From: a virus
Direction: 5' to 3' (one strand)
Length of the DNA: 49,046 nucleotides
IMG/VR virus record: IMGVR_UViG_3300037245_000994
Coordinates: 1 to 49,046 of that record
Below, piece after piece: positions 1 through 49,046 of the stretch; position 1 is the first letter of the stretch; each line of letters opens with the position of its first letter. The notes under the pieces were generated by a model. It ran no database searches. It was not told the DNA's origin and saw only the letters and a program-made list of their open reading frames with translations. The position numbers and the translations under genes were made by a program.

Positions 1-127
1 CACTCAAGACGACGTAACCTCTGACGTAACTAGGGCCGAAATACAAACAAAGATCGCCCACAAACAGTTGGACAAAGAAAGAATCCAGCTTGATATTGAG
101 GAGTTAGAAGAAGAAATCGAAATACTT
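1..127. repeat. Terminal direct repeat, left copy
   Basis: These 127 bases recur without a mismatch at 48920-49046. The copy lies inside one open reading frame that continues across the join. An exact overlap of this length is what a k-mer assembler (k=127) leaves at the ends of a circular contig, so I infer a circular map of 48,919 bp. A true short terminal repeat in the virion is possible but less likely, because the length matches a common k value. Confidence 0.95.
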
Positions 128-136
128 GACGCATAA
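2..136 (+). CDS. C-terminal part of a 61-residue coiled-coil protein that crosses the contig join
   Basis: This is the same gene that starts at ATG 48870. Joined across the 127-base overlap it encodes 61 residues and stops at TAA 134-136. The C-terminal half is very rich in Glu, Leu, Ile and Lys with heptad-like spacing (IEELEEEIEIL), so a short coiled coil is likely. No family is recognised. It follows the tail fibre gene and precedes another small charged protein, so a small virion or assembly role in the tail region is a guess from position only. Confidence 0.8.
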   Translation, partial: TQDDVTSDVTRAEIQTKIAHKQLDKERIQLDIEELEEEIEILDA

Positions 137-150
137 TTGGAGAGAAGAAA

Positions 151-372
151 ATGGCAAAGAAAAAGAAAGATCGTGGTGCCATTGAACGACGTTTGGGCAA
201 AGCTGTGCATAAGGCCGGTAAAGAAGAACTGTCGTTTGCGAAGGCATCGAAAGCCTTGAGTGCTGTAGCACAAAAGGAATTGGTAGCATACGATGCAGCA
301 GAGAAAAAACTTCAAGAGGCCCGAGCAAAGATAGTAGAAATCAACAACGAGTTGTCGGCTCTTGACAAATAA
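151..372 (+). CDS. Small basic helical protein, 73 aa
   Basis: The ATG is preceded by GGAGAG at good spacing and lies 14 bases after the previous stop. The N-terminus is strongly basic (MAKKKKDRG). The rest is Ala, Lys and Glu rich and predicted helical, probably a coiled coil. No membrane segment or known motif is visible. It sits between the fibre-proximal coiled-coil gene and a larger Gln/Ala-rich protein in the distal virion cluster. Function unknown. Confidence 0.75.
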   Translation: MAKKKKDRGAIERRLGKAVHKAGKEELSFAKASKALSAVAQKELVAYDAAEKKLQEARAKIVEINNELSALDK

Positions 373-384
373 GAGGAGTGTGTG

Positions 385-1431
385 ATGCCTGTAGAAATGT
401 CCAACGTCGCTTACGACAGAATGTTTAGTGCTGAGAATGGCTATCCACAACGACCTGACCAACCAGAACAACCCCAGAGTCCCGAAGGAATTTACGCCGA
501 GCAGTTCAAATCAGCGAACCAACAACTTGACCAAGACTACGAACAGGCACTTGCGTCCACACAAGAGGAAACAAAAAGAGCCATCAGTTTGCTTCGTGAA
601 CAATCACGCATTAAGTGGGACGCTGTTGACCAAGATCGCTCCATTGATGCTGCTGCCAAGAGTAAGAGAAAGTCTGACTTGGAGACGCAATACGAGGTGC
701 AGGCCGCCGCCATAAACAGTAAACAGGCTCCGGCGACACAGTCATTGCAGCAAGCATACGAGCAACAGCAGCGGGAGATGCAAGCCCAGTTCAAGTCTCA
801 GCAAGAATCTGATGCACAGCTTGTGCGGCTCGGACAAGAAGGTAAGATAGATCCCGCTGAGGTGCTGGCCGAACGATGGTCAAAAGCTCTGGGCCGAAGC
901 ATCCCTGCATCTGCATTTCGCGGTAAGGCTGGGAATATTGAGCAACGTAAGACTGCTCTTGAGGATGACATCCGCGATATGGACCGCATATTGGGGGGCT
1001 TTACAGATGCTACCGCTGGGTTTTTCAAGGGTGCTCTTACGGGAGCAAAACGTGGACAGTTCAGATACGAAGACCCTGCGACCGGAGAGATGCAAAACCT
1101 CAACCCACGTAACAAAGCGGATGCTGTGATTATCGCTCGGTTTAGAGAATTACTCGTGGCCAAACGAGAGAAAGAAACTGAGTTTGCTGAATTGCTCATT
1201 AACAATGACCCAGTGCTCGGCCCTGCGGCTCGTATACAGAAGGATTGGGCGGCTGCTAATGCTGCTCTATCCAAGAACGGACGTAAGGGCGGCGGACTGA
1301 GTGCCGGGATTGTACAAGCAAAAGGTAAACCGCCGCTACCCCCCATTGGTGAGACAATACAGCGACTGCGGGCAGGCGGATTAGAACGTGAAGAAATCAG
1401 AATACAATTGAAAGTCTTGGGGTATAAATAA
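385..1431 (+). CDS. Gln/Ala-rich helical virion-module protein, 348 aa
   Basis: ATG 385 is preferred to GTG 382 because AGGAG ends six bases before it. Roughly residues 25-150 are rich in Gln, Ala, Glu and Lys and look like a long helical or coiled-coil stretch. The remainder is mixed and soluble, and no enzyme motif was seen. The stop overlaps the next start as TAATG, so it is translationally coupled to the 1184-residue internal virion protein. In podovirus-like genomes the position just before the giant internal protein is often taken by another ejected protein; that role is inferred from context only. Confidence 0.8.
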   Translation: MPVEMSNVAYDRMFSAENGYPQRPDQPEQPQSPEGIYAEQFKSANQQLDQDYEQALASTQEETKRAISLLREQSRIKWDAVDQDRSIDAAAKSKRKSDLETQYEVQAAAINSKQAPATQSLQQAYEQQQREMQAQFKSQQESDAQLVRLGQEGKIDPAEVLAERWSKALGRSIPASAFRGKAGNIEQRKTALEDDIRDMDRILGGFTDATAGFFKGALTGAKRGQFRYEDPATGEMQNLNPRNKADAVIIARFRELLVAKREKETEFAELLINNDPVLGPAARIQKDWAAANAALSKNGRKGGGLSAGIVQAKGKPPLPPIGETIQRLRAGGLEREEIRIQLKVLGYK

Positions 1432-4400
1432 TGAGTGCAATAGACGATGCCTTGAATGCTGAGTTTGGTGGACTACCACAGATTGACGCGGCACTGGACG
1501 TCGAATTTGCACAGCCCAGCATTAGGATCGACGCTGCTCTTGACGCAGAATTTGAACAAGGCGGACGCTTCCGGGGTGCGGGTTATACTGCGGAATGGAT
1601 GCCGAAAGCAGGCATCACCGATGTCCCAGGAATTGCGGGACGTGGTTTAGTCCGTGCAGAACTTGGTGTTGCAAAGGGCGTGCTCGGCACACTCAATGCA
1701 ATGCTCAACATCCCCAAAGAAAGACTTAGCAGATTGGGTGGATCGTTTGGTGGCGGCTTTCTAATACCTGAAGAAGAAACCAAGAGACGCACAGCACCAA
1801 TCCGCGAGGCCCGGCGCAGGATAATCTCTGCTCAGGAGCGATTTGACGTGCAATACTCTGGTGGCTTGGCGTGGGGCACCCGTGTTGTAGCCGAGGCAAT
1901 CCCGTACATGGCTAATGCTATGGCCGCTGGTGTCGTTGCAGGTCCTATAGGTGCTGCAACTGTTGGGTTCGTCATTGAGGGTGATAACGCTTATGACGAA
2001 GCTATTGCCAGCGGTGCTACCGAAGCTCAAGCGAATACAGAACGAGTCGTAGTCGGCTCCATCAATGCTGGTATTGAGGCGTTGCAGATTGGACGACTGT
2101 TAAAATTCTCACAATCGGGCAAGCATTCTCTCAAAGCATTCATCAAGTTGGCCCGAGAGAAGGGCATCAAAGCTGCCGGTGGTGAACTCAAGGGGTTTAC
2201 CGCAGGCGTGCTGCGTCTGTCAATCGAGAATGCCATAGAGGAGTTCGTGCAAGAAGGCGTATCAATGGGAACACCTGCTATTCTACGTGGCGAGTACCCG
2301 AAGAAGGCTGACGGCACCCCCGATTATTGGGCTATCACTAACCGTCTCGGCGAAGCTGGATTTGCCGGGGCATTCACAGGCCCGATCCTTGGTTTAGGGG
2401 GTCAGGCTATCGCAGGTCGAGGTAGTCAAACAATCCAAACTCAAACTGAATCTATGGTGAAGGAGCAGGAATTTGTTGAATTTGAAGACCCAACATCTGA
2501 AGTAGCGTTGATGAAAACTATTGATGTGATGGAGCAATTGAGTACTCAGTTTTCACCACAAGAAATAGATGCGGGGCTTAAACAATGGCTCAAGACGCCT
2601 GAAGGACAAGCCGAGGCTTCATTAGGGCAAGCAGGGACTCCAAAGGATGCTATTCAGGCAGAAGTTTTTGCTCGATTGTTGTTATCGAAAAAACCAAAAG
2701 CTGTTGCAGCAATGAATAGAACATTAGCCCAGCCCGCCTCAATAATTGGCAAAGACTCGCCGCTCACAATTTCATCTGTCGATCAGGTTTACGCCGACGA
2801 ACCAGCAACGGTGAACCACATAGAGCAACGTCGCCAACAACAGGTGCAGAACCTTGAGTCTGAGGGTGTGCCTCGCAAGGACGCTGAAGCTATGACGGTC
2901 ACACCCGACGAAGTTAAAGCTGAGGCCAAGAAACTCAAGAAACAAGAGAAGCAGGCCAAGGCAATGCGTAAGAAAGAGATTAAGCACGCAGGCCCGGTGG
3001 GACAGATTCGCGCACGCTTGGATACGGTCAAGGCAAAGAGTCCATCCCGGAATGCAAGACGGCGACAAGGGCGAGTAACATCCTGGCTGACTGACACACG
3101 AGATAAGCTCTCCTCTTATGTAGACGGCCAGAGTAAGTTGTATCAATTAGCACGGCAACTTGACGGTTATGACGACAGTGGCCCGATGACTACTCATATA
3201 ATCAGACCTGTTCGTGCAGCTATGTCCCACGCTCGCGGTATGATGATGGACGGTATGAAGGGGATTCGTGCCAGGACTGACGCAGCCGGTGTAGACCTCA
3301 CAAAGCTCATGGCCCGGCGTAAGACCAACCTCGCCGGAGGTATGCAGTTCACTGGCACCGAGATGGCTGGATTGCATTTGGTGGCCCAAGATCCCGATGG
3401 TCGTCGGAGATTAGATGCTGACTTTGGCAAGGACGTGGTTGACGAAATCATAACAAGTGTAGAGCAACAGCCAGACCTGATGGTGATGCGTGATGCGGTG
3501 CGGGAATACATTGACAGCCGCACCACTGAGTTCATGGCTACAGCCGGGGCTATGGAGATCGAAGTAACGGCCCACGATATGTATGTGGCTCTGCTTACGC
3601 TCGATCCCACTGAATTACAAGACACAGACATCGGTGAGTTGTTCGGGGCGAAGCAAGGCAGACATGTTCGTAATAAGCTACGTGTTCGTGGTAAAGAGAA
3701 GACAATCAAGAGGACTAAGACTGATGCAGCGGTGCAGTATGACCTGATGAAGATCATGCCCAACGTAATTCAAGGCATGGAACACTTCATTGCTGCTGGC
3801 CCGGCAACACAGAGAGCCGGAGAGATCCTTGCCGATCCCGAATTGAAGCGTAGATTGAACCGCGCCACTCGCGGGCATGGAGCCAAGCTGTTCAACAAAT
3901 GGCTGAAGGACTCAGCCCTCGGAGCAGTAGATCGTCAGAGTTCAGGCATGGACAAGATCGCCTATGACTTGCGGCGGAATGCCATTGGCTTCGTGCTGGG
4001 CCACAAATATCTATCCGTGGTCCCCAAGCAAGCAATATCCTCACTCAACGCTATCAGCCTGGACCCACGATTGGCTCCGGGTATTTTCAAGCGGATGTTC
4101 AGTTATGGCTACCCTGGTAATCTTGAGAGTGATTGGAAGTTTGCGAGCGGGAAGTCTGAATTGGTGAAGAATAGAGATTGGGAGCGTGATGCTCGCCGGT
4201 CGTTTAACGCCAAAGGCATGAAGCGATTCTTTAAGCATAAGAGGCTATCGCCACTGGCTATGCGTGGTACAGCTACAGTTGACCGAGGCACGGTTACTGC
4301 TGTGTGGCGGAGTAAGTATGAATTAGAAATGAATCGGACGAGCGGCGATGAGAAATTGTCCATACAGCGGGCCGACGATATGGTTTCGCAGACACAGCCG

Positions 4401-4985
4401 ATGGGTAACGTGGAAGACTTGCCGCACTTCTTCCGTGGTGGTATCCTTGAGAGCATGGCCTCGACGTTCATGGGCCAGCCGAATACTAACTGGAACAACA
4501 TGCGACATAACATTTGGGGAGAAATGCGGGCTGGAAAAATCAGCAAAGCAAAAGCATTTGAACGCTTTCTCCTTGGTGTGGTGCTGCCATCACAAGTACT
4601 CGGGTTTGTCTCTCGTGGTCGATTGCCAAGGGAGCCTGAAGAGATGCTGGAAGACTTGGCATTCTATGCTGTGACCCCGTGGTTCTTCTTTGGACGATGG
4701 GGCTACAACGTAGTTAAAGGACAATGGGATGCAGAGGATGCGGCATTGAACAAGATGCCGTTAACTGGATTGGAAGAGGCGAGTGCTGCTATTTCTGATT
4801 TGAAGAAGGGTAAGTACCGAGGCGTGGTCGAACACGGAGTTGGTGCTTATGGTGCGGTTACAGGTAAAGTCCCGAAGCAGGTTATCACTACCACTGGTGG
4901 CATCATTGATCTGCTTACAGAAGAAACCGATGACCTGCGGCGTTTGTATTGGAGCAAGAATTTTCTGAAGTATAAAGATGAGTAG
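1431..4985 (+). CDS. Giant internal virion / DNA ejection protein candidate, 1184 aa
   Basis: This is the largest gene in the window. The N-terminus holds three diverged copies of a short motif of the type IDAALDAEF (about residues 4-12, 18-26 and 33-41). From about 130 to 340 there are Gly/Ala-rich amphipathic or hydrophobic stretches (for example AFTGPILGLGGQAIAGRG) of the kind found in internal virion proteins and large polyvalent proteins that are ejected with the DNA. A highly charged Lys/Glu linker lies near 490-540. The C-terminal 600 residues are mixed alpha-helical. No transglycosylase or peptidase motif was recognised. Its position after fibre and nozzle genes fits an ejection protein; biochemical function is unknown. 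Confidence 0.85.
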   Translation: MSAIDDALNAEFGGLPQIDAALDVEFAQPSIRIDAALDAEFEQGGRFRGAGYTAEWMPKAGITDVPGIAGRGLVRAELGVAKGVLGTLNAMLNIPKERLSRLGGSFGGGFLIPEEETKRRTAPIREARRRIISAQERFDVQYSGGLAWGTRVVAEAIPYMANAMAAGVVAGPIGAATVGFVIEGDNAYDEAIASGATEAQANTERVVVGSINAGIEALQIGRLLKFSQSGKHSLKAFIKLAREKGIKAAGGELKGFTAGVLRLSIENAIEEFVQEGVSMGTPAILRGEYPKKADGTPDYWAITNRLGEAGFAGAFTGPILGLGGQAIAGRGSQTIQTQTESMVKEQEFVEFEDPTSEVALMKTIDVMEQLSTQFSPQEIDAGLKQWLKTPEGQAEASLGQAGTPKDAIQAEVFARLLLSKKPKAVAAMNRTLAQPASIIGKDSPLTISSVDQVYADEPATVNHIEQRRQQQVQNLESEGVPRKDAEAMTVTPDEVKAEAKKLKKQEKQAKAMRKKEIKHAGPVGQIRARLDTVKAKSPSRNARRRQGRVTSWLTDTRDKLSSYVDGQSKLYQLARQLDGYDDSGPMTTHIIRPVRAAMSHARGMMMDGMKGIRARTDAAGVDLTKLMARRKTNLAGGMQFTGTEMAGLHLVAQDPDGRRRLDADFGKDVVDEIITSVEQQPDLMVMRDAVREYIDSRTTEFMATAGAMEIEVTAHDMYVALLTLDPTELQDTDIGELFGAKQGRHVRNKLRVRGKEKTIKRTKTDAAVQYDLMKIMPNVIQGMEHFIAAGPATQRAGEILADPELKRRLNRATRGHGAKLFNKWLKDSALGAVDRQSSGMDKIAYDLRRNAIGFVLGHKYLSVVPKQAISSLNAISLDPRLAPGIFKRMFSYGYPGNLESDWKFASGKSELVKNRDWERDARRSFNAKGMKRFFKHKRLSPLAMRGTATVDRGTVTAVWRSKYELEMNRTSGDEKLSIQRADDMVSQTQPMGNVEDLPHFFRGGILESMASTFMGQPNTNWNNMRHNIWGEMRAGKISKAKAFERFLLGVVLPSQVLGFVSRGRLPREPEEMLEDLAFYAVTPWFFFGRWGYNVVKGQWDAEDAALNKMPLTGLEEASAAISDLKKGKYRGVVEHGVGAYGAVTGKVPKQVITTTGGIIDLLTEETDDLRRLYWSKNFLKYKDE

Positions 4986-4994
4986 GAGTTTCTG

Positions 4995-5228
4995 ATGGAC
5001 AGCGAACTGAATGATAGACTAGACAAACTTGATCTCCGTAAATTAGTCATGTTCAATATTTTTGAGACGCGAGCAAATCGGAAACTCCTAAACAACCATC
5101 TGCGACATCACGAAGAGAACATAAAGATCGCCAACGAGCGGAGGTGGAAAGTCTACCTCCTGCTCGCAGGCTGTTTCTTAACTACTGTCGGTGGTATGGC
5201 TGTCGCCCCCTTCGCATTTCTTTTGTAG
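4995..5228 (+). CDS. Holin-like small membrane protein, 77 aa
   Basis: GGAG precedes the ATG by eight bases, and the start follows the previous gene by nine bases. Residues 1-50 form a charged, probably coiled-coil helix. Residues about 53-75 form one hydrophobic segment (VYLLLAGCFLTTVGGMAVAP), giving the N-in helix plus C-terminal anchor layout known from XhlA-type phage lysis proteins. It is the last gene of the rightward operon, a common place for lysis genes. Its 3' end overlaps the oppositely oriented gene ending at 5178 by 51 bases. The holin role is inferred from topology and position. Confidence 0.7.
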   Translation: MDSELNDRLDKLDLRKLVMFNIFETRANRKLLNNHLRHHEENIKIANERRWKVYLLLAGCFLTTVGGMAVAPFAFLL

Positions 5229-5531
5229 GGTTTTGATTTCGGTGGTCATTGTTTCGATGGCTTGGCCGAGTTCACTATCTATCGTTGCCCCAAACCGAGT
5301 AAAACATATTTCTTTAGTTCTGTGACTCAATTTCAAATTATCCCGTAAGGCTCTCGCAGCGTTTGTAATGCTTGCTTTGCTAATGTAATAATACGCACCA
5401 GTTTCGCATATCAATAACCCACGAGGGTCGAGAATTAGTGTGTCAATTTCTCCATCACTGGCAAAAGCGATGGTCGCCTTGTGGTAGTATGCTTGCGCCA
5501 CAAACGGAATGTCAGGATTTTGTTTTTTCAT
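5178..5531 (-). CDS. Hypothetical protein, 117 aa
   Basis: A strong GAGGGGG site lies five bases before the ATG. The protein is soluble and mixed alpha/beta, with a beta-rich start and a charged helical C-terminus containing two Cys-free helices and a final Cys. It is the last gene of the long leftward operon and converges on the holin-like gene. No family recognised. Confidence 0.7.
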   Translation of the reverse strand: MKKQNPDIPFVAQAYYHKATIAFASDGEIDTLILDPRGLLICETGAYYYISKASITNAARALRDNLKLSHRTKEICFTRFGATIDSELGQAIETMTTEIKTLQKKCEGGDSHTTDSS

Positions 5532-5551
5532 TTCTGCCCCCTCTTTTATTT

Positions 5552-5770
5552 TTACAAATCAATTAGAAATCTAATCGCCATCGCTGCCACTTGAACAGCT
5601 TCTTCTTTCGCACTATAGAGTTTGTTGGCTTTAATGTCGTCCCAAAGTTCGTCCACTTCTTCTTTGATTATTGCATAACCTTCGTGACTACTGTTGAACG
5701 TGCCAAACTTCGCTGTTGCCCTCTCTAACTCGGCTAAAACTTTGGCAACCGCTTCTTCTTGTTTATCCAT
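5552..5770 (-). CDS. MazG-like nucleotide pyrophosphohydrolase-related protein, 72 aa
   Basis: The central segment KEEVDELWDDIK and the following EEAVQVAAMAIRFL match the all-alpha NTP pyrophosphohydrolase (MazG-type) pattern, in which two acidic helices bind metal. Such small phage proteins hydrolyse non-canonical or excess dNTPs, or sit in operons doing so. At 72 residues it is a minimal single-domain form. The start overlaps the upstream stop by eight bases. Family membership is by pattern; activity is not shown. Confidence 0.7.
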   Translation of the reverse strand: MDKQEEAVAKVLAELERATAKFGTFNSSHEGYAIIKEEVDELWDDIKANKLYSAKEEAVQVAAMAIRFLIDL

Positions 5771-6002
5771 TAGTTCTCTCTTTCAGGAATTTATTGACAT
5801 GGCGCTTAGTCGTGAACCATTTACTTGTCGTCATTTTGTACGGCGGAGGCCACAATCTTTGGAGGTCGCCGCAGCGCATCCATTGTCTGACATACCGATG
5901 GGGGACACGGACTCCTGTCTGCTGGAAGATGTATAGCGGGACTTCGTGGGATTCCACCAAACTTCCGGGGTAGTCCCGTTTCAGACGATCCAAAGTTCGC
6001 AT
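5763..6002 (-). CDS. Small putative DNA-binding protein, 79 aa
   Basis: GAGGT lies five bases before the ATG. The protein is basic, with a likely helix-turn-helix-sized core (residues about 25-45) followed by a Trp- and Lys-rich tail, resembling excisionase or small phage regulators; this is a weak resemblance. It overlaps the upstream reading frame 5821-6240 for 182 bases in another frame. Its good ribosome site and protein-like composition suggest that this frame is the real one in the overlap. Confidence 0.6.
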   Translation of the reverse strand: MRTLDRLKRDYPGSLVESHEVPLYIFQQTGVRVPHRYVRQWMRCGDLQRLWPPPYKMTTSKWFTTKRHVNKFLKERTNG

Positions 6003-6240
6003 TGTCTACCTCGTACCAATAACACGGCTCATTAAATTGATTCATGGGTACTGCCAGGTGATACTTATGGCCGTGTTTGGTCGTGATCCTCACCGCCCAT
6101 CCTCGCCGCTCACTACTTGGGAGCGGACTGAACACGCCTAAGTGCTCAACCCGTCCCGTTCGTAATGCTGTGCGGATGACAATGTCCTCTTGGGTGGCAG
6201 TGATTAGCCACTTGATGAGTTGTTCTTTGTCACGCAGCAT
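5821..6240 (-). CDS. Hypothetical protein, up to 139 aa, with suspicious overlapping tail
   Basis: AGGGGGG is placed well before the ATG. Residues 1-80 look like a genuine soluble domain (aromatic, beta-rich, ending about CYWYEVDNA). The last 60 residues are Pro, Ser and Arg rich and lie over the next gene in a different frame, so they may be read-through of a lost stop rather than selected sequence. No family recognised. Confidence 0.55.
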   Translation of the reverse strand: MLRDKEQLIKWLITATQEDIVIRTALRTGRVEHLGVFSPLPSSERRGWAVRITTKHGHKYHLAVPMNQFNEPCYWYEVDNANFGSSETGLPRKFGGIPRSPAIHLPADRSPCPPSVCQTMDALRRPPKIVASAVQNDDK

Positions 6241-6251
6241 TTCAATCCCCC

Positions 6252-6359
6252 CTAGCCGTAGTATGGGTTACGCCTGCCTTTTCTTGATTCCCGTTCCCAA
6301 TAAGAGATCACCTTCTTCTTCACCCTCTTCTTCACCTTCTTCTTCACCCTCTTCTTCAC
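6252..6359 (-). CDS. 35-residue basic peptide with a four-fold VKKR/VKKK repeat
   Basis: GTG 6359 follows a GGAGG site formed by the end of the upstream lipoprotein gene, at six bases spacing. The first 16 residues are four tandem tetrapeptides (V-K-K-R, V-K-K-K, then the same again), encoded by a 12-base DNA tandem repeat. Residues 17-35 are ISYWERESRKGRRNPYYG-like, also basic. The TAG stop overlaps the ribosome site of the next gene. The net charge is very high, so nucleic-acid or membrane binding is plausible. The reading is coherent but the family is unknown. Confidence 0.5.
   Translation of the reverse strand: MKKRVKKKVKKRVKKKVISYWERESRKGRRNPYYG
6312..6359. repeat. Tandem 12-bp repeat, four units
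   Basis: Read on the minus strand the units are GTGAAGAAGAGG, GTGAAGAAGAAG, then the same pair again, so it can also be seen as two exact 24-bp units. It encodes the VKKR/VKKK peptide. Such a repeat can expand or contract by slippage in whole codons. Confidence 0.9.
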
Positions 6360-6360
6360 T

Positions 6361-6798
6361 TTACACCTCCTCAACATCCTCTTTCCTCAGATCGCCAGGC
6401 CGCTTCAGGAACATCCACCCGGCTCCCAATCCCAACATACCTGTTGCCGCACCAAACACCCCAGTCGGACCAAACAGTGTCTCACGCAGAGCTTCAGCAG
6501 GAATGAGATTGTCAGACACGCTATTGGCCAAGAAAGCCTTCAACCTGCTATCCTTCTTCACGGCCTCCAAAAATGCCTCACGCTTCTCCACGCCCACAAA
6601 ATTCAACTCTTTGCCCAATCTCTTCGCGTCTGCAATGGTGGTGAAGGGGAGCAAGCTGGTCATGTTCGCATCGGTGTACTCACCCACCCGCTCGTCCACA
6701 TAGCACGGCACAAGATAATCCTGCATCGCACACCCCACCATGAGGGCGACGAATAAGACAAGGCAGATTGCTGCTGTTAAGATTCTAAATATTTTCAT
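6361..6798 (-). CDS. Putative lipoprotein with C-terminal hydrophobic segment, 145 aa
   Basis: ATG 6798 overlaps the upstream TGA as ATGA. The N-terminus is a signal peptide with a lipobox ending LMVGC (Cys near residue 22), so processing by signal peptidase II and lipid attachment are expected. A Gly-rich hydrophobic stretch (GPTGVFGAATGMLGLGAGWM) lies near the C-terminus and could be a second membrane segment. Roles to consider are o-spanin-like lysis function, or envelope modification or superinfection exclusion during early infection; it lies in the early arm rather than with the holin. No family recognised. Confidence 0.7.
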   Translation of the reverse strand: MKIFRILTAAICLVLFVALMVGCAMQDYLVPCYVDERVGEYTDANMTSLLPFTTIADAKRLGKELNFVGVEKREAFLEAVKKDSRLKAFLANSVSDNLIPAEALRETLFGPTGVFGAATGMLGLGAGWMFLKRPGDLRKEDVEEV

Positions 6799-7031
6799 TT
6801 TGTCACCTTCAGACAACCTCGCCTGTCAAGTTTTAAGCCAATCTTTTTACTGATGTCCGAAGCAAGATGCAGACCACCCAAACTATTTATTGACAACAGA
6901 TGTCCCGCATCGATACAATTACCTTTTTTATCAACGACTTGTAGCTCTATTCCACCCCCGAGAGACACCAACCTCAACCTCAACGGCTGCTTTGCTTTCT
7001 TCTGAACTTCGTTCCATATCTCAACTTTCAT
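6795..7031 (-). CDS. Hypothetical protein, 78 aa
   Basis: AGGAG precedes the ATG and overlaps the end of the primase gene. The protein is beta-rich with basic residues and looks like a small single domain. The stop overlaps the lipoprotein start by four bases, so the two are translationally coupled. Function unknown. Confidence 0.65.
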   Translation of the reverse strand: MKVEIWNEVQKKAKQPLRLRLVSLGGGIELQVVDKKGNCIDAGHLLSINSLGGLHLASDISKKIGLKLDRRGCLKVTK

Positions 7032-7032
7032 T

Positions 7033-9330
7033 TCAATCTCCTAAATACATTAACACAGATTCATGTTTAATCTTAATCCCACGATACCCACGTCCTTGTT
7101 CCCTATCCTGTCCCTCGTGATCTGCCATCTCAGGCCACGCCTCACCAAGTCTCCGGCGAAACAATCTGGCCCCGCAAGGATTTTTCACTCGCTCCTCTTC
7201 ACACAGTGCGAAGTACAGATCATACATCATTTTACGAGAAGTGAAATGATTCTTATTATTTGAGATGACACAATGATCCTCTAACATACTGCGAATCGGA
7301 CTCGCCTCCGCCAACACAGCGTTGATAATCCTGGTCGATTCTTCTGGGCGGGTGAACGCTTCAGTTTCCAGCACACGCTGCAAACCCACGACAGCCCACG
7401 ATGCAATGCCCGGCAACTCTTTGAGCAGATCCGATTCTAATCTCAGATCCGGGTGCTCAGCGAAGGACACGTTGAACTTCAATATGTTGATACGCCGCCG
7501 TAGTGACTGTGACTCATCAAGAAAACTGAGCAGCTTGTTACACACATGCGTAATCTTGCCGAATAATCTTTCATGCACGGCACCGGCATTTTTTCGATGA
7601 ATGTCCTGAGCGTCAAGACCTGTTAGCTTCTTAATGAACGCCAGATACTTCGCACGCATCGCAGGTTTAAGATCCTGTTCTTCATCCATCTGGATGACAT
7701 ACTTACCAAGCAACGGTTCCATTCCGAATGTGTAAGCACATGCCGTCTCCACCTGCGGACTCGCACATCGCTCTTCGCCAACCATGTGACGCAGCATCGT
7801 AGCGATAGTACTCTTGCCTGAGCCGGACACACCATACAAAAACATCATGGCGTGTAAGTAGTTTGTAGTAATGAGGTTATAGCCAAACCACTCTTGCAAC
7901 AGAGCGATGCAGTCTTCGTTGCCTGCAAAAATCTGATCGAGGATTGTTAGCCAGCGATCACACCGGGCCAGTTTGTTGTACGCATACGGAACAGAGGATC
8001 GGAAAAATATGTTCCGAGTTAGAGGTAACAGCTTTCCAGTAGTGACGTCGAGCATTCCGTTCTTGAAGATGATTGTCTCTCTGTTGTCGAAGCCCATGCC
8101 TGCTGCGTCACCTTCTAGATAGAACGGTTCAGACTGCCCCTTTTTACGCTGACGTCTCCGCCACCGCCGCAATGCTCCACATGTTTCTCGCACGAATCTG
8201 TTGTCCACGTTCACACGTTTGAACTCAGACTCCCCCATCACGTAGTATTCTTGCACGTAGTCTGTAAAGCAGGGAGCTATCTGCGAACCCACCTCATCAT
8301 CATCAGCCAGCGGATCATAACAATGCCCATTATAAACCCACCACAGATTATCGTAGTAGATTAGATTACACCGCTTGGGCGATTCATATCGTGCAGTCAC
8401 TAAGATCTTAGCCTTGTCTTCCCACGTGGCATCTTGGAACAGCCGCTTTTCTTTAGTCTCAGCAGTGACATCTTTCGCGTTGGCAGTACACTCTACTTTG
8501 AACGTTTCGATGTCAGGTGCCCAGGCACGGAAATCTTTATAGCCTGCGGGGGGCATAAGCAGCCGGACGTTAGAAGTAGAAGTCAGAAGTTGTCTTCCGC
8601 TGTGGTGCATACCACGCTCACCAGCCCCGCTGTCATGCTCACCCATTACTACAGTGTCTCGACCACGTAACAGTCGGGCTAGGAACGGGGCACCCCCCAT
8701 GTCGTTTGGCTTGCCGACACCAACGAGGCCCGTATCCATCGCAGCCAAAACATCAGACGGACCTTCCACCACGAGAGTCGGGTGATCCGAAGTAGGTAAG
8801 GGCGATAATATGGACTCGGTTTCAGCCGGGTCATCTCGCAACTGATGCCTGTAACCCGAACCTTCAATATATTCGATAGCACCTCGCTCAGTCCTCCCAC
8901 AGATGCAAGATGTTGGATCGTTGGGATCGTCACTTGAAACCATACACCACTGGCGTCCTTTGGCCCCGCACTTAGGGCAATCGACACCTGCGATCCGACA
9001 AGGAATGTATCCAGATTTTCGACATGTTCCCCCCCGCTTCTTAGTTTCTGCAACACATTCATACGTCAATCCTCTTTGTGAACCTGTAATACAGCCTTTG
9101 CCCCCGGCAACGAACCGGAGAGGTAGGCCGATGATCTGGCCCCGCTCATTTCGTTCTGCAAATACCCAGGCTTGTTTGAGGTAATCAAACCCCACCCCCA
9201 GCCTGTTGATAGAAGCCTCCGTTACTTCCAACTCCTCGGCAAGCCAGCGGACCAGAGATGGGAACATGTTGCCTTGGTATACTAAAAACAACTCAGTCAG
9301 TTCTTTTATAGTTTTCCTATCCTTCGCCAT
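7033..9330 (-). CDS. TOPRIM primase / SF3 (D5-like) helicase, 765 aa
   Basis: The order of parts is: N-terminal helical region; a Cys-rich zinc-binding stretch (Cys 103-144 including CPKC at 118-121); a TOPRIM core with VVEGPSD at 187-193 and MGEHDSG near 229-235; a linker; then a superfamily 3 helicase with Walker A GVSGSGKST (500-508), Walker B YVIQMDEEQD (544-553), motif C around HVCNK (595-599) and an Arg-rich RRR at 611-613. It would synthesise primers and unwind the fork for the family A polymerase encoded upstream. Length suits a fused phage primase-helicase. The fusion of TOPRIM to SF3 in one chain is seen directly. Confidence 0.92.
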   Translation of the reverse strand: MAKDRKTIKELTELFLVYQGNMFPSLVRWLAEELEVTEASINRLGVGFDYLKQAWVFAERNERGQIIGLPLRFVAGGKGCITGSQRGLTYECVAETKKRGGTCRKSGYIPCRIAGVDCPKCGAKGRQWCMVSSDDPNDPTSCICGRTERGAIEYIEGSGYRHQLRDDPAETESILSPLPTSDHPTLVVEGPSDVLAAMDTGLVGVGKPNDMGGAPFLARLLRGRDTVVMGEHDSGAGERGMHHSGRQLLTSTSNVRLLMPPAGYKDFRAWAPDIETFKVECTANAKDVTAETKEKRLFQDATWEDKAKILVTARYESPKRCNLIYYDNLWWVYNGHCYDPLADDDEVGSQIAPCFTDYVQEYYVMGESEFKRVNVDNRFVRETCGALRRWRRRQRKKGQSEPFYLEGDAAGMGFDNRETIIFKNGMLDVTTGKLLPLTRNIFFRSSVPYAYNKLARCDRWLTILDQIFAGNEDCIALLQEWFGYNLITTNYLHAMMFLYGVSGSGKSTIATMLRHMVGEERCASPQVETACAYTFGMEPLLGKYVIQMDEEQDLKPAMRAKYLAFIKKLTGLDAQDIHRKNAGAVHERLFGKITHVCNKLLSFLDESQSLRRRINILKFNVSFAEHPDLRLESDLLKELPGIASWAVVGLQRVLETEAFTRPEESTRIINAVLAEASPIRSMLEDHCVISNNKNHFTSRKMMYDLYFALCEEERVKNPCGARLFRRRLGEAWPEMADHEGQDREQGRGYRGIKIKHESVLMYLGD

Positions 9331-9336
9331 CTGACC

Positions 9337-9834
9337 CTACTTTCCGATGTGGTTTAAGCTCGCAAACGCCCCATAATATTTTATTGCGGCATCATCATAT
9401 ACTTGCGCTGCTTTAGCCTCGTCCAGGAAACATCCAAGATGTTTCTTTTTACCCTCTATTCGTATCCCAACCCTCCATATCTTATTTTGTTTATGCCAAC
9501 TCACACCTTTATATTTACTACTAAACCCCGGCATTGGATTTTGATTTCTGCAATTCTCTTGACTGGTGCAAACCCGAAGATTTTTCCGGCGATTATCTAA
9601 AGTGTTGTGGTTCCAATGATCGCCTTGTTGCTTGTCACCGTGCTGTAACCCGAGAATTGCCCTGTGCATTCTAATCGAACGAGGCGTGCCATCTGCCTTC
9701 AGGGAATTCCTGACAGCATAAAACTTTCCCGCACGGTCTTTGAGGGCTTGCCATTTGAACTCACTCAACCACCCATAATCAGAATCATCAACTAGAACAA
9801 ACTGTCCCCGCGTTATTTTAATTTCCTTTGCCAT
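9337..9834 (-). CDS. HNH homing endonuclease with AP2 DNA-binding domain, 165 aa
   Basis: An HNH core is visible (MHRAILGL near 56-63, GDHWNHNTLDNRR near 71-83). It is followed by an AP2-type DNA-binding domain (YKGVSWHKQNKIWRVGI onwards, about 108-160). Free-standing genes of this kind cut DNA next to their insertion site and spread between phages. The ribosome site is weak, unlike its neighbours, and it sits between a conserved phage gene and the primase, as expected for a mobile insertion. Confidence 0.92.
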   Translation of the reverse strand: MAKEIKITRGQFVLVDDSDYGWLSEFKWQALKDRAGKFYAVRNSLKADGTPRSIRMHRAILGLQHGDKQQGDHWNHNTLDNRRKNLRVCTSQENCRNQNPMPGFSSKYKGVSWHKQNKIWRVGIRIEGKKKHLGCFLDEAKAAQVYDDAAIKYYGAFASLNHIGK

Positions 9835-9847
9835 TTGGTTCTGCTTT

Positions 9848-10273
9848 CTACGCCTGTTGATCTTTTACGCCAAATTTATCCCGATGTCTATCAAGAAACT
9901 CTTTTTCAGTTTCTGGGCAGAAATGGAACAACTCAACAGCCACTTCAGTGTGTAAATATAGAGCGTATTTCCGCACACTCTGATCGGGGTGATGGTACGC
10001 TACGACTGCGAATGAATCTGCCAAATGGTGTACGTAATGGACAGGTAAGTATTCGGCTTCATCCAAAGCCTCATCAATCAGGCGATAAGTTATTTCAATA
10101 TTTTTCATATAACTTTGTTTGCCCGGATCTGCATCAACTTGGCAGTTGCCTCTCAACCACCGGACACATTTTTTTATTGCCACAGTTGAAGCGTCCGGCG
10201 CTCGAAACCCTGACAATAATATGGATTGCATTTTACAACCTACAGTGCTCACCCATTCTTGCAATACAATCAT
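9848..10273 (-). CDS. Conserved phage hypothetical protein, 141 aa
   Basis: GGAGGT lies six bases before the ATG. The sequence has the look of a compact helical domain with motifs SGFRAPDAST and YVHHLADSFAVVAYHHP, the latter with several His residues that could bind metal. I recall similar proteins in other phage early regions but no function. It is upstream of the HNH gene and downstream of the putative ssDNA-binding protein. Confidence 0.7.
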   Translation of the reverse strand: MIVLQEWVSTVGCKMQSILLSGFRAPDASTVAIKKCVRWLRGNCQVDADPGKQSYMKNIEITYRLIDEALDEAEYLPVHYVHHLADSFAVVAYHHPDQSVRKYALYLHTEVAVELFHFCPETEKEFLDRHRDKFGVKDQQA

Positions 10274-10304
10274 ACTACTACCTCCATTTAATTTTGTGGT
10301 TTAC

Positions 10305-10366
10305 GGCGGGGCGGATTTATCGGTGTTCAACTGTACATCGGATTTCTTCACAGCTACCGCCCCACC
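10305..10366. other. Ten-base inverted repeat in the 124-base gap
   Basis: GGCGGGGCGG (10305-10314) can pair with CCGCCCCACC (10357-10366), including one G-U pair in the minus-strand RNA, around a 42-base loop. It lies between the stop of the putative ssDNA-binding gene and the next start. It could be an mRNA structure or processing site; there is no T-tract, so a terminator is not supported. Confidence 0.4.
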
Positions 10367-10397
10367 TTATCACCACAATCAAAAGAGTACACGTCCG

Positions 10398-11318
10398 CTA
10401 TGCCTTCGCCAAACACGCCCGAGCTACCAACGCCCAGCCGTGGTCAGTTTTATCAACGCCTACGTCAAACCCCATCTCCTCAACCACCTCGGCCCAGATT
10501 CCATTACACTCGGCCTCATCTACATGCTCAGCCACCAGAGCATACGCATCGTTCTTGGTGATGTTGTCGGCCACGGGGATCGCCGTCTCTGTGGTTTCCT
10601 GTTCTGCTACAGCTTTAGGAGCAGCAGTCGGAGGCGGAGTCTGTACCTTCGGGATCACGGGCTTCTTGGGTGGTGTCGTTGCAGTCGCAGTCTCGCTGGG
10701 TAACTGTGACTTCTCTTCCGCAGCAGCAGCACGAATTTTCTTCTCATCTACTTTAGCCTTAGCAGCAGCCTTGGCCGCACCAGCGTCAGGCTTGGGTGTC
10801 TTAGGCTTGACAGTTTTCTTAGGCGGAACACTCTTGGGCTTTGCACCGCCGAAGTGGGCTATGAGTGAGGCGGAGTGCAGGGCATCTATCTTTGCCACCC
10901 GCTCAGGAGCCAGAGCTTTGATCCCGCCAATGTTCTTGGGATCTACATCTGCGTTGTGTAGACTTTCGATCTTTAATGAAGTCTTGCCCTTCCACTCGGA
11001 TTCTTCGACCACAATTACAACAGGTGTCTCACAGTAGTCTGCTGTACGCAGTTCTTCAATAGAGCCGCCCCACCCAAAGGCATCGTGGACCTGATCGGCA
11101 CCCATCAGGATATTATTATCTTGGCCTGTGAGACAGAAGTAACCCCGCGACTCAAGCCCCTCTGCTGAGACATCCTTGTACTCGGATGTCTCAAAATCAT
11201 ACTCACCAACTATCTGAAACTGTACCACAAACTGCGGGTAACAATTTGGTGCCCCTGTTTCGCCAACTTCGTGACTTGTGGGCCATGCTTGAAATGTTCC
11301 TGGTCTGTCAATTCTCAT
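10398..11318 (-). CDS. Putative ssDNA-binding protein with long Ala/Lys/Pro linker, 306 aa
   Basis: ATG 11318 has GGAG seven bases upstream and overlaps the previous stop by 11 bases. Residues 1-150 form a beta-rich domain that could be OB-fold-like (aromatic, with EWKGKTSLKIESL near the end). Residues about 165-245 are a low-complexity Lys/Ala/Pro/Thr linker, and the last 55 residues form a small acidic helical domain. Position between the recombination ATPase and the primase suits a phage SSB, but no diagnostic motif was seen. Other readings: replisome scaffold. Confidence 0.6.
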   Translation of the reverse strand: MRIDRPGTFQAWPTSHEVGETGAPNCYPQFVVQFQIVGEYDFETSEYKDVSAEGLESRGYFCLTGQDNNILMGADQVHDAFGWGGSIEELRTADYCETPVVIVVEESEWKGKTSLKIESLHNADVDPKNIGGIKALAPERVAKIDALHSASLIAHFGGAKPKSVPPKKTVKPKTPKPDAGAAKAAAKAKVDEKKIRAAAAEEKSQLPSETATATTPPKKPVIPKVQTPPPTAAPKAVAEQETTETAIPVADNITKNDAYALVAEHVDEAECNGIWAEVVEEMGFDVGVDKTDHGWALVARACLAKA

Positions 11319-11631
11319 CGTTCTTCTCCACTTTATTTTCATTGTCAGTAATCCGCGTGTCACCACACGTTGGACATTTCGCTACGTTTAATGCTATTGT
11401 GCTTTGCTCTGGCTCATCGAACTTCGCACCACACTTGTCGCAGGTGTATCTGCACGGGTGCAACCCCCGCTTCTTTCGCTCCTCAATAATTAGTTCCAAC
11501 ATTTTTTCTTTGGCTACCTGATTGCAGATAGCACGCTTCACCAAATCTCCATGACAGTATTTTACTTTCAGCCCGCTTGTGCAAGGGCACGGTTCGTTTC
11601 TTCTGGGTAGGCCGGTTGAACTGATTGACAT
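11308..11631 (-). CDS. SEC-C motif and zinc-ribbon protein, 107 aa
   Basis: The N-terminus contains NEPCPCTSGLKVKYCHGD (residues about 11-29), a SEC-C zinc motif of the kind found at the SecA C-terminus and in many small metal-binding proteins. A second pair of zinc ligands follows (CDKCGAKF and CPTCGDT, about residues 64-90), giving a zinc ribbon. It is expected to bind zinc and probably protein or nucleic acid. It overlaps the following gene by 11 bases. SEC-C in a phage replication operon is unusual. Confidence 0.75.
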   Translation of the reverse strand: MSISSTGLPRRNEPCPCTSGLKVKYCHGDLVKRAICNQVAKEKMLELIIEERKKRGLHPCRYTCDKCGAKFDEPEQSTIALNVAKCPTCGDTRITDNENKVEKNDEN

Positions 11632-11640
11632 GTGCTCCCC

Positions 11641-11841
11641 TTATACCGGGATATTTAATATATCCGCAGCCGACGTTTCTTCAGCAGTTAATTCCCGACT
11701 GATTTCAAGTTCACAATTGTTGCAAACAAAACACCCCCACACATGTTGCACATCTCTCAGTTCCCGACAATCAGTCGCCCGCACAAGGCGGAACTTGTGT
11801 CTTTCAGCAGCCCCGCATTCTACCTGTTTCCTCAACCCCAT
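11641..11841 (-). CDS. Small Cys-containing protein, 66 aa
   Basis: ATG 11841 is preferred to GTG 11844, because AGGGGG lies six bases before it and the upstream stop overlaps it as TGATG. Cys residues near 9, 25, 37, 40 and 43 (CFVCNNC) suggest a metal-binding knuckle. No family recognised. It is translationally coupled to the upstream ATPase. Confidence 0.65.
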   Translation of the reverse strand: MGLRKQVECGAAERHKFRLVRATDCRELRDVQHVWGCFVCNNCELEISRELTAEETSAADILNIPV

Positions 11842-12779
11842 CACTCACCCCCTGTCGGATCTTTTAACAAACGCCAAAGGCTATCATCGGTCTTATCTTT
11901 GAACTCCACACTTATCCAATCAGCGGGCAGATCGGGCAATCTTACCTTAGCTATACGACTGGCTGTAGGCCGTAGGAAAATAGCTCGCTCATTAGTAGAA
12001 TTTGCTTTACTTTTCTCCACGATCACATTGGAATAGGCGATCTGAAAAATATGGTCAACCCACGACACAACATAGTTCAAGATCGAGAATGCTTTATCGT
12101 GGTGCAGATCAGGCCCAACCTTCAAGTAGTCCTCGCCCTCGGCATTACTGATCTTGTGACCTGTCTCTTGGCACAGGAAGACGATGTTCCTGCCTGCGCG
12201 TATATGCCGGTCACAATCGTTGATGAGGAGTTCCATAGCCTCGTACCAGTGTCGGTATCCCTTGTGCCAACCATAATCTTCCAGATGGTCAGCAAATCCA
12301 CCCTTATCTTTCTTGATCGTGGATAAAATAAATGGCACAGCCCAGCGTTCAATCTCAGTCAGTGTGTCAAACACAATGTCAGTGCATCCATAATCATCAA
12401 GAACATGCCCTTGTAATAGGTCACGCACATCTCGGAAATCTTCTAACTGCGGGGGATGTATCAGATCCTCGCCAGTAACGGGGTGCTTAATTTTACGACC
12501 GCCATCATCGGCCCCAATGAACACAGGCTTCTCCAACAGAGCAGCAAGCGTGGTCTTACCCATACCCGAGGCACCATAGATAATAATCTTCTCACCCTCC
12601 CCATCCGCACTCCACGGTTCAAGAGTAAACTGCTTCGCCACCCTCGTCGGCACAGTCGCTGCATCTTTACCATGAACCTTTGGTCCAGTCTTTGGCCTCT
12701 TGGGGGGCTTGGGCGGGGGTATGTTTTTCTTTGGACTTGGTTTTATTTCTGGTGCTGGATTTATTTTTGGCATGGCCAT
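11841..12779 (-). CDS. Sak4-like RecA-fold ATPase (AAA_24 type), 312 aa
   Basis: ATG 12779 is preceded by GGAGG and overlaps the upstream TAA. A Pro/Lys-rich tail (residues 5-40) comes first. The P-loop IYGASGMGKTT lies near 67-77 and a hydrophobic beta strand with Asp (TDIVFDTLTE) near 128-137 gives Walker B. The overall pattern matches phage Sak4-type single-strand annealing ATPases that act with SSB and a RecB-like exonuclease, and such genes flank it here. Assignment is by motif and context. Confidence 0.82.
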   Translation of the reverse strand: MAMPKINPAPEIKPSPKKNIPPPKPPKRPKTGPKVHGKDAATVPTRVAKQFTLEPWSADGEGEKIIIYGASGMGKTTLAALLEKPVFIGADDGGRKIKHPVTGEDLIHPPQLEDFRDVRDLLQGHVLDDYGCTDIVFDTLTEIERWAVPFILSTIKKDKGGFADHLEDYGWHKGYRHWYEAMELLINDCDRHIRAGRNIVFLCQETGHKISNAEGEDYLKVGPDLHHDKAFSILNYVVSWVDHIFQIAYSNVIVEKSKANSTNERAIFLRPTASRIAKVRLPDLPADWISVEFKDKTDDSLWRLLKDPTGGE

Positions 12780-12943
12780 TATTCTTCCTCCAGTTCTTTT
12801 TCTATTATGTCCCTCATATATCCACAGGGATGCTGTGTCAATAACCATTCCCCAAAGGCTTGCCATGTTTGTCGCATGATCTCGGCGTCAACGCTTGTGG
12901 CTCGTACTCGGGTGCTTGCCAAATGTTTCTCAAACGCCTTCAT
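12779..12943 (-). CDS. Small helical protein, 54 aa
   Basis: ATG 12943 has GAGGG at good spacing and lies inside the end of the nuclease gene, with a 14-base overlap. The stop overlaps the ATPase start (TAATG). The protein is mostly helical with one Cys and an acidic end (EKELEEE). It is wedged between the nuclease and the Sak4-like ATPase and could bridge them; no family recognised. Confidence 0.6.
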   Translation of the reverse strand: MKAFEKHLASTRVRATSVDAEIMRQTWQAFGEWLLTQHPCGYMRDIIEKELEEE

Positions 12944-14216
12944 CTTCACCCTCTTTCTTTTTCGTATGCGTAGCAACATAACCTTCAGGCGGACAACTCG
13001 GATCGAGTGGATGATCCCGGAAGTGGTGACACGCCTCGTAGTAGTCGCACTTGAACGGGGTCTTGCAATTCCCCTCGTGTCTCATCCAGCACTTAGTCTT
13101 CTCGCTGAACCGGAGGATGTCAACCATCTTCACGCAGTCATCAGCAAAGGATTCAAGCTCTAATTCACTCCGCACCACCTCACGTCTGTCGAAGTGGCGG
13201 TCAGGATCTTCAGTGATGTCTTGGAGTAAGCGGGCACCATACATTTCAGGAGTCTCACGGAGTTGGAAGGTGCCTTCTTTTTTACCATCTTTGATTTCAG
13301 GACATACGCTATTTACTAAATAACGAGTAAGGTCATCGTTGGGTCCAGCGTTGTGCGCAGTTTCCAATTCAAAACACTGCCCCATGTATTCGTGGCTGAT
13401 AGTCTCATTGGTTTCAGCATCCAGCACCCCATCAACGAACGCCTTACTCTCCCCCTGCGTCAAGAACTTCGGGGCTATGCCCGGCTTACACCACACATCG
13501 TAATACGCCCCATGAATGAGGGGGTCGGTAGCCTTGATCCCATACGACTCCAACGCCCCACCCAGTTGCAGCATCCGAGCAGCGTGAAGGTATGTCGTAA
13601 CCTGCTTGCTCAACGCCAACCTCTCCCAGAACACACCATCTGAACCCACGCTACTGCTGGTGCTCTTACGCTCACCGATGTAAATCAGGCCCGTCTCCTT
13701 GTGTCGCCATAGTTCATCAATGATACCGTCTAATCTGCACATAGGCAGTTTACGCCCAGTAGCAGGGTTGATGACGGGCAAGCTGAAGGGTATCTCTGTA
13801 GCGATGACTTCAAACTCATTGGCCGGATACTTCCACTGATGCCCGACGAAGGCATACAGCAGCATATACTTCTCGGTGTTCCACTTTTCTTCGTCCCACC
13901 CCTCGGGCATGTCGGCGTAGAAGAAGTCCAAGTATTGCACCACAGACTCCATCAACTCCTCGGGCAACTGACCAGTGCCACTGCATAGATAACACACAGG
14001 ATCAATACTACCCCGATCAATACACCGCCAACACTTACCCTTCGGCTTGGAGGCTATAATCTCGTGACACTTGTGCCAGGCTGTGCCCATGCGGAATACC
14101 TTCTTATCTTTGTCAGGTCGCCAGCCGATGAGGTAGCGGAGCATCCAGTTCCAGGGACACTTTTTGTAGGACTGTTCTGAGGATACACTTAGCACAACAG
14201 TTCTTTTCTTAGGCAT
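12930..14216 (-). CDS. RecB/Cas4-like PD-(D/E)XK nuclease, 428 aa
   Basis: ATG 14216 (GGAGG nine bases upstream) is chosen over a longer frame. The N-terminus has the typical Tyr/Cys helix (SEQSYKKCPWNWMLRY). It is followed by GTAWHKCHEI, an insertion with two Cys pairs (CWRC and CYLC), the core LDGIIDE and then IGERKSTS as the E-x-K element. A C-terminal Cys cluster (C..C..C..C ending CDYYEACHHF) resembles the Fe-S staple of AddB and Cas4. It should resect DNA ends for annealing by the neighbouring ATPase. The extra zinc-knuckle insertion is notable. Confidence 0.85.
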   Translation of the reverse strand: MPKKRTVVLSVSSEQSYKKCPWNWMLRYLIGWRPDKDKKVFRMGTAWHKCHEIIASKPKGKCWRCIDRGSIDPVCYLCSGTGQLPEELMESVVQYLDFFYADMPEGWDEEKWNTEKYMLLYAFVGHQWKYPANEFEVIATEIPFSLPVINPATGRKLPMCRLDGIIDELWRHKETGLIYIGERKSTSSSVGSDGVFWERLALSKQVTTYLHAARMLQLGGALESYGIKATDPLIHGAYYDVWCKPGIAPKFLTQGESKAFVDGVLDAETNETISHEYMGQCFELETAHNAGPNDDLTRYLVNSVCPEIKDGKKEGTFQLRETPEMYGARLLQDITEDPDRHFDRREVVRSELELESFADDCVKMVDILRFSEKTKCWMRHEGNCKTPFKCDYYEACHHFRDHPLDPSCPPEGYVATHTKKKEGEDEGV

Positions 14217-14388
14217 GGGCCAGAGCCTCCAATTTCTTTGCCTTCCACTCAGCGAAGTAATCAATACGTTTTACCAATTGTTTGTTATACGCCTTTGCGT
14301 ACTTCAAGTCCAGCCGCAATTGCTTGTTCTCAGCCCGTTGTTCCTGGTTGGATACCTTCAGAGTTTTGTTTACTATTTTCAGGTTCAT
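14209..14388 (-). CDS. Short coiled-coil protein, 59 aa
   Basis: ATG 14388 follows GAGGTGGAG. The sequence is Lys, Leu, Asn and Gln rich with heptad-like repeats throughout, so a coiled coil is likely. It overlaps the nuclease start by eight bases. No function assigned. Confidence 0.6.
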   Translation of the reverse strand: MNLKIVNKTLKVSNQEQRAENKQLRLDLKYAKAYNKQLVKRIDYFAEWKAKKLEALAHA

Positions 14389-14398
14389 GTTCTCCACC

Positions 14399-14650
14399 TC
14401 ATAACCAATACCAATAGTCATCCACTTGTTTACGCTTCAACCTCAACTGTGCATGAGAGATAGGCAACAGCCTGCCGAGCGTGTCACCCCTAGCCCGCAC
14501 ATCGAGATGTCCCGCAGGTACTTTAGACCCAGGCACGTCACGGATGAAGCCGGTCAATTGTCTGCCATCCTCATGCCATGACACCAGATCGCCACGCTCA
14601 AACTTCATTACTATGCTGGGCGGGCCGGATTGTTTCTTTTTCTTAGGCAT
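14399..14650 (-). CDS. Small basic protein, SH3-like candidate, 83 aa
   Basis: The start overlaps the upstream endonuclease stop by eight bases, with AAGGG upstream. After a Lys-rich start the sequence reads FERGDLVSWHEDGRQLTGFIRDVPG, a pattern typical of small SH3-like barrels (hypervariable in nucleic-acid binding proteins). It ends in an aromatic tail. The fold is a guess from the pattern. Confidence 0.65.
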   Translation of the reverse strand: MPKKKKQSGPPSIVMKFERGDLVSWHEDGRQLTGFIRDVPGSKVPAGHLDVRARGDTLGRLLPISHAQLRLKRKQVDDYWYWL

Positions 14651-15059
14651 TTAGATACCCTTCTAATGCTCTAACAATTATGGGGTTTTTGAAATGGGCT
14701 GGGTTATTGATGTGCCGCTCTACTATTTTGTTGCAATAATTACACAGTAACCCCCGGACTTCAGTTGTTTTGTGGTCATGGTCAACATCTAATTTTCTTT
14801 TAAGCACAGACTGATGGGTGTCACACACGGCACACTTGCCCTTTTGGGCTATAAACAATTGGTTATACACTTCAACTGTAATTCCGTAACGATGTGTCAA
14901 CATCCTATTGAAGCCCAGGCTTTTAGCATGTTGCGTTTTTTCATACTTTCGCTTGCAATGTTTACACGGATTAGCAAGACCATCTTTTCTACGGACATCT
15001 TTGTAAAAAGCCCTAACAACAAGAGTCTGTTTGCACTTTGAGCAAATCTTTGTTAGCAT
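14643..15059 (-). CDS. Recombination endonuclease VII-like HNH nuclease, 138 aa
   Basis: ATG 15059 has AAGGAG six bases upstream. A CSKCKQ/CKHCKRKY zinc knuckle pair (about residues 7-38) comes first. Then YGITVEVYNQLF, GKCAVCD, LDVDHDHKT and RGLLCNYCNKIV follow, which together are the hallmark of the endonuclease VII (His-Me finger) family. T4 endonuclease VII resolves branched DNA; free-standing homologues also act as homing nucleases. Its start overlaps the polymerase stop by seven bases, which suits either a resolvase or a mobile insertion beside the polymerase. Confidence 0.9.
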   Translation of the reverse strand: MLTKICSKCKQTLVVRAFYKDVRRKDGLANPCKHCKRKYEKTQHAKSLGFNRMLTHRYGITVEVYNQLFIAQKGKCAVCDTHQSVLKRKLDVDHDHKTTEVRGLLCNYCNKIVERHINNPAHFKNPIIVRALEGYLNA

Positions 15060-17011
15060 AGAGTGCTCCTTAATTCCCCTTCTGCGTTTATTGGCAAACC
15101 TGTGGCCCATGTAGGCAATGTGCACATAATCTCTATTTGCTTAATTAAACTTCCTTCTGCTTGATCTTCTGGAAGGAGTGTTACGGCAGAGTCGTGAACA
15201 TGCAATGCGATGTCAAACCCCGCATCATCCAGTCGTAGTATAGCCTCGGCCAACAGATCACGGGAAGAAGCCTGTGTCACGTTCTCGGCCAACGCCCCGC
15301 CGTACAGCTTGCCGTACTTGAAACGTAACTCACCTTTAGCGTTCACCCGTGCCTCGGGGTAGCGGAAGTCTCGGCCTGAAGGTAGAGTGATGTAAGTCGC
15401 ACTCCCCTGTGCCCAGAATGTCAGCTTACCCACGGTTTTGACCTGATCCTTGTAGCGAGTCACGAATCTCCACGCTGACTCTATCTCCCGCCAGAACTTC
15501 GGGATCATGGAATACTGGCTTCGATATTTCTTAACTGTATTGTCAATGAAAGCTCGGTCGTACTCACCACTGTCGAAATACGGGCGGAGTTTGGGATTAG
15601 TGATGCAATTCTGATATGATTTCTCACCACCCATTCCATAACCATAGCCGAGGATACACATTTTCCCAAATCCGTAGAGCAGAGCCATCAAAGCATATTC
15701 TTCAGGCGAGTCGATCTTCTTGTCTGGTTTATGGACTGGCTGTTGGAACAATGCTTCGGCGAATAAACAGTAGACATTCTCTCCGGCAGCAAACGCTTTA
15801 AGCAAGTCCATCTGCCCCGCAAACCATGCTAACTTACGAGCCTCAATCGAGGAGTAGTCAGGCAGACCCAACACATATCCCTCGGGAGCAGTGAGCAACA
15901 GCCGCATCCACTCGATCAGGTTTTGCAGGTTGATCTTCTGACCACCACCCCATCTGCCAGTGTGCCCTGAGTGATACTTCAAAGGCGTTCCAAGCATACC
16001 CCCGCGAGCGTTAGCTTGGGCCATGATCTTTCGCACCCGTTTGATGTGTCCCGGCCAAGAACCTACAGCCTGCTTTGCTTTAGCGAGGATACGAATTTCT
16101 TCGACCGGGTGTGCCAACAACTCCTGCATCTGCTGGTCGTCTTTAGCCAAGGCCGGAATCAACTCACGCTTGCCCGTCTTCTTGTGAGGCTCATCGCTCA
16201 ACTTCATAGGCATCGTACTGCCATGCCGCTCAAGTACCTCGGTAAACGCGGGGATGAATACTTGCGTCGATATATCTTCATGTCCGCAGTCAAACCCCAG
16301 CACCTTACCTGCTGCACTCACAGCCCGTGCCATCTCTAACTGCATTCGAATCTGTAATTTTTTACCCTGTTCCATATCCACCTTGAACTTCGTGTTAAGG
16401 AACATCTTTAGCGTGTGAGCGGCGACAGGGATCTCTACCTCGGGACGACTCACCACGATGGGCATCATCTTTTGGAATAGGTCTGACTCCAACTCGATGT
16501 CAGTCAAGGTGTATTCAACGAACTTCTCATACACATCGGGGAGCATGTCGTCAGCGTGGTAGCCCATGAACTGTTTCGTGTCTCCCTTCGGTTTAGTCAA
16601 CCCCCAACGAGGTGCCATCTTATCGAGACTGTGCGGTGCTCTAGCATCCCACATTCTGTCAAGATCCATGAGATCTACTGTGTACTTAGGTGTAATGCCG
16701 TAGTATTCGTGGAGAATAAGGGCGTCGAAAAACAAATTCTGGCCGACAACTGTTAATCGCTCAAAATTTTGGCCCCACTCATCTTGTAATTTTGTCAGAG
16801 TGCGTTGCACATCTTCAGCGGGTATGAACACGCCAGGAGCACCAAGCCATCCTGCACCCAACCCCGTTACCTCAAACCTGGGGTCCATTACGTATTCCAC
16901 AGTAGACATCTTCTTGATCTGGTATTCGTCTGTCCAGTACGATTCAAAGTCAAGGACGATTGCAGTCGTTGGGAACCCAGCCTCGGCGAGTATGTCTTTG
17001 TAGGTTTTCAT
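15053..17011 (-). CDS. Family A DNA polymerase with 3'-5' exonuclease domain, 652 aa
   Basis: ATG 17011 is supported by a four-base ATGA overlap with the upstream gene. Exonuclease motifs are present: LDFE (D21, E23), NLFFD near 92-96 and YTLTD near 167-171. Polymerase motif A is DYSSIEAR from D385, and motif B is around K450 to YG at 456-457. Motif C is HVHDSA with D607, where the usual HDE reads HDS. There is no 5'-3' exonuclease domain. This is the replicative polymerase, working with the primase-helicase 6 kb downstream. Confidence 0.95.
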   Translation of the reverse strand: MKTYKDILAEAGFPTTAIVLDFESYWTDEYQIKKMSTVEYVMDPRFEVTGLGAGWLGAPGVFIPAEDVQRTLTKLQDEWGQNFERLTVVGQNLFFDALILHEYYGITPKYTVDLMDLDRMWDARAPHSLDKMAPRWGLTKPKGDTKQFMGYHADDMLPDVYEKFVEYTLTDIELESDLFQKMMPIVVSRPEVEIPVAAHTLKMFLNTKFKVDMEQGKKLQIRMQLEMARAVSAAGKVLGFDCGHEDISTQVFIPAFTEVLERHGSTMPMKLSDEPHKKTGKRELIPALAKDDQQMQELLAHPVEEIRILAKAKQAVGSWPGHIKRVRKIMAQANARGGMLGTPLKYHSGHTGRWGGGQKINLQNLIEWMRLLLTAPEGYVLGLPDYSSIEARKLAWFAGQMDLLKAFAAGENVYCLFAEALFQQPVHKPDKKIDSPEEYALMALLYGFGKMCILGYGYGMGGEKSYQNCITNPKLRPYFDSGEYDRAFIDNTVKKYRSQYSMIPKFWREIESAWRFVTRYKDQVKTVGKLTFWAQGSATYITLPSGRDFRYPEARVNAKGELRFKYGKLYGGALAENVTQASSRDLLAEAILRLDDAGFDIALHVHDSAVTLLPEDQAEGSLIKQIEIMCTLPTWATGLPINAEGELRSTLC

Positions 17012-17163
17012 ATTCGCTTCCACACCTTCCTTGCTGCCTCTTGATCCTCCAACAATTTTATGCGCGCGTTAGATCCACGCTGTTCTTTCCTGAACTTGGC
17101 ACTCAGCCAAATCAGAGCAATCCCAAAGCCGATTACAGGGGCCAGTGCGAATATTAAGATCAT
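17008..17163 (-). CDS. Small single-span membrane protein, 51 aa
   Basis: GGAGG lies six bases before ATG 17163, two bases after the previous stop. Residues 1-22 form a hydrophobic helix (ILIFALAPVIGFGIALIWL), followed by a basic helix rich in Lys, Arg and Glu. The stop overlaps the polymerase start as ATGA. A membrane-anchored micro-protein coupled to the polymerase is unusual. Function unknown. Confidence 0.7.
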   Translation of the reverse strand: MILIFALAPVIGFGIALIWLSAKFRKEQRGSNARIKLLEDQEAARKVWKRI

Positions 17164-17164
17164 A

Positions 17165-17626
17165 TCACCCCTCCAAATGGAAGCCAGTTATTTCTGTACC
17201 TGCGACACGGTAAGCCAAGATACCTTTGACCACCACCTCCAGCAACTTCTCGAACAACCCATCGAACTTCTTTTTGGCTGCTTCATAGTCACCAGACAAC
17301 AGGGCCACATACTCGTGCCATGCTTGAATAGTCTGAAGCACGTGGAACACAAGACACTCACCTGCGTTGGGGTGCTTGCACACCACCTTCTTCGTGGACA
17401 CGGCTCGGTGGTTAATCTCTTCCTCGATGGTGTCTACGTTCAAGGGTTTGTGCCCCACAAATCTGCGGCAGTCAAGCAGCCTACCCTCAAGAGCACCGTC
17501 GTTGCCAATAGCCCACCGCAGTTGCACAATAGTTTCCCGCAATAAGTTTGCTGTAGCTTCATCTGCTACATGTTTTCCCGCTTCAGGGAATTTGATAGTC
17601 TTTGCCGATATTTTTGGCGGGCCCAT
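17165..17626 (-). CDS. Hypothetical protein, 153 aa
   Basis: GAGGAG lies seven bases before the ATG. The protein is soluble and mainly helical, with two Cys (CKHPNAGEC) and a C-terminal amphipathic region. No enzyme motif seen. It starts the block of polymerase-linked genes. Confidence 0.65.
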   Translation of the reverse strand: MGPPKISAKTIKFPEAGKHVADEATANLLRETIVQLRWAIGNDGALEGRLLDCRRFVGHKPLNVDTIEEEINHRAVSTKKVVCKHPNAGECLVFHVLQTIQAWHEYVALLSGDYEAAKKKFDGLFEKLLEVVVKGILAYRVAGTEITGFHLEG

Positions 17627-17637
17627 CGTTAGTCTCC

Positions 17638-18003
17638 TCAGATTTTAATGTATAAAGCTTCGCGGTTATCAAACGAAGCGTCATGTATCGGGTAAACATA
17701 CAAACCTCTCCGATTGAAATGTTCGCAGAATTTTTCTACCCAGTGAAATGCAGCGAAAGTCCATCTATCATTGGCGTGGGGCAAACTAATTTTCACATAA
17801 TGAAGAGTACCGCTTGTATCTATTACGGTGGGGTTTAACGGAAATGTATTATTTACATATTCACACACATACTTCCGCACTTCGTAAAGTGGATCTTTCT
17901 TTGCCTCTTCATCGGCCCGCTTCTCTGCAATCAGAGCGTCTTTCGTATTGTTCAACGCCTTAATGTCTACATTACATTGTGCTAATCTTTCGTCGTAATC
18001 CAT
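17638..18003 (-). CDS. Hypothetical protein, 121 aa
   Basis: ATG 18003 is chosen over an upstream TTG because GAGGAG lies seven bases before it. The N-terminal 45 residues form a charged coiled coil; the rest is a mixed domain with aromatic residues. No family recognised. Confidence 0.65.
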   Translation of the reverse strand: MDYDERLAQCNVDIKALNNTKDALIAEKRADEEAKKDPLYEVRKYVCEYVNNTFPLNPTVIDTSGTLHYVKISLPHANDRWTFAAFHWVEKFCEHFNRRGLYVYPIHDASFDNREALYIKI

Positions 18004-18014
18004 TTCATTTCTCC

Positions 18015-18710
18015 TCAAAAATTGCTGTCGTGGTATTTTTCACCCTTACCACATTGCATAATTATGTGTTCCGGCACCCCATTTAGCACAACACCTGATG
18101 ATAGAATTGATCGGGTTATTTGTTCTTCTGCATAAGCAAAGGCATACGCCTCATCATCTATCCCACATCCAGTGTCCATGCCGAACCAACGCCGCAATGG
18201 GTTGGCAGACCAGTTTATCCCGCCCTTAGAGTGACAATGCCCCATCACCACAGACATGCCCATCTTGGCTGATAGATTCCAAGCGGGTGTTTTACCACCG
18301 CCTTTTTTATGCCCATGACAATAGAACACATCATCTATGACAACGTGTCGCACCCATCTCCAACGAGGTGTTTTCCATAATTCTGCATAGTCCCGAATAA
18401 ACTTACCGGGAATACCATAGGCTTCTGCCACACGCCGTGGGCGAGCATCATGGTTTCCAACACACACGTAAGCATCAGGGAACGCTTTGTACCACATTTG
18501 TATTTTCTCCAAAGCAAGGGTGTACTCATCCATAGCACCTGGAGCTTCAGGATTGTGCGTGTGAAATGTTATAGCCGACCAATCTACCACGTCGCCGATT
18601 AAAACTACGGTGTCGCATTTTTTCTTTCGCCTAATGTCCTTGTTGAATTTCAAATAACCTTTACGCGACACAGGTTCGTGTATATCGCCCACGGCAAGAA
18701 CGTCACTCAT
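18015..18710 (-). CDS. Calcineurin-like metallophosphoesterase, 231 aa
   Basis: All metal-binding motifs are present in order: GDIH (D9, H11), GDVVD (D40), GNHD (N86, H87), CHGH near 131-134 and GHCH (H158, H160). Phage members hydrolyse phosphodiesters or phosphomonoesters, including nucleic acids and small nucleotides; the substrate is unknown here. The stop forms part of the next ribosome site. It lies between a DUF1937-like protein and the polymerase. Confidence 0.92.
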   Translation of the reverse strand: MSDVLAVGDIHEPVSRKGYLKFNKDIRRKKKCDTVVLIGDVVDWSAITFHTHNPEAPGAMDEYTLALEKIQMWYKAFPDAYVCVGNHDARPRRVAEAYGIPGKFIRDYAELWKTPRWRWVRHVVIDDVFYCHGHKKGGGKTPAWNLSAKMGMSVVMGHCHSKGGINWSANPLRRWFGMDTGCGIDDEAYAFAYAEEQITRSILSSGVVLNGVPEHIIMQCGKGEKYHDSNF

Positions 18711-18725
18711 CTCATTTCCTCCAAT

Positions 18726-19133
18726 TTACTGTCGATCACGGGGGATAACCACAATGTCGTCATAAAACAAAACAGACAACCCGCGAGCTTCGATCCGTTC
18801 CTTCTCAGCCTTGCAACCAGAAGAGTTTTCCCAACCAGGAGCGAGAATGATCCCGTCCCAGTCTGTCTTGTCAATAACCTCATTGTCTAGTTGATACCAA
18901 AGTTCGTGTTCACTACGAGCGAGAAACTCAGGGCAGGCGCGGTGTATTGGGTGCGTATGTGAGATCGGAGCGTAAACATTATATCCCCGCAGGAATAACT
19001 CCGCCGCCCGAACATTGCACAATACAAAGTTTGCCTCTTCTCCCTCTGGTATAAAGTTTCCAGCTTTGTCCCGGCATGTATAAGGGTGAGCAAAATACCA
19101 AAGACCTCTACTTGTACTTTTTGTTATTTCCAT
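18726..19133 (-). CDS. DUF1937-like nucleoside deoxyribosyltransferase-fold protein, 135 aa
   Basis: YFAHPYT near the start, then RAAELFLRGYNVYAPISHTH, DGIILAPGWENSSGC and a final strand match the small Rossmann-like family related to nucleoside 2-deoxyribosyltransferases (DUF1937/DUF4406 type). A role in nucleotide or nucleoside metabolism is likely. It overlaps the upstream homing-nuclease remnant by ten bases. Confidence 0.75.
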   Translation of the reverse strand: MEITKSTSRGLWYFAHPYTCRDKAGNFIPEGEEANFVLCNVRAAELFLRGYNVYAPISHTHPIHRACPEFLARSEHELWYQLDNEVIDKTDWDGIILAPGWENSSGCKAEKERIEARGLSVLFYDDIVVIPRDRQ

Positions 19134-19441
19134 GCTTTTTTCCTCACAATTTTTCCAATAGTTTCTTTATGTACCTCGAATAGTGCAGCTAATTCTTTTT
19201 GCAAGACTAATCCGGTAGCATACCAATCACGGATCATTCTCACTAAAAATGGAGTAAGTTTGGCCCCACCATTTTCAACACCACAAGCCCTTTTGAAATT
19301 CCGAGTCCCATGCTTGACCTTGCGGTAGCCATCTTTTTCAAAAGGTTTCAACCACCCACCCCTTACTCGTGGTCTTGCCTTGGTCCATATCTTGCCAGCC
19401 TTAGTAATGAAGTAATGTGGATAACCCAGTATTGGTTTCAT
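19124..19441 (-). CDS. NUMOD4-type homing endonuclease remnant lacking the HNH core, 105 aa
   Basis: The first 40 residues (GYPHYFITKAGKIWTKAR, RGGWLKPF) match the start of the intact endonuclease at 23726-24223. The last 60 residues match its C-terminal helix-turn-helix (GGAKLTP, KELAALFEVHKETIGKIV). The HNH part between them is missing: the text jumps from DGYRKV to KHGTRN. The frame is open, so it looks like an in-frame deletion leaving a DNA-binding protein without nuclease. It may be decaying or reused as a regulator. Confidence 0.75.
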   Translation of the reverse strand: MKPILGYPHYFITKAGKIWTKARPRVRGGWLKPFEKDGYRKVKHGTRNFKRACGVENGGAKLTPFLVRMIRDWYATGLVLQKELAALFEVHKETIGKIVRKKAWK

Positions 19442-19442
19442 A

Positions 19443-20264
19443 CTAATACCCTTTAGGGGTCGGGGCTGTGCGGTCTTTCTTAGCAGTCCAATCGTCGCAT
19501 TGATTAACCCGCCCACCGTCTCCATCCTGTTCTGTCTCGTGTATTTCTTTCACACAGTTTGATTCACCGTCACCAGTATAGTTCGCACAGGTGTCTTTAC
19601 ACTGTGTATTACTGGAGTCCGCCTTCAACGGCATTGAGGCTACGTAGCCTACCTCATCAGCTTCAGCGGCCAACTGGTCTGCTATAAGTGGGGGCTCATT
19701 GAAATTCTTGTGTGCCCCACCCGGAGCCGGGACATTGTCAATACCTTTGACACCTTTTTCTTCCTTGAGCACCTCATGCAAATACCCCATCGTGTTGAAA
19801 AGCTCGGCGCACAGACAGTCTTGAAGGTCCAACCCCTCGTCAGTCACCTTTTTGTATCCCCGGTGCATCAGCCAAGTATCCAGGAAGTGTCGCCACTTAC
19901 CCTTCATATATCGCCAAAGAGGTATACCCCCCTGCCAGTTGTCGGAGTCACGCAACGTACCGTCAGCCTGCACCTGGCATTTGTGCATATACTCTGAGTA
20001 TCGCAGCATTACCAAAGGCGAGAAGAATCCTTCGGGGTCGATCTTAGTTTCGCACTTTGTTCGGGTTGCTCCGCTTTTGTAGGACTCCATCGACACCGCA
20101 ATATCTTTCTCTGCGGCCATCTTCTCAATCTTCGATACAAAACTCGGACACTCAATTCCTGTTGTGTGGGTAGCTCGGGTCAATTTACACATGTCATCTT
20201 CGCCATTTTCACAGTTTTTGCAATAGTGTTCGGACACAACACTCACCTCCAATTTTTCTGCCAT
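19443..20264 (-). CDS. dATP/dGTP diphosphohydrolase N-terminal-domain (DUF5664-like) protein, 273 aa
   Basis: A Cys-containing N-terminus (CKNC) precedes a domain at about 60-170 with SGATRTK, GFFSPLVMLRYSEYMHKC, RDSDNWQGGIP, MKGKWRHFLDTW and a closing acidic helix. I recognise this as the phage dATP/dGTP diphosphohydrolase-type domain, an all-alpha NTP pyrophosphatase relative. A low-complexity, Cys-containing tail follows. It would alter dNTP pools. No PurZ was found, so there is no sign of 2-aminoadenine genome synthesis. Confidence 0.75.
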   Translation of the reverse strand: MAEKLEVSVVSEHYCKNCENGEDDMCKLTRATHTTGIECPSFVSKIEKMAAEKDIAVSMESYKSGATRTKCETKIDPEGFFSPLVMLRYSEYMHKCQVQADGTLRDSDNWQGGIPLWRYMKGKWRHFLDTWLMHRGYKKVTDEGLDLQDCLCAELFNTMGYLHEVLKEEKGVKGIDNVPAPGGAHKNFNEPPLIADQLAAEADEVGYVASMPLKADSSNTQCKDTCANYTGDGESNCVKEIHETEQDGDGGRVNQCDDWTAKKDRTAPTPKGY

Positions 20265-20415
20265 TTCTTGTTACTAGACCCTGCCCACGCAACTCCGCAT
20301 AAAAAATATTATATTCTAGCTGAGTTATTTCTCCATAGGCAAGAGCTATACGCAACTCTCGTTCTCGCCGCCCCGTCGCACATGGGCGCATTTTATCACC
20401 TTTACCAGCGGCCAT
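20209..20415 (-). CDS. Small basic protein, 68 aa
   Basis: The ATG overlaps the upstream stop (TAATG) and GGGGGA is upstream. Residues 20-50 form a helix-rich segment followed by RNGRKIGG. The last 56 bases overlap the next gene in another frame, which is more than elsewhere in this arm. No family recognised. Confidence 0.5.
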   Translation of the reverse strand: MAAGKGDKMRPCATGRRERELRIALAYGEITQLEYNIFYAELRGQGLVTRNGRKIGGECCVRTLLQKL

Positions 20416-20855
20416 TAGTCATCCCCCAATATCTCACGCAGCAAGGACTTATCTCGCTCCGCCTGAATCGCCAACTCAGCGTTCAGTTCCTGGAGAAGTG
20501 CCCCACAAAAAAGCTGTGGCCACTCTTGTTTCAGTCGCTTAAACCACACGACTACGGTGTCCTTGTTAACCTTCATCTCCACCGCCAACTCACGGATCGA
20601 CAGGGTGTTATGCCCGGCAAAATTGACATACGCCTGCACAGCCCGCAGAGGCAGCCCAATGACCAGCATCTTAGCAGCGATCAGGTGATACACCCTCTCT
20701 GGCCCTGCGTCTGCCAGCCCCAGTTCAGGCATCTCACACGCCAAGGCAGCAGTCTCGCTCAACGGCTTCAATGTGGGCTTCCACCTGCGCTGTGGCTTCG
20801 GCCTCAACGCTATCTCGTGATCTGCATACCATTTTTGGATCTCATCTTTTGTCAT
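20415..20855 (-). CDS. Putative helix-turn-helix DNA-binding protein, 146 aa
   Basis: The ATG overlaps the upstream stop as ATGA. A helix-turn-helix is visible near residues 87-107 (SIRELAVEMKVNKDTVVVWF), flanked by a basic N-terminus and an acidic helical C-terminus. It could be a transcriptional regulator or a terminase-small-like protein. Its place as second gene after the shared promoter at 21233-21267 makes a regulatory role attractive. Confidence 0.65.
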   Translation of the reverse strand: MTKDEIQKWYADHEIALRPKPQRRWKPTLKPLSETAALACEMPELGLADAGPERVYHLIAAKMLVIGLPLRAVQAYVNFAGHNTLSIRELAVEMKVNKDTVVVWFKRLKQEWPQLFCGALLQELNAELAIQAERDKSLLREILGDD

Positions 20856-21214
20856 TGTCCGGCCCCTAAATGTGCTTCAAGAACAGCTTTTTTACTCTCG
20901 GCACTCAATTTTGCAGTCACATCGCGGCCCCTTACAACAAAGCAGACGCCGATGTCCGCTAGGCTTTCTTGAAGATTGCAGTCGTTGATGGCAATAAAAG
21001 TTTCTGTTTCCTCATCCATAATTAAGGTGTTGGCAACCGCTGAACCATCGACTGGGAAGTTACCATGCCCCACCACCCTGTACTCGATAAGTCGCCCGCT
21101 AGCCCTATGCCGCTGTACCCGCCCGCCGGACAGGATCGCCCCGTTTAATAGTCTGCTCCACGCATTATTTGTTGTGACCACCATATCACCTATTTTGAAT
21201 AGCCTAGTGCTCAT
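20852..21214 (-). CDS. Hypothetical protein, 120 aa, first gene behind the shared promoter
   Basis: GGAG lies seven bases before the ATG. The protein begins with a KIGDMVVTTNNAW pattern like small beta-barrel domains, and the C-terminal half is mixed. It is the first gene of the leftward operon started by the promoter element at 21233-21267, 18 bases upstream. No family recognised. Confidence 0.65.
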   Translation of the reverse strand: MSTRLFKIGDMVVTTNNAWSRLLNGAILSGGRVQRHRASGRLIEYRVVGHGNFPVDGSAVANTLIMDEETETFIAINDCNLQESLADIGVCFVVRGRDVTAKLSAESKKAVLEAHLGAGQ

Positions 21215-21232
21215 AGTTCGTCTCCAAAAAAA

Positions 21233-21267
21233 TGTTGCCCTCTATATATAGCCGCGATGTACGGGTA
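21233..21267 (-). promoter_or_regulatory. Shared phage promoter element, leftward copy
   Basis: Read on the minus strand: TACCCGTAC (21267-21259), eight bases, TATATATAG, then AGAGGGCAACA (21243-21233). The same parts in the same order occur on the plus strand at 27602-27635 with one base difference in spacing. The TATA part fits a -10 box and the AGAGGG part the transcript start. There is no -35 consensus; the TACCCGTAC box takes its place, as in activator-dependent phage promoters. Confidence 0.7.
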
Positions 21268-21402
21268 AAAACAGCCCTCACGACCTTTTAACATTTCACA
21301 AAATCCCCAGTTTGCAGAAAAAATTCACTTTTCTTTGGGTTTCTTGTTGGATGTAATAATTCTAACGGTTGTAGAGCCAAATTCATAATTTATCTCCACA
21401 AA

Positions 21403-21424
21403 GGCTGAACCCGATTGTCCAGCC
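21403..21424 (-). terminator. Hairpin, possible terminator or attenuator of the upstream leftward operon
   Basis: In minus-strand RNA, GGCUGGAC pairs with GUUCAGCC (one G-U pair) around a six-base loop, followed by UUUGUGG. It comes 12 bases after the stop at 21437 and before the promoter at 21267. The U-tract is short, so termination may be partial. Confidence 0.5.
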
Positions 21425-21436
21425 AATCTTGCAGGT

Positions 21437-21967
21437 TTACAGTTTGTCTATGATGTTGAAGAGGAATTCGGCCTCTTCAAGTTGAACCAGAGGTGTGCCA
21501 AATCCTCCACAGGCAATGTCGAAATTGACAATAATCGGTTTCCCCTCGTGTAAGCAGTAAACCTGTCTGCCCGCGCTATTCTTGAACACATCCCCATGCA
21601 CCCACTCATGTTCTGGCTTGACAGGCACAACAGGCTCCGCTGTCCTGATCGCATCGAGGCGGAGGATTTCGCGGCAGAATGCTCCGGGGTGAGCGTGGTA
21701 ATGATATGGATTATTCGATCCCTGACAATCGAATTCAGGGGCCACCAAACGACCTGGACATTTGGTGCAACTGCAATCACCAGTTTCCTGACAGAAAAAA
21801 CAATCAGCCTCCAATTTGTTCACAAACTCTGGCGCATTCTCTTTCAGCCACACCTTCTTCAACTCTTCCACACTCCGCCCATCCAGCATCGTGTCTATTC
21901 GGAACGCAATCCACTCCCACATCCGTTTGGTGTAGCTCCAGGTTTCGTCCAACGTCAGTTTTCTCAT
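21437..21967 (-). CDS. Cys-rich hypothetical protein, 176 aa
   Basis: GAGGAG precedes the ATG. The N-terminal 45 residues are helical; then CFFCQETGDCSCTKC (about 56-70) forms a likely zinc site. The C-terminal half is a beta-rich domain ending in an acidic helix. It is the last gene of the upstream leftward operon. No family recognised. Confidence 0.7.
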   Translation of the reverse strand: MRKLTLDETWSYTKRMWEWIAFRIDTMLDGRSVEELKKVWLKENAPEFVNKLEADCFFCQETGDCSCTKCPGRLVAPEFDCQGSNNPYHYHAHPGAFCREILRLDAIRTAEPVVPVKPEHEWVHGDVFKNSAGRQVYCLHEGKPIIVNFDIACGGFGTPLVQLEEAEFLFNIIDKL

Positions 21968-21979
21968 TTTCTTTTCTCC

Positions 21980-22276
21980 TCAAAAGGGTAATTCTTCACT
22001 CATTTCAATTGTGATCCCAGTGGCACGCCTCACGCGGCGCTCCACTAACTCTGTAATTGACACCTCCTCTAAATTATCACGACAAAAATTGAAATCGTCG
22101 CCGTCCCGATGATCCACGCAAGGATCGACACGTCCGAGTAAGAATTGTTCCAGAGACAACGGCACACCAGTCTCCATCGTCCACACCCGCCAAATACCTC
22201 GGCAATCCTCTTGTGCTACCCAATCGAATAACCGGACTCGGGCAAGGTCTTGGTGGCTCACGATTACGACCTTCAC
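21980..22276 (-). CDS. HNH-like fragment protein, 98 aa
   Basis: GTG 22276 overlaps the upstream TGA as GTGA. Residues about 44-68 (LEQFLLGRVDPCVDHRDGD, then NFCRDNLEEVS) resemble the core of phage HNH endonucleases (the VDHxxGDxxDNRxxNL pattern), but the Asn/Arg part is altered and no DNA-binding domain follows. It may be a decayed homing nuclease or an adapted small protein. Confidence 0.55.
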   Translation of the reverse strand: MKVVIVSHQDLARVRLFDWVAQEDCRGIWRVWTMETGVPLSLEQFLLGRVDPCVDHRDGDDFNFCRDNLEEVSITELVERRVRRATGITIEMSEELPF

Positions 22277-22515
22277 GGCAGCACCTCTTCCATTGCTTGA
22301 AGCACTTTGTCAACATGCTCGCTGTATTCGGGGTATTGTGGATCATACCACAAATTGCCCCTGCGTGTCCAAATGTGGGTACACAGCAACATGCAATAAA
22401 CCTGATCGAGTAATGACCGGCGATTAAACCCAGGCTCGACGACCATAGCTTTTGCTTGTAGTAAATTCAAGCTCTTATCAAGCTCTGGCTTCTTTATCTC
22501 GGGCGGTCCGGTCAT
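22273..22515 (-). CDS. Hypothetical protein, 80 aa
   Basis: AAGGAG lies seven bases upstream and the ATG overlaps the previous TGA. The middle (NRRSLLDQVYCMLLCTHIW) is a helix with two Cys, and the end is acidic. Part of a run of five genes linked by ATGA or GTGA overlaps. No family recognised. Confidence 0.65.
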   Translation of the reverse strand: MTGPPEIKKPELDKSLNLLQAKAMVVEPGFNRRSLLDQVYCMLLCTHIWTRRGNLWYDPQYPEYSEHVDKVLQAMEEVLP

Positions 22516-22685
22516 TTACCGCACTCCTTACAGTATTTTTCCCACTCTTCGGGATTGGTAGCCGTTCCTGTTCTAATAATTTGTGTTATGTTCCCAAGAC
22601 CAAGAGTAACAAGCCAAGATTCACCCGTATGTTTATGTCGGATAATATCCCCTCGTTTTAGTTTATTCATCTCTCCTTTTGTCAT
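22512..22685 (-). CDS. Small protein, 57 aa, SH3-like candidate
   Basis: ATG 22685 is chosen because the upstream stop overlaps it as ATGA; ATG 22670 is an alternative. The sequence KLKRGDIIRHKHTGESWLV resembles small SH3-like barrels. The end carries CKECGK. The gene falls below usual length cut-offs but has clean signals on both sides. Confidence 0.65.
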   Translation of the reverse strand: MTKGEMNKLKRGDIIRHKHTGESWLVTLGLGNITQIIRTGTATNPEEWEKYCKECGK

Positions 22686-22837
22686 TTCCTCTTCCTTGCT
22701 GGGTGTTTCGCGCCGCAGTCACGTTGACAAGGACAGTCGTTGCCTCGGCCTTTTAGTTTATAAGGCTTAGGGTGCCTCTCTTGCGGCTTCCGACTCGACC
22801 AACATCCGCCTTCGTTGCCGAAATTCATCCAGATCAT
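22682..22837 (-). CDS. Small Cys-containing basic protein, 51 aa
   Basis: The start overlaps the upstream stop and its own stop overlaps the next start, both as ATGA. Cys at 12 and a CPCQRDC cluster (about 35-41) suggest metal binding; the C-terminus is basic (ARKRK). No family recognised. Confidence 0.6.
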   Translation of the reverse strand: MIWMNFGNEGGCWSSRKPQERHPKPYKLKGRGNDCPCQRDCGAKHPARKRK

Positions 22838-23010
22838 CTCATCCCCCGCGTCTTTACAAAATAATTTTTCCGCAAAACAAACTTCCCGCGCTCGACCATG
22901 TGCCGATGCTTAAAGGCAGTTAATGAGCCTGTTTCTGGTGTTGACGTCCAAGATGGCCTGGATGTGTCACCATCTAATACATACCTGATTGATGGTTTTT
23001 TGAATTTCAT
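22834..23010 (-). CDS. Small basic protein, 58 aa
   Basis: GGAGG lies eight bases before ATG 23010; the longer frame upstream is not needed. The protein is basic and without Cys. It begins the chain of overlapping mini-genes running to 21980. No family recognised. Confidence 0.6.
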   Translation of the reverse strand: MKFKKPSIRYVLDGDTSRPSWTSTPETGSLTAFKHRHMVERGKFVLRKNYFVKTRGMR

Positions 23011-23052
23011 TTTCTTTACCTCCAAACTCTATTGACTAAATTCATAATGCAA

Positions 23053-23072
23053 GGCAGGCATTTAATCCTGCC
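23053..23072. other. Six-base-pair hairpin between mini-genes
   Basis: GGCAGG and CCTGCC form a perfect stem around an eight-base A/T-rich loop, 13 bases after a stop and about 40 bases before the next start on the minus strand. There is no T-tract. It could be a processing or stability hairpin. Confidence 0.4.
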
Positions 23073-23085
23073 CTGCGTTACAAAT

Positions 23086-23205
23086 TCACCCCAGAATTTC
23101 TTCGATCATGTCATCTACTTCTTCCTTGCTGGTAAATCCGTTCTCGACTAACTCTTTGATGTCTGCCAGCATTTCGTTTATACTCTGCTTTATGTCGTCT
23201 GTCAT
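23086..23205 (-). CDS. Small acidic helical protein, 39 aa
   Basis: A strong GAGGAGG site, itself the end of the upstream gene, lies six bases before the ATG. The peptide is acidic and helical (many Asp, Glu, Ile, Met). An acidic micro-protein in an early region could inhibit a host enzyme, but nothing in the sequence shows this. Confidence 0.65.
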   Translation of the reverse strand: MTDDIKQSINEMLADIKELVENGFTSKEEVDDMIEEILG

Positions 23206-23209
23206 TCTG

Positions 23210-23353
23210 TCACCTCCTCAATTTAACATCCACACTAAACTCCATCGCCCAAATCAGAGCTATCGACCACCAGTCAACTCGGCCAGTATAACCAAGCCAA
23301 ATAGTAAATGGAACTAACACTAATGTTGCCAAATTTATTGATTTTATCCGCAT
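23210..23353 (-). CDS. Small membrane protein, 47 aa
   Basis: GGAGG lies upstream and the start overlaps the previous stop by ten bases. Two hydrophobic stretches (about 7-20 and 28-40) with Trp-rich boundaries suggest a hairpin of two membrane helices. Its last codons form the ribosome site of the next gene. Function unknown. Confidence 0.65.
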   Translation of the reverse strand: MRIKSINLATLVLVPFTIWLGYTGRVDWWSIALIWAMEFSVDVKLRR

Positions 23354-23529
23354 TCTGTCGCCTCCTCAATCAATTCAACATTTCGACTACCGCAACTCGT
23401 ACAAAATGGTTCTGTGTCGCCTCTGTCGTTTACTGGTGCTTCGCCAAGCGTTTCCCCCGTCAATATATCGCCGCACTTAGGGTTGCCGCACTGGTAAATT
23501 TGTGGTTCGTGTCCTGTGAGTCTGTTCAT
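23344..23529 (-). CDS. Zinc-ribbon protein, 61 aa
   Basis: ATG 23529 overlaps the upstream TGA as ATGA. CGNPKCG and CTSCGS (about 14-20 and 43-48) make a two-pair zinc ribbon. Such mini-ribbons are common in phage early regions and often bind host RNA polymerase or DNA. No specific family. Confidence 0.65.
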   Translation of the reverse strand: MNRLTGHEPQIYQCGNPKCGDILTGETLGEAPVNDRGDTEPFCTSCGSRNVELIEEATECG

Positions 23530-23690
23530 GGTCCTGGTTCTCCGATAGGCTTGCGACCTTTTCGTTTTACTATGCCGAGGGCACGCAAAAAGCACGGTTG
23601 GCACAGCCCCTCTTTACGTCCGTTGCCTGGATTGTAAATATGTCTTGCCAGTTGTTGTTTACCGCACCCACTGCAATAGTACCGCATCAT
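23526..23690 (-). CDS. Zinc-finger mini-protein, 54 aa
   Basis: GGGGGG lies four bases before ATG 23690; a second ATG follows at once. CSGCGK (6-11) and CQPC (30-33) give a four-Cys zinc site, followed by a basic tail. The stop overlaps the next start as ATGA. The reading frame is too short for common cut-offs. Confidence 0.65.
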   Translation of the reverse strand: MMRYYCSGCGKQQLARHIYNPGNGRKEGLCQPCFLRALGIVKRKGRKPIGEPGP

Positions 23691-23725
23691 TGTACCCCCC
23701 TCAATTCAAATCGGCAAGGATATAC

Positions 23726-24223
23726 TCAAATATGTTTCCACGTTCGTCTGTGCACAATACGGTGTATGGCACTTGGGGTGACGCTGAACATTTCAGCAAG
23801 CTCCCGCTGTCGAATACCCATCCAACGGATATTCCATAGCTGCCGAATCAATATCACAATTGAGTCCGTCAATTTGGCAGACCCGCTTTGTTCGCCGCGT
23901 AGTAAAGTGCCGTGTTCAATTTTGTCTAATTCATTCTCAGCATGTGTCCCCCATTTCAAGTTTTTTAGATTGTTATTAGCAGGATTCCCGTCAAGGTGCC
24001 TACATTCCATTCCATGTGGGCGAAGGCCAACATAAGTTTCCAACACAAGACGATGGATGCACGTAGACCGCATCTTGTTATCGCGGTACAGGCCAACTAT
24101 TAAATGTCCTCCCGCACCTATGCAAGGCTTCAGCCACCCGCCTCTGGTTGTCGTGCGTTTCTTCGACCACACCCGTCCAGTTTTTGTGATCGAATAATTG
24201 GGATAGCCTGGTATCTGTTTCAT
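23726..24223 (-). CDS. NUMOD4-HNH homing endonuclease, 165 aa
   Basis: The N-terminus is a NUMOD4 motif (GYPNYSITKTGRVWSK). Residues 55-92 hold the HNH core (CIHRLVLETYVG, MECRHLDGNPANN, LKNLKWGT). The last 50 residues form a helix-turn-helix (RQRELAEMFSVTPSAIHRIV). It is expected to cut DNA near its own insertion point. It is an intact relative of the remnant at 19124-19441. Confidence 0.93.
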   Translation of the reverse strand: MKQIPGYPNYSITKTGRVWSKKRTTTRGGWLKPCIGAGGHLIVGLYRDNKMRSTCIHRLVLETYVGLRPHGMECRHLDGNPANNNLKNLKWGTHAENELDKIEHGTLLRGEQSGSAKLTDSIVILIRQLWNIRWMGIRQRELAEMFSVTPSAIHRIVHRRTWKHI

Positions 24224-24231
24224 TCCGCCCC

Positions 24232-24534
24232 CTATTCGCTGCTTTTATTCAAGTCAACGAGGCTGTATTCGCCACTGTCGATTTTCTTTTGTGTTTCCTT
24301 CTTCGTCTCACCGAGGAATTGGTTGCGGTATCGTCCGGTTGTGACACTGTAGTCCCATTTGTCGCGGTCAAGTTGTGTGTGGTTCTTGGCGCTAACAGGA
24401 TCAGTCCAGATTCTTGCAATTATAGTGGAGTAGCTTTGAAATATTGTCACTACTCCTGTTTCTAATACATTCGTAATAATGAACTGATTGGCAATCTTGT
24501 TGCCCCGACTGCTGGTCATGTTTTCTACTTTCAT
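24232..24534 (-). CDS. Phage hypothetical protein, 100 aa
   Basis: AAGGA lies nine bases upstream. The sequence starts with a segment ending RGNKIA and has a middle beta-rich part, then WDYSVTTGRYRNQFLGE and a charged helix. Similar proteins occur in many phage early regions, without function. Confidence 0.65.
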   Translation of the reverse strand: MKVENMTSSRGNKIANQFIITNVLETGVVTIFQSYSTIIARIWTDPVSAKNHTQLDRDKWDYSVTTGRYRNQFLGETKKETQKKIDSGEYSLVDLNKSSE

Positions 24535-24546
24535 GGTCTTTGTTCC

Positions 24547-24738
24547 TTAATTCGTTATAATTTGTAAATTGTCGCCCGTGTCCCATGGCGTAGGTTGCCA
24601 CACACCCATTGACATGGCTGGCTCAAATTCGACGGTCTGTTGTCTGCCGCGTCCTTCGTAATTCTGCCAGCAAACAGATTTCACAACGAACACGTCGTCG
24701 GTGTAAACGTTCCGCACTTTATCGCCTTTTTTGAACAT
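24547..24738 (-). CDS. Small protein with SH3-like start, 63 aa
   Basis: GGAG lies eight bases before the ATG. FKKGDKVRNVYTDDVFVV fits a small beta-barrel start. No Cys pair; the single Cys is isolated. No family recognised. Confidence 0.6.
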   Translation of the reverse strand: MFKKGDKVRNVYTDDVFVVKSVCWQNYEGRGRQQTVEFEPAMSMGVWQPTPWDTGDNLQIITN

Positions 24739-24758
24739 TGTCGTTTCTCCAATTTACC

Positions 24759-25004
24759 TCAAACCAAGTAAACAAGTTCAGCGTGTTTGTGATTGGCTGA
24801 CAAACGTGAACCGTCGTCCAAAAACCAGAACGCATGATCTTTGAGCCATTGTTCATCTGAGATAAGGGGGATTGTCGGCTGTCCTGAAATGTTAGACCAC
24901 ACATATTGACGTTGTTTGTTCTCTGTGGTCCAGCGGTATATGAACGCCGACAAGACTTGTTTGGTTTGTTCCTGGTTTAGATCGTCGCCTTTGATTAGTT
25001 TCAT
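24759..25004 (-). CDS. Hypothetical protein, 81 aa
   Basis: GAGGA, formed by the end of the previous gene, precedes the ATG. The sequence is helical at first and then rich in Trp and Asp; IPLISDEQWLKDHAFWFLDDG is typical of small soluble phage proteins. No family recognised. Confidence 0.6.
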   Translation of the reverse strand: MKLIKGDDLNQEQTKQVLSAFIYRWTTENKQRQYVWSNISGQPTIPLISDEQWLKDHAFWFLDDGSRLSANHKHAELVYLV

Positions 25005-25008
25005 CGTC

Positions 25009-25128
25009 CTATCCTCGTTTCAATGCTCTATAAAATTGTTTGGCCATCCGAACATCGGTGAACAGCCACGTCATCGGCCCTTGCCGCACACAATACGTTC
25101 CGTCGTTGTTCTGAAATATTCTGGTCAC
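25009..25128 (-). CDS. Small protein, 39 aa
   Basis: GTG 25128 overlaps the upstream TGA as GTGA and has GGAGGT close upstream. The reading frame extends further up, but that part overlies the previous gene. The peptide has an aromatic, mixed composition ending in a basic helix. No function assigned. Confidence 0.55.
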   Translation of the reverse strand: MTRIFQNNDGTYCVRQGPMTWLFTDVRMAKQFYRALKRG

Positions 25129-25214
25129 TTTGACCTCCACAATACTACGATGCTCATTGTTAGCACACCCACACACCATCCGGCGTAGGCTACTGCTGCG
25201 TAGTTTATCCACAT
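25125..25214 (-). CDS. 29-residue single-span membrane peptide
   Basis: GGAG lies nine bases before ATG 25214. Residues 5-25 are hydrophobic (AAVAYAGWCVGVLTMSIVVL) and the end is basic. An in-frame longer reading begins further upstream without a ribosome site. The stop overlaps the next GTG. Confidence 0.5.
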   Translation of the reverse strand: MWINYAAVAYAGWCVGVLTMSIVVLWRSK

Positions 25215-25287
25215 AGGTCTAATCTCCATAACCATTATTGGTTCTACTATAGTATACACGATGATTGAACACATTACAAGGGAATTC

Positions 25288-25584
25288 TCAATATTCTTCT
25301 TGGCAACATTGTAACGCGGTATCTTCGCCGAGTACAGTACAGCCACATTCAGGACAACAACAAACACGATATTCTGGCAATGCTCGACCAATAGATGCAG
25401 CGTAGACATTAGAGACGACACCAGATGCATCTATGTGGCCGCCCATGGCGTCAAGGCGATTAGCCATAACCATCGCACTGCAACCGCCGAAAACAGTGTT
25501 GTTGGTGGCAATGCGGGCTAATTTGGCGGTAGTCCTGTCGTCTTTATCCAACAAGTTCTTGATACACCCTGTTTCTATATTCAT
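25288..25584 (-). CDS. Hypothetical protein with C-terminal zinc-binding Cys cluster, 98 aa
   Basis: GAGGG lies upstream at good spacing. The first 70 residues are mixed and soluble; the end has CCCPECGC and a final CC, a probable metal site. No family recognised. The 73-base gap that follows has no ribosome site of its own except that used by the next micro-gene. Confidence 0.65.
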   Translation of the reverse strand: MNIETGCIKNLLDKDDRTTAKLARIATNNTVFGGCSAMVMANRLDAMGGHIDASGVVSNVYAASIGRALPEYRVCCCPECGCTVLGEDTALQCCQEEY

Positions 25585-25597
25585 GTTGTTACCCTCA

Positions 25598-26011
25598 TTA
25601 CATAGATTCTAAAGTATCGTTCCCAAAACTTTCGCCGATTATCTCATATAGATAGTCTTTGATATCCTGGTGTTTTCCAAACCGGCCGACAATCTTGAAA
25701 ATAAGTTTGCCAAACATATCACGAACACTGCCTTTGATTGTAACAGTAAAATCGATTGTGCCACAATACATGCCGTTTTCGTTCATCCAGTGATATCCAT
25801 TGGCGCAAATCAAGTCCTTGCCATTGTTGGTATAGAACCGCCAATCATAATCAATGCCTGATCCATGTGGTAATGCCTCAAGCAATTCTGTTGTAATACG
25901 TTCCCAATGTCGATCCGTCCATTCCTGTCTGCCGTTTGGATTATTATCGTTAGCACAGTTGAGATAAGCCTGCCATGTTTGCAATAAGTTGAATTTATGT
26001 TCTGTTTTCAT
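25598..26011 (-). CDS. First gene of the main leftward operon, hypothetical, 137 aa
   Basis: GGAG precedes the ATG, and a near-consensus sigma70 promoter lies 23-51 bases upstream (26034-26062). The protein is soluble and rich in Trp, Tyr and Asn, with a mixed alpha/beta composition. As the first gene read after infection it could be a host take-over factor, an inference from position only. Confidence 0.7.
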   Translation of the reverse strand: MKTEHKFNLLQTWQAYLNCANDNNPNGRQEWTDRHWERITTELLEALPHGSGIDYDWRFYTNNGKDLICANGYHWMNENGMYCGTIDFTVTIKGSVRDMFGKLIFKIVGRFGKHQDIKDYLYEIIGESFGNDTLESM

Positions 26012-26033
26012 AGTCCTGCTCTCCTTTTTTTAT

Positions 26034-26062
26034 ATTATAACCTGCAAACACTAACATTGCAA
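26034..26062 (-). promoter_or_regulatory. Sigma70-type early promoter, leftward
   Basis: On the minus strand: -35 TTGCAA (26062-26057), a 17-base spacer, and -10 TATAAT (26039-26034), a perfect -10. Transcription would begin near 26027, just before the ribosome site of the first leftward gene. Likely a host-polymerase early promoter. Confidence 0.8.
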
Positions 26063-26113
26063 ATGAATTCTTGGAAATGACGGAAAATAGATGAAATTGT
26101 TGCGGCATCATAA

Positions 26114-26189
26114 TACAATCGTTACAATCGCCACAACCCACAGACCACTATCGGACCTGTGTTTGGCGTTACAGGTATTACAATCGTTA
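26114..26189. repeat. ACAATCG direct repeats
   Basis: TACAATCGTTA occurs at 26114-26124 and 26179-26189, and a third ACAATCG at 26124-26130. They could be iterons or binding sites for an initiator or regulator, just upstream of the early promoter. Confidence 0.5.
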
Positions 26190-26276
26190 TAAACCCAACC
26201 TAAGCAAGTGTGCTTTCATGGAGTTTTGCTCCGAGTAACACTACGAGAGGCCGATGTAGCAGATTGTAACACTTCA

Positions 26277-26568
26277 GTATACACATTTGAAATGGGCTAA
26301 AACCTTATGACATAAAGACTTATCAATAAATGTCACCCTGGTAGCAGATAATTTTTCTTTTACTTCCTTATAGCATATAGGACTGCGCATGTATTGTCTT
26401 GTGTTGTCTTATGCAAACCATACATGCCCTTACATAAGCCTTTATTACTAAGAGCATATTCCCTCCTGTATACTAATACACTATTTTATCTGCTATCTGT
26501 ATACAACTAGGGAAAAATAGAGATAGTGATATAAAGAACAAGGGTTTTCTTGACAAAGAGGTGTATAC
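26277..26568. repeat. Four GTATAC palindromes within 290 bases
   Basis: Copies start at 26277, 26468, 26499 and 26563. A given hexamer is expected about once per 4 kb, so four in 290 bases is a clear cluster. They may be operator or initiator sites. Confidence 0.55.
26342..26495. other. Nested inverted repeats
   Basis: TAGCAGATAA (26342-26351) is the exact reverse complement of TTATCTGCTA (26486-26495). Inside lies GCATGTAT (26387-26394) against ATACATGC (26420-26427). Two perfect arms of 10 and 8 bp, one inside the other, could form a cruciform or bind a dimeric factor. Confidence 0.6.
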
Positions 26569-26576
26569 GTAAGTGT

Positions 26577-26706
26577 ATGCGCATGTGTTACGGTAACATA
26601 TAAGCCCGAGTACTACGGACCATAGTAGATGTTAGGCGTTTATCTAACAAGAGTCGGGTCCTGGAACGACATCTGTAGAGCTGCCTCTACACTTGTAAAA
26701 CTACAA
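26577..26706. other. Run of five short palindromes
   Basis: In order: ATGCGCAT (26577-26584), TGTTACGGTAACA (26586-26598), TGTTAG/CTAACA (26630-26649), TGTAGAG-CTGC-CTCTACA (26674-26691, seven perfect pairs) and TTGTA/TACAA (26693-26706). Such density suggests single-strand folding or protein binding, as at replication origins. No T-tract follows, so it is not a simple terminator. Confidence 0.6.
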
Positions 26707-26782
26707 CCCTCATAATCCCTACAACCCCACCTTATGTGCTTAAGCCTGGCGTAGTAGCAGACACAACCGCTTTTGGTTAAGC

Positions 26783-26956
26783 CTATTTGTGTGGAAAGTA
26801 AGGCATAATGTGCTTGCTGGGTGTTCGTGATCCCCTCGCTTCTGCGCATTTGCGGCACCACAAGCCATTCTCGCTATTCTGTGCGGGAGTGCGATGTTTT
26901 TTGCAGACCAATACTCCATCATCATACTCAAATCTATCTGTGCTTCTGACGTTCAT
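26783..26956 (-). CDS. Zinc-finger mini-protein, 57 aa
   Basis: AGGAG lies seven bases before ATG 26956. CKKH (18-21) and CRKC (34-37) form a likely four-ligand zinc site, with basic residues around. It is the third gene of a leftward mini-operon from the promoter at 27272-27300. Confidence 0.6.
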   Translation of the reverse strand: MNVRSTDRFEYDDGVLVCKKHRTPAQNSENGLWCRKCAEARGSRTPSKHIMPYFPHK

Positions 26957-26988
26957 ACTCATACTCCTAATAGATTGTTGTTGTCGTC

Positions 26989-27069
26989 TTAGCATAGGCT
27001 AACGTAGGCCCATAGAGCCAGCATCAGCACGTTCTTCCATGTCCATCGGTTGTATGTGTAGGTGTTCAT
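26989..27069 (-). CDS. 26-residue membrane peptide
   Basis: GGGGGG lies five bases before ATG 27069, 11 bases after the previous stop. The peptide has a polar aromatic start and a hydrophobic end (VLMLALWAYVSLC). Short, but signals and position support it. Confidence 0.45.
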   Translation of the reverse strand: MNTYTYNRWTWKNVLMLALWAYVSLC

Positions 27070-27080
27070 GTTATCCCCCC

Positions 27081-27233
27081 TCAGAGACCTGCCTGTTGTT
27101 GTTTAGTTGTCTTGCTTCCAAGCCATTTGCGTAGGCAGGGCGCACACACACGTCGCTTGCCATTGACCACCAAAGTATACTGCCCTGCATTTTTCTTGCC
27201 ACACATGGCACATGCTCTCTTTATTCTTGGCAT
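27081..27233 (-). CDS. Zinc-ribbon mini-protein, 50 aa
   Basis: GAGGGG lies eight bases before ATG 27233. CAMCGKK (8-14) and CAPCLRKW (30-37) with a beta hairpin between (YTLVVNGKRRV) are a clear zinc ribbon. It is transcribed from its own promoter just upstream and is among the earliest leftward genes. Such proteins can bind RNA polymerase or DNA; the target is unknown. Confidence 0.7.
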   Translation of the reverse strand: MPRIKRACAMCGKKNAGQYTLVVNGKRRVCAPCLRKWLGSKTTKQQQAGL

Positions 27234-27271
27234 TACTCATACCCCTCACACAGGCACCATTGCCTACACAT

Positions 27272-27300
27272 ACCATAAGGTATAGAACATCACATGCCAA
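27272..27300 (-). promoter_or_regulatory. Sigma70-type promoter for the leftward mini-operon
   Basis: On the minus strand: -35 TTGGCA (27300-27295), 17-base spacer, -10 TATGGT (27277-27272). Five of six and four of six consensus bases match. It lies 38 bases upstream of the zinc-ribbon gene at 27233. Confidence 0.65.
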
Positions 27301-27355
27301 ATAGATTCTCAGAATAATGCAAAGACAGTGAAGAATGTCCTTGACAGTAGAGTAG

Positions 27356-27414
27356 CCGATAACAAAGGATCGCGGCTTATCGGACCCCCGGGTAGCACCC
27401 TTGACTTATCGGAC
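27356..27414. repeat. CTTATCGGAC direct repeats with an inverted copy
   Basis: CTTATCGGAC occurs at 27376-27385 and 27405-27414, 29 bases apart, and the reverse form CCGATAA at 27356-27362. CCTTGAC stands near two of them. They look like operator sites controlling the rightward promoter, or origin boxes. Confidence 0.55.
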
Positions 27415-27437
27415 TGGAGTGGGCGGGGTTCCTTATC

Positions 27438-27468
27438 TTGGACGAAGAGGACTCCTGAAAATTATAAT
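27438..27468 (+). promoter_or_regulatory. Weak sigma70-like promoter, rightward
   Basis: TATAAT at 27463-27468 is a perfect -10, but the best -35 (TTGGAC, 27438-27443) is 19 bases away, longer than ideal. It could give basal rightward transcription upstream of the shared element. Confidence 0.35.
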
Positions 27469-27601
27469 ATTTTTTTCCCTACCGATATGAGTCAAGACCT
27501 TCCCTACTAAAGAGTTATAGAGATAAGGAGGTAGATTGTCAAGGAGAACTTTCTCACATCTCTCATTTTCCAAATAATTATTAGGCTGAAAACGCGGTAA
27601 A

Positions 27602-27635
27602 TACCCGTACCTGACTCCCTATACAGAGGGCAACA
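27602..27635 (+). promoter_or_regulatory. Shared phage promoter element, rightward copy
   Basis: TACCCGTAC (27602-27610), nine bases, TATACA, then AGAGGGCAACA (27625-27635). It ends 19 bases before the first rightward gene, and its twin at 21267-21233 ends 18 bases before a leftward gene. A common regulator or modified polymerase is inferred. This is the best candidate start for the whole virion operon. Confidence 0.7.
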
Positions 27636-27654
27636 ATATCTTAGGGGGTGTGGG

Positions 27655-27861
27655 ATGAGCACAAAGGCAAAAATACAAGCGTGGTTGCCAGTGATGAAGG
27701 AGATTGAGGCGGCGGGGCACGATCCTGTGAAACTCATGTTCAGCGGAAAAATATCTATCGCAGCGTGTGAGATCATATATCGTGCCATAACCGTGTGCAA
27801 GACAAAATATCCTGAGTGGTATTTGGTAATGGGGCCAGCGTGTGAAATATTGGGGGTGTGA
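27655..27861 (+). CDS. First gene of the rightward operon, 68 aa
   Basis: GGGGG lies six bases before the ATG. The protein is helical and soluble with two Cys. It may be a small DNA-binding or terminase-related protein, but no motif is decisive. It ends one base before the protease gene. Confidence 0.65.
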   Translation: MSTKAKIQAWLPVMKEIEAAGHDPVKLMFSGKISIAACEIIYRAITVCKTKYPEWYLVMGPACEILGV

Positions 27862-27862
27862 G

Positions 27863-28711
27863 ATGAGTGAAGCGAGGGGATCAGCGATGAAAAATCTGTT
27901 ACCATACATTCTGTGTGTAATCTTTGGCATCGGCAGCATTGTCGGTACGTACAAGTTCATGGACAGACTAATTATCGAGCCAGATCTGCAACTCTTCACC
28001 AACCAGGTCCAGACTTCGCTGAAGGGTGTGGTTCACCTTCAGGCCCCCCGATGGCAAGGGAGTGGGTTTGTGGTTGGGCCGAGGCATATTGTGACCGCGT
28101 GGCATTGCGCAAACGACACAGAGGACTTTCTTCTGACCACGCACGACGGGCATCAGATCCAGGCAACCAGAGCATACAGCAACAAAGACAGCGATGTTGC
28201 CCACATTTGGGTAGACGATCTTACGTGCGTTGCCGAGGATTGCGATGTAAAAGGTTGGATCGGCGGCACAGAAGAAAGATCGTTCGTTCTTGGCGAACAC
28301 GAAGTCGCACTCACTCCGCTTCCTCTTGGCAGTATCGAGGATGTCAGATTGGGCCAGAGTGTTTATTCAATAGGCAGCACATTCGGCAAAGTGCATTTCA
28401 ATGCAGTCGCTACGGGCATTATTCAGACATTGGACCTCAGACTCGAAAATTTTGGGTGTTCTCCTAACTATCGGTGGGCAACATTGTTTAGCAATACAGC
28501 AGAAGGTGCGGGAGGAAATAGCGGATGTCCATTGTTTACATTCGATGGTAAAGTTATTGGTGTCTGGGTTGGGAGTATGGGCAATACCGTGCATTACTGT
28601 ATTCCAGTGGATGTGTTTGCAAACGACATTTCTATGATTTCCTTGTTGTTTGCGATGGATCGTTATGAGGTAGAAGAAGCCGTTCAAGACCAGTATGAAT
28701 ATTACAATTAA
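27863..28711 (+). CDS. Membrane-anchored trypsin-like serine protease, 282 aa
   Basis: ATG 27863 has GGGGG six bases upstream; an in-frame GTG at 27842 overlaps the previous gene and is not preferred. Residues 11-30 form a membrane helix. The catalytic triad of the chymotrypsin/HtrA fold is visible: His81 in TAWHC, Asp111 in DVAHI, Ser220 in GAGGNSGCP. No PDZ domain follows. The topology is an N-terminal anchor with an exposed protease domain. It opens the virion operon; maturation of capsid or envelope proteins, or defence against host factors, are possible roles. Confidence 0.85.
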   Translation: MSEARGSAMKNLLPYILCVIFGIGSIVGTYKFMDRLIIEPDLQLFTNQVQTSLKGVVHLQAPRWQGSGFVVGPRHIVTAWHCANDTEDFLLTTHDGHQIQATRAYSNKDSDVAHIWVDDLTCVAEDCDVKGWIGGTEERSFVLGEHEVALTPLPLGSIEDVRLGQSVYSIGSTFGKVHFNAVATGIIQTLDLRLENFGCSPNYRWATLFSNTAEGAGGNSGCPLFTFDGKVIGVWVGSMGNTVHYCIPVDVFANDISMISLLFAMDRYEVEEAVQDQYEYYN

Positions 28712-28728
28712 TTTTGGGGGGTGAAGAA

Positions 28729-28959
28729 ATGCCGAAGTTGAATCCTGAAGAGGTGAAAGCCAGAGGACTGCCCGATGCGAAGACAGCACTCCGCAAGACT
28801 CTGATGTCAGACCAACAAGAGCGGCTAGGGTCAGAGATCGACCGTGCTCGTGATTTTGGGCAGGCACATATTGAGAAGAAATACGGTATGCCATTTCACG
28901 AATGGGTGAAGAAGAGAAAACAGAAACGGGAGAGTGAAGAAAATGAAAATGTTAGCTGA
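28729..28959 (+). CDS. Small charged helical protein, 76 aa
   Basis: GGGGGG lies seven bases before ATG 28729; the longer in-frame start is not needed. The sequence is rich in Lys, Arg and Glu and mostly helical. Its end overlaps the GroES gene by 17 bases. It might be a terminase small subunit-like or assembly protein; not recognised. Confidence 0.65.
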   Translation: MPKLNPEEVKARGLPDAKTALRKTLMSDQQERLGSEIDRARDFGQAHIEKKYGMPFHEWVKKRKQKRESEENENVS

Positions 28960-29284
28960 CACAGTTTTAGTCATGGAACACAAGGGTAGAGACGCCAGCG
29001 ATGGAGGTATTATCTTGCCCGAGGGATCGAAGCAGAGGACATATCAAGGATCAGTGATCGCAGTCGGGCCAGGGAAACCTTTGCCTGATGGTGGTCGGTA
29101 TCCGATGTCAGTTCGAGTGAATGACGTGATCGCCTACCCGGAGAGAACCGGCGACAAGGTGACAATCGAAGGTCAGGAGATGTTGGCGATCCCGGAGCAG
29201 TATATTATTTGTGTTTTGATTGAAGCAGATCCGAAAGACTTAAGTCCGGGCGATGAAGCCAATATGCGGGCGGAGGAAAACTAA
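28943..29284 (+). CDS. GroES-like co-chaperonin, 113 aa
   Basis: The start (ATG 28943) leads into LADTVLVMEH, a mobile-loop region GGIILPEGSKQRTYQGSVIAVGPG, VNDVIAYPE and EQYIICVL, which is the GroES (Cpn10) pattern from end to end. It would replace the host GroES on GroEL, as T4 gp31 does, to fold the capsid protein. The C-terminal 20 residues after the GroES core are acidic and extra. It overlaps both neighbours, so it is coupled to the virion operon. Confidence 0.9.
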   Translation: MKMLADTVLVMEHKGRDASDGGIILPEGSKQRTYQGSVIAVGPGKPLPDGGRYPMSVRVNDVIAYPERTGDKVTIEGQEMLAIPEQYIICVLIEADPKDLSPGDEANMRAEEN

Positions 29285-29634
29285 TGGGTGATGTACATCT
29301 GATTAAAAATAGCGACGGCTCTTGGATCGACCCCGCCGAAGCAGGTTTGCAGGAAGAGTTGATCCGCGAAGTTAAGAAGTTGGAGTCAGCAACCTTCGAC
29401 GTGAAGTTTCAAGCATTGACTCTTGGGGTTGGCTTGGTAGGAACTCCGGCATCCCACGGTTGTAAGCGTGTGAAGTTCTGGACAGCCCTCTCCGATTGTT
29501 ATGTGGGTGATGCAGATAGCCAGCCGGTTCTGCTTGTGGCCTCGATCTGGAATGATTTGTCCATCAACAATGTGGGAAATCTGAGGTTTGTTTCGGCTTC
29601 GGGTGGGCCTGTATACTTGATTTCGAGCAACTAG
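29284..29634 (+). CDS. Putative small virion protein, 116 aa
   Basis: The start overlaps the GroES stop (TAATG). The sequence is beta-rich and small-residue rich (TLGVGLVGTPASHGCKRVKFW), as in capsid decoration or adaptor proteins. The stop is followed by AGGAG for the next gene. The structural role is inferred from composition and context. Confidence 0.65.
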   Translation: MGDVHLIKNSDGSWIDPAEAGLQEELIREVKKLESATFDVKFQALTLGVGLVGTPASHGCKRVKFWTALSDCYVGDADSQPVLLVASIWNDLSINNVGNLRFVSASGGPVYLISSN

Positions 29635-29641
29635 GAGTGAC

Positions 29642-30052
29642 ATGCAATATGATTACGAGAAGGATTCAGTTTTGTTTGCCGGTATGTATGATGAAGCGGA
29701 CAACACTATATACATTTCATACGGGTTACGCAAAGCCGCGACTGAAGTAGTGTACTATCACGAGAGAGAACATCGTGAGTGTTTTTTAAGGGGATGTTTC
29801 TGTTATAAGCACACCAGTAATTTCTGGGCAGAATATCATGCGTATACGGGTGAACTCAAATCTGTGATTGCCCGGAACAATAGGTCTGTGACTAAGGCGT
29901 ATTTTCTGAGTGTGGTCCTATCCTTGATTGAATCCAAGAAACACCCTAAAGTGTGGTTGGATAATAGCCGGGCTTTGAGGCGTGTTATGCGCACTCGCTT
30001 ATATAAGGAGTTTGAACGACGTGAATTCAGAAGGAAAAGCACGCCAAAGTAA
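29642..30052 (+). CDS. HExxH metallopeptidase-like protein, 136 aa
   Basis: HEREH at 40-44 matches the HExxH zinc motif of gluzincin/ImmA-type peptidases, and Glu64 in FWAEYHA could be the third ligand. The C-terminal half is basic and helical. The last 32 bases overlap the next gene. A small cytoplasmic peptidase in front of the terminase could process a virion protein or cleave a host regulator; activity is not shown. Confidence 0.6.
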   Translation: MQYDYEKDSVLFAGMYDEADNTIYISYGLRKAATEVVYYHEREHRECFLRGCFCYKHTSNFWAEYHAYTGELKSVIARNNRSVTKAYFLSVVLSLIESKKHPKVWLDNSRALRRVMRTRLYKEFERREFRRKSTPK

Positions 30053-30569
30053 TCTGGCAGCACATGGCACTAAGGCCCGCATCTCTCCGGTGGTGTCTCA
30101 GTTGTTTCGAGCTATTGGTTCTGAGATGACCGAGATGGTTTGCATCAAGGTGCCGGACAGCAAGACCGGGGCTATGGAAACGCGGCTAGTGTCCAAAGCT
30201 GAGGCGATGGTGCGGGATCTTTATGAGCAGGCGATGCCTGTGTCTATATTGGATCTGGATGGCATGAACTCCAAAACTCTTATCCTGCGAGGCAAAGGTC
30301 AGATGGATGCCCGGAAGTTGATTCTGGCACACACCATTGACAAGAATGCCAAAGATCCGTCAGGCGAGACAGTGGCGGACAAGGTGTCAGACCTGAACAA
30401 AAACAGATTGAACGCAATAGCAACGGGTGGCAAGAAGGAGACAGCGTGTGGAACGAAACCGAAAGAAAAGGCGAAGAGTAAAAAACTCAAAGTCCCGTGC
30501 GTGGTTATGCGCGTGCGGAGTGAAACTGAAGTGCGAGGGGATTTGCCGAGCGGTGAATCTGTTTCGTAA
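30021..30569 (+). CDS. Putative terminase small subunit-like protein, 182 aa
   Basis: GTG 30021 is chosen because AAGGAG lies ten bases upstream; the longer frame from 29982 runs over the previous gene. The protein is soluble and helical with a Lys-rich segment near residues 135-160. It stands two small genes before the large terminase, which suits a small terminase subunit, but no helix-turn-helix was clear. The last 120 bases overlap a zinc-finger gene in another frame. Confidence 0.55.
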   Translation: MNSEGKARQSNLAAHGTKARISPVVSQLFRAIGSEMTEMVCIKVPDSKTGAMETRLVSKAEAMVRDLYEQAMPVSILDLDGMNSKTLILRGKGQMDARKLILAHTIDKNAKDPSGETVADKVSDLNKNRLNAIATGGKKETACGTKPKEKAKSKKLKVPCVVMRVRSETEVRGDLPSGESVS

Positions 30570-30621
30570 GGATAGGGTGTCAGTAGAAAAATGTCCTTCA
30601 GCTTTTACAGTACAGGGGTGA
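30448..30621 (+). CDS. Basic zinc-finger mini-protein, 57 aa
   Basis: GTG 30448 has AAGGAG seven bases upstream. The N-terminus is very basic (RNRKKRRRVKN). CACG (about 22-25), two further Cys near 32 and 36 and one near 50 suggest a zinc site. It overlaps the previous gene by 122 bases in a different frame and ends four bases before the next ATG. The strong signals make it credible despite the overlap. Confidence 0.5.
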   Translation: MERNRKKRRRVKNSKSRAWLCACGVKLKCEGICRAVNLFRKDRVSVEKCPSAFTVQG

Positions 30622-30625
30622 TGAG

Positions 30626-30775
30626 ATGAAGAAGAGTCATCAGTGGCAAGAATTGGTGGAGGTTAGGTGTCCTCATTGTGGGAAAGTGGCTACATACGAC
30701 GATGCGGGGGACATAAGCGACATCATAAAGTGCTGTTTGTGTGGTCAGAATTTTGAACTCGGGGAGCAGAAATGA
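30626..30775 (+). CDS. Zinc-ribbon mini-protein, 49 aa
   Basis: AGGGG lies seven bases before ATG 30626. CPHCGK (15-20) and CCLCGQ (36-41) are a classic zinc-ribbon pair. The stop overlaps the terminase start as ATGA, so it is coupled to terminase translation. It may be a packaging cofactor; function unknown. Confidence 0.7.
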   Translation: MKKSHQWQELVEVRCPHCGKVATYDDAGDISDIIKCCLCGQNFELGEQK

Positions 30776-32721
30776 TCGGATCTGGTTTCAGCACGATGCC
30801 AAAGTTGACTACTCCATTTCCGAGTGGGCGAAAGTATTGGACAAGCCCATCAGGTATCCTAGTCCCGAAGGAGTATGGAGCCAACATGGAGTGGCGTGCG
30901 GACGTGCTGCGGAAAGCCGAGCATGATCTCGTGCTACAGCAGGATCTACTTTACGAGTGTGCTGAAAGCTGCATCTTCTGGGTTAATTTGTTTATGTATA
31001 CCCGCCACGAGTTTGAGGTGGCGACAGACAATAGATCCGGCAAGAAGCCCTCGACAGTGGCCCATTGGCCAATGATTACCTGGGAAGTTCAGGACGGGCT
31101 GTTTATTTGGCTTGAGGAGCATTTCAATAACGGTGAAGATGGGCTGATCGACAAGTCCCGAGACATGGGGGCATCGTGGTGCGGGTTGGCGTTCAACCAT
31201 TGGCTTTGGTTATTTCGCAAGGTGTCAACACAGATTCGTGAGATGTCACGATCCGAGGTGTATGTTGACTCATCCAGCACGAAATCACTATTTTACAAAC
31301 ACGATTATATAAACACCTGGTTGCCAGAGTGGATGCGACCCCCAGGAGTTTTGGTCAGAGGGAAAGAAAATCGAACATCGCTGTTGATTCATAATGCGTT
31401 GAATGACAACACCATAGTCGGCGAGTCAACAACGAAACACGCTCTATCGGCAGACCGATGTTCGCTTCTCTTTCTTGACGAATTTGCAAAGGTTGAACAT
31501 GGCGAGATGATTAAGACAGCATCTTACGCCGCAGCCGCGTGTCGTATTGTCAATTCGACGGTGGCGGGGCCGGGAACGGCGTACTCAATCTGGAAGAACA
31601 GCGGGCAGATCGACGTGTTCCCGATGATGTTCTGGGATCATCCCGAGAAGGGTGCGAAGCGGTTTGTTATTCAAGACGACATCACGAAATTGTATAAGAT
31701 TTCATCTCCATGGTTGGAATGTGTGAAGAAGGCTTGCACGGCGAAGGAAATTGCACAAGAGCAGTACGCTATAGACGCCGAGGCTGGTGACACATTTTTC
31801 GATATACATGAGATCGACGTGCATAGTGCATTGTTTGCTCGACCACCGATCACTGAGCATAGCATCTCGCTGAAGACCAGCATTCCCGACGAGGATATAT
31901 CGCGGTTGTTACAGCGACGTGACACGAGTGCGTATATTGTGAAGATCGCACCGAACGGGAAACTTAAAGTTTGGGTGGATTTGATAAATGGTAGACCAGA
32001 ACAGTCTCAGACCTATATTTTTGGAATTGATACGTCTAAAGGCCAGGGAGCTTCAGATTCCGTTGTCTCCATCAAGTCAAAACAAACTGGCGACAAAATT
32101 GCTCAGTGGTGTTGCAATTCAACGCCTCCTCATGAGTTCAGCAGGATTATCGTTGCGCTCAGTTTATGGGTTGGCGGAGCAAATCCTCAAAGACTTCCCT
32201 ATCTCAAATGGGAAAAAAATGGCCCAGGTTGGGATCTCGGAAGACTCTTAGTTCAGAAATTTTGCTACCCGCATTATTATATCACCAAGACTTCAGGAAC
32301 GGTTATTGAAAAGGTAGCATCCAACAATGCGGGCGGGCAGAAGTATGGTTGGCAGTCAGGCAAAACAGAAAAAGAGTTGTTGCTGCGGGAGTATGAGCGG
32401 GCATTGAAGACTGGCAGGATTCGTAACCACGATTTAGATGCGTTACATCAGGCGAAGTTGTATATATACACGCAAGAAGGTAAGGTTGAGCCAGCCAAAT
32501 TAGTTGGTGCTACTGCTGCTGAGAAATTGCAACACGGCGATAAGGTAATCGCCGACGCTCTGACGGTCGAAGACGAAGACGTGTCATCGCCAAAGGCTGA
32601 GAAGTTTGTAGTCCCTGCTGGATGTTTTGAGGATCGGTGGAATAAATACAAGAAAAAGAGGAAGCGGGACAAGAGAAACAAGAACAAGTGGAGAAGGTCA
32701 TATAATTTTGGGGGTGGGTAA
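30772..32721 (+). CDS. terL: Terminase large subunit, 649 aa
   Basis: The ATPase part shows a Walker A-like KSRDMGASW (128-136) and Walker B LLFLDEF (232-238). The nuclease part shows FGIDTSKGQGASDS (D420) and a late Asp region (HGDKVIADAL) for the RNase H-like headful or site-specific cut. The C-terminus is a very basic tail. GGGGAG precedes the ATG. Together with the portal gene 400 bases downstream this is the DNA-packaging motor. The Walker A lacks the usual GxxxxGK order, as in several phage terminases. Confidence 0.95.
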   Translation: MIGSGFSTMPKLTTPFPSGRKYWTSPSGILVPKEYGANMEWRADVLRKAEHDLVLQQDLLYECAESCIFWVNLFMYTRHEFEVATDNRSGKKPSTVAHWPMITWEVQDGLFIWLEEHFNNGEDGLIDKSRDMGASWCGLAFNHWLWLFRKVSTQIREMSRSEVYVDSSSTKSLFYKHDYINTWLPEWMRPPGVLVRGKENRTSLLIHNALNDNTIVGESTTKHALSADRCSLLFLDEFAKVEHGEMIKTASYAAAACRIVNSTVAGPGTAYSIWKNSGQIDVFPMMFWDHPEKGAKRFVIQDDITKLYKISSPWLECVKKACTAKEIAQEQYAIDAEAGDTFFDIHEIDVHSALFARPPITEHSISLKTSIPDEDISRLLQRRDTSAYIVKIAPNGKLKVWVDLINGRPEQSQTYIFGIDTSKGQGASDSVVSIKSKQTGDKIAQWCCNSTPPHEFSRIIVALSLWVGGANPQRLPYLKWEKNGPGWDLGRLLVQKFCYPHYYITKTSGTVIEKVASNNAGGQKYGWQSGKTEKELLLREYERALKTGRIRNHDLDALHQAKLYIYTQEGKVEPAKLVGATAAEKLQHGDKVIADALTVEDEDVSSPKAEKFVVPAGCFEDRWNKYKKKRKRDKRNKNKWRRSYNFGGG

Positions 32722-33125
32722 TGTGGGCTAAGACGATAGAAGAAACTTATGGGGTGGCTGTTGTTCATTGTGAGCGGACTAAAACCTCTGAGGAATGTTA
32801 TTATGTGTCAACTGAGGGCTTCCTTAAGTTGTTTAATCACACTTCTGCCGAGGTTAGTGGCCTTGAAGAACCCCTAACCGATATAACAAAATGTGAGGGG
32901 GTATTAATTTTAAGGGGTCTTCCCGTATTTCAAGACATAGAGTTAGATTACGACCCTGCTTTTGCAAGCGGATACACAGGAGCAGCAGTGCCTACAGAGA
33001 TAAGTGCTGGCGATGTATCAGATGTAGCTGAAGCACAAAAACGGTTGGAAGAACTTGAATGTTTGTTTGATTTGATACCTCATAAAGAATTTCTGGTGCC
33101 CGATGAGGATAGACTGGAGTATTAA
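32721..33125 (+). CDS. Hypothetical protein with a portal-derived repeat, 134 aa
   Basis: The start overlaps the terminase stop (TAATG). Residues about 91-101 (PTEISAGDVSD) are encoded by the same 34 bases that open the portal gene, so the end of this gene appears to carry a duplicated portal start. The rest is acidic and soluble. No family recognised; a small connector or packaging accessory is possible. Confidence 0.7.
   Translation: MWAKTIEETYGVAVVHCERTKTSEECYYVSTEGFLKLFNHTSAEVSGLEEPLTDITKCEGVLILRGLPVFQDIELDYDPAFASGYTGAAVPTEISAGDVSDVAEAQKRLEELECLFDLIPHKEFLVPDEDRLEY
32989..33022 (+). repeat. 34-bp direct repeat, upstream copy
   Basis: These 34 bases are identical to 33126-33159 and in the same reading register (both read PTEISAGDVS). 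The copy is preceded by GGAG and GTG, as if it once were a gene start. It points to a local duplication or insertion at the portal start. Confidence 0.95.
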
Positions 33126-34915
33126 TGCCTACAGAGATAAGTGCTGGCGATGTATCAGAATTGGTGCGGAACGGCCATGACCGAGTGAAACAATATCGTG
33201 GTGCTGCCCGCGATGCGATCAAAGAATTTTGTGGGAACTATTATACGCGAGCAGCCGGGATGACTGGGGAGAGTCCCATCAACCTGCTGTTCATTGCCTT
33301 GCGTACTTGGGTGCCGAACCTCGCTGCACGCTCCGGTGTCAACCGCGTTATTACAGATGTACTGGCACAGGCAGATTATGCACACCTGCTCGGACTGAGT
33401 CTCGACCACCTGCATCGAAAGATTCACATGCGGGACATGATCCGGGCTGGGATTGTGAATATGATCCTGTCGGGCATTGCGATCTTTAAGACCTCACTTG
33501 AGGCTACAGACAATCTACTGCCGGTGGGCGACAACAAATACGTGGACCCCGGACAGATTTACACTGACCTCGTTAGCCTCGATGACTTCTTCTTCGATGC
33601 ACACTGTTTGGAGCTGAAGCACGCCACCATGCTTGGGCATTTCGTTACCGTGCGGCGACAGGTGTTGCTGGATCAAGAAGGGTGGGACAAGGATCTGGTG
33701 TTGAGATTGTCTTCAGCGAATTCAGAACCAAATCAAGAGGAAACAGCGAAGTCAATTACGCAGGAGTCGCTGCATCGAAACAAGATGATCGAAATGCAGG
33801 ATTACGTGCGCGTGGCGGAGATATACTTCCCCGAGGCACAGATGATCGCCTATGTTCCCGATCCTCGACAGTCTACGTTCGATGACTATCTGAAGATCAT
33901 GGATTACTATGGGCCTTCGACCGGGCCGTACCGCTTTGGTTCATTGACACCTCCGGTGCCGGATAATCCGTTTCCGATAGCTCCAGTATCTATGTGGCGT
34001 GATTTGAACGCGATGGCGAATCAGATTTTCATCAAGTTGATGGATCAGGCTGACCGACAGAAGGATGTACTGTTGTTCAAGCCAGGGATGGAAGATGTCG
34101 CGGATGCAGTCAGCAATGCTATCGACGGCGAAGTAATCAGAACTTCTGATCCGAGCGGTGTTGTAATCCAAAGCTATGGCGGTTCTAATCCGGACAATGA
34201 TAAAATGGTGCAGCAGCTTCAAACGTGGTTCAATTATGTGGCTGGCAATCCAGATCAAGCAGCCGGAATAAAAACAGGGGCTAAGACTGCTACGGGGCAA
34301 CAAATCCTTCAGTCGAATGCCAGCGTCACGCAAGAAGATGCGAAGAGTTTGATTTACGATCTTCAGGCCAGTATCAGTAGCGATCAGAGTTGGTACATGC
34401 ACCACGATCCACTCATCAACAAGAAACTCATCTCTCGTGACACCGATGGACAACAGGTACAGGTTTCTCTTACGCCGGAGCAACGTATCGGGGCGTATGA
34501 AAGTCTGACCTTCAAGATCGTCAAGCGATCTATGCAAGAAATGGACCCGGCTGTACGGCGAAAGATGCTGGCAGATTTCACGATTAATGTGTTGCCGGGT
34601 GCCGCTAATGCTGCGATGATTATGCAACAGATGGGCCAACCGTTCAATCTCGTGCGGTATCTCACGCAGGCTGCGGATGAGATGGGCGTGTCTGATGTCA
34701 TGGTTGAGGTGTTTCAAGATCCGAAGTTTATGGAGCGAATACAGACTGCACAGTTGAACGGCCCGGAGCAGACCAGCAAAGGTTTGCCAACTGGCGATGT
34801 GCAGAACAATGGTAATCCCCTCGCTCGGCCTGTAGCTGACGCGGGGCAACAGTTTAATCGGCAGTCGCAGGAGACGGCTGCGGTGGCTCAGAGTGCAAAC
34901 CAAGGGGTGGTTTAG
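33125..34915 (+). CDS. Portal protein, 596 aa
   Basis: GGAG lies five bases before the ATG. The size, place directly behind the terminase and content fit a podovirus-type portal: a helical N-terminus, mixed core with many Asp and Arg, a segment LNAMANQIFIKLMDQADRQ characteristic of portal stems, and a Gln/Ala-rich end. It forms the dodecameric gate at one capsid vertex through which DNA enters and leaves. Confidence 0.88.
   Translation: MPTEISAGDVSELVRNGHDRVKQYRGAARDAIKEFCGNYYTRAAGMTGESPINLLFIALRTWVPNLAARSGVNRVITDVLAQADYAHLLGLSLDHLHRKIHMRDMIRAGIVNMILSGIAIFKTSLEATDNLLPVGDNKYVDPGQIYTDLVSLDDFFFDAHCLELKHATMLGHFVTVRRQVLLDQEGWDKDLVLRLSSANSEPNQEETAKSITQESLHRNKMIEMQDYVRVAEIYFPEAQMIAYVPDPRQSTFDDYLKIMDYYGPSTGPYRFGSLTPPVPDNPFPIAPVSMWRDLNAMANQIFIKLMDQADRQKDVLLFKPGMEDVADAVSNAIDGEVIRTSDPSGVVIQSYGGSNPDNDKMVQQLQTWFNYVAGNPDQAAGIKTGAKTATGQQILQSNASVTQEDAKSLIYDLQASISSDQSWYMHHDPLINKKLISRDTDGQQVQVSLTPEQRIGAYESLTFKIVKRSMQEMDPAVRRKMLADFTINVLPGAANAAMIMQQMGQPFNLVRYLTQAADEMGVSDVMVEVFQDPKFMERIQTAQLNGPEQTSKGLPTGDVQNNGNPLARPVADAGQQFNRQSQETAAVAQSANQGVV
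33126..33159 (+). repeat. 34-bp direct repeat, copy at the portal start
   Basis: Second copy of the repeat at 32989-33022, beginning at the second base of the portal ATG codon. The copies are 137 bases apart, so recombination between them would delete the intervening segment in one step. Confidence 0.95.
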
Positions 34916-35353
34916 ATGCTGCGAACTTATTTTGAATGTGAATCTTGTGGCTGGAGTATTGCTTATGGAGAAGTGTATTGGGGTCTTGTAGAATTAGCTA
35001 AGACTGCCGGAGTAGAAACTTGTCCAAAGTGTAAACAGGAATTGTCTCGTGTCATTAGAGATATAAGGGTGGGGAAAGTATTCGGCATCAACAACGCCCC
35101 TTATCCCAAACCACTGCACTCTGACGCCTTGGGCATACAACCGGATCAGGTGACAGAGCACCGAGAAATGTTCCCAGATGTGGAACTTGATTCCGAACGT
35201 CGTCCGGTATTTACAAACGCCAATCAGCACGACGCCTACATGGAGAAGGCAGGGATTCGGAAGGATGTTCAGAAGACACGTAGACCTGGGGAGGTCATTG
35301 CTAAACTGGAGAGTGAAGATGAAGACAGAAGAAGTAATACAGCTAATTCTTGA
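34916..35353 (+). CDS. Zinc-ribbon protein, 145 aa
   Basis: CESCGW (8-13) and CPKCKQ (36-41) make an FmdB-like zinc ribbon near the N-terminus; the rest is polar and partly disordered. It begins right after the portal stop and overlaps the next gene by 35 bases. Similar small zinc proteins often follow portal genes in environmental podoviruses. Function unknown. Confidence 0.7.
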   Translation: MLRTYFECESCGWSIAYGEVYWGLVELAKTAGVETCPKCKQELSRVIRDIRVGKVFGINNAPYPKPLHSDALGIQPDQVTEHREMFPDVELDSERRPVFTNANQHDAYMEKAGIRKDVQKTRRPGEVIAKLESEDEDRRSNTANS

Positions 35354-35693
35354 TAATGATTATTCAGAATTTAATATGGTGGTGAGGGAAAGAGGAAGTG
35401 ATGCGAAGTATGTCACTATTTGTGGCCGCAAATCCTTTTCTTTTGAGGTTAAACGTGGGTTACTCGCATCAGAGATGACGCTAACTATTTCGCGGAGGCT
35501 GAAGCGGTGTTTGATAGCGGAGAAAGAGAAAATATTGCGGGCAATGCACCGCCTTGATTTATTGGAAGAAAAGGGACGTATTATCGCGGAGCTTGAAGAA
35601 TATGCAGACAGAACTACTGCGCCCAATATACAAGAAGAAGACTCGGAAGAAACGAAAAACGCGGGACGAGTTCACGAAGACGGATTGGATTGA
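35319..35693 (+). CDS. Hypothetical helical protein, 124 aa
   Basis: ATG 35319 follows GGAG at ten bases. The N-terminal 50 residues are mixed; then come charged helices (EKEKILRAMHRLDLLEEKG). It overlaps the gene before by 35 bases and the NinG gene after by 92 bases. No family recognised. Confidence 0.6.
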   Translation: MKTEEVIQLILDNDYSEFNMVVRERGSDAKYVTICGRKSFSFEVKRGLLASEMTLTISRRLKRCLIAEKEKILRAMHRLDLLEEKGRIIAELEEYADRTTAPNIQEEDSEETKNAGRVHEDGLD

Positions 35694-36090
35694 ATGGCTT
35701 TGGCCGACGTTCAGTAAGTTCATCCGCTTGCGTGACTGTATCGCTACGACTGGTACTCCAACCCACGGATTGTGTTACACTTGTGGGAAGAAGAAGAAGT
35801 TCTCCGCGAAGGGGGGGCTTCAAGCGGGACACTTTATCCCTGGGCGAATGGACGCAATACTTTTTGATGAAGAACAAGTCCATGCACAATGTTACCGCTG
35901 CAATGTGATGCTCGGGGGTAACTGGCCTGCGTATTACGAGCACATGATGGAGGATGTTGGGATCGAAGAGATCCACATGATGTTGGAGCAGCGGAACGAC
36001 AAAGTTGATTTCAAGAGAGAGTGGTTTGAGAGTACGAAAGATTATTACGAGCAAGAGATTGTTCGACTTTATGAAGTGGGCCAAGCATAA
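35602..36090 (+). CDS. ninG: NinG/Rap-like recombination nuclease, 162 aa
   Basis: ATG 35602 is preferred over the longer frame. After a basic start, WLWPTFSKFIRLRDCI, CYTCGKKKKF, QAGHFIPGR and VHAQCYRCNVMLGGN follow, the pattern of the lambda NinG (Rap) family of HNH-like Holliday-junction nucleases with a zinc site. It lies among packaging genes rather than with recombination genes, so a role in clearing branched DNA before packaging, like T4 endonuclease VII, is likely. Confidence 0.88.
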   Translation: MQTELLRPIYKKKTRKKRKTRDEFTKTDWIEWLWPTFSKFIRLRDCIATTGTPTHGLCYTCGKKKKFSAKGGLQAGHFIPGRMDAILFDEEQVHAQCYRCNVMLGGNWPAYYEHMMEDVGIEEIHMMLEQRNDKVDFKREWFESTKDYYEQEIVRLYEVGQA

Positions 36091-36102
36091 ATACCCACTG
36101 TT

Positions 36103-36175
36103 GGTGTGGTAGCTCAGTGGTAGAGCGGAGGGAGACTATCCCTAGCCGTCGCGGGTTCGATCCCCGCACACACCC
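36103..36175 (+). tRNA. tRNA-like gene with an atypical anticodon loop
   Basis: A 73-base cloverleaf can be drawn: acceptor GGTGTGG with ACACACC (six of seven pairs), D arm GCTC-AGTGGTA-GAGC, T arm GCGGG-TTCGATC-CCCGC (perfect), discriminator C, no encoded CCA. The anticodon stem GAGGG/CCCTA has four pairs and the loop is AGACTAT. Position 33 is G instead of U. By standard count the anticodon would be ACT; a one-base slip gives CTA (amber). Isotype is therefore uncertain. Confidence 0.7.
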
Positions 36176-36252
36176 TTTCCTACACAAAGAAACTGTCCAA
36201 CGTGACGGCACGCGCCCTCGCGGACGACACTTACCCTTTCAGGAGTTTTAGT

Positions 36253-37401
36253 ATGGTAGAGTTTGGAGAATACAGAGGTGGCCCGATGCACGCTAATGAC
36301 GTTGACGACGCACCGGACAAAGTAATTGAAGCTGCCGAAAAAAGGTTGCAGGAAATTGGCACAGTGCCGAAGATTGAAGCACCTCAAGTAACAGACCCGG
36401 ACCCAGATGTGGACCCCGAGCCTGATCCTGAGCCGGAGCCAGATCCCGAAGGTGACCCCGAACCGGAACCAGACTCAGATGCGGACCCTGATCCCGACTC
36501 GGACCCAGACGGCGATCCAGAACCGGAGCCAGATCCTGATGATGAACCAGCAATCCCTGAAAATCTGTACCGCGCTGCCGAGCATAGTAAATGGAAGCCC
36601 GAAGAGATAGTGGATTTTTGGAAGGCCAACCCCGAGATGGCCGAGAAGACGTTTGAGAAGATGCGACAGGATATGGTCGAAGTCAACAAACAGTTTTCTG
36701 AAAATGGTCGTGCTAGGAAACAGGTCGCACAGGAACTCGCAGATAAGCCCGCCGCGACTCAAGTGCCCGCGAAGCCGAAGAGTTTTGTGGATGTTGAGAA
36801 AGCCCGAGTTGAGTTTGGCGATGGTGCTGCGGAGTTGATTGGCCAGATGAATCAGGTTTTGGTTCAGCAGGCCGACGAAATTGCGGAGATCAAATCGACT
36901 GCCGCATCGCCGCGAACACAGGAAGCCACGAACCAGGATCGAAGTTTGGCAGTTGCTACGCAAATTACCAATTTCTTCGGTCATGCCAACATGAAAGCCT
37001 ATGAAGATTTTTATGGGCCTTCAGTTGATGCTAATGGTACTCCATACTCAGATTGGGACCACCTCACAGCGGGACAGGAAGCGAACCGTACTGCGGTTAT
37101 GACTGAAGCTGCCGACATCCAATCCGGTGTTGCTATTCGTGGCACAGATATTACAGTTAGCGAAGCGATGGCGCGGGCGCACACGATCGCCACTGATGGG
37201 TTCAAAACTGAAACCATTCGCAAAGGGATCATCAAGTCCGTGCAGAAAAAGGCTAAGGGCGTCACGCTCAGGCCGACGAAGACAAAAGTAAAACCCAAGG
37301 CTCCGAAGTTGAAGCGTGGGGAAAAAATGACAGAGGGTAAAGTTTACAGCACAGCAAAGGTGCGTCTTGCGGCTTTGAATGCAGGAAAGCCAATGTCGTA
37401 A
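36253..37401 (+). CDS. Scaffolding / capsid assembly protein candidate, 382 aa
   Basis: AGGAG lies seven bases before ATG 36253. Residues about 46-97 are an acidic Asp/Pro/Glu repeat (DPDPEPEP type). A helical, charged core follows (about 105-260), and the end is basic (KTKVKPKAPKLKRGEK). The position directly before the major capsid gene and the charge layout (acidic start, helical core, basic end) are typical of scaffolding proteins. No protease motif was seen in it. Confidence 0.75.
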   Translation: MVEFGEYRGGPMHANDVDDAPDKVIEAAEKRLQEIGTVPKIEAPQVTDPDPDVDPEPDPEPEPDPEGDPEPEPDSDADPDPDSDPDGDPEPEPDPDDEPAIPENLYRAAEHSKWKPEEIVDFWKANPEMAEKTFEKMRQDMVEVNKQFSENGRARKQVAQELADKPAATQVPAKPKSFVDVEKARVEFGDGAAELIGQMNQVLVQQADEIAEIKSTAASPRTQEATNQDRSLAVATQITNFFGHANMKAYEDFYGPSVDANGTPYSDWDHLTAGQEANRTAVMTEAADIQSGVAIRGTDITVSEAMARAHTIATDGFKTETIRKGIIKSVQKKAKGVTLRPTKTKVKPKAPKLKRGEKMTEGKVYSTAKVRLAALNAGKPMS

Positions 37402-37425
37402 TAGATGCCCTGGAAGGCAGGGATT

Positions 37426-38526
37426 ATGCCCGGTGTAGCCGACACAGCTTTATTGGATTTCATTAGTTTGACTCTTAATGATCTCCCGGACAATTATTTT
37501 GAAGTAACCTGGACTAACCAGGATTATGAGTTCTGCCGCATTTTCCAGAATGAGCGTATGGTGGTCGATGGCGGTAACGTCATTGAGCGTAAGATCATGC
37601 TTTCAAATACTGGACATGCCCGGTATCGCAGAGCTTACGACACAGACACCGTGAGCGGTGGCGATGTTATGTCCACCATCAAAGTGCCGTGGGTCCGTTT
37701 GGGAACGTATTACCTTTGGGACGAGTTTGAACTCAGGCGTAATATGAACAACTCGGTGCGAATCGTAGATTTGCTGAAGGAGCGTAAGGTCGATGGCAAA
37801 TGGGATCTTGCCGATCTGATCGAGGCCCGTTCGTGGATCACACCTACAAATGCAACTGACACGTTGTATCCGTATGGTATTCCGTATTACATCAACCACA
37901 TGACTTCCGGTCAGAGTACGGACGGTTTTGTTGGTCAGACGATCACTTATCAGGATGGCTCAACGGCTACCGTATGTGCCGAACTTGATGCATCTTCCAA
38001 TCCGCAGTGGCGGAATTATGCAGCACTGTACACCCAGATCGACAACGCTTTCGTCAAGACGGCTCGATTGATGTTGATGCGGACTAAGTTCAAATCTCCG
38101 CTGATCGTCAATGATCCTGCTAATGTGCGTAATGCTCAGAAGCGTTGGTACGCGGACTTTGATACAGTCGCGGACCTGATGGATCTTGCTGACGCCAAGG
38201 ATGACAATCACAGAGGTAAAGACGTTGTTGGTGGTCTGGTTGTGGACGATGGTGGCCTGGTCATGCTCAATCGTATGCCCGTAGTCCCGATACCGCAGCT
38301 TGAAGGTGTCACCGATCCTGAGTCTGGGATAGCGACTGCGCCCGTCTATTGTGTGGACTTCAGTTACCTCATCCCCTACGTAGCCGAGGGCTACTGGATG
38401 ATCGAAGGTTCACCGATGACTGACCGTGGACAGCATACCACGTACACAGTCTTCCTGGACGGTGCCCACAACATCCTTTGTACAAACCGTAAACGTCTTG
38501 GTGGCGTGATTCACAAAAGCCACTAA
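37426..38526 (+). CDS. Major capsid protein, 366 aa
   Basis: ATG 37426 is preferred because GGAAGG lies eight bases upstream; ATG 37405 has no ribosome site. The protein has the composition and length of a podovirus-type HK97-fold capsid protein: a helical N-terminus, a long central part with MLSNTGHARYRRAYD, and a C-terminal domain with PIPQLEGV and a conserved-looking end LDGAHNILCTNRKRLGG. It follows the scaffold gene. The fold is inferred, not seen. Confidence 0.85.
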   Translation: MPGVADTALLDFISLTLNDLPDNYFEVTWTNQDYEFCRIFQNERMVVDGGNVIERKIMLSNTGHARYRRAYDTDTVSGGDVMSTIKVPWVRLGTYYLWDEFELRRNMNNSVRIVDLLKERKVDGKWDLADLIEARSWITPTNATDTLYPYGIPYYINHMTSGQSTDGFVGQTITYQDGSTATVCAELDASSNPQWRNYAALYTQIDNAFVKTARLMLMRTKFKSPLIVNDPANVRNAQKRWYADFDTVADLMDLADAKDDNHRGKDVVGGLVVDDGGLVMLNRMPVVPIPQLEGVTDPESGIATAPVYCVDFSYLIPYVAEGYWMIEGSPMTDRGQHTTYTVFLDGAHNILCTNRKRLGGVIHKSH

Positions 38527-38646
38527 CAGAATTTGGTAGAGGTGGTCACAGACACAACGTAAGGATGGCCGTTAGATTGAGTTGTAAAATCTAAGACATA
38601 CCTGCTGGCAACCCAGAATGTAAATCCACCTAATAAATCTTGGTAA

Positions 38647-38674
38647 TGCAGGGGGCGACCGAAACCCCCCTGCA
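38647..38674 (+). other. Strong G/C hairpin after the capsid gene
   Basis: TGCAGGGGG (38647-38655) pairs with CCCCCTGCA (38666-38674), nine pairs around a ten-base loop. No T-tract follows. It may protect the capsid mRNA 3' end or partly stop transcription, giving the capsid gene higher expression than downstream genes. Confidence 0.6.
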
Positions 38675-38676
38675 AC

Positions 38677-38694
38677 GCCTACTCGCAAGTAGGC
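38677..38694 (+). other. Second hairpin directly before the decoration gene ribosome site
   Basis: GCCTACT pairs with AGTAGGC around CGCA, seven perfect pairs, ending one base before AAGGAG of the next gene. Placed so, it could keep the ribosome site open or tune translation. Confidence 0.6.
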
Positions 38695-38706
38695 AAGGAG
38701 AACAGT

Positions 38707-39546
38707 ATGAGTATTGCACTTTATGGTACAGCAGGGGCAGACGCACTTCCGAGTCCTGAAATTTGGAAAGATGTTCCCATGCAGGATATGTTATCGAGGC
38801 CCGGCGATTATGTTCATATCTGGGAAGACTTCATTGGCAATTTCACAGACAATGATGTTCAGAATGTAGGCGGTGGAAATCAATGGCTGGTAGCTGGTAC
38901 GAATCCTGACACAGCAACAGTTGCTGACGAGGTTCCCGGCGTAGTGAATTTGAGCGGTAGTGGCGGGGGCAATGATGAGGTCGTCATTGGCTGTAATCTT
39001 TTGCAGGACGGGCTTATCAAACTGAATAGTGGTAGACGTTGTTGGTTTGAGACTCGTCTGAAACTGGACGACACTTCTGCTGATGTTTCAATCCTTGTCG
39101 GTCTTGGTGGCATCGAACTCCTTGCCGCCGACTTTATTGACAATGAGGGCGGGACCAGAAACAACATCGCCGATTATGACTTTATTGGTTTCCACACAGA
39201 TAACGATGGAACCAATCAGGGCGATATGGAAACTGGTTATCACCAGAATGGTGACGGCGGTGGTATTACTGCGGTTCAGGCTGCTGTGCGGTCGTTTGGT
39301 GCGACAACTACTTACGATGATGTCTACATGAGACTTGGCTTCCGGTTTGACGGCAAGAGGACTGTCACGTTTTATCTGGATGGAGTCGCACTTGGCACAA
39401 CTTTGGATGTCGATGATCTTACGGGCAATGAGTTGGCTGCTCCGTTGACGATCATCATTGGCCTGAAGGATTTCGCAGGCGGCAACGATGACATGAAGGT
39501 TGACTGGATTCGTTACGCGAATGAGAAGGTTGCTTCAGGGATTTAA
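38707..39546 (+). CDS. Lectin-like capsid decoration protein candidate, 279 aa
   Basis: AAGGAG lies six bases before the ATG. The core from about residue 85 on has the pattern of a concanavalin-like jelly roll: RRCWFETRLKLDD, DYDFIGFHTDNDG, KRTVTFYLDGVALG and a closing MKVDWIRYANE. The protein at 41256 carries the same motifs, so they are paralogues. The position right after the major capsid suggests a surface decoration protein, perhaps binding host or environmental glycans. Confidence 0.7.
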   Translation: MSIALYGTAGADALPSPEIWKDVPMQDMLSRPGDYVHIWEDFIGNFTDNDVQNVGGGNQWLVAGTNPDTATVADEVPGVVNLSGSGGGNDEVVIGCNLLQDGLIKLNSGRRCWFETRLKLDDTSADVSILVGLGGIELLAADFIDNEGGTRNNIADYDFIGFHTDNDGTNQGDMETGYHQNGDGGGITAVQAAVRSFGATTTYDDVYMRLGFRFDGKRTVTFYLDGVALGTTLDVDDLTGNELAAPLTIIIGLKDFAGGNDDMKVDWIRYANEKVASGI

Positions 39547-39569
39547 GTTCATACCCCTTAGCTAGGGCG

Positions 39570-39652
39570 GGGGTCAAGTGCTGTAAGACGAAGCTCAGGG
39601 TTGGATATTATTCATGCTACTGCCCGAATCTGGTGCTTGACCCCTAATTTTT
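39570..39652 (+). terminator. Long hairpin with T-tract, terminator candidate
   Basis: GGGGTCAAG (39570-39578) pairs perfectly with CTTGACCCC (39636-39644), followed by TAATTTTT. The 57-base loop is long for a simple terminator and may fold further. It separates the decoration gene from the next gene, and its T-tract runs straight into the ribosome site GGAG. Confidence 0.5.
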
Positions 39653-39662
39653 GGAGATCCAA

Positions 39663-39854
39663 ATGGGAGCCTATCAAGATCGAGTGGTTGAAGAGAAGCG
39701 AGAATTAGACGAGAAGTTGGCCAAGCTGATCGCATTCATCGCCGTTGAGCGATTTGGTGTACTATCTATGAGAGAGCAGGTGCGAATGTATCATCAGCGT
39801 GACATCATGGAAGATTATAGTAAAGTATTGGGTGATCGCATCGACGCATTTTAG
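39663..39854 (+). CDS. Small phage protein of the crAss001_48-related type, 63 aa
   Basis: GGAG lies six bases before ATG 39663. The sequence has the pattern DRVVEEKRELDEKLAKLIAF ... F..L ... EQ.RMY.QRDIM..YS.VLGDRI.AF, which I recall from a widespread small phage family annotated crAss001_48-related. Two helices forming a hairpin are likely. The family assignment is from memory; function unknown. Confidence 0.7.
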   Translation: MGAYQDRVVEEKRELDEKLAKLIAFIAVERFGVLSMREQVRMYHQRDIMEDYSKVLGDRIDAF

Positions 39855-39893
39855 CCTACATAACGAATAGATGCTAGAGTAAAGGAGATCCAA

Positions 39894-41186
39894 ATGGCCG
39901 AACCGACAGGAATATCTACACTATACGACCTGATCCTTGACGTAGCAATAGCGGCAGATGTGGCCTACTATGGATCTGACGGACAACAGCGAGCGATGAT
40001 CCCGACGAATGAACATGATTTCGAGCGATGCTTCAAAGTGGTACGTGATGGGTACAAGCGATTCATCCACGACGCCCCGACTGAAGGCTGGCACTGGCAA
40101 GAACGAAGGCACGAGCAGACCTTCGGGATAGTGCAGACAGAAGGCACAGTTGATTCCGGGGATGCTACCACGTTGGTAGACGACGCTTTGGAAACTGTGT
40201 ATGACACAGATGATGACATTAACGGGTTCTATATCTATGACACGACTCAGAAAATTCAAGCAGTCATTACTGACTACACTACTTCTGGCGGGACTGTCAC
40301 TGTGGCGGCTTGGCTGGATTATCTTGGGAATAGCTCCTCGTTAACACCGGCGGCAAATGATTCCTATTCAATCACGGATGTAGAAACCGTAGCCGGGAAT
40401 AAGTCTCGGTACTTCTTGCCCGACGACTTCAGTGAGATCGCGGGGGACATATCATACCTTCAGAACTCCGGCATAGGCCGCATTGATTGGACCTCAGAAA
40501 TCACCATACGCCGGATGCAAGAGACAACGCAGACGTCAAGCCATCCGAGAAGGGCATCTGTGTCGCCGATATTTAATCGTAAACATGAGCTACGATTCGA
40601 GCCGTCGCCCACTTCAGGGAAGACCATAACATTTCCATACCGAACTGGGTATGCCAAAATGCAGGCCATATCAGGGCTGGCTTCTGGCGGGAGTGGGACC
40701 ACGCTTGTAGATTCATCTTTCGCCAATCGGTATCCAGACGACCTGTTTAACGGACAGTTTATATACACCTTGGACGGCACGGGATCTTTTGGGTACGCAT
40801 TGGTGACAGACTTTACCGGGGGCACTTGCACTTTTACTGTGGCAGACTGGCTGGCAGTCGGCGATAAATCAACAGCGGCAGCAGCAGACCCGACATCAGG
40901 CACATCATACTACGTGACTAATGGGATCGAGCACACCGCAGGATTAGCATTTGACTTCGCGGTCAAAGGGGCGATTTTAGCCGAGGCACTTGTAGAGTTC
41001 GGTATCACAGATCACGATTACATGGGCGAATACCAAGCGGTAATTCTGCCCAGAGCACACAGTTTGGACGGGCGACAACAGGCCCGTACACGAGGAAAGA
41101 TGTTGCCAGGTTCATTACGCAGGCAATCAAGGGCGTTGCAGCCACTTGACCCGAGACGTACTTGGACAGATGCAACACATGGTTAG
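39894..41186 (+). CDS. Tail adaptor (head-tail connector) protein with duplicated inserted domain, 430 aa
   Basis: GGAG lies six bases before the ATG. The first 80 residues (DLILDVAIA, FERCFKVVRDGYKRFIHD, EGWHWQERR) look like a podovirus adaptor or gp11-like N-terminus. Residues about 92-160 and 262-345 contain two copies of a beta-rich unit (TTLVD, N-G-x-Y-I-Y, TVTVAAWLD and TTLVD, NGQFIYTLDG, TFTVADWLA). The last part (EYQAVILPRAHSLDGRQQARTR) is helical. It probably bridges portal and tail nozzle. Confidence 0.75.
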   Translation: MAEPTGISTLYDLILDVAIAADVAYYGSDGQQRAMIPTNEHDFERCFKVVRDGYKRFIHDAPTEGWHWQERRHEQTFGIVQTEGTVDSGDATTLVDDALETVYDTDDDINGFYIYDTTQKIQAVITDYTTSGGTVTVAAWLDYLGNSSSLTPAANDSYSITDVETVAGNKSRYFLPDDFSEIAGDISYLQNSGIGRIDWTSEITIRRMQETTQTSSHPRRASVSPIFNRKHELRFEPSPTSGKTITFPYRTGYAKMQAISGLASGGSGTTLVDSSFANRYPDDLFNGQFIYTLDGTGSFGYALVTDFTGGTCTFTVADWLAVGDKSTAAAADPTSGTSYYVTNGIEHTAGLAFDFAVKGAILAEALVEFGITDHDYMGEYQAVILPRAHSLDGRQQARTRGKMLPGSLRRQSRALQPLDPRRTWTDATHG

Positions 41187-41255
41187 GTTTTACTGCCTGA
41201 AGTAATAACCGCAGCAGCATGGATATGAAACGAAAAAGGCAGAAGGGAAGGTGTA

Positions 41256-42266
41256 ATGAGTAGAATACGATGGTCCGACATTAGGGATGCAGTGTTTCCG
41301 ACATCCGGGAGTACGAAAGCAATTATAAAGAGCGGTAGCGGGCATCTTGAATCTTATGGCACGGTGGTCCCGCCCGACGGGGAGGCTTCCTTTGCGAAGG
41401 GGTGTGAGTTCCACGATACCGCCTACGGCAAAATTTATGTCAATGAGGGGACGAACACGAGTTGTGAGTTCAAGGAACTATCGGCTGTTCCAAACTTTGC
41501 TGAAACCGCCGCTGATCGTGGTCCCAGTCCTTTGATATGGGATAATTGCCCGATAGTGGACTACACATTTAACCCGGTCAAAGGTTCGCACTATTTTGAG
41601 GACTTCAAAGGTGACATCCTTAGTGTGACTAACAGCACAATGAAAAATAGTCACCTGGGATTTTTCAATAGCAATGGCCCCACCCATCAAATAACGAACG
41701 ATGATGTGCATGGCGTACTTCGCGTTGAAGGCAATGATGCTGACAATGATGAGTCCTACATGAGCTATGGTGGCGAAGGTGGTATAGTGGTGCCAACTGC
41801 GGGCAAGAAATTCTGGTTTGAAGCTCGTGTAAGGCGGGATACTGTTACTGACGATGAACTTGCAATGTATGTCGGCCTTGCCGAAGAGGGGCTTACCGCA
41901 ACGAACAGCCTCGACACCAATACCGGCGATCTTCTTGTCGCTAAAGATTGGCTTGGTTTTCATGTCGATCACGGCAATGGCAATGCTATTGATTTTGTAC
42001 ATGGTGATGGCACCGGCGAGGCGGTTGTGGCCGGGGCCGATGTGGTCACACCGACTGCATCAGCGTTTAATAAGCTCGGTCTGTATTGTGATGGTGTGAC
42101 AGTGTTTGCGTATGGAGACGGCGTGCTGGTAGATTCTATATTACTGTCAGCCTCTGACATGCCTCTTGGCGAGGAGCTTGGTATGTATCTATTCTTTAGG
42201 AATGGTGGCACTTCTACTGAGTTCAAAGGCTCTATCGACTGGTGGAGAATTGCAGTAGAATATTAA
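41256..42266 (+). CDS. Lectin-like virion protein, 336 aa, paralogue of the 38707 protein
   Basis: GGAAGG precedes the ATG. The first 80 residues form a small beta domain (GCEFHDTAYGKIYVNEGTNT, SCEF) also found in the next gene. Residues from about 185 carry the jelly-roll motifs KKFWFEARVRRD, DWLGFHVDHGNGN and FKGSIDWWRIAVEY seen in the 38707 protein. It is likely a decoration or appendage protein. Confidence 0.7.
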   Translation: MSRIRWSDIRDAVFPTSGSTKAIIKSGSGHLESYGTVVPPDGEASFAKGCEFHDTAYGKIYVNEGTNTSCEFKELSAVPNFAETAADRGPSPLIWDNCPIVDYTFNPVKGSHYFEDFKGDILSVTNSTMKNSHLGFFNSNGPTHQITNDDVHGVLRVEGNDADNDESYMSYGGEGGIVVPTAGKKFWFEARVRRDTVTDDELAMYVGLAEEGLTATNSLDTNTGDLLVAKDWLGFHVDHGNGNAIDFVHGDGTGEAVVAGADVVTPTASAFNKLGLYCDGVTVFAYGDGVLVDSILLSASDMPLGEELGMYLFFRNGGTSTEFKGSIDWWRIAVEY

Positions 42267-42321
42267 CATTGATCTAATACAGCACTTCTCGACGCTGTTT
42301 CAAAAATTAAAGGAGAATATA

Positions 42322-43275
42322 ATGGGCGGTGCAGACCGAGCAAATATCAATTGGCATTTAGTAAATATGATCGGTGCTCAGACACCAGCTAACGTACCCC
42401 TTCGTGGGGGTAGTGGATATGCTGCTGGAGCACCATATTTTAAGACAACCGGAACTATTGGCCTTGGTCTATATATAAATCGGGGCACAAAAGACAGTTG
42501 CGATTTCAGAGGCATGAACGGACAATCACCTTTGCTTGCGGGGGGTTCTGAACAACTTCTCTATGAAGAAGACCTTACGCAAAATTATGATATAGGTGCC
42601 ATAGAAGCAATGCCTGATGGCAGGGCGTTTCGTTACTGTAAGTCTACTGGTGCCGGTGTTTTGCTCCCAAAAAGAGGGTGTCATTTCACTGATACTGGTT
42701 ATATTTCCTATACAGCTTTTGTGGTTGCTGCCGCCAAAGGTGTTTTTGAAATTACAGTTCCCGCAGCGACTCACGCAGCTTTGCTAAAGGATCAACTTAG
42801 AGGCGGTTATATTGTGATATTTGACGGCTCTGCTGTCAATGACGTTACACATGAAATAGTTGGAAACGATGCAGCAGATAACGGAGCTTTGTTTAAGATT
42901 AGGCTGGCTATGCCTCTTGCAGTAACAATATCGACTTCTGATGCGTGTGAGGTCTATAGCAACCCTTGGAGTGCAGTTGCTGCTGGTGGCGGAACAACCC
43001 TCCCCAGAGTAGGTGTTCCCATGTTTTCAGTTACTGCTGCGGCCACACATTTTTGGTGTCAAACAAAAGGTCCGAGGTTTGTAGATCCTCAATCTGGTGT
43101 TGGTGGCGACAACGGCGGTCTTCAGGTTTTCTGGCGACATGACGGTACAGTACAGAATGGAGAAACTGCATGTGCTGACGTTATTCCGACGAACGACACC
43201 AATCAACCCGCTGGTATAGTTATAGCTGGAAGTGCCGCTGGTAATGGACCTCTCATCAATTTGGGAGGCTTTTAA
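42322..43275 (+). CDS. Virion surface protein candidate, 317 aa
   Basis: AAAGGAG precedes the ATG. The first 75 residues share the GAPYFKTTGTIGLGLYINRG and SCDF pattern with the 41256 protein. The rest is beta-rich and Ala/Gly/Thr rich, ending in a Gly-Ala tail. It is probably a structural protein of the capsid or tail surface. No enzyme motif seen. Confidence 0.65.
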   Translation: MGGADRANINWHLVNMIGAQTPANVPLRGGSGYAAGAPYFKTTGTIGLGLYINRGTKDSCDFRGMNGQSPLLAGGSEQLLYEEDLTQNYDIGAIEAMPDGRAFRYCKSTGAGVLLPKRGCHFTDTGYISYTAFVVAAAKGVFEITVPAATHAALLKDQLRGGYIVIFDGSAVNDVTHEIVGNDAADNGALFKIRLAMPLAVTISTSDACEVYSNPWSAVAAGGGTTLPRVGVPMFSVTAAATHFWCQTKGPRFVDPQSGVGGDNGGLQVFWRHDGTVQNGETACADVIPTNDTNQPAGIVIAGSAAGNGPLINLGGF

Positions 43276-43296
43276 GAGTTCTTCACTCCACCCCTG

Positions 43297-43330
43297 GGAG
43301 GTCAGGCTTTGGTCTGGCCTCCTATATTTT
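43297..43330 (+). terminator. Rho-independent-type terminator or attenuator
   Basis: GGAGGTCAG (43297-43305) pairs with CTGGCCTCC (43314-43322) with one G-U pair and an eight-base loop, followed by TATATTTT. It is 22 bases after the stop at 43275 and 11 bases before ATG 43341. It may reduce expression of the tail genes that follow. Confidence 0.65.
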
Positions 43331-43340
43331 GGAGATTATT

Positions 43341-43658
43341 ATGGCAGTAAACCGTAGGAATTATGGTAGGGCGTTGGAGAAAGAAAGCAAGGAGAAACAG
43401 TCTCTGAGTGATATGCACAAGAAGACTGTCGCTAAGGCTTACTCTAATGCCAAGAAGAATTTGAAGAAGTTGAAGGCTGGTAAATTGGGCAGAATTGCTA
43501 GAATCAAACGGACTGCGAAGGAGTTGATTGGCGGGAAGAATACATATCTGCCCAAAAAGAAAAAGAAAGTGACAACCACTCGCACCAAAGACGTTACAAA
43601 ATCGCTGTCTCGGGGTGGGCTTACTACAAAAGAGATCGCTAGATTGCGAGGAAAATAA
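43341..43658 (+). CDS. Lys-rich basic protein, 105 aa
   Basis: ATG 43341 has GGAG six bases upstream. The sequence is Lys/Arg rich all through (KKKKVTTTRTKDV near residue 72) and helical. It could bind DNA in the capsid or act as a tail assembly factor. No family recognised. The stop overlaps the next start (TAATG). Confidence 0.65.
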   Translation: MAVNRRNYGRALEKESKEKQSLSDMHKKTVAKAYSNAKKNLKKLKAGKLGRIARIKRTAKELIGGKNTYLPKKKKKVTTTRTKDVTKSLSRGGLTTKEIARLRGK

Positions 43659-43876
43659 TGATCTTATCTTTTCCTAAAAGGGGAAAACACAATGGTTTTC
43701 GCTCGGGCGAGCAACCCCACAACACGTCCCGCGACTTGAACAATGTGCGGCTGTACTGGCAGAATCGAGCGTGTGGTGGGCAGCGTGATGGTCTGAACAA
43801 ATGGGGTGCAGGAACTCAGATTGGTGCGGCTGAACAGCCGGTGGTTGCTATGACTTCAGTTTCTACGGTGGTGTAA
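43658..43876 (+). CDS. N-terminal fragment of a tail nozzle (tail tubular B-like) protein, 72 aa
   Basis: The sequence FPKRGKHNGFRSGEQPHNTSRDLNNVRLYWQ and GGQRDGLNKWG matches the conserved opening of podovirus nozzle proteins (QPP.TT.D..NVR.....GGQR.GL), where it normally belongs to a single long chain. Here it ends at residue 72 with a stop, and the nozzle body follows 1.3 kb later at 45142. I infer a naturally split nozzle. Confidence 0.65.
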   Translation: MILSFPKRGKHNGFRSGEQPHNTSRDLNNVRLYWQNRACGGQRDGLNKWGAGTQIGAAEQPVVAMTSVSTVV

Positions 43877-43877
43877 T

Positions 43878-44765
43878 ATGGCATTATTTGAATCCCACGA
43901 CACAGGTGAGTTTAGTGCATTATCGCAAAACAGGGTTACTCCAAACAATTGGACTGCCATGCTTTTTAATTCACCACTATCCCACACCGTGACAGAGGTA
44001 CAACTTTATCTCTCTCAATTAAGTTCTGGTGGTGATTCTCCCGGAACCATCACCGCTTCAATACGGGCAGTAGATGGTAATGGTGATCCCACTGGTGGTG
44101 ATCTTGTTTCTGGGACAATTGATGGGGACACCTTGTCTCAATCCCCTACCTATGCTTGGCACGCCTTTGATCTTGGTGCTGGAGTAGATTTAGACGAGGA
44201 AACAAATTATGCCATAATTTTTAGGGCTGCTTGGAACGACGGCACAGGTAATATTACAATGCTCTGGCGGATGGCAGACGAAAATAATTTGTATGTCCGA
44301 GGTAACGCCAGCACGTCAAGCGACGCCGGGAGCACTTGGTCTGATATTTCTAACGCTTTATATTTCAAAGAATCTGGCACTCTTTTAAGTCCCAGTAAAG
44401 CGGATACTCCTGCGCCTGGAAATACAGCCACGGGCGTATCTACAAATCAAGCGACGCTTAGTTGGGAACCCGGTGGTGTCGCTGGGAGAACTGACAATTA
44501 TGATGTTTATTTTGGGCCATCTGGTAATATGTCACAAGTGGTGGATGGAGAAAGTGAGAAGGTTTGGAGTATAACTGGGTTGCCACTAAATTACGGGACT
44601 TCATATCAATGGAAAGTAGACGCAATTGGTGGCGGACAAACTATCACGGGAGACGTGTGGTCGTTTACGACGCTGACTTTATCTCCACCAATTATTGCAG
44701 GTTTCCATGTGGTTAAAAGATTGGTGGCTGCTGCCGATGGGAAATTTTGGTACGAGGACATATAA
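43878..44765 (+). CDS. Tail protein with FN3-like domain, 295 aa
   Basis: The ATG follows the previous stop by one base and has only a weak ribosome site (GGTGG), so it probably depends on coupling. Residues 1-165 are a beta-rich, carbohydrate-binding-like domain. Residues about 172-270 are an FN3-like domain (ATLSWEPGGV, YDVYFGPSG, YQWKVDAIGG, WSFTT). The last 17 residues (KRLVAAADGKFWYEDI) resemble the end of the next protein and of nozzle proteins. Confidence 0.7.
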   Translation: MALFESHDTGEFSALSQNRVTPNNWTAMLFNSPLSHTVTEVQLYLSQLSSGGDSPGTITASIRAVDGNGDPTGGDLVSGTIDGDTLSQSPTYAWHAFDLGAGVDLDEETNYAIIFRAAWNDGTGNITMLWRMADENNLYVRGNASTSSDAGSTWSDISNALYFKESGTLLSPSKADTPAPGNTATGVSTNQATLSWEPGGVAGRTDNYDVYFGPSGNMSQVVDGESEKVWSITGLPLNYGTSYQWKVDAIGGGQTITGDVWSFTTLTLSPPIIAGFHVVKRLVAAADGKFWYEDI

Positions 44766-45133
44766 TGGCTATTGATGACATTGTGACATTTAGCAGCGTC
44801 GATGACCTTGAGCAAGATCCACCCGCTTCTGTTCCAGAGGTAGATGATGTTATTGGTCTTGGGGATGGAGAAGGGGGGTTTACTGATCCAACCTTCCTTA
44901 TAACAAGTGTCGTAAATAATGGTAGCCACAATTATACTCTGGTGACTACACAAACTGCCGCCGGAGATTATCCCGTTACGGATGATGTAGTAGGCAGAGA
45001 ATCGCCTTTGATGAGTCTTATATTGCTTGCTGATGCGACAGGAGCAGCCCCGTCTGGATTTCCCACAGATCGAGTGACACACACAAGGTTAGTAGCTGTA
45101 GGTAACAACCAATTCTGGTACGAGGATATTTAG
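44765..45133 (+). CDS. Small tail protein ending in a nozzle-like segment, 122 aa
   Basis: ATG 44765 overlaps the previous stop (TAATG). The protein is acidic and beta-rich. Its end (RLVAVGNNQFWYEDI) matches both the end of the previous protein and the stretch that in unsplit nozzle proteins leads into the next domain. It is probably part of the nozzle assembly. Confidence 0.65.
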   Translation: MAIDDIVTFSSVDDLEQDPPASVPEVDDVIGLGDGEGGFTDPTFLITSVVNNGSHNYTLVTTQTAAGDYPVTDDVVGRESPLMSLILLADATGAAPSGFPTDRVTHTRLVAVGNNQFWYEDI

Positions 45134-45141
45134 GAGGCGTT

Positions 45142-46692
45142 ATGGCCGCAGGAACGATGGTTGAGTTAGTAGCCGCGAGAAACGATATTGACACTACGGA
45201 TCAATTAAATATTTTTGAGGCATATCAAAAAGTGTTCGTAGTGAATGGGACAAATTTTAAGGTAGCTGATTTTACTAATACCAAGTTGACAATTACTGCA
45301 CTCGACACTGCTCCAACTCGCGGCAGTATCGTTACTCAGGCCACATCCAACGCTACAATGATTGTTGATTTTGTTAATGCTGCTAAGACCGAGATTTACG
45401 GTAAAACTACAGCAGGGACATTTGTTACTACCGGGGGTTATACGCTCTCTGGTGGTAGTATGGACCCAGAAACCAGAGTACCGTCGGCGGTTGCGGAGGC
45501 GACAACTACACCTCATTGGTATGATTACACTGTATACCCTGACGGCTCATCCGGGGCACTGCCAACACAGGCGTATATTGGGTGTTTATACCAAGGTCGT
45601 GTTGTGTTGGCAGGAGATAGCGATTATCCGCATCAATGGTATATGTCACGTCAAACCAATCCCTATGATTATGCTTACATAACTGGTGGTACTGACGCTC
45701 AGTCACCTATATTCGGCGGGGCGGCAGACGCGGGTGAGTGTGGAGACATTATACAGACTTTAATACCATACCGAGATGAATATCTTATTTTTGGTTGTGC
45801 CACTTCAATGTGGTATTTGACTGGCAACCCAGCCCAGGGTGGAGAGATCATGGAACTTGATCTCACTGTTGGTATTTTTGGGGCAAATAGTTATTGTTTC
45901 GATGGTGGCGGAAACCTGTATTTCTGGGGAACGAACGGATTATATAAAGTGTCAATGCCTCGACAACCCCGGTGTGTGTCTGCAATACCTTTACCAGCTA
46001 TAGTTCGAGACGCAGATGCAGATACTTCGACACATCGTGTCGTGCTTGCGTATGATAGGACTCGATCCGGCATCCTGGTGTGCATAACAAAGCTATCTGA
46101 CGGGAGTAATACAAATTATTTCTATGATTTGAAAACCGAAACACAAGATAAAGCTGGCGGATTTTTCCCCGAGACATACCCCGATGAGTGCGGATCGTAC
46201 TCACTCTTTTATTACCCGGCGAACGATCCCGCTAACCGTGATTTGTTGGTGGGTAGCAAAGATGGATATATACGAAAATTTGACCCAACAGCAAATGATG
46301 ACGACATCGGTGCAACAGATCAAGCTATCGACAGCTATGTCACCTTCGGACCCTTGAAATTGGGCGAAGAAAACAAAGAGGGTGTGGTATCCTCCGTCGT
46401 GGTGGAAACGGCTGGTGGACAGAGTGGGGGCGGACTCACAGATTCCAGTTCTCCGACGCTTAATATGTGGGTGGGATTGTCGGCGGATGAGATCACTGAA
46501 AAATTAGTGGCCAATATTTCCCCGAATTTGGCTGCTATAATAGCCGCTCCTGGCAGAAACCGGGGGGCAGCAATAAAGCGTGCCGTGCGGGGGGCTTACG
46601 CAGGTATTAGAATAGGCAATAGCACAGCCACACAGACCTGGGGGTTGGAGCGTGTGGTATTAGAAGGAAAGAAAGCCGGGAGGATAAGATAA
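45142..46692 (+). CDS. Tail nozzle protein, body (tail tubular B-like), 516 aa
   Basis: AGGAGG lies four bases before the ATG. TMVELVAARNDIDTTDQLN and AYQKVFVVNGTNFKVADF, then RVVLAGDSDYPHQWYMSRQ and SMWYLTGNPAQGG, are typical of podovirus nozzle (gp12-like) beta-propeller proteins. It forms the hexameric end of the tail tube. The usual N-terminus is encoded separately at 43658. Confidence 0.8.
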   Translation: MAAGTMVELVAARNDIDTTDQLNIFEAYQKVFVVNGTNFKVADFTNTKLTITALDTAPTRGSIVTQATSNATMIVDFVNAAKTEIYGKTTAGTFVTTGGYTLSGGSMDPETRVPSAVAEATTTPHWYDYTVYPDGSSGALPTQAYIGCLYQGRVVLAGDSDYPHQWYMSRQTNPYDYAYITGGTDAQSPIFGGAADAGECGDIIQTLIPYRDEYLIFGCATSMWYLTGNPAQGGEIMELDLTVGIFGANSYCFDGGGNLYFWGTNGLYKVSMPRQPRCVSAIPLPAIVRDADADTSTHRVVLAYDRTRSGILVCITKLSDGSNTNYFYDLKTETQDKAGGFFPETYPDECGSYSLFYYPANDPANRDLLVGSKDGYIRKFDPTANDDDIGATDQAIDSYVTFGPLKLGEENKEGVVSSVVVETAGGQSGGGLTDSSSPTLNMWVGLSADEITEKLVANISPNLAAIIAAPGRNRGAAIKRAVRGAYAGIRIGNSTATQTWGLERVVLEGKKAGRIR

Positions 46693-47222
46693 TGGTAATG
46701 AGTAATCGAGCAGGATCGTGGGCACGAGCAAGACCGGCAACTGGAGCGAATCGTTTTTCTAATTTATTTATGCAAGATCGGACTACACGAGCAGCGGATA
46801 AGACTCGCGGGCTTTCCGCATTGGAGGATGCACTAACTTCCTTTGGACCTGACTACGGCAAAGGCATGGAGATGGAAGCCAAAGCAGCAGCAGGGGCAGC
46901 TAATATTACTGCTGGGTTAGGTGGCACGTCGATGCCGGGGTCTGTCTCGGCGGGATTGACTGCTAAATTTGAGGACGCAAGATTGAGGGGGCGTGCGGGT
47001 ATACAGCAAGCTATCGCTAGTTTTATGTCTAACTTTAGAGATCCATCCACTGTCACAGCGGGCAATATGTTAGGGGCTGAACAATTGGTACAAGCTGGCC
47101 CGAGACAAAGTATGACCAGTGCTCTACAAACGGCCCGCAAAAGTAACTGGGCATTTCAACCAATAAGCAGTGGCAGTTCTCGTCGGAGCGTATCAAATAG
47201 CCGAGGCAACCCGTTTATGTAA
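46692..47222 (+). CDS. Small tail or internal virion protein, 176 aa
   Basis: The start overlaps the nozzle stop (TAATG). The sequence is rich in Ala, Gly, Ser and Arg and largely helical with low-complexity ends (SSGSSRRSVSNSRG). It may be an internal or tail-tip protein; no family recognised. Confidence 0.65.
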   Translation: MVMSNRAGSWARARPATGANRFSNLFMQDRTTRAADKTRGLSALEDALTSFGPDYGKGMEMEAKAAAGAANITAGLGGTSMPGSVSAGLTAKFEDARLRGRAGIQQAIASFMSNFRDPSTVTAGNMLGAEQLVQAGPRQSMTSALQTARKSNWAFQPISSGSSRRSVSNSRGNPFM

Positions 47223-47243
47223 GCCCAGAAAAGAGTGTATGGT

Positions 47244-48827
47244 ATGAGTCTTCCTTTGCAGACTGTTAAAGCGAACGATTGGTTAACTGTCAATCGCAAT
47301 TTTAGCAAGATAAAAACAACCCTCCTTGGGGACGGTTCATCTCCAATTTTTGAGGGGCTGACACTCACAGGATTGACAGCAACACGCCTGACTGCTACTG
47401 ATGGCGATAAAACTTTGAGCAGCGTGGCGGATTTAACCTCTTGGATAGCGGGCACTACTGACCAAATCACCGTTACAGACGACAGCGATGGGACAGTTAC
47501 TCTGTCCACTCCACAGGACATCCACACAGGAGCGATCCCCACGTTCGCGGGTATGATCCTCAACGGCACAACCGCAATCGGCCTGGATATGAGTGGCGGT
47601 ACGTTCGCTACTGCAATTCAAAAGTGGCCCGCTGGGACTATCCAGAGTACTGGGGATATTGTCTTTCAGCCTACGGGAGATTCCACTACTGCTTATCAGT
47701 GGAAGGATTCTGGTGGAACGGTCTTTATTAGAGTTGATAGCACTAACAAACGAGTGCGTTTTGGGGCTAACCTAGCACCACAAGTTCCTCTACATATTTT
47801 TCAGACTGCTGATAATTCAGGTCTGCGTATTAGCGGGTTTGATGATAAATCTGGGAATGAAATAGACATAGAGGTAGATCAATTTGGTCGGGGGAGGATC
47901 AATGTAGATATGGGTATGGTTTTTAGTGCGAGTGGCGGAAACTTGGATTTCGGCACAAACGCTGGGGAAATATTTTTTCGCACCGCTAGTGATATTTTCT
48001 TCGATTTGAAAGAGGCAGTTTCTTCTTTCTTTATCCGGTCTAACCTTGGTGCTAATATTACATTTCATCACAGTCAAGCAGGCTTTACAACCCTTGGTTC
48101 ATCTGATTTTGCCGAAACCCTCCTAGAACTTACCCACGCCACGCCCATCATCCAACAACAAGTAAGCACACATACAAATGCTCTTGATGCGAGAAAGTCA
48201 ATCTGGCGTGCTAAAGGAAATAAGACAGACGAGACTAAACACACGTTGGGACAGTTCTCGTTTTCGCATGATACTGCGGCTGACGACTACAATGCCAGAT
48301 GGGTACTCAGTCTGAACATAACAAGTGGAACGGCAGACACTCTTGTTGACGCTTTGAAAATTGACAGTAATCTATTGGCTACATTCAGTGGTGAAATTGA
48401 AAACCCAAAAAGCAAGAGAACGTTACTCGGCGGATGGGCGGTCAAACTAACGAATACAACCGGAGCCAATACGGTACAGGGTCAAACCGTAAAAGCGGAC
48501 CCGACGACAGATGACGCAGTGATTCTTACGGCGGCTGGTGATACAGAGTGTATCGGAGTGTTTCTGGACTCGGGTATAGCGGATGACGCCGAAGCCTGGG
48601 TTGTCGTATCTGGAATTGCTGATGTAGCGATGGAAGATGATACAGCAGCGACACATGGTAACTGGGTAGAAACATCGGATACGGAGGCAGGATATGCAAA
48701 CGCAGAATCAACAACACCAGCAGCATCGCCTGCACACTTCGAGGAAATAGGGCATTGTGTTGAATCCGTCGCAGCAGGTGGTGGTGGAACTCATATTTTA
48801 GCAAGGTGCGTATTACACTTTAACTAG
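47244..48827 (+). CDS. Tail fibre or spike protein, 527 aa
   Basis: ATG 47244 is preferred to the upstream GTG. The first 100 residues (VNRNFSKIKTTLL, GLTLTGLTATRLTATDG, DQITVTDDSDGTVTLSTPQD) are the usual phage fibre start with beta-repeats. The middle has repeated beta strands and the C-terminus is Ala/Thr/Gly rich with an acidic patch. It is likely the trimeric receptor-binding fibre. Its base-plate partner should be the nozzle just upstream. Confidence 0.8.
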   Translation: MSLPLQTVKANDWLTVNRNFSKIKTTLLGDGSSPIFEGLTLTGLTATRLTATDGDKTLSSVADLTSWIAGTTDQITVTDDSDGTVTLSTPQDIHTGAIPTFAGMILNGTTAIGLDMSGGTFATAIQKWPAGTIQSTGDIVFQPTGDSTTAYQWKDSGGTVFIRVDSTNKRVRFGANLAPQVPLHIFQTADNSGLRISGFDDKSGNEIDIEVDQFGRGRINVDMGMVFSASGGNLDFGTNAGEIFFRTASDIFFDLKEAVSSFFIRSNLGANITFHHSQAGFTTLGSSDFAETLLELTHATPIIQQQVSTHTNALDARKSIWRAKGNKTDETKHTLGQFSFSHDTAADDYNARWVLSLNITSGTADTLVDALKIDSNLLATFSGEIENPKSKRTLLGGWAVKLTNTTGANTVQGQTVKADPTTDDAVILTAAGDTECIGVFLDSGIADDAEAWVVVSGIADVAMEDDTAATHGNWVETSDTEAGYANAESTTPAASPAHFEEIGHCVESVAAGGGGTHILARCVLHFN

Positions 48828-48869
48828 GAGAACTTACATAGTAGAACAAATAAGAACCGGGAATAAACA

Positions 48870-49046
48870 ATGGCAAAGATAAAAACGAAGGTTAACTCCG
48901 ATCTGCTGAGAGTAGCAACCACTCAAGACGACGTAACCTCTGACGTAACTAGGGCCGAAATACAAACAAAGATCGCCCACAAACAGTTGGACAAAGAAAG
49001 AATCCAGCTTGATATTGAGGAGTTAGAAGAAGAAATCGAAATACTT
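48870..49046 (+). CDS. Start of the 61-residue coiled-coil protein that crosses the join
   Basis: ATG 48870 lies 42 bases after the fibre stop, with only a weak GGGAA site. The 59 codons here run off the window and continue at 128-136. The N-terminus is basic (MAKIKTKV), the C-terminus acidic and helical. See the entry at 2-136. Confidence 0.8.
   Translation, partial: MAKIKTKVNSDLLRVATTQDDVTSDVTRAEIQTKIAHKQLDKERIQLDIEELEEEIEIL
48920..49046. repeat. Terminal direct repeat, right copy
   Basis: Exact copy of bases 1-127. The reading frame continues in phase from base 128, which supports joining the two ends. See the entry at 1-127. Confidence 0.95.

Follow-up and report, generated by a model that had tools for sequence, protein, structure and literature searches.

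The window analysed here, a stretch of 49,046 nucleotides (IMG/VR record IMGVR_UViG_3300037245_000994), is organized in two divergent arms, the minus strand carrying the replication genes and the plus strand the virion genes. An exact 127-base direct repeat at the record ends (1-127 = 48920-49046) and an ORF that starts near 48870 and crosses the junction of these ends make it probable that the record represents a whole genome with a circular map, though the record class states no end repeat. The virion operon (27655..48827, +), judged by gene content and the 127-bp end repeat, runs past the record ends to about 5228. Its first ORF (27655..27861, +) encodes 68 aa and has no family match, while the relative G025 carries an ORF with 55% identity. 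Genes for a protease-like protein, a GroES-like protein, TerL (30772-32721, +) and a portal-like protein (33125-34915, +) are found in this operon, together with a conserved capsid candidate (37405-38526, +) and further genes; gene order and conservation point to the portal and capsid assignments, which are thus putative. The GroES-like co-chaperonin is encoded near the operon start (28934-29284, +) and has matches in G002, G013 and G019. A tRNA-Ser gene with the anticodon ACT lies within the virion arm (36103-36175, +).

On the other arm, the replication operon (5178..21214, -) starts with a gene for a protein of 120 aa without family match (20852..21214, -), followed by the gene for a helix-turn-helix (HTH) protein (20415..20855, -) that is our candidate regulator for both promoters discussed below. 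The operon further encodes a PolA-type polymerase (15053-17023, -), an exonuclease (12930-14264, -), a Sak4-like protein (11841-12866, -) and a primase/helicase (7033-9330, -). Upstream of it lies a presumed early region (21437..27300, -) with better sigma-70 type sites, for example TTGCAA-17-TATAAT at 26062-26034 (-). Two HNH/HTH-type ORFs (19124-19525 and 23726-24223) share a stretch of about 100 bases with 64% identity (19342-19441 and 24124-24223, -), which suggests a duplicated homing-type gene. Clusters of 9-base repeats like GATTGTAAC/GGTTATAAT are present in the non-coding divergent region (26000-27600), and like clusters are seen in relatives (G002, 1-700; G054, about 6900-7600; G043, about 27600-28300); they are possible iterons or regulator sites.

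Both operons are preceded by a copy of one element. The virion-side copy (27602-27635, +) reads TACCCGTAC CTGACTCCC TATACA GAGGGCAACA and the replication-side copy (21267-21233, -) reads TACCCGTAC ATCGCGGCTA TATATA GAGGGCAACA. The box TACCCGTAC is identical in both (27602..27610, + and 21259..21267, -). The -10-like hexamers, TATACA (27620..27625, +), at an aligned position common to the relatives, and TATATA (21243..21248, -), are directly adjoined by GAGGGCAACA (27626..27635, + and 21233..21242, -), which might be discriminator or initial transcribed region. Together they form a TATAYA-GAGGGCAACA block of 16 bases with 1 mismatch between the copies, and the motif GARGG within GAGGGCAACA is common to most promoters of the phage family. 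The copies end 19 bases before the ATG at 27655 and 18 bases before the ATG at 21214, and both first genes start with ATGAGCAC. Direct reading therefore agrees with the first-pass annotation on the two copies and on their position 18-19 bases before the operons. Its arrangement of box and -10 stands as well, with a spacer between them that we read as 9 bases in the plus copy and 10 in the minus copy. Two further statements hold: that a -35 consensus is missing (the best TTGACA matches are 4/6 and 3/6, with spacers of 15-19 tried) and that the box part alone recurs once in coding DNA, namely AGAGGGCAACA at 5714-5724 on the minus strand, within an ORF. The exact combined pattern occurs at just the two places in the record, a flexible scan of the record gave no third copy above 17/24, and the exact full element had 0 matches in an IMG/VR scan.

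The same annotation had called this likeness far beyond chance for 49 kb, a statement that we cannot uphold. When the whole window is compared with itself, the twin pair ranks 7th, with a score of 19 next to many other matches at 18. Among the 24 upstream regions it is the best pair, and its score of 21 is attained in 5 out of 1000 shuffles that preserve dinucleotides. Because of this rank and these shuffles the case made by the window by itself is modest, suggestive and not overwhelming. The strong evidence for the element pair is found in the relatives, not in the window sequence.

Twin elements in related genomes

Scans with single sequences were too weak for gathering relatives (0 with TerL, 1 with primase) and alignments were needed; hence, primase and terminase alignments were used, with 80 IMG/VR loci each. 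Reading 39 related records whole or near-whole gave, with the window (G000), a set of 40 records from an uncultivated family. The nearest relative, G002, shares 63% identity in the terminase, 73% in the capsid candidate and 40% in the primase, and the part of the virion half that was tested (24 kb) has no DNA similarity to cultured phages. Gene calls and twin detection relied on custom scripts. For each genome, its own intergenic stretches on opposite strands were aligned gap versus gap, and a second twin search started from the HTH gene side.

Twins were found in 14 of the 40 genomes (G000, G002, G018, G025, G032, G035, G036, G040, G041, G043, G044, G045, G048 and G051). One copy precedes the replication operon; the other has the opposite orientation, that of the terminase gene, and precedes this gene by 2.4-6.0 kb. 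Scoring the replication-side element against about 790-1010 windows of its own genome returned the virion-side copy as the best match in 13 of 14 cases and as the third in G051. Examples are TTTTGACAGACCTGGAAGGGTATTATGGG / TTATGACAGACTTTCATTGTATTATGGG in G002, AAACCCTTCGT..TTTTGACRGGTATTA in G018 and an identical 43-base stretch, AATACGTTCGTAAAGGGAGTAGCTGGTGCATACTTATAGAAGG, in G025. That a single promoter type links the virion operon with the 20852-21214 operon is supported by the same two-place, opposite-strand layout in 13 relatives. Chance similarity, or the recent duplication of a short segment, could have been read from the 7th rank in the window self-comparison; it is contradicted by the twins at the same two places in 13 relatives, and spacers and flanks differ between copies while box and core stay, so that this explanation is hardly credible. 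A third promoter copy, on the minus strand and close to the divergent region, exists in three genomes (G018 at -3313, L114; G036 at about -35950, L239; G048 at -26373, L260), unlike the window, where no third copy of the family promoter is seen.

The layout is conserved in these genomes, with a box, no -35, a TATA-type -10 and GARGG, whereas the sequence of the box differs from genome to genome. TACCCGTAC-N7-12-TATA is present in 0 of 53 related records, some of them partial; direct conservation of TACCCGTAC across relatives, which the first-pass annotation had proposed to search for, is thus rejected. The box similarity score has a mean of 18.5 within genomes versus 7.6 between genomes, and hence the box is private to each genome and constant inside it. 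Over the 14 genomes, copy-to-copy identity peaks at about -39 to -30, -26 to -21, -12 to -9 and -5 to -3 (numbered with the -10 set at -12 to -7), as expected for a factor bound upstream plus a -10. The 28 family promoters have a mean -10 match of 4.25 of 6, while their mean -35 match of 2.89 of 6 equals the 2.89 expected by chance. The flanks and spacers change between copies and the box-to-TATA spacing varies by 1-2 bases inside genomes.

Promoters without a -35 might be read by a phage-type single-subunit polymerase, or an otherwise phage-altered one, with the box as its specificity region. The core TATA-GARGG, for example TATAGAGGG and TATAGAAGG, has an apparent likeness to T7/SP6 type starts. 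Such a polymerase is nevertheless quite unlikely. The phage-type RNA polymerase domain (PF00940) is absent from the 14 genomes, while the T7 positive control was detected at 9.9e-110; the T7 and N4 polymerases found nothing significant among the family ORFs in a pairwise and insensitive test; and the spacing between box and TATA shifts by 1-2 bases within genomes. Sigma70_r2 (PF04542) is likewise absent from the 14 genomes and was detected in 10 of 14 controls. Lacking region 2, the family HTH proteins are not a sigma factor. The upstream box that is private to each genome, the retained -10, the missing -35 and the lack of both a phage polymerase domain and a sigma region 2 together argue for host polymerase with a phage activator. 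Of the two possibilities first considered for the box, a phage activator or an altered polymerase, the former is thus favored and the latter has lost ground.

The linked HTH protein and a proposed circuit

In 14 of 14 twin genomes, one of the first two genes that follow the replication-side copy encodes a small HTH protein. The HTH protein 20415-20855, for which the first-pass annotation had suggested a binding check at both sites, gains from this as the natural candidate, since all 13 relatives have a protein of the same family at this place. The HTH profile matches in 23 of 40 records (E < 1e-5). When it was built without G000 and G002, the ORF 20415-20855 ranked first among the window ORFs (E 4.8e-5) and the matching G002 protein also ranked first (E 6.1e-6). 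In relatives, Sigma70_r4/r4_2 is found above the Pfam cut-off (G025, 4e-11; G035, 6.8e-9; G045, 3e-13). The protein of the window lacks a Pfam region 4 match above the cut-off, a confident family match and a PHROG match; its structure model has a pLDDT of 79, about 90 in the HTH part, and Foldseek returned no PDB match with E < 0.001. Only the G045 protein matches a PHROG annotated as late transcriptional activator (phrog_836, E 0.0023), and its model consists of two trihelical units in tandem (pLDDT 86). Foldseek gave none below 0.001 for this model, with sigma factors among the top weak matches, and tblastn found nothing in cultured phages. In the alignment the proteins of the window and of G002 have one recognisable HTH unit, while many members have two in tandem. 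G045 and G050 encode two HTH-family proteins each. In G045 27718-28227 (L224) and G005 9186-9596 (L096) the HTH unit is fused to an N-terminal domain that resembles the DNA-binding part of homing-type proteins.

Whether the HTH gene is the regulator or a mere neighbour, the true factor being some different phage protein or an alternative sigma of the host, has to be judged from its linkage to the twins. From genome to genome, HTH similarity does not track box similarity (Mantel r 0.07, p 0.34), which may reflect too great a divergence of the proteins; the evidence that pairs a protein with its box is therefore their linkage. Together with the seven HTH-bearing genomes without a clear twin (G034, G047, G050, G042, G052, G046 and G005), this missing correlation speaks for another factor. 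Against it stand the position of the HTH gene, first or second behind the promoter in every twin genome, and the blind first survey, in which opposite-arm pairs scoring at least 24 were confined to HTH-bearing genomes; one of these pairs, in G047, is unlike a promoter pair, and the HTH seeds were drawn from twin-selected genomes, so that the association of twin and HTH is partly conditioned. A host sigma factor would hardly explain a box re-written per genome beside a constant -10. We therefore regard another factor as improbable.

The HTH protein could also act as a repressor at both sites, with negative autoregulation and a virion operon that is held back. Autoregulated HTH genes are often repressors and the site adjoins the promoter. 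Yet the -35 is only at chance level, and for this reason the 28 promoters look weak without help; moreover, the block of conserved bases precedes the -10 and does not cover the start, and no integrase was seen among the proteins scanned, which comprise part of the ORFs. Hence, repression seems unlikely to us.

Our preferred reading, to which we assign a probability of roughly 0.64, is that both sites belong to a single class of regulated promoters, used by host polymerase and an HTH activator on a private box. The TATA-type -10 would be read by host RNA polymerase through its own sigma factor, while the -35 contact would be replaced by a phage DNA-binding protein on the box just upstream. The likeliest protein for this role would be the HTH protein 20415-20855, encoded directly behind the replication-side copy, and it most likely recruits host RNA polymerase to the two promoters, one of which is its own. 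It would switch on its own operon by positive feedback, which transcription running on from the co-directional early genes would start, and simultaneously the virion operon on the other strand. We infer transcript starts at the sites, binding of the HTH protein to the box, activation and timing from the arrangement described above. A more far-reaching idea, tentative and on balance doubtful, is that one or two sigma-region-4-like units alone serve as a detachable replacement for host sigma region 4 and give a phage-specific reading of the -35. Protein and box would be re-coded per lineage under a constant two-promoter circuit, and box length would follow the HTH number, with about 9-10 bp for one recognisable HTH (G000, G002) and about 20 bp for two.

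The analysis provides a first promoter class and a candidate regulator for an uncultivated phage family, from sequence alone. With at least 14 natural versions of the circuit that carry different boxes, a set is at hand for testing the co-change of regulator and site, and the twin-promoter signature is usable for tracing the master regulators of further uncultivated phages.

Comparison with known phage promoters

The arrangement was not found in the literature searched (open-access papers). Closest in mechanism are the MotA-dependent middle promoters of T4 and the late activators of phages. T4 middle promoters depend on sigma appropriation by MotA and AsiA (PMC2988021, PMC6755090); in nearly 60 of them a MotA box stands 12+/-1 bp away from the -10 (PMC2988021). 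The family promoters share with them a kept host -10, a phage box around -30 in place of the -35 and a small phage activator, here a candidate. In contrast to T4, each genome has two or three such promoters with a box sequence of its own, set 9-10 bp away from the -10 in the case of the window; the -10 (4.25 of 6) falls short of the excellent T4 one, and an HTH protein takes the place of the MotA double-wing fold as candidate. In a scan that covered part of the small ORFs, the HTH protein had no PHROG match that would link it to MotA or AsiA.

The RinA and Ltr families are late transcriptional regulators of Gram-positive phages (PMC13123087, PMC9867676). A small phage-encoded activator, again a candidate here, and a late promoter with a TATA-box type -10 are common to both systems, but a significant family match was not obtained. 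In those phages the regulator gene precedes the late promoter and its product turns on the late operon; the HTH gene instead belongs to the replication operon, and its product seems to govern this operon as well as the divergent virion operon. The late promoters of P1 need the phage-encoded activator Lpa, which acts on host polymerase (PMC8198154). The proposed combination of phage activator and host polymerase is similar.

Likeness to T7-type promoters is found in the TATA followed by a purine-rich GARGG, but no phage-type RNA polymerase gene was detected and the spacing is not fixed. The HTH units of several relatives match sigma-70 region 4 (PF04545, PF08281) above the curated cut-off; unlike sigma factors, the family HTH proteins are without region 2, and many have tandem HTH units. 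Thus, activator-dependent phage promoters without a -35 are already known, while the sigma-4-like regulator family, the pairing of its own with the virion promoter and the box that is re-written per genome are new.
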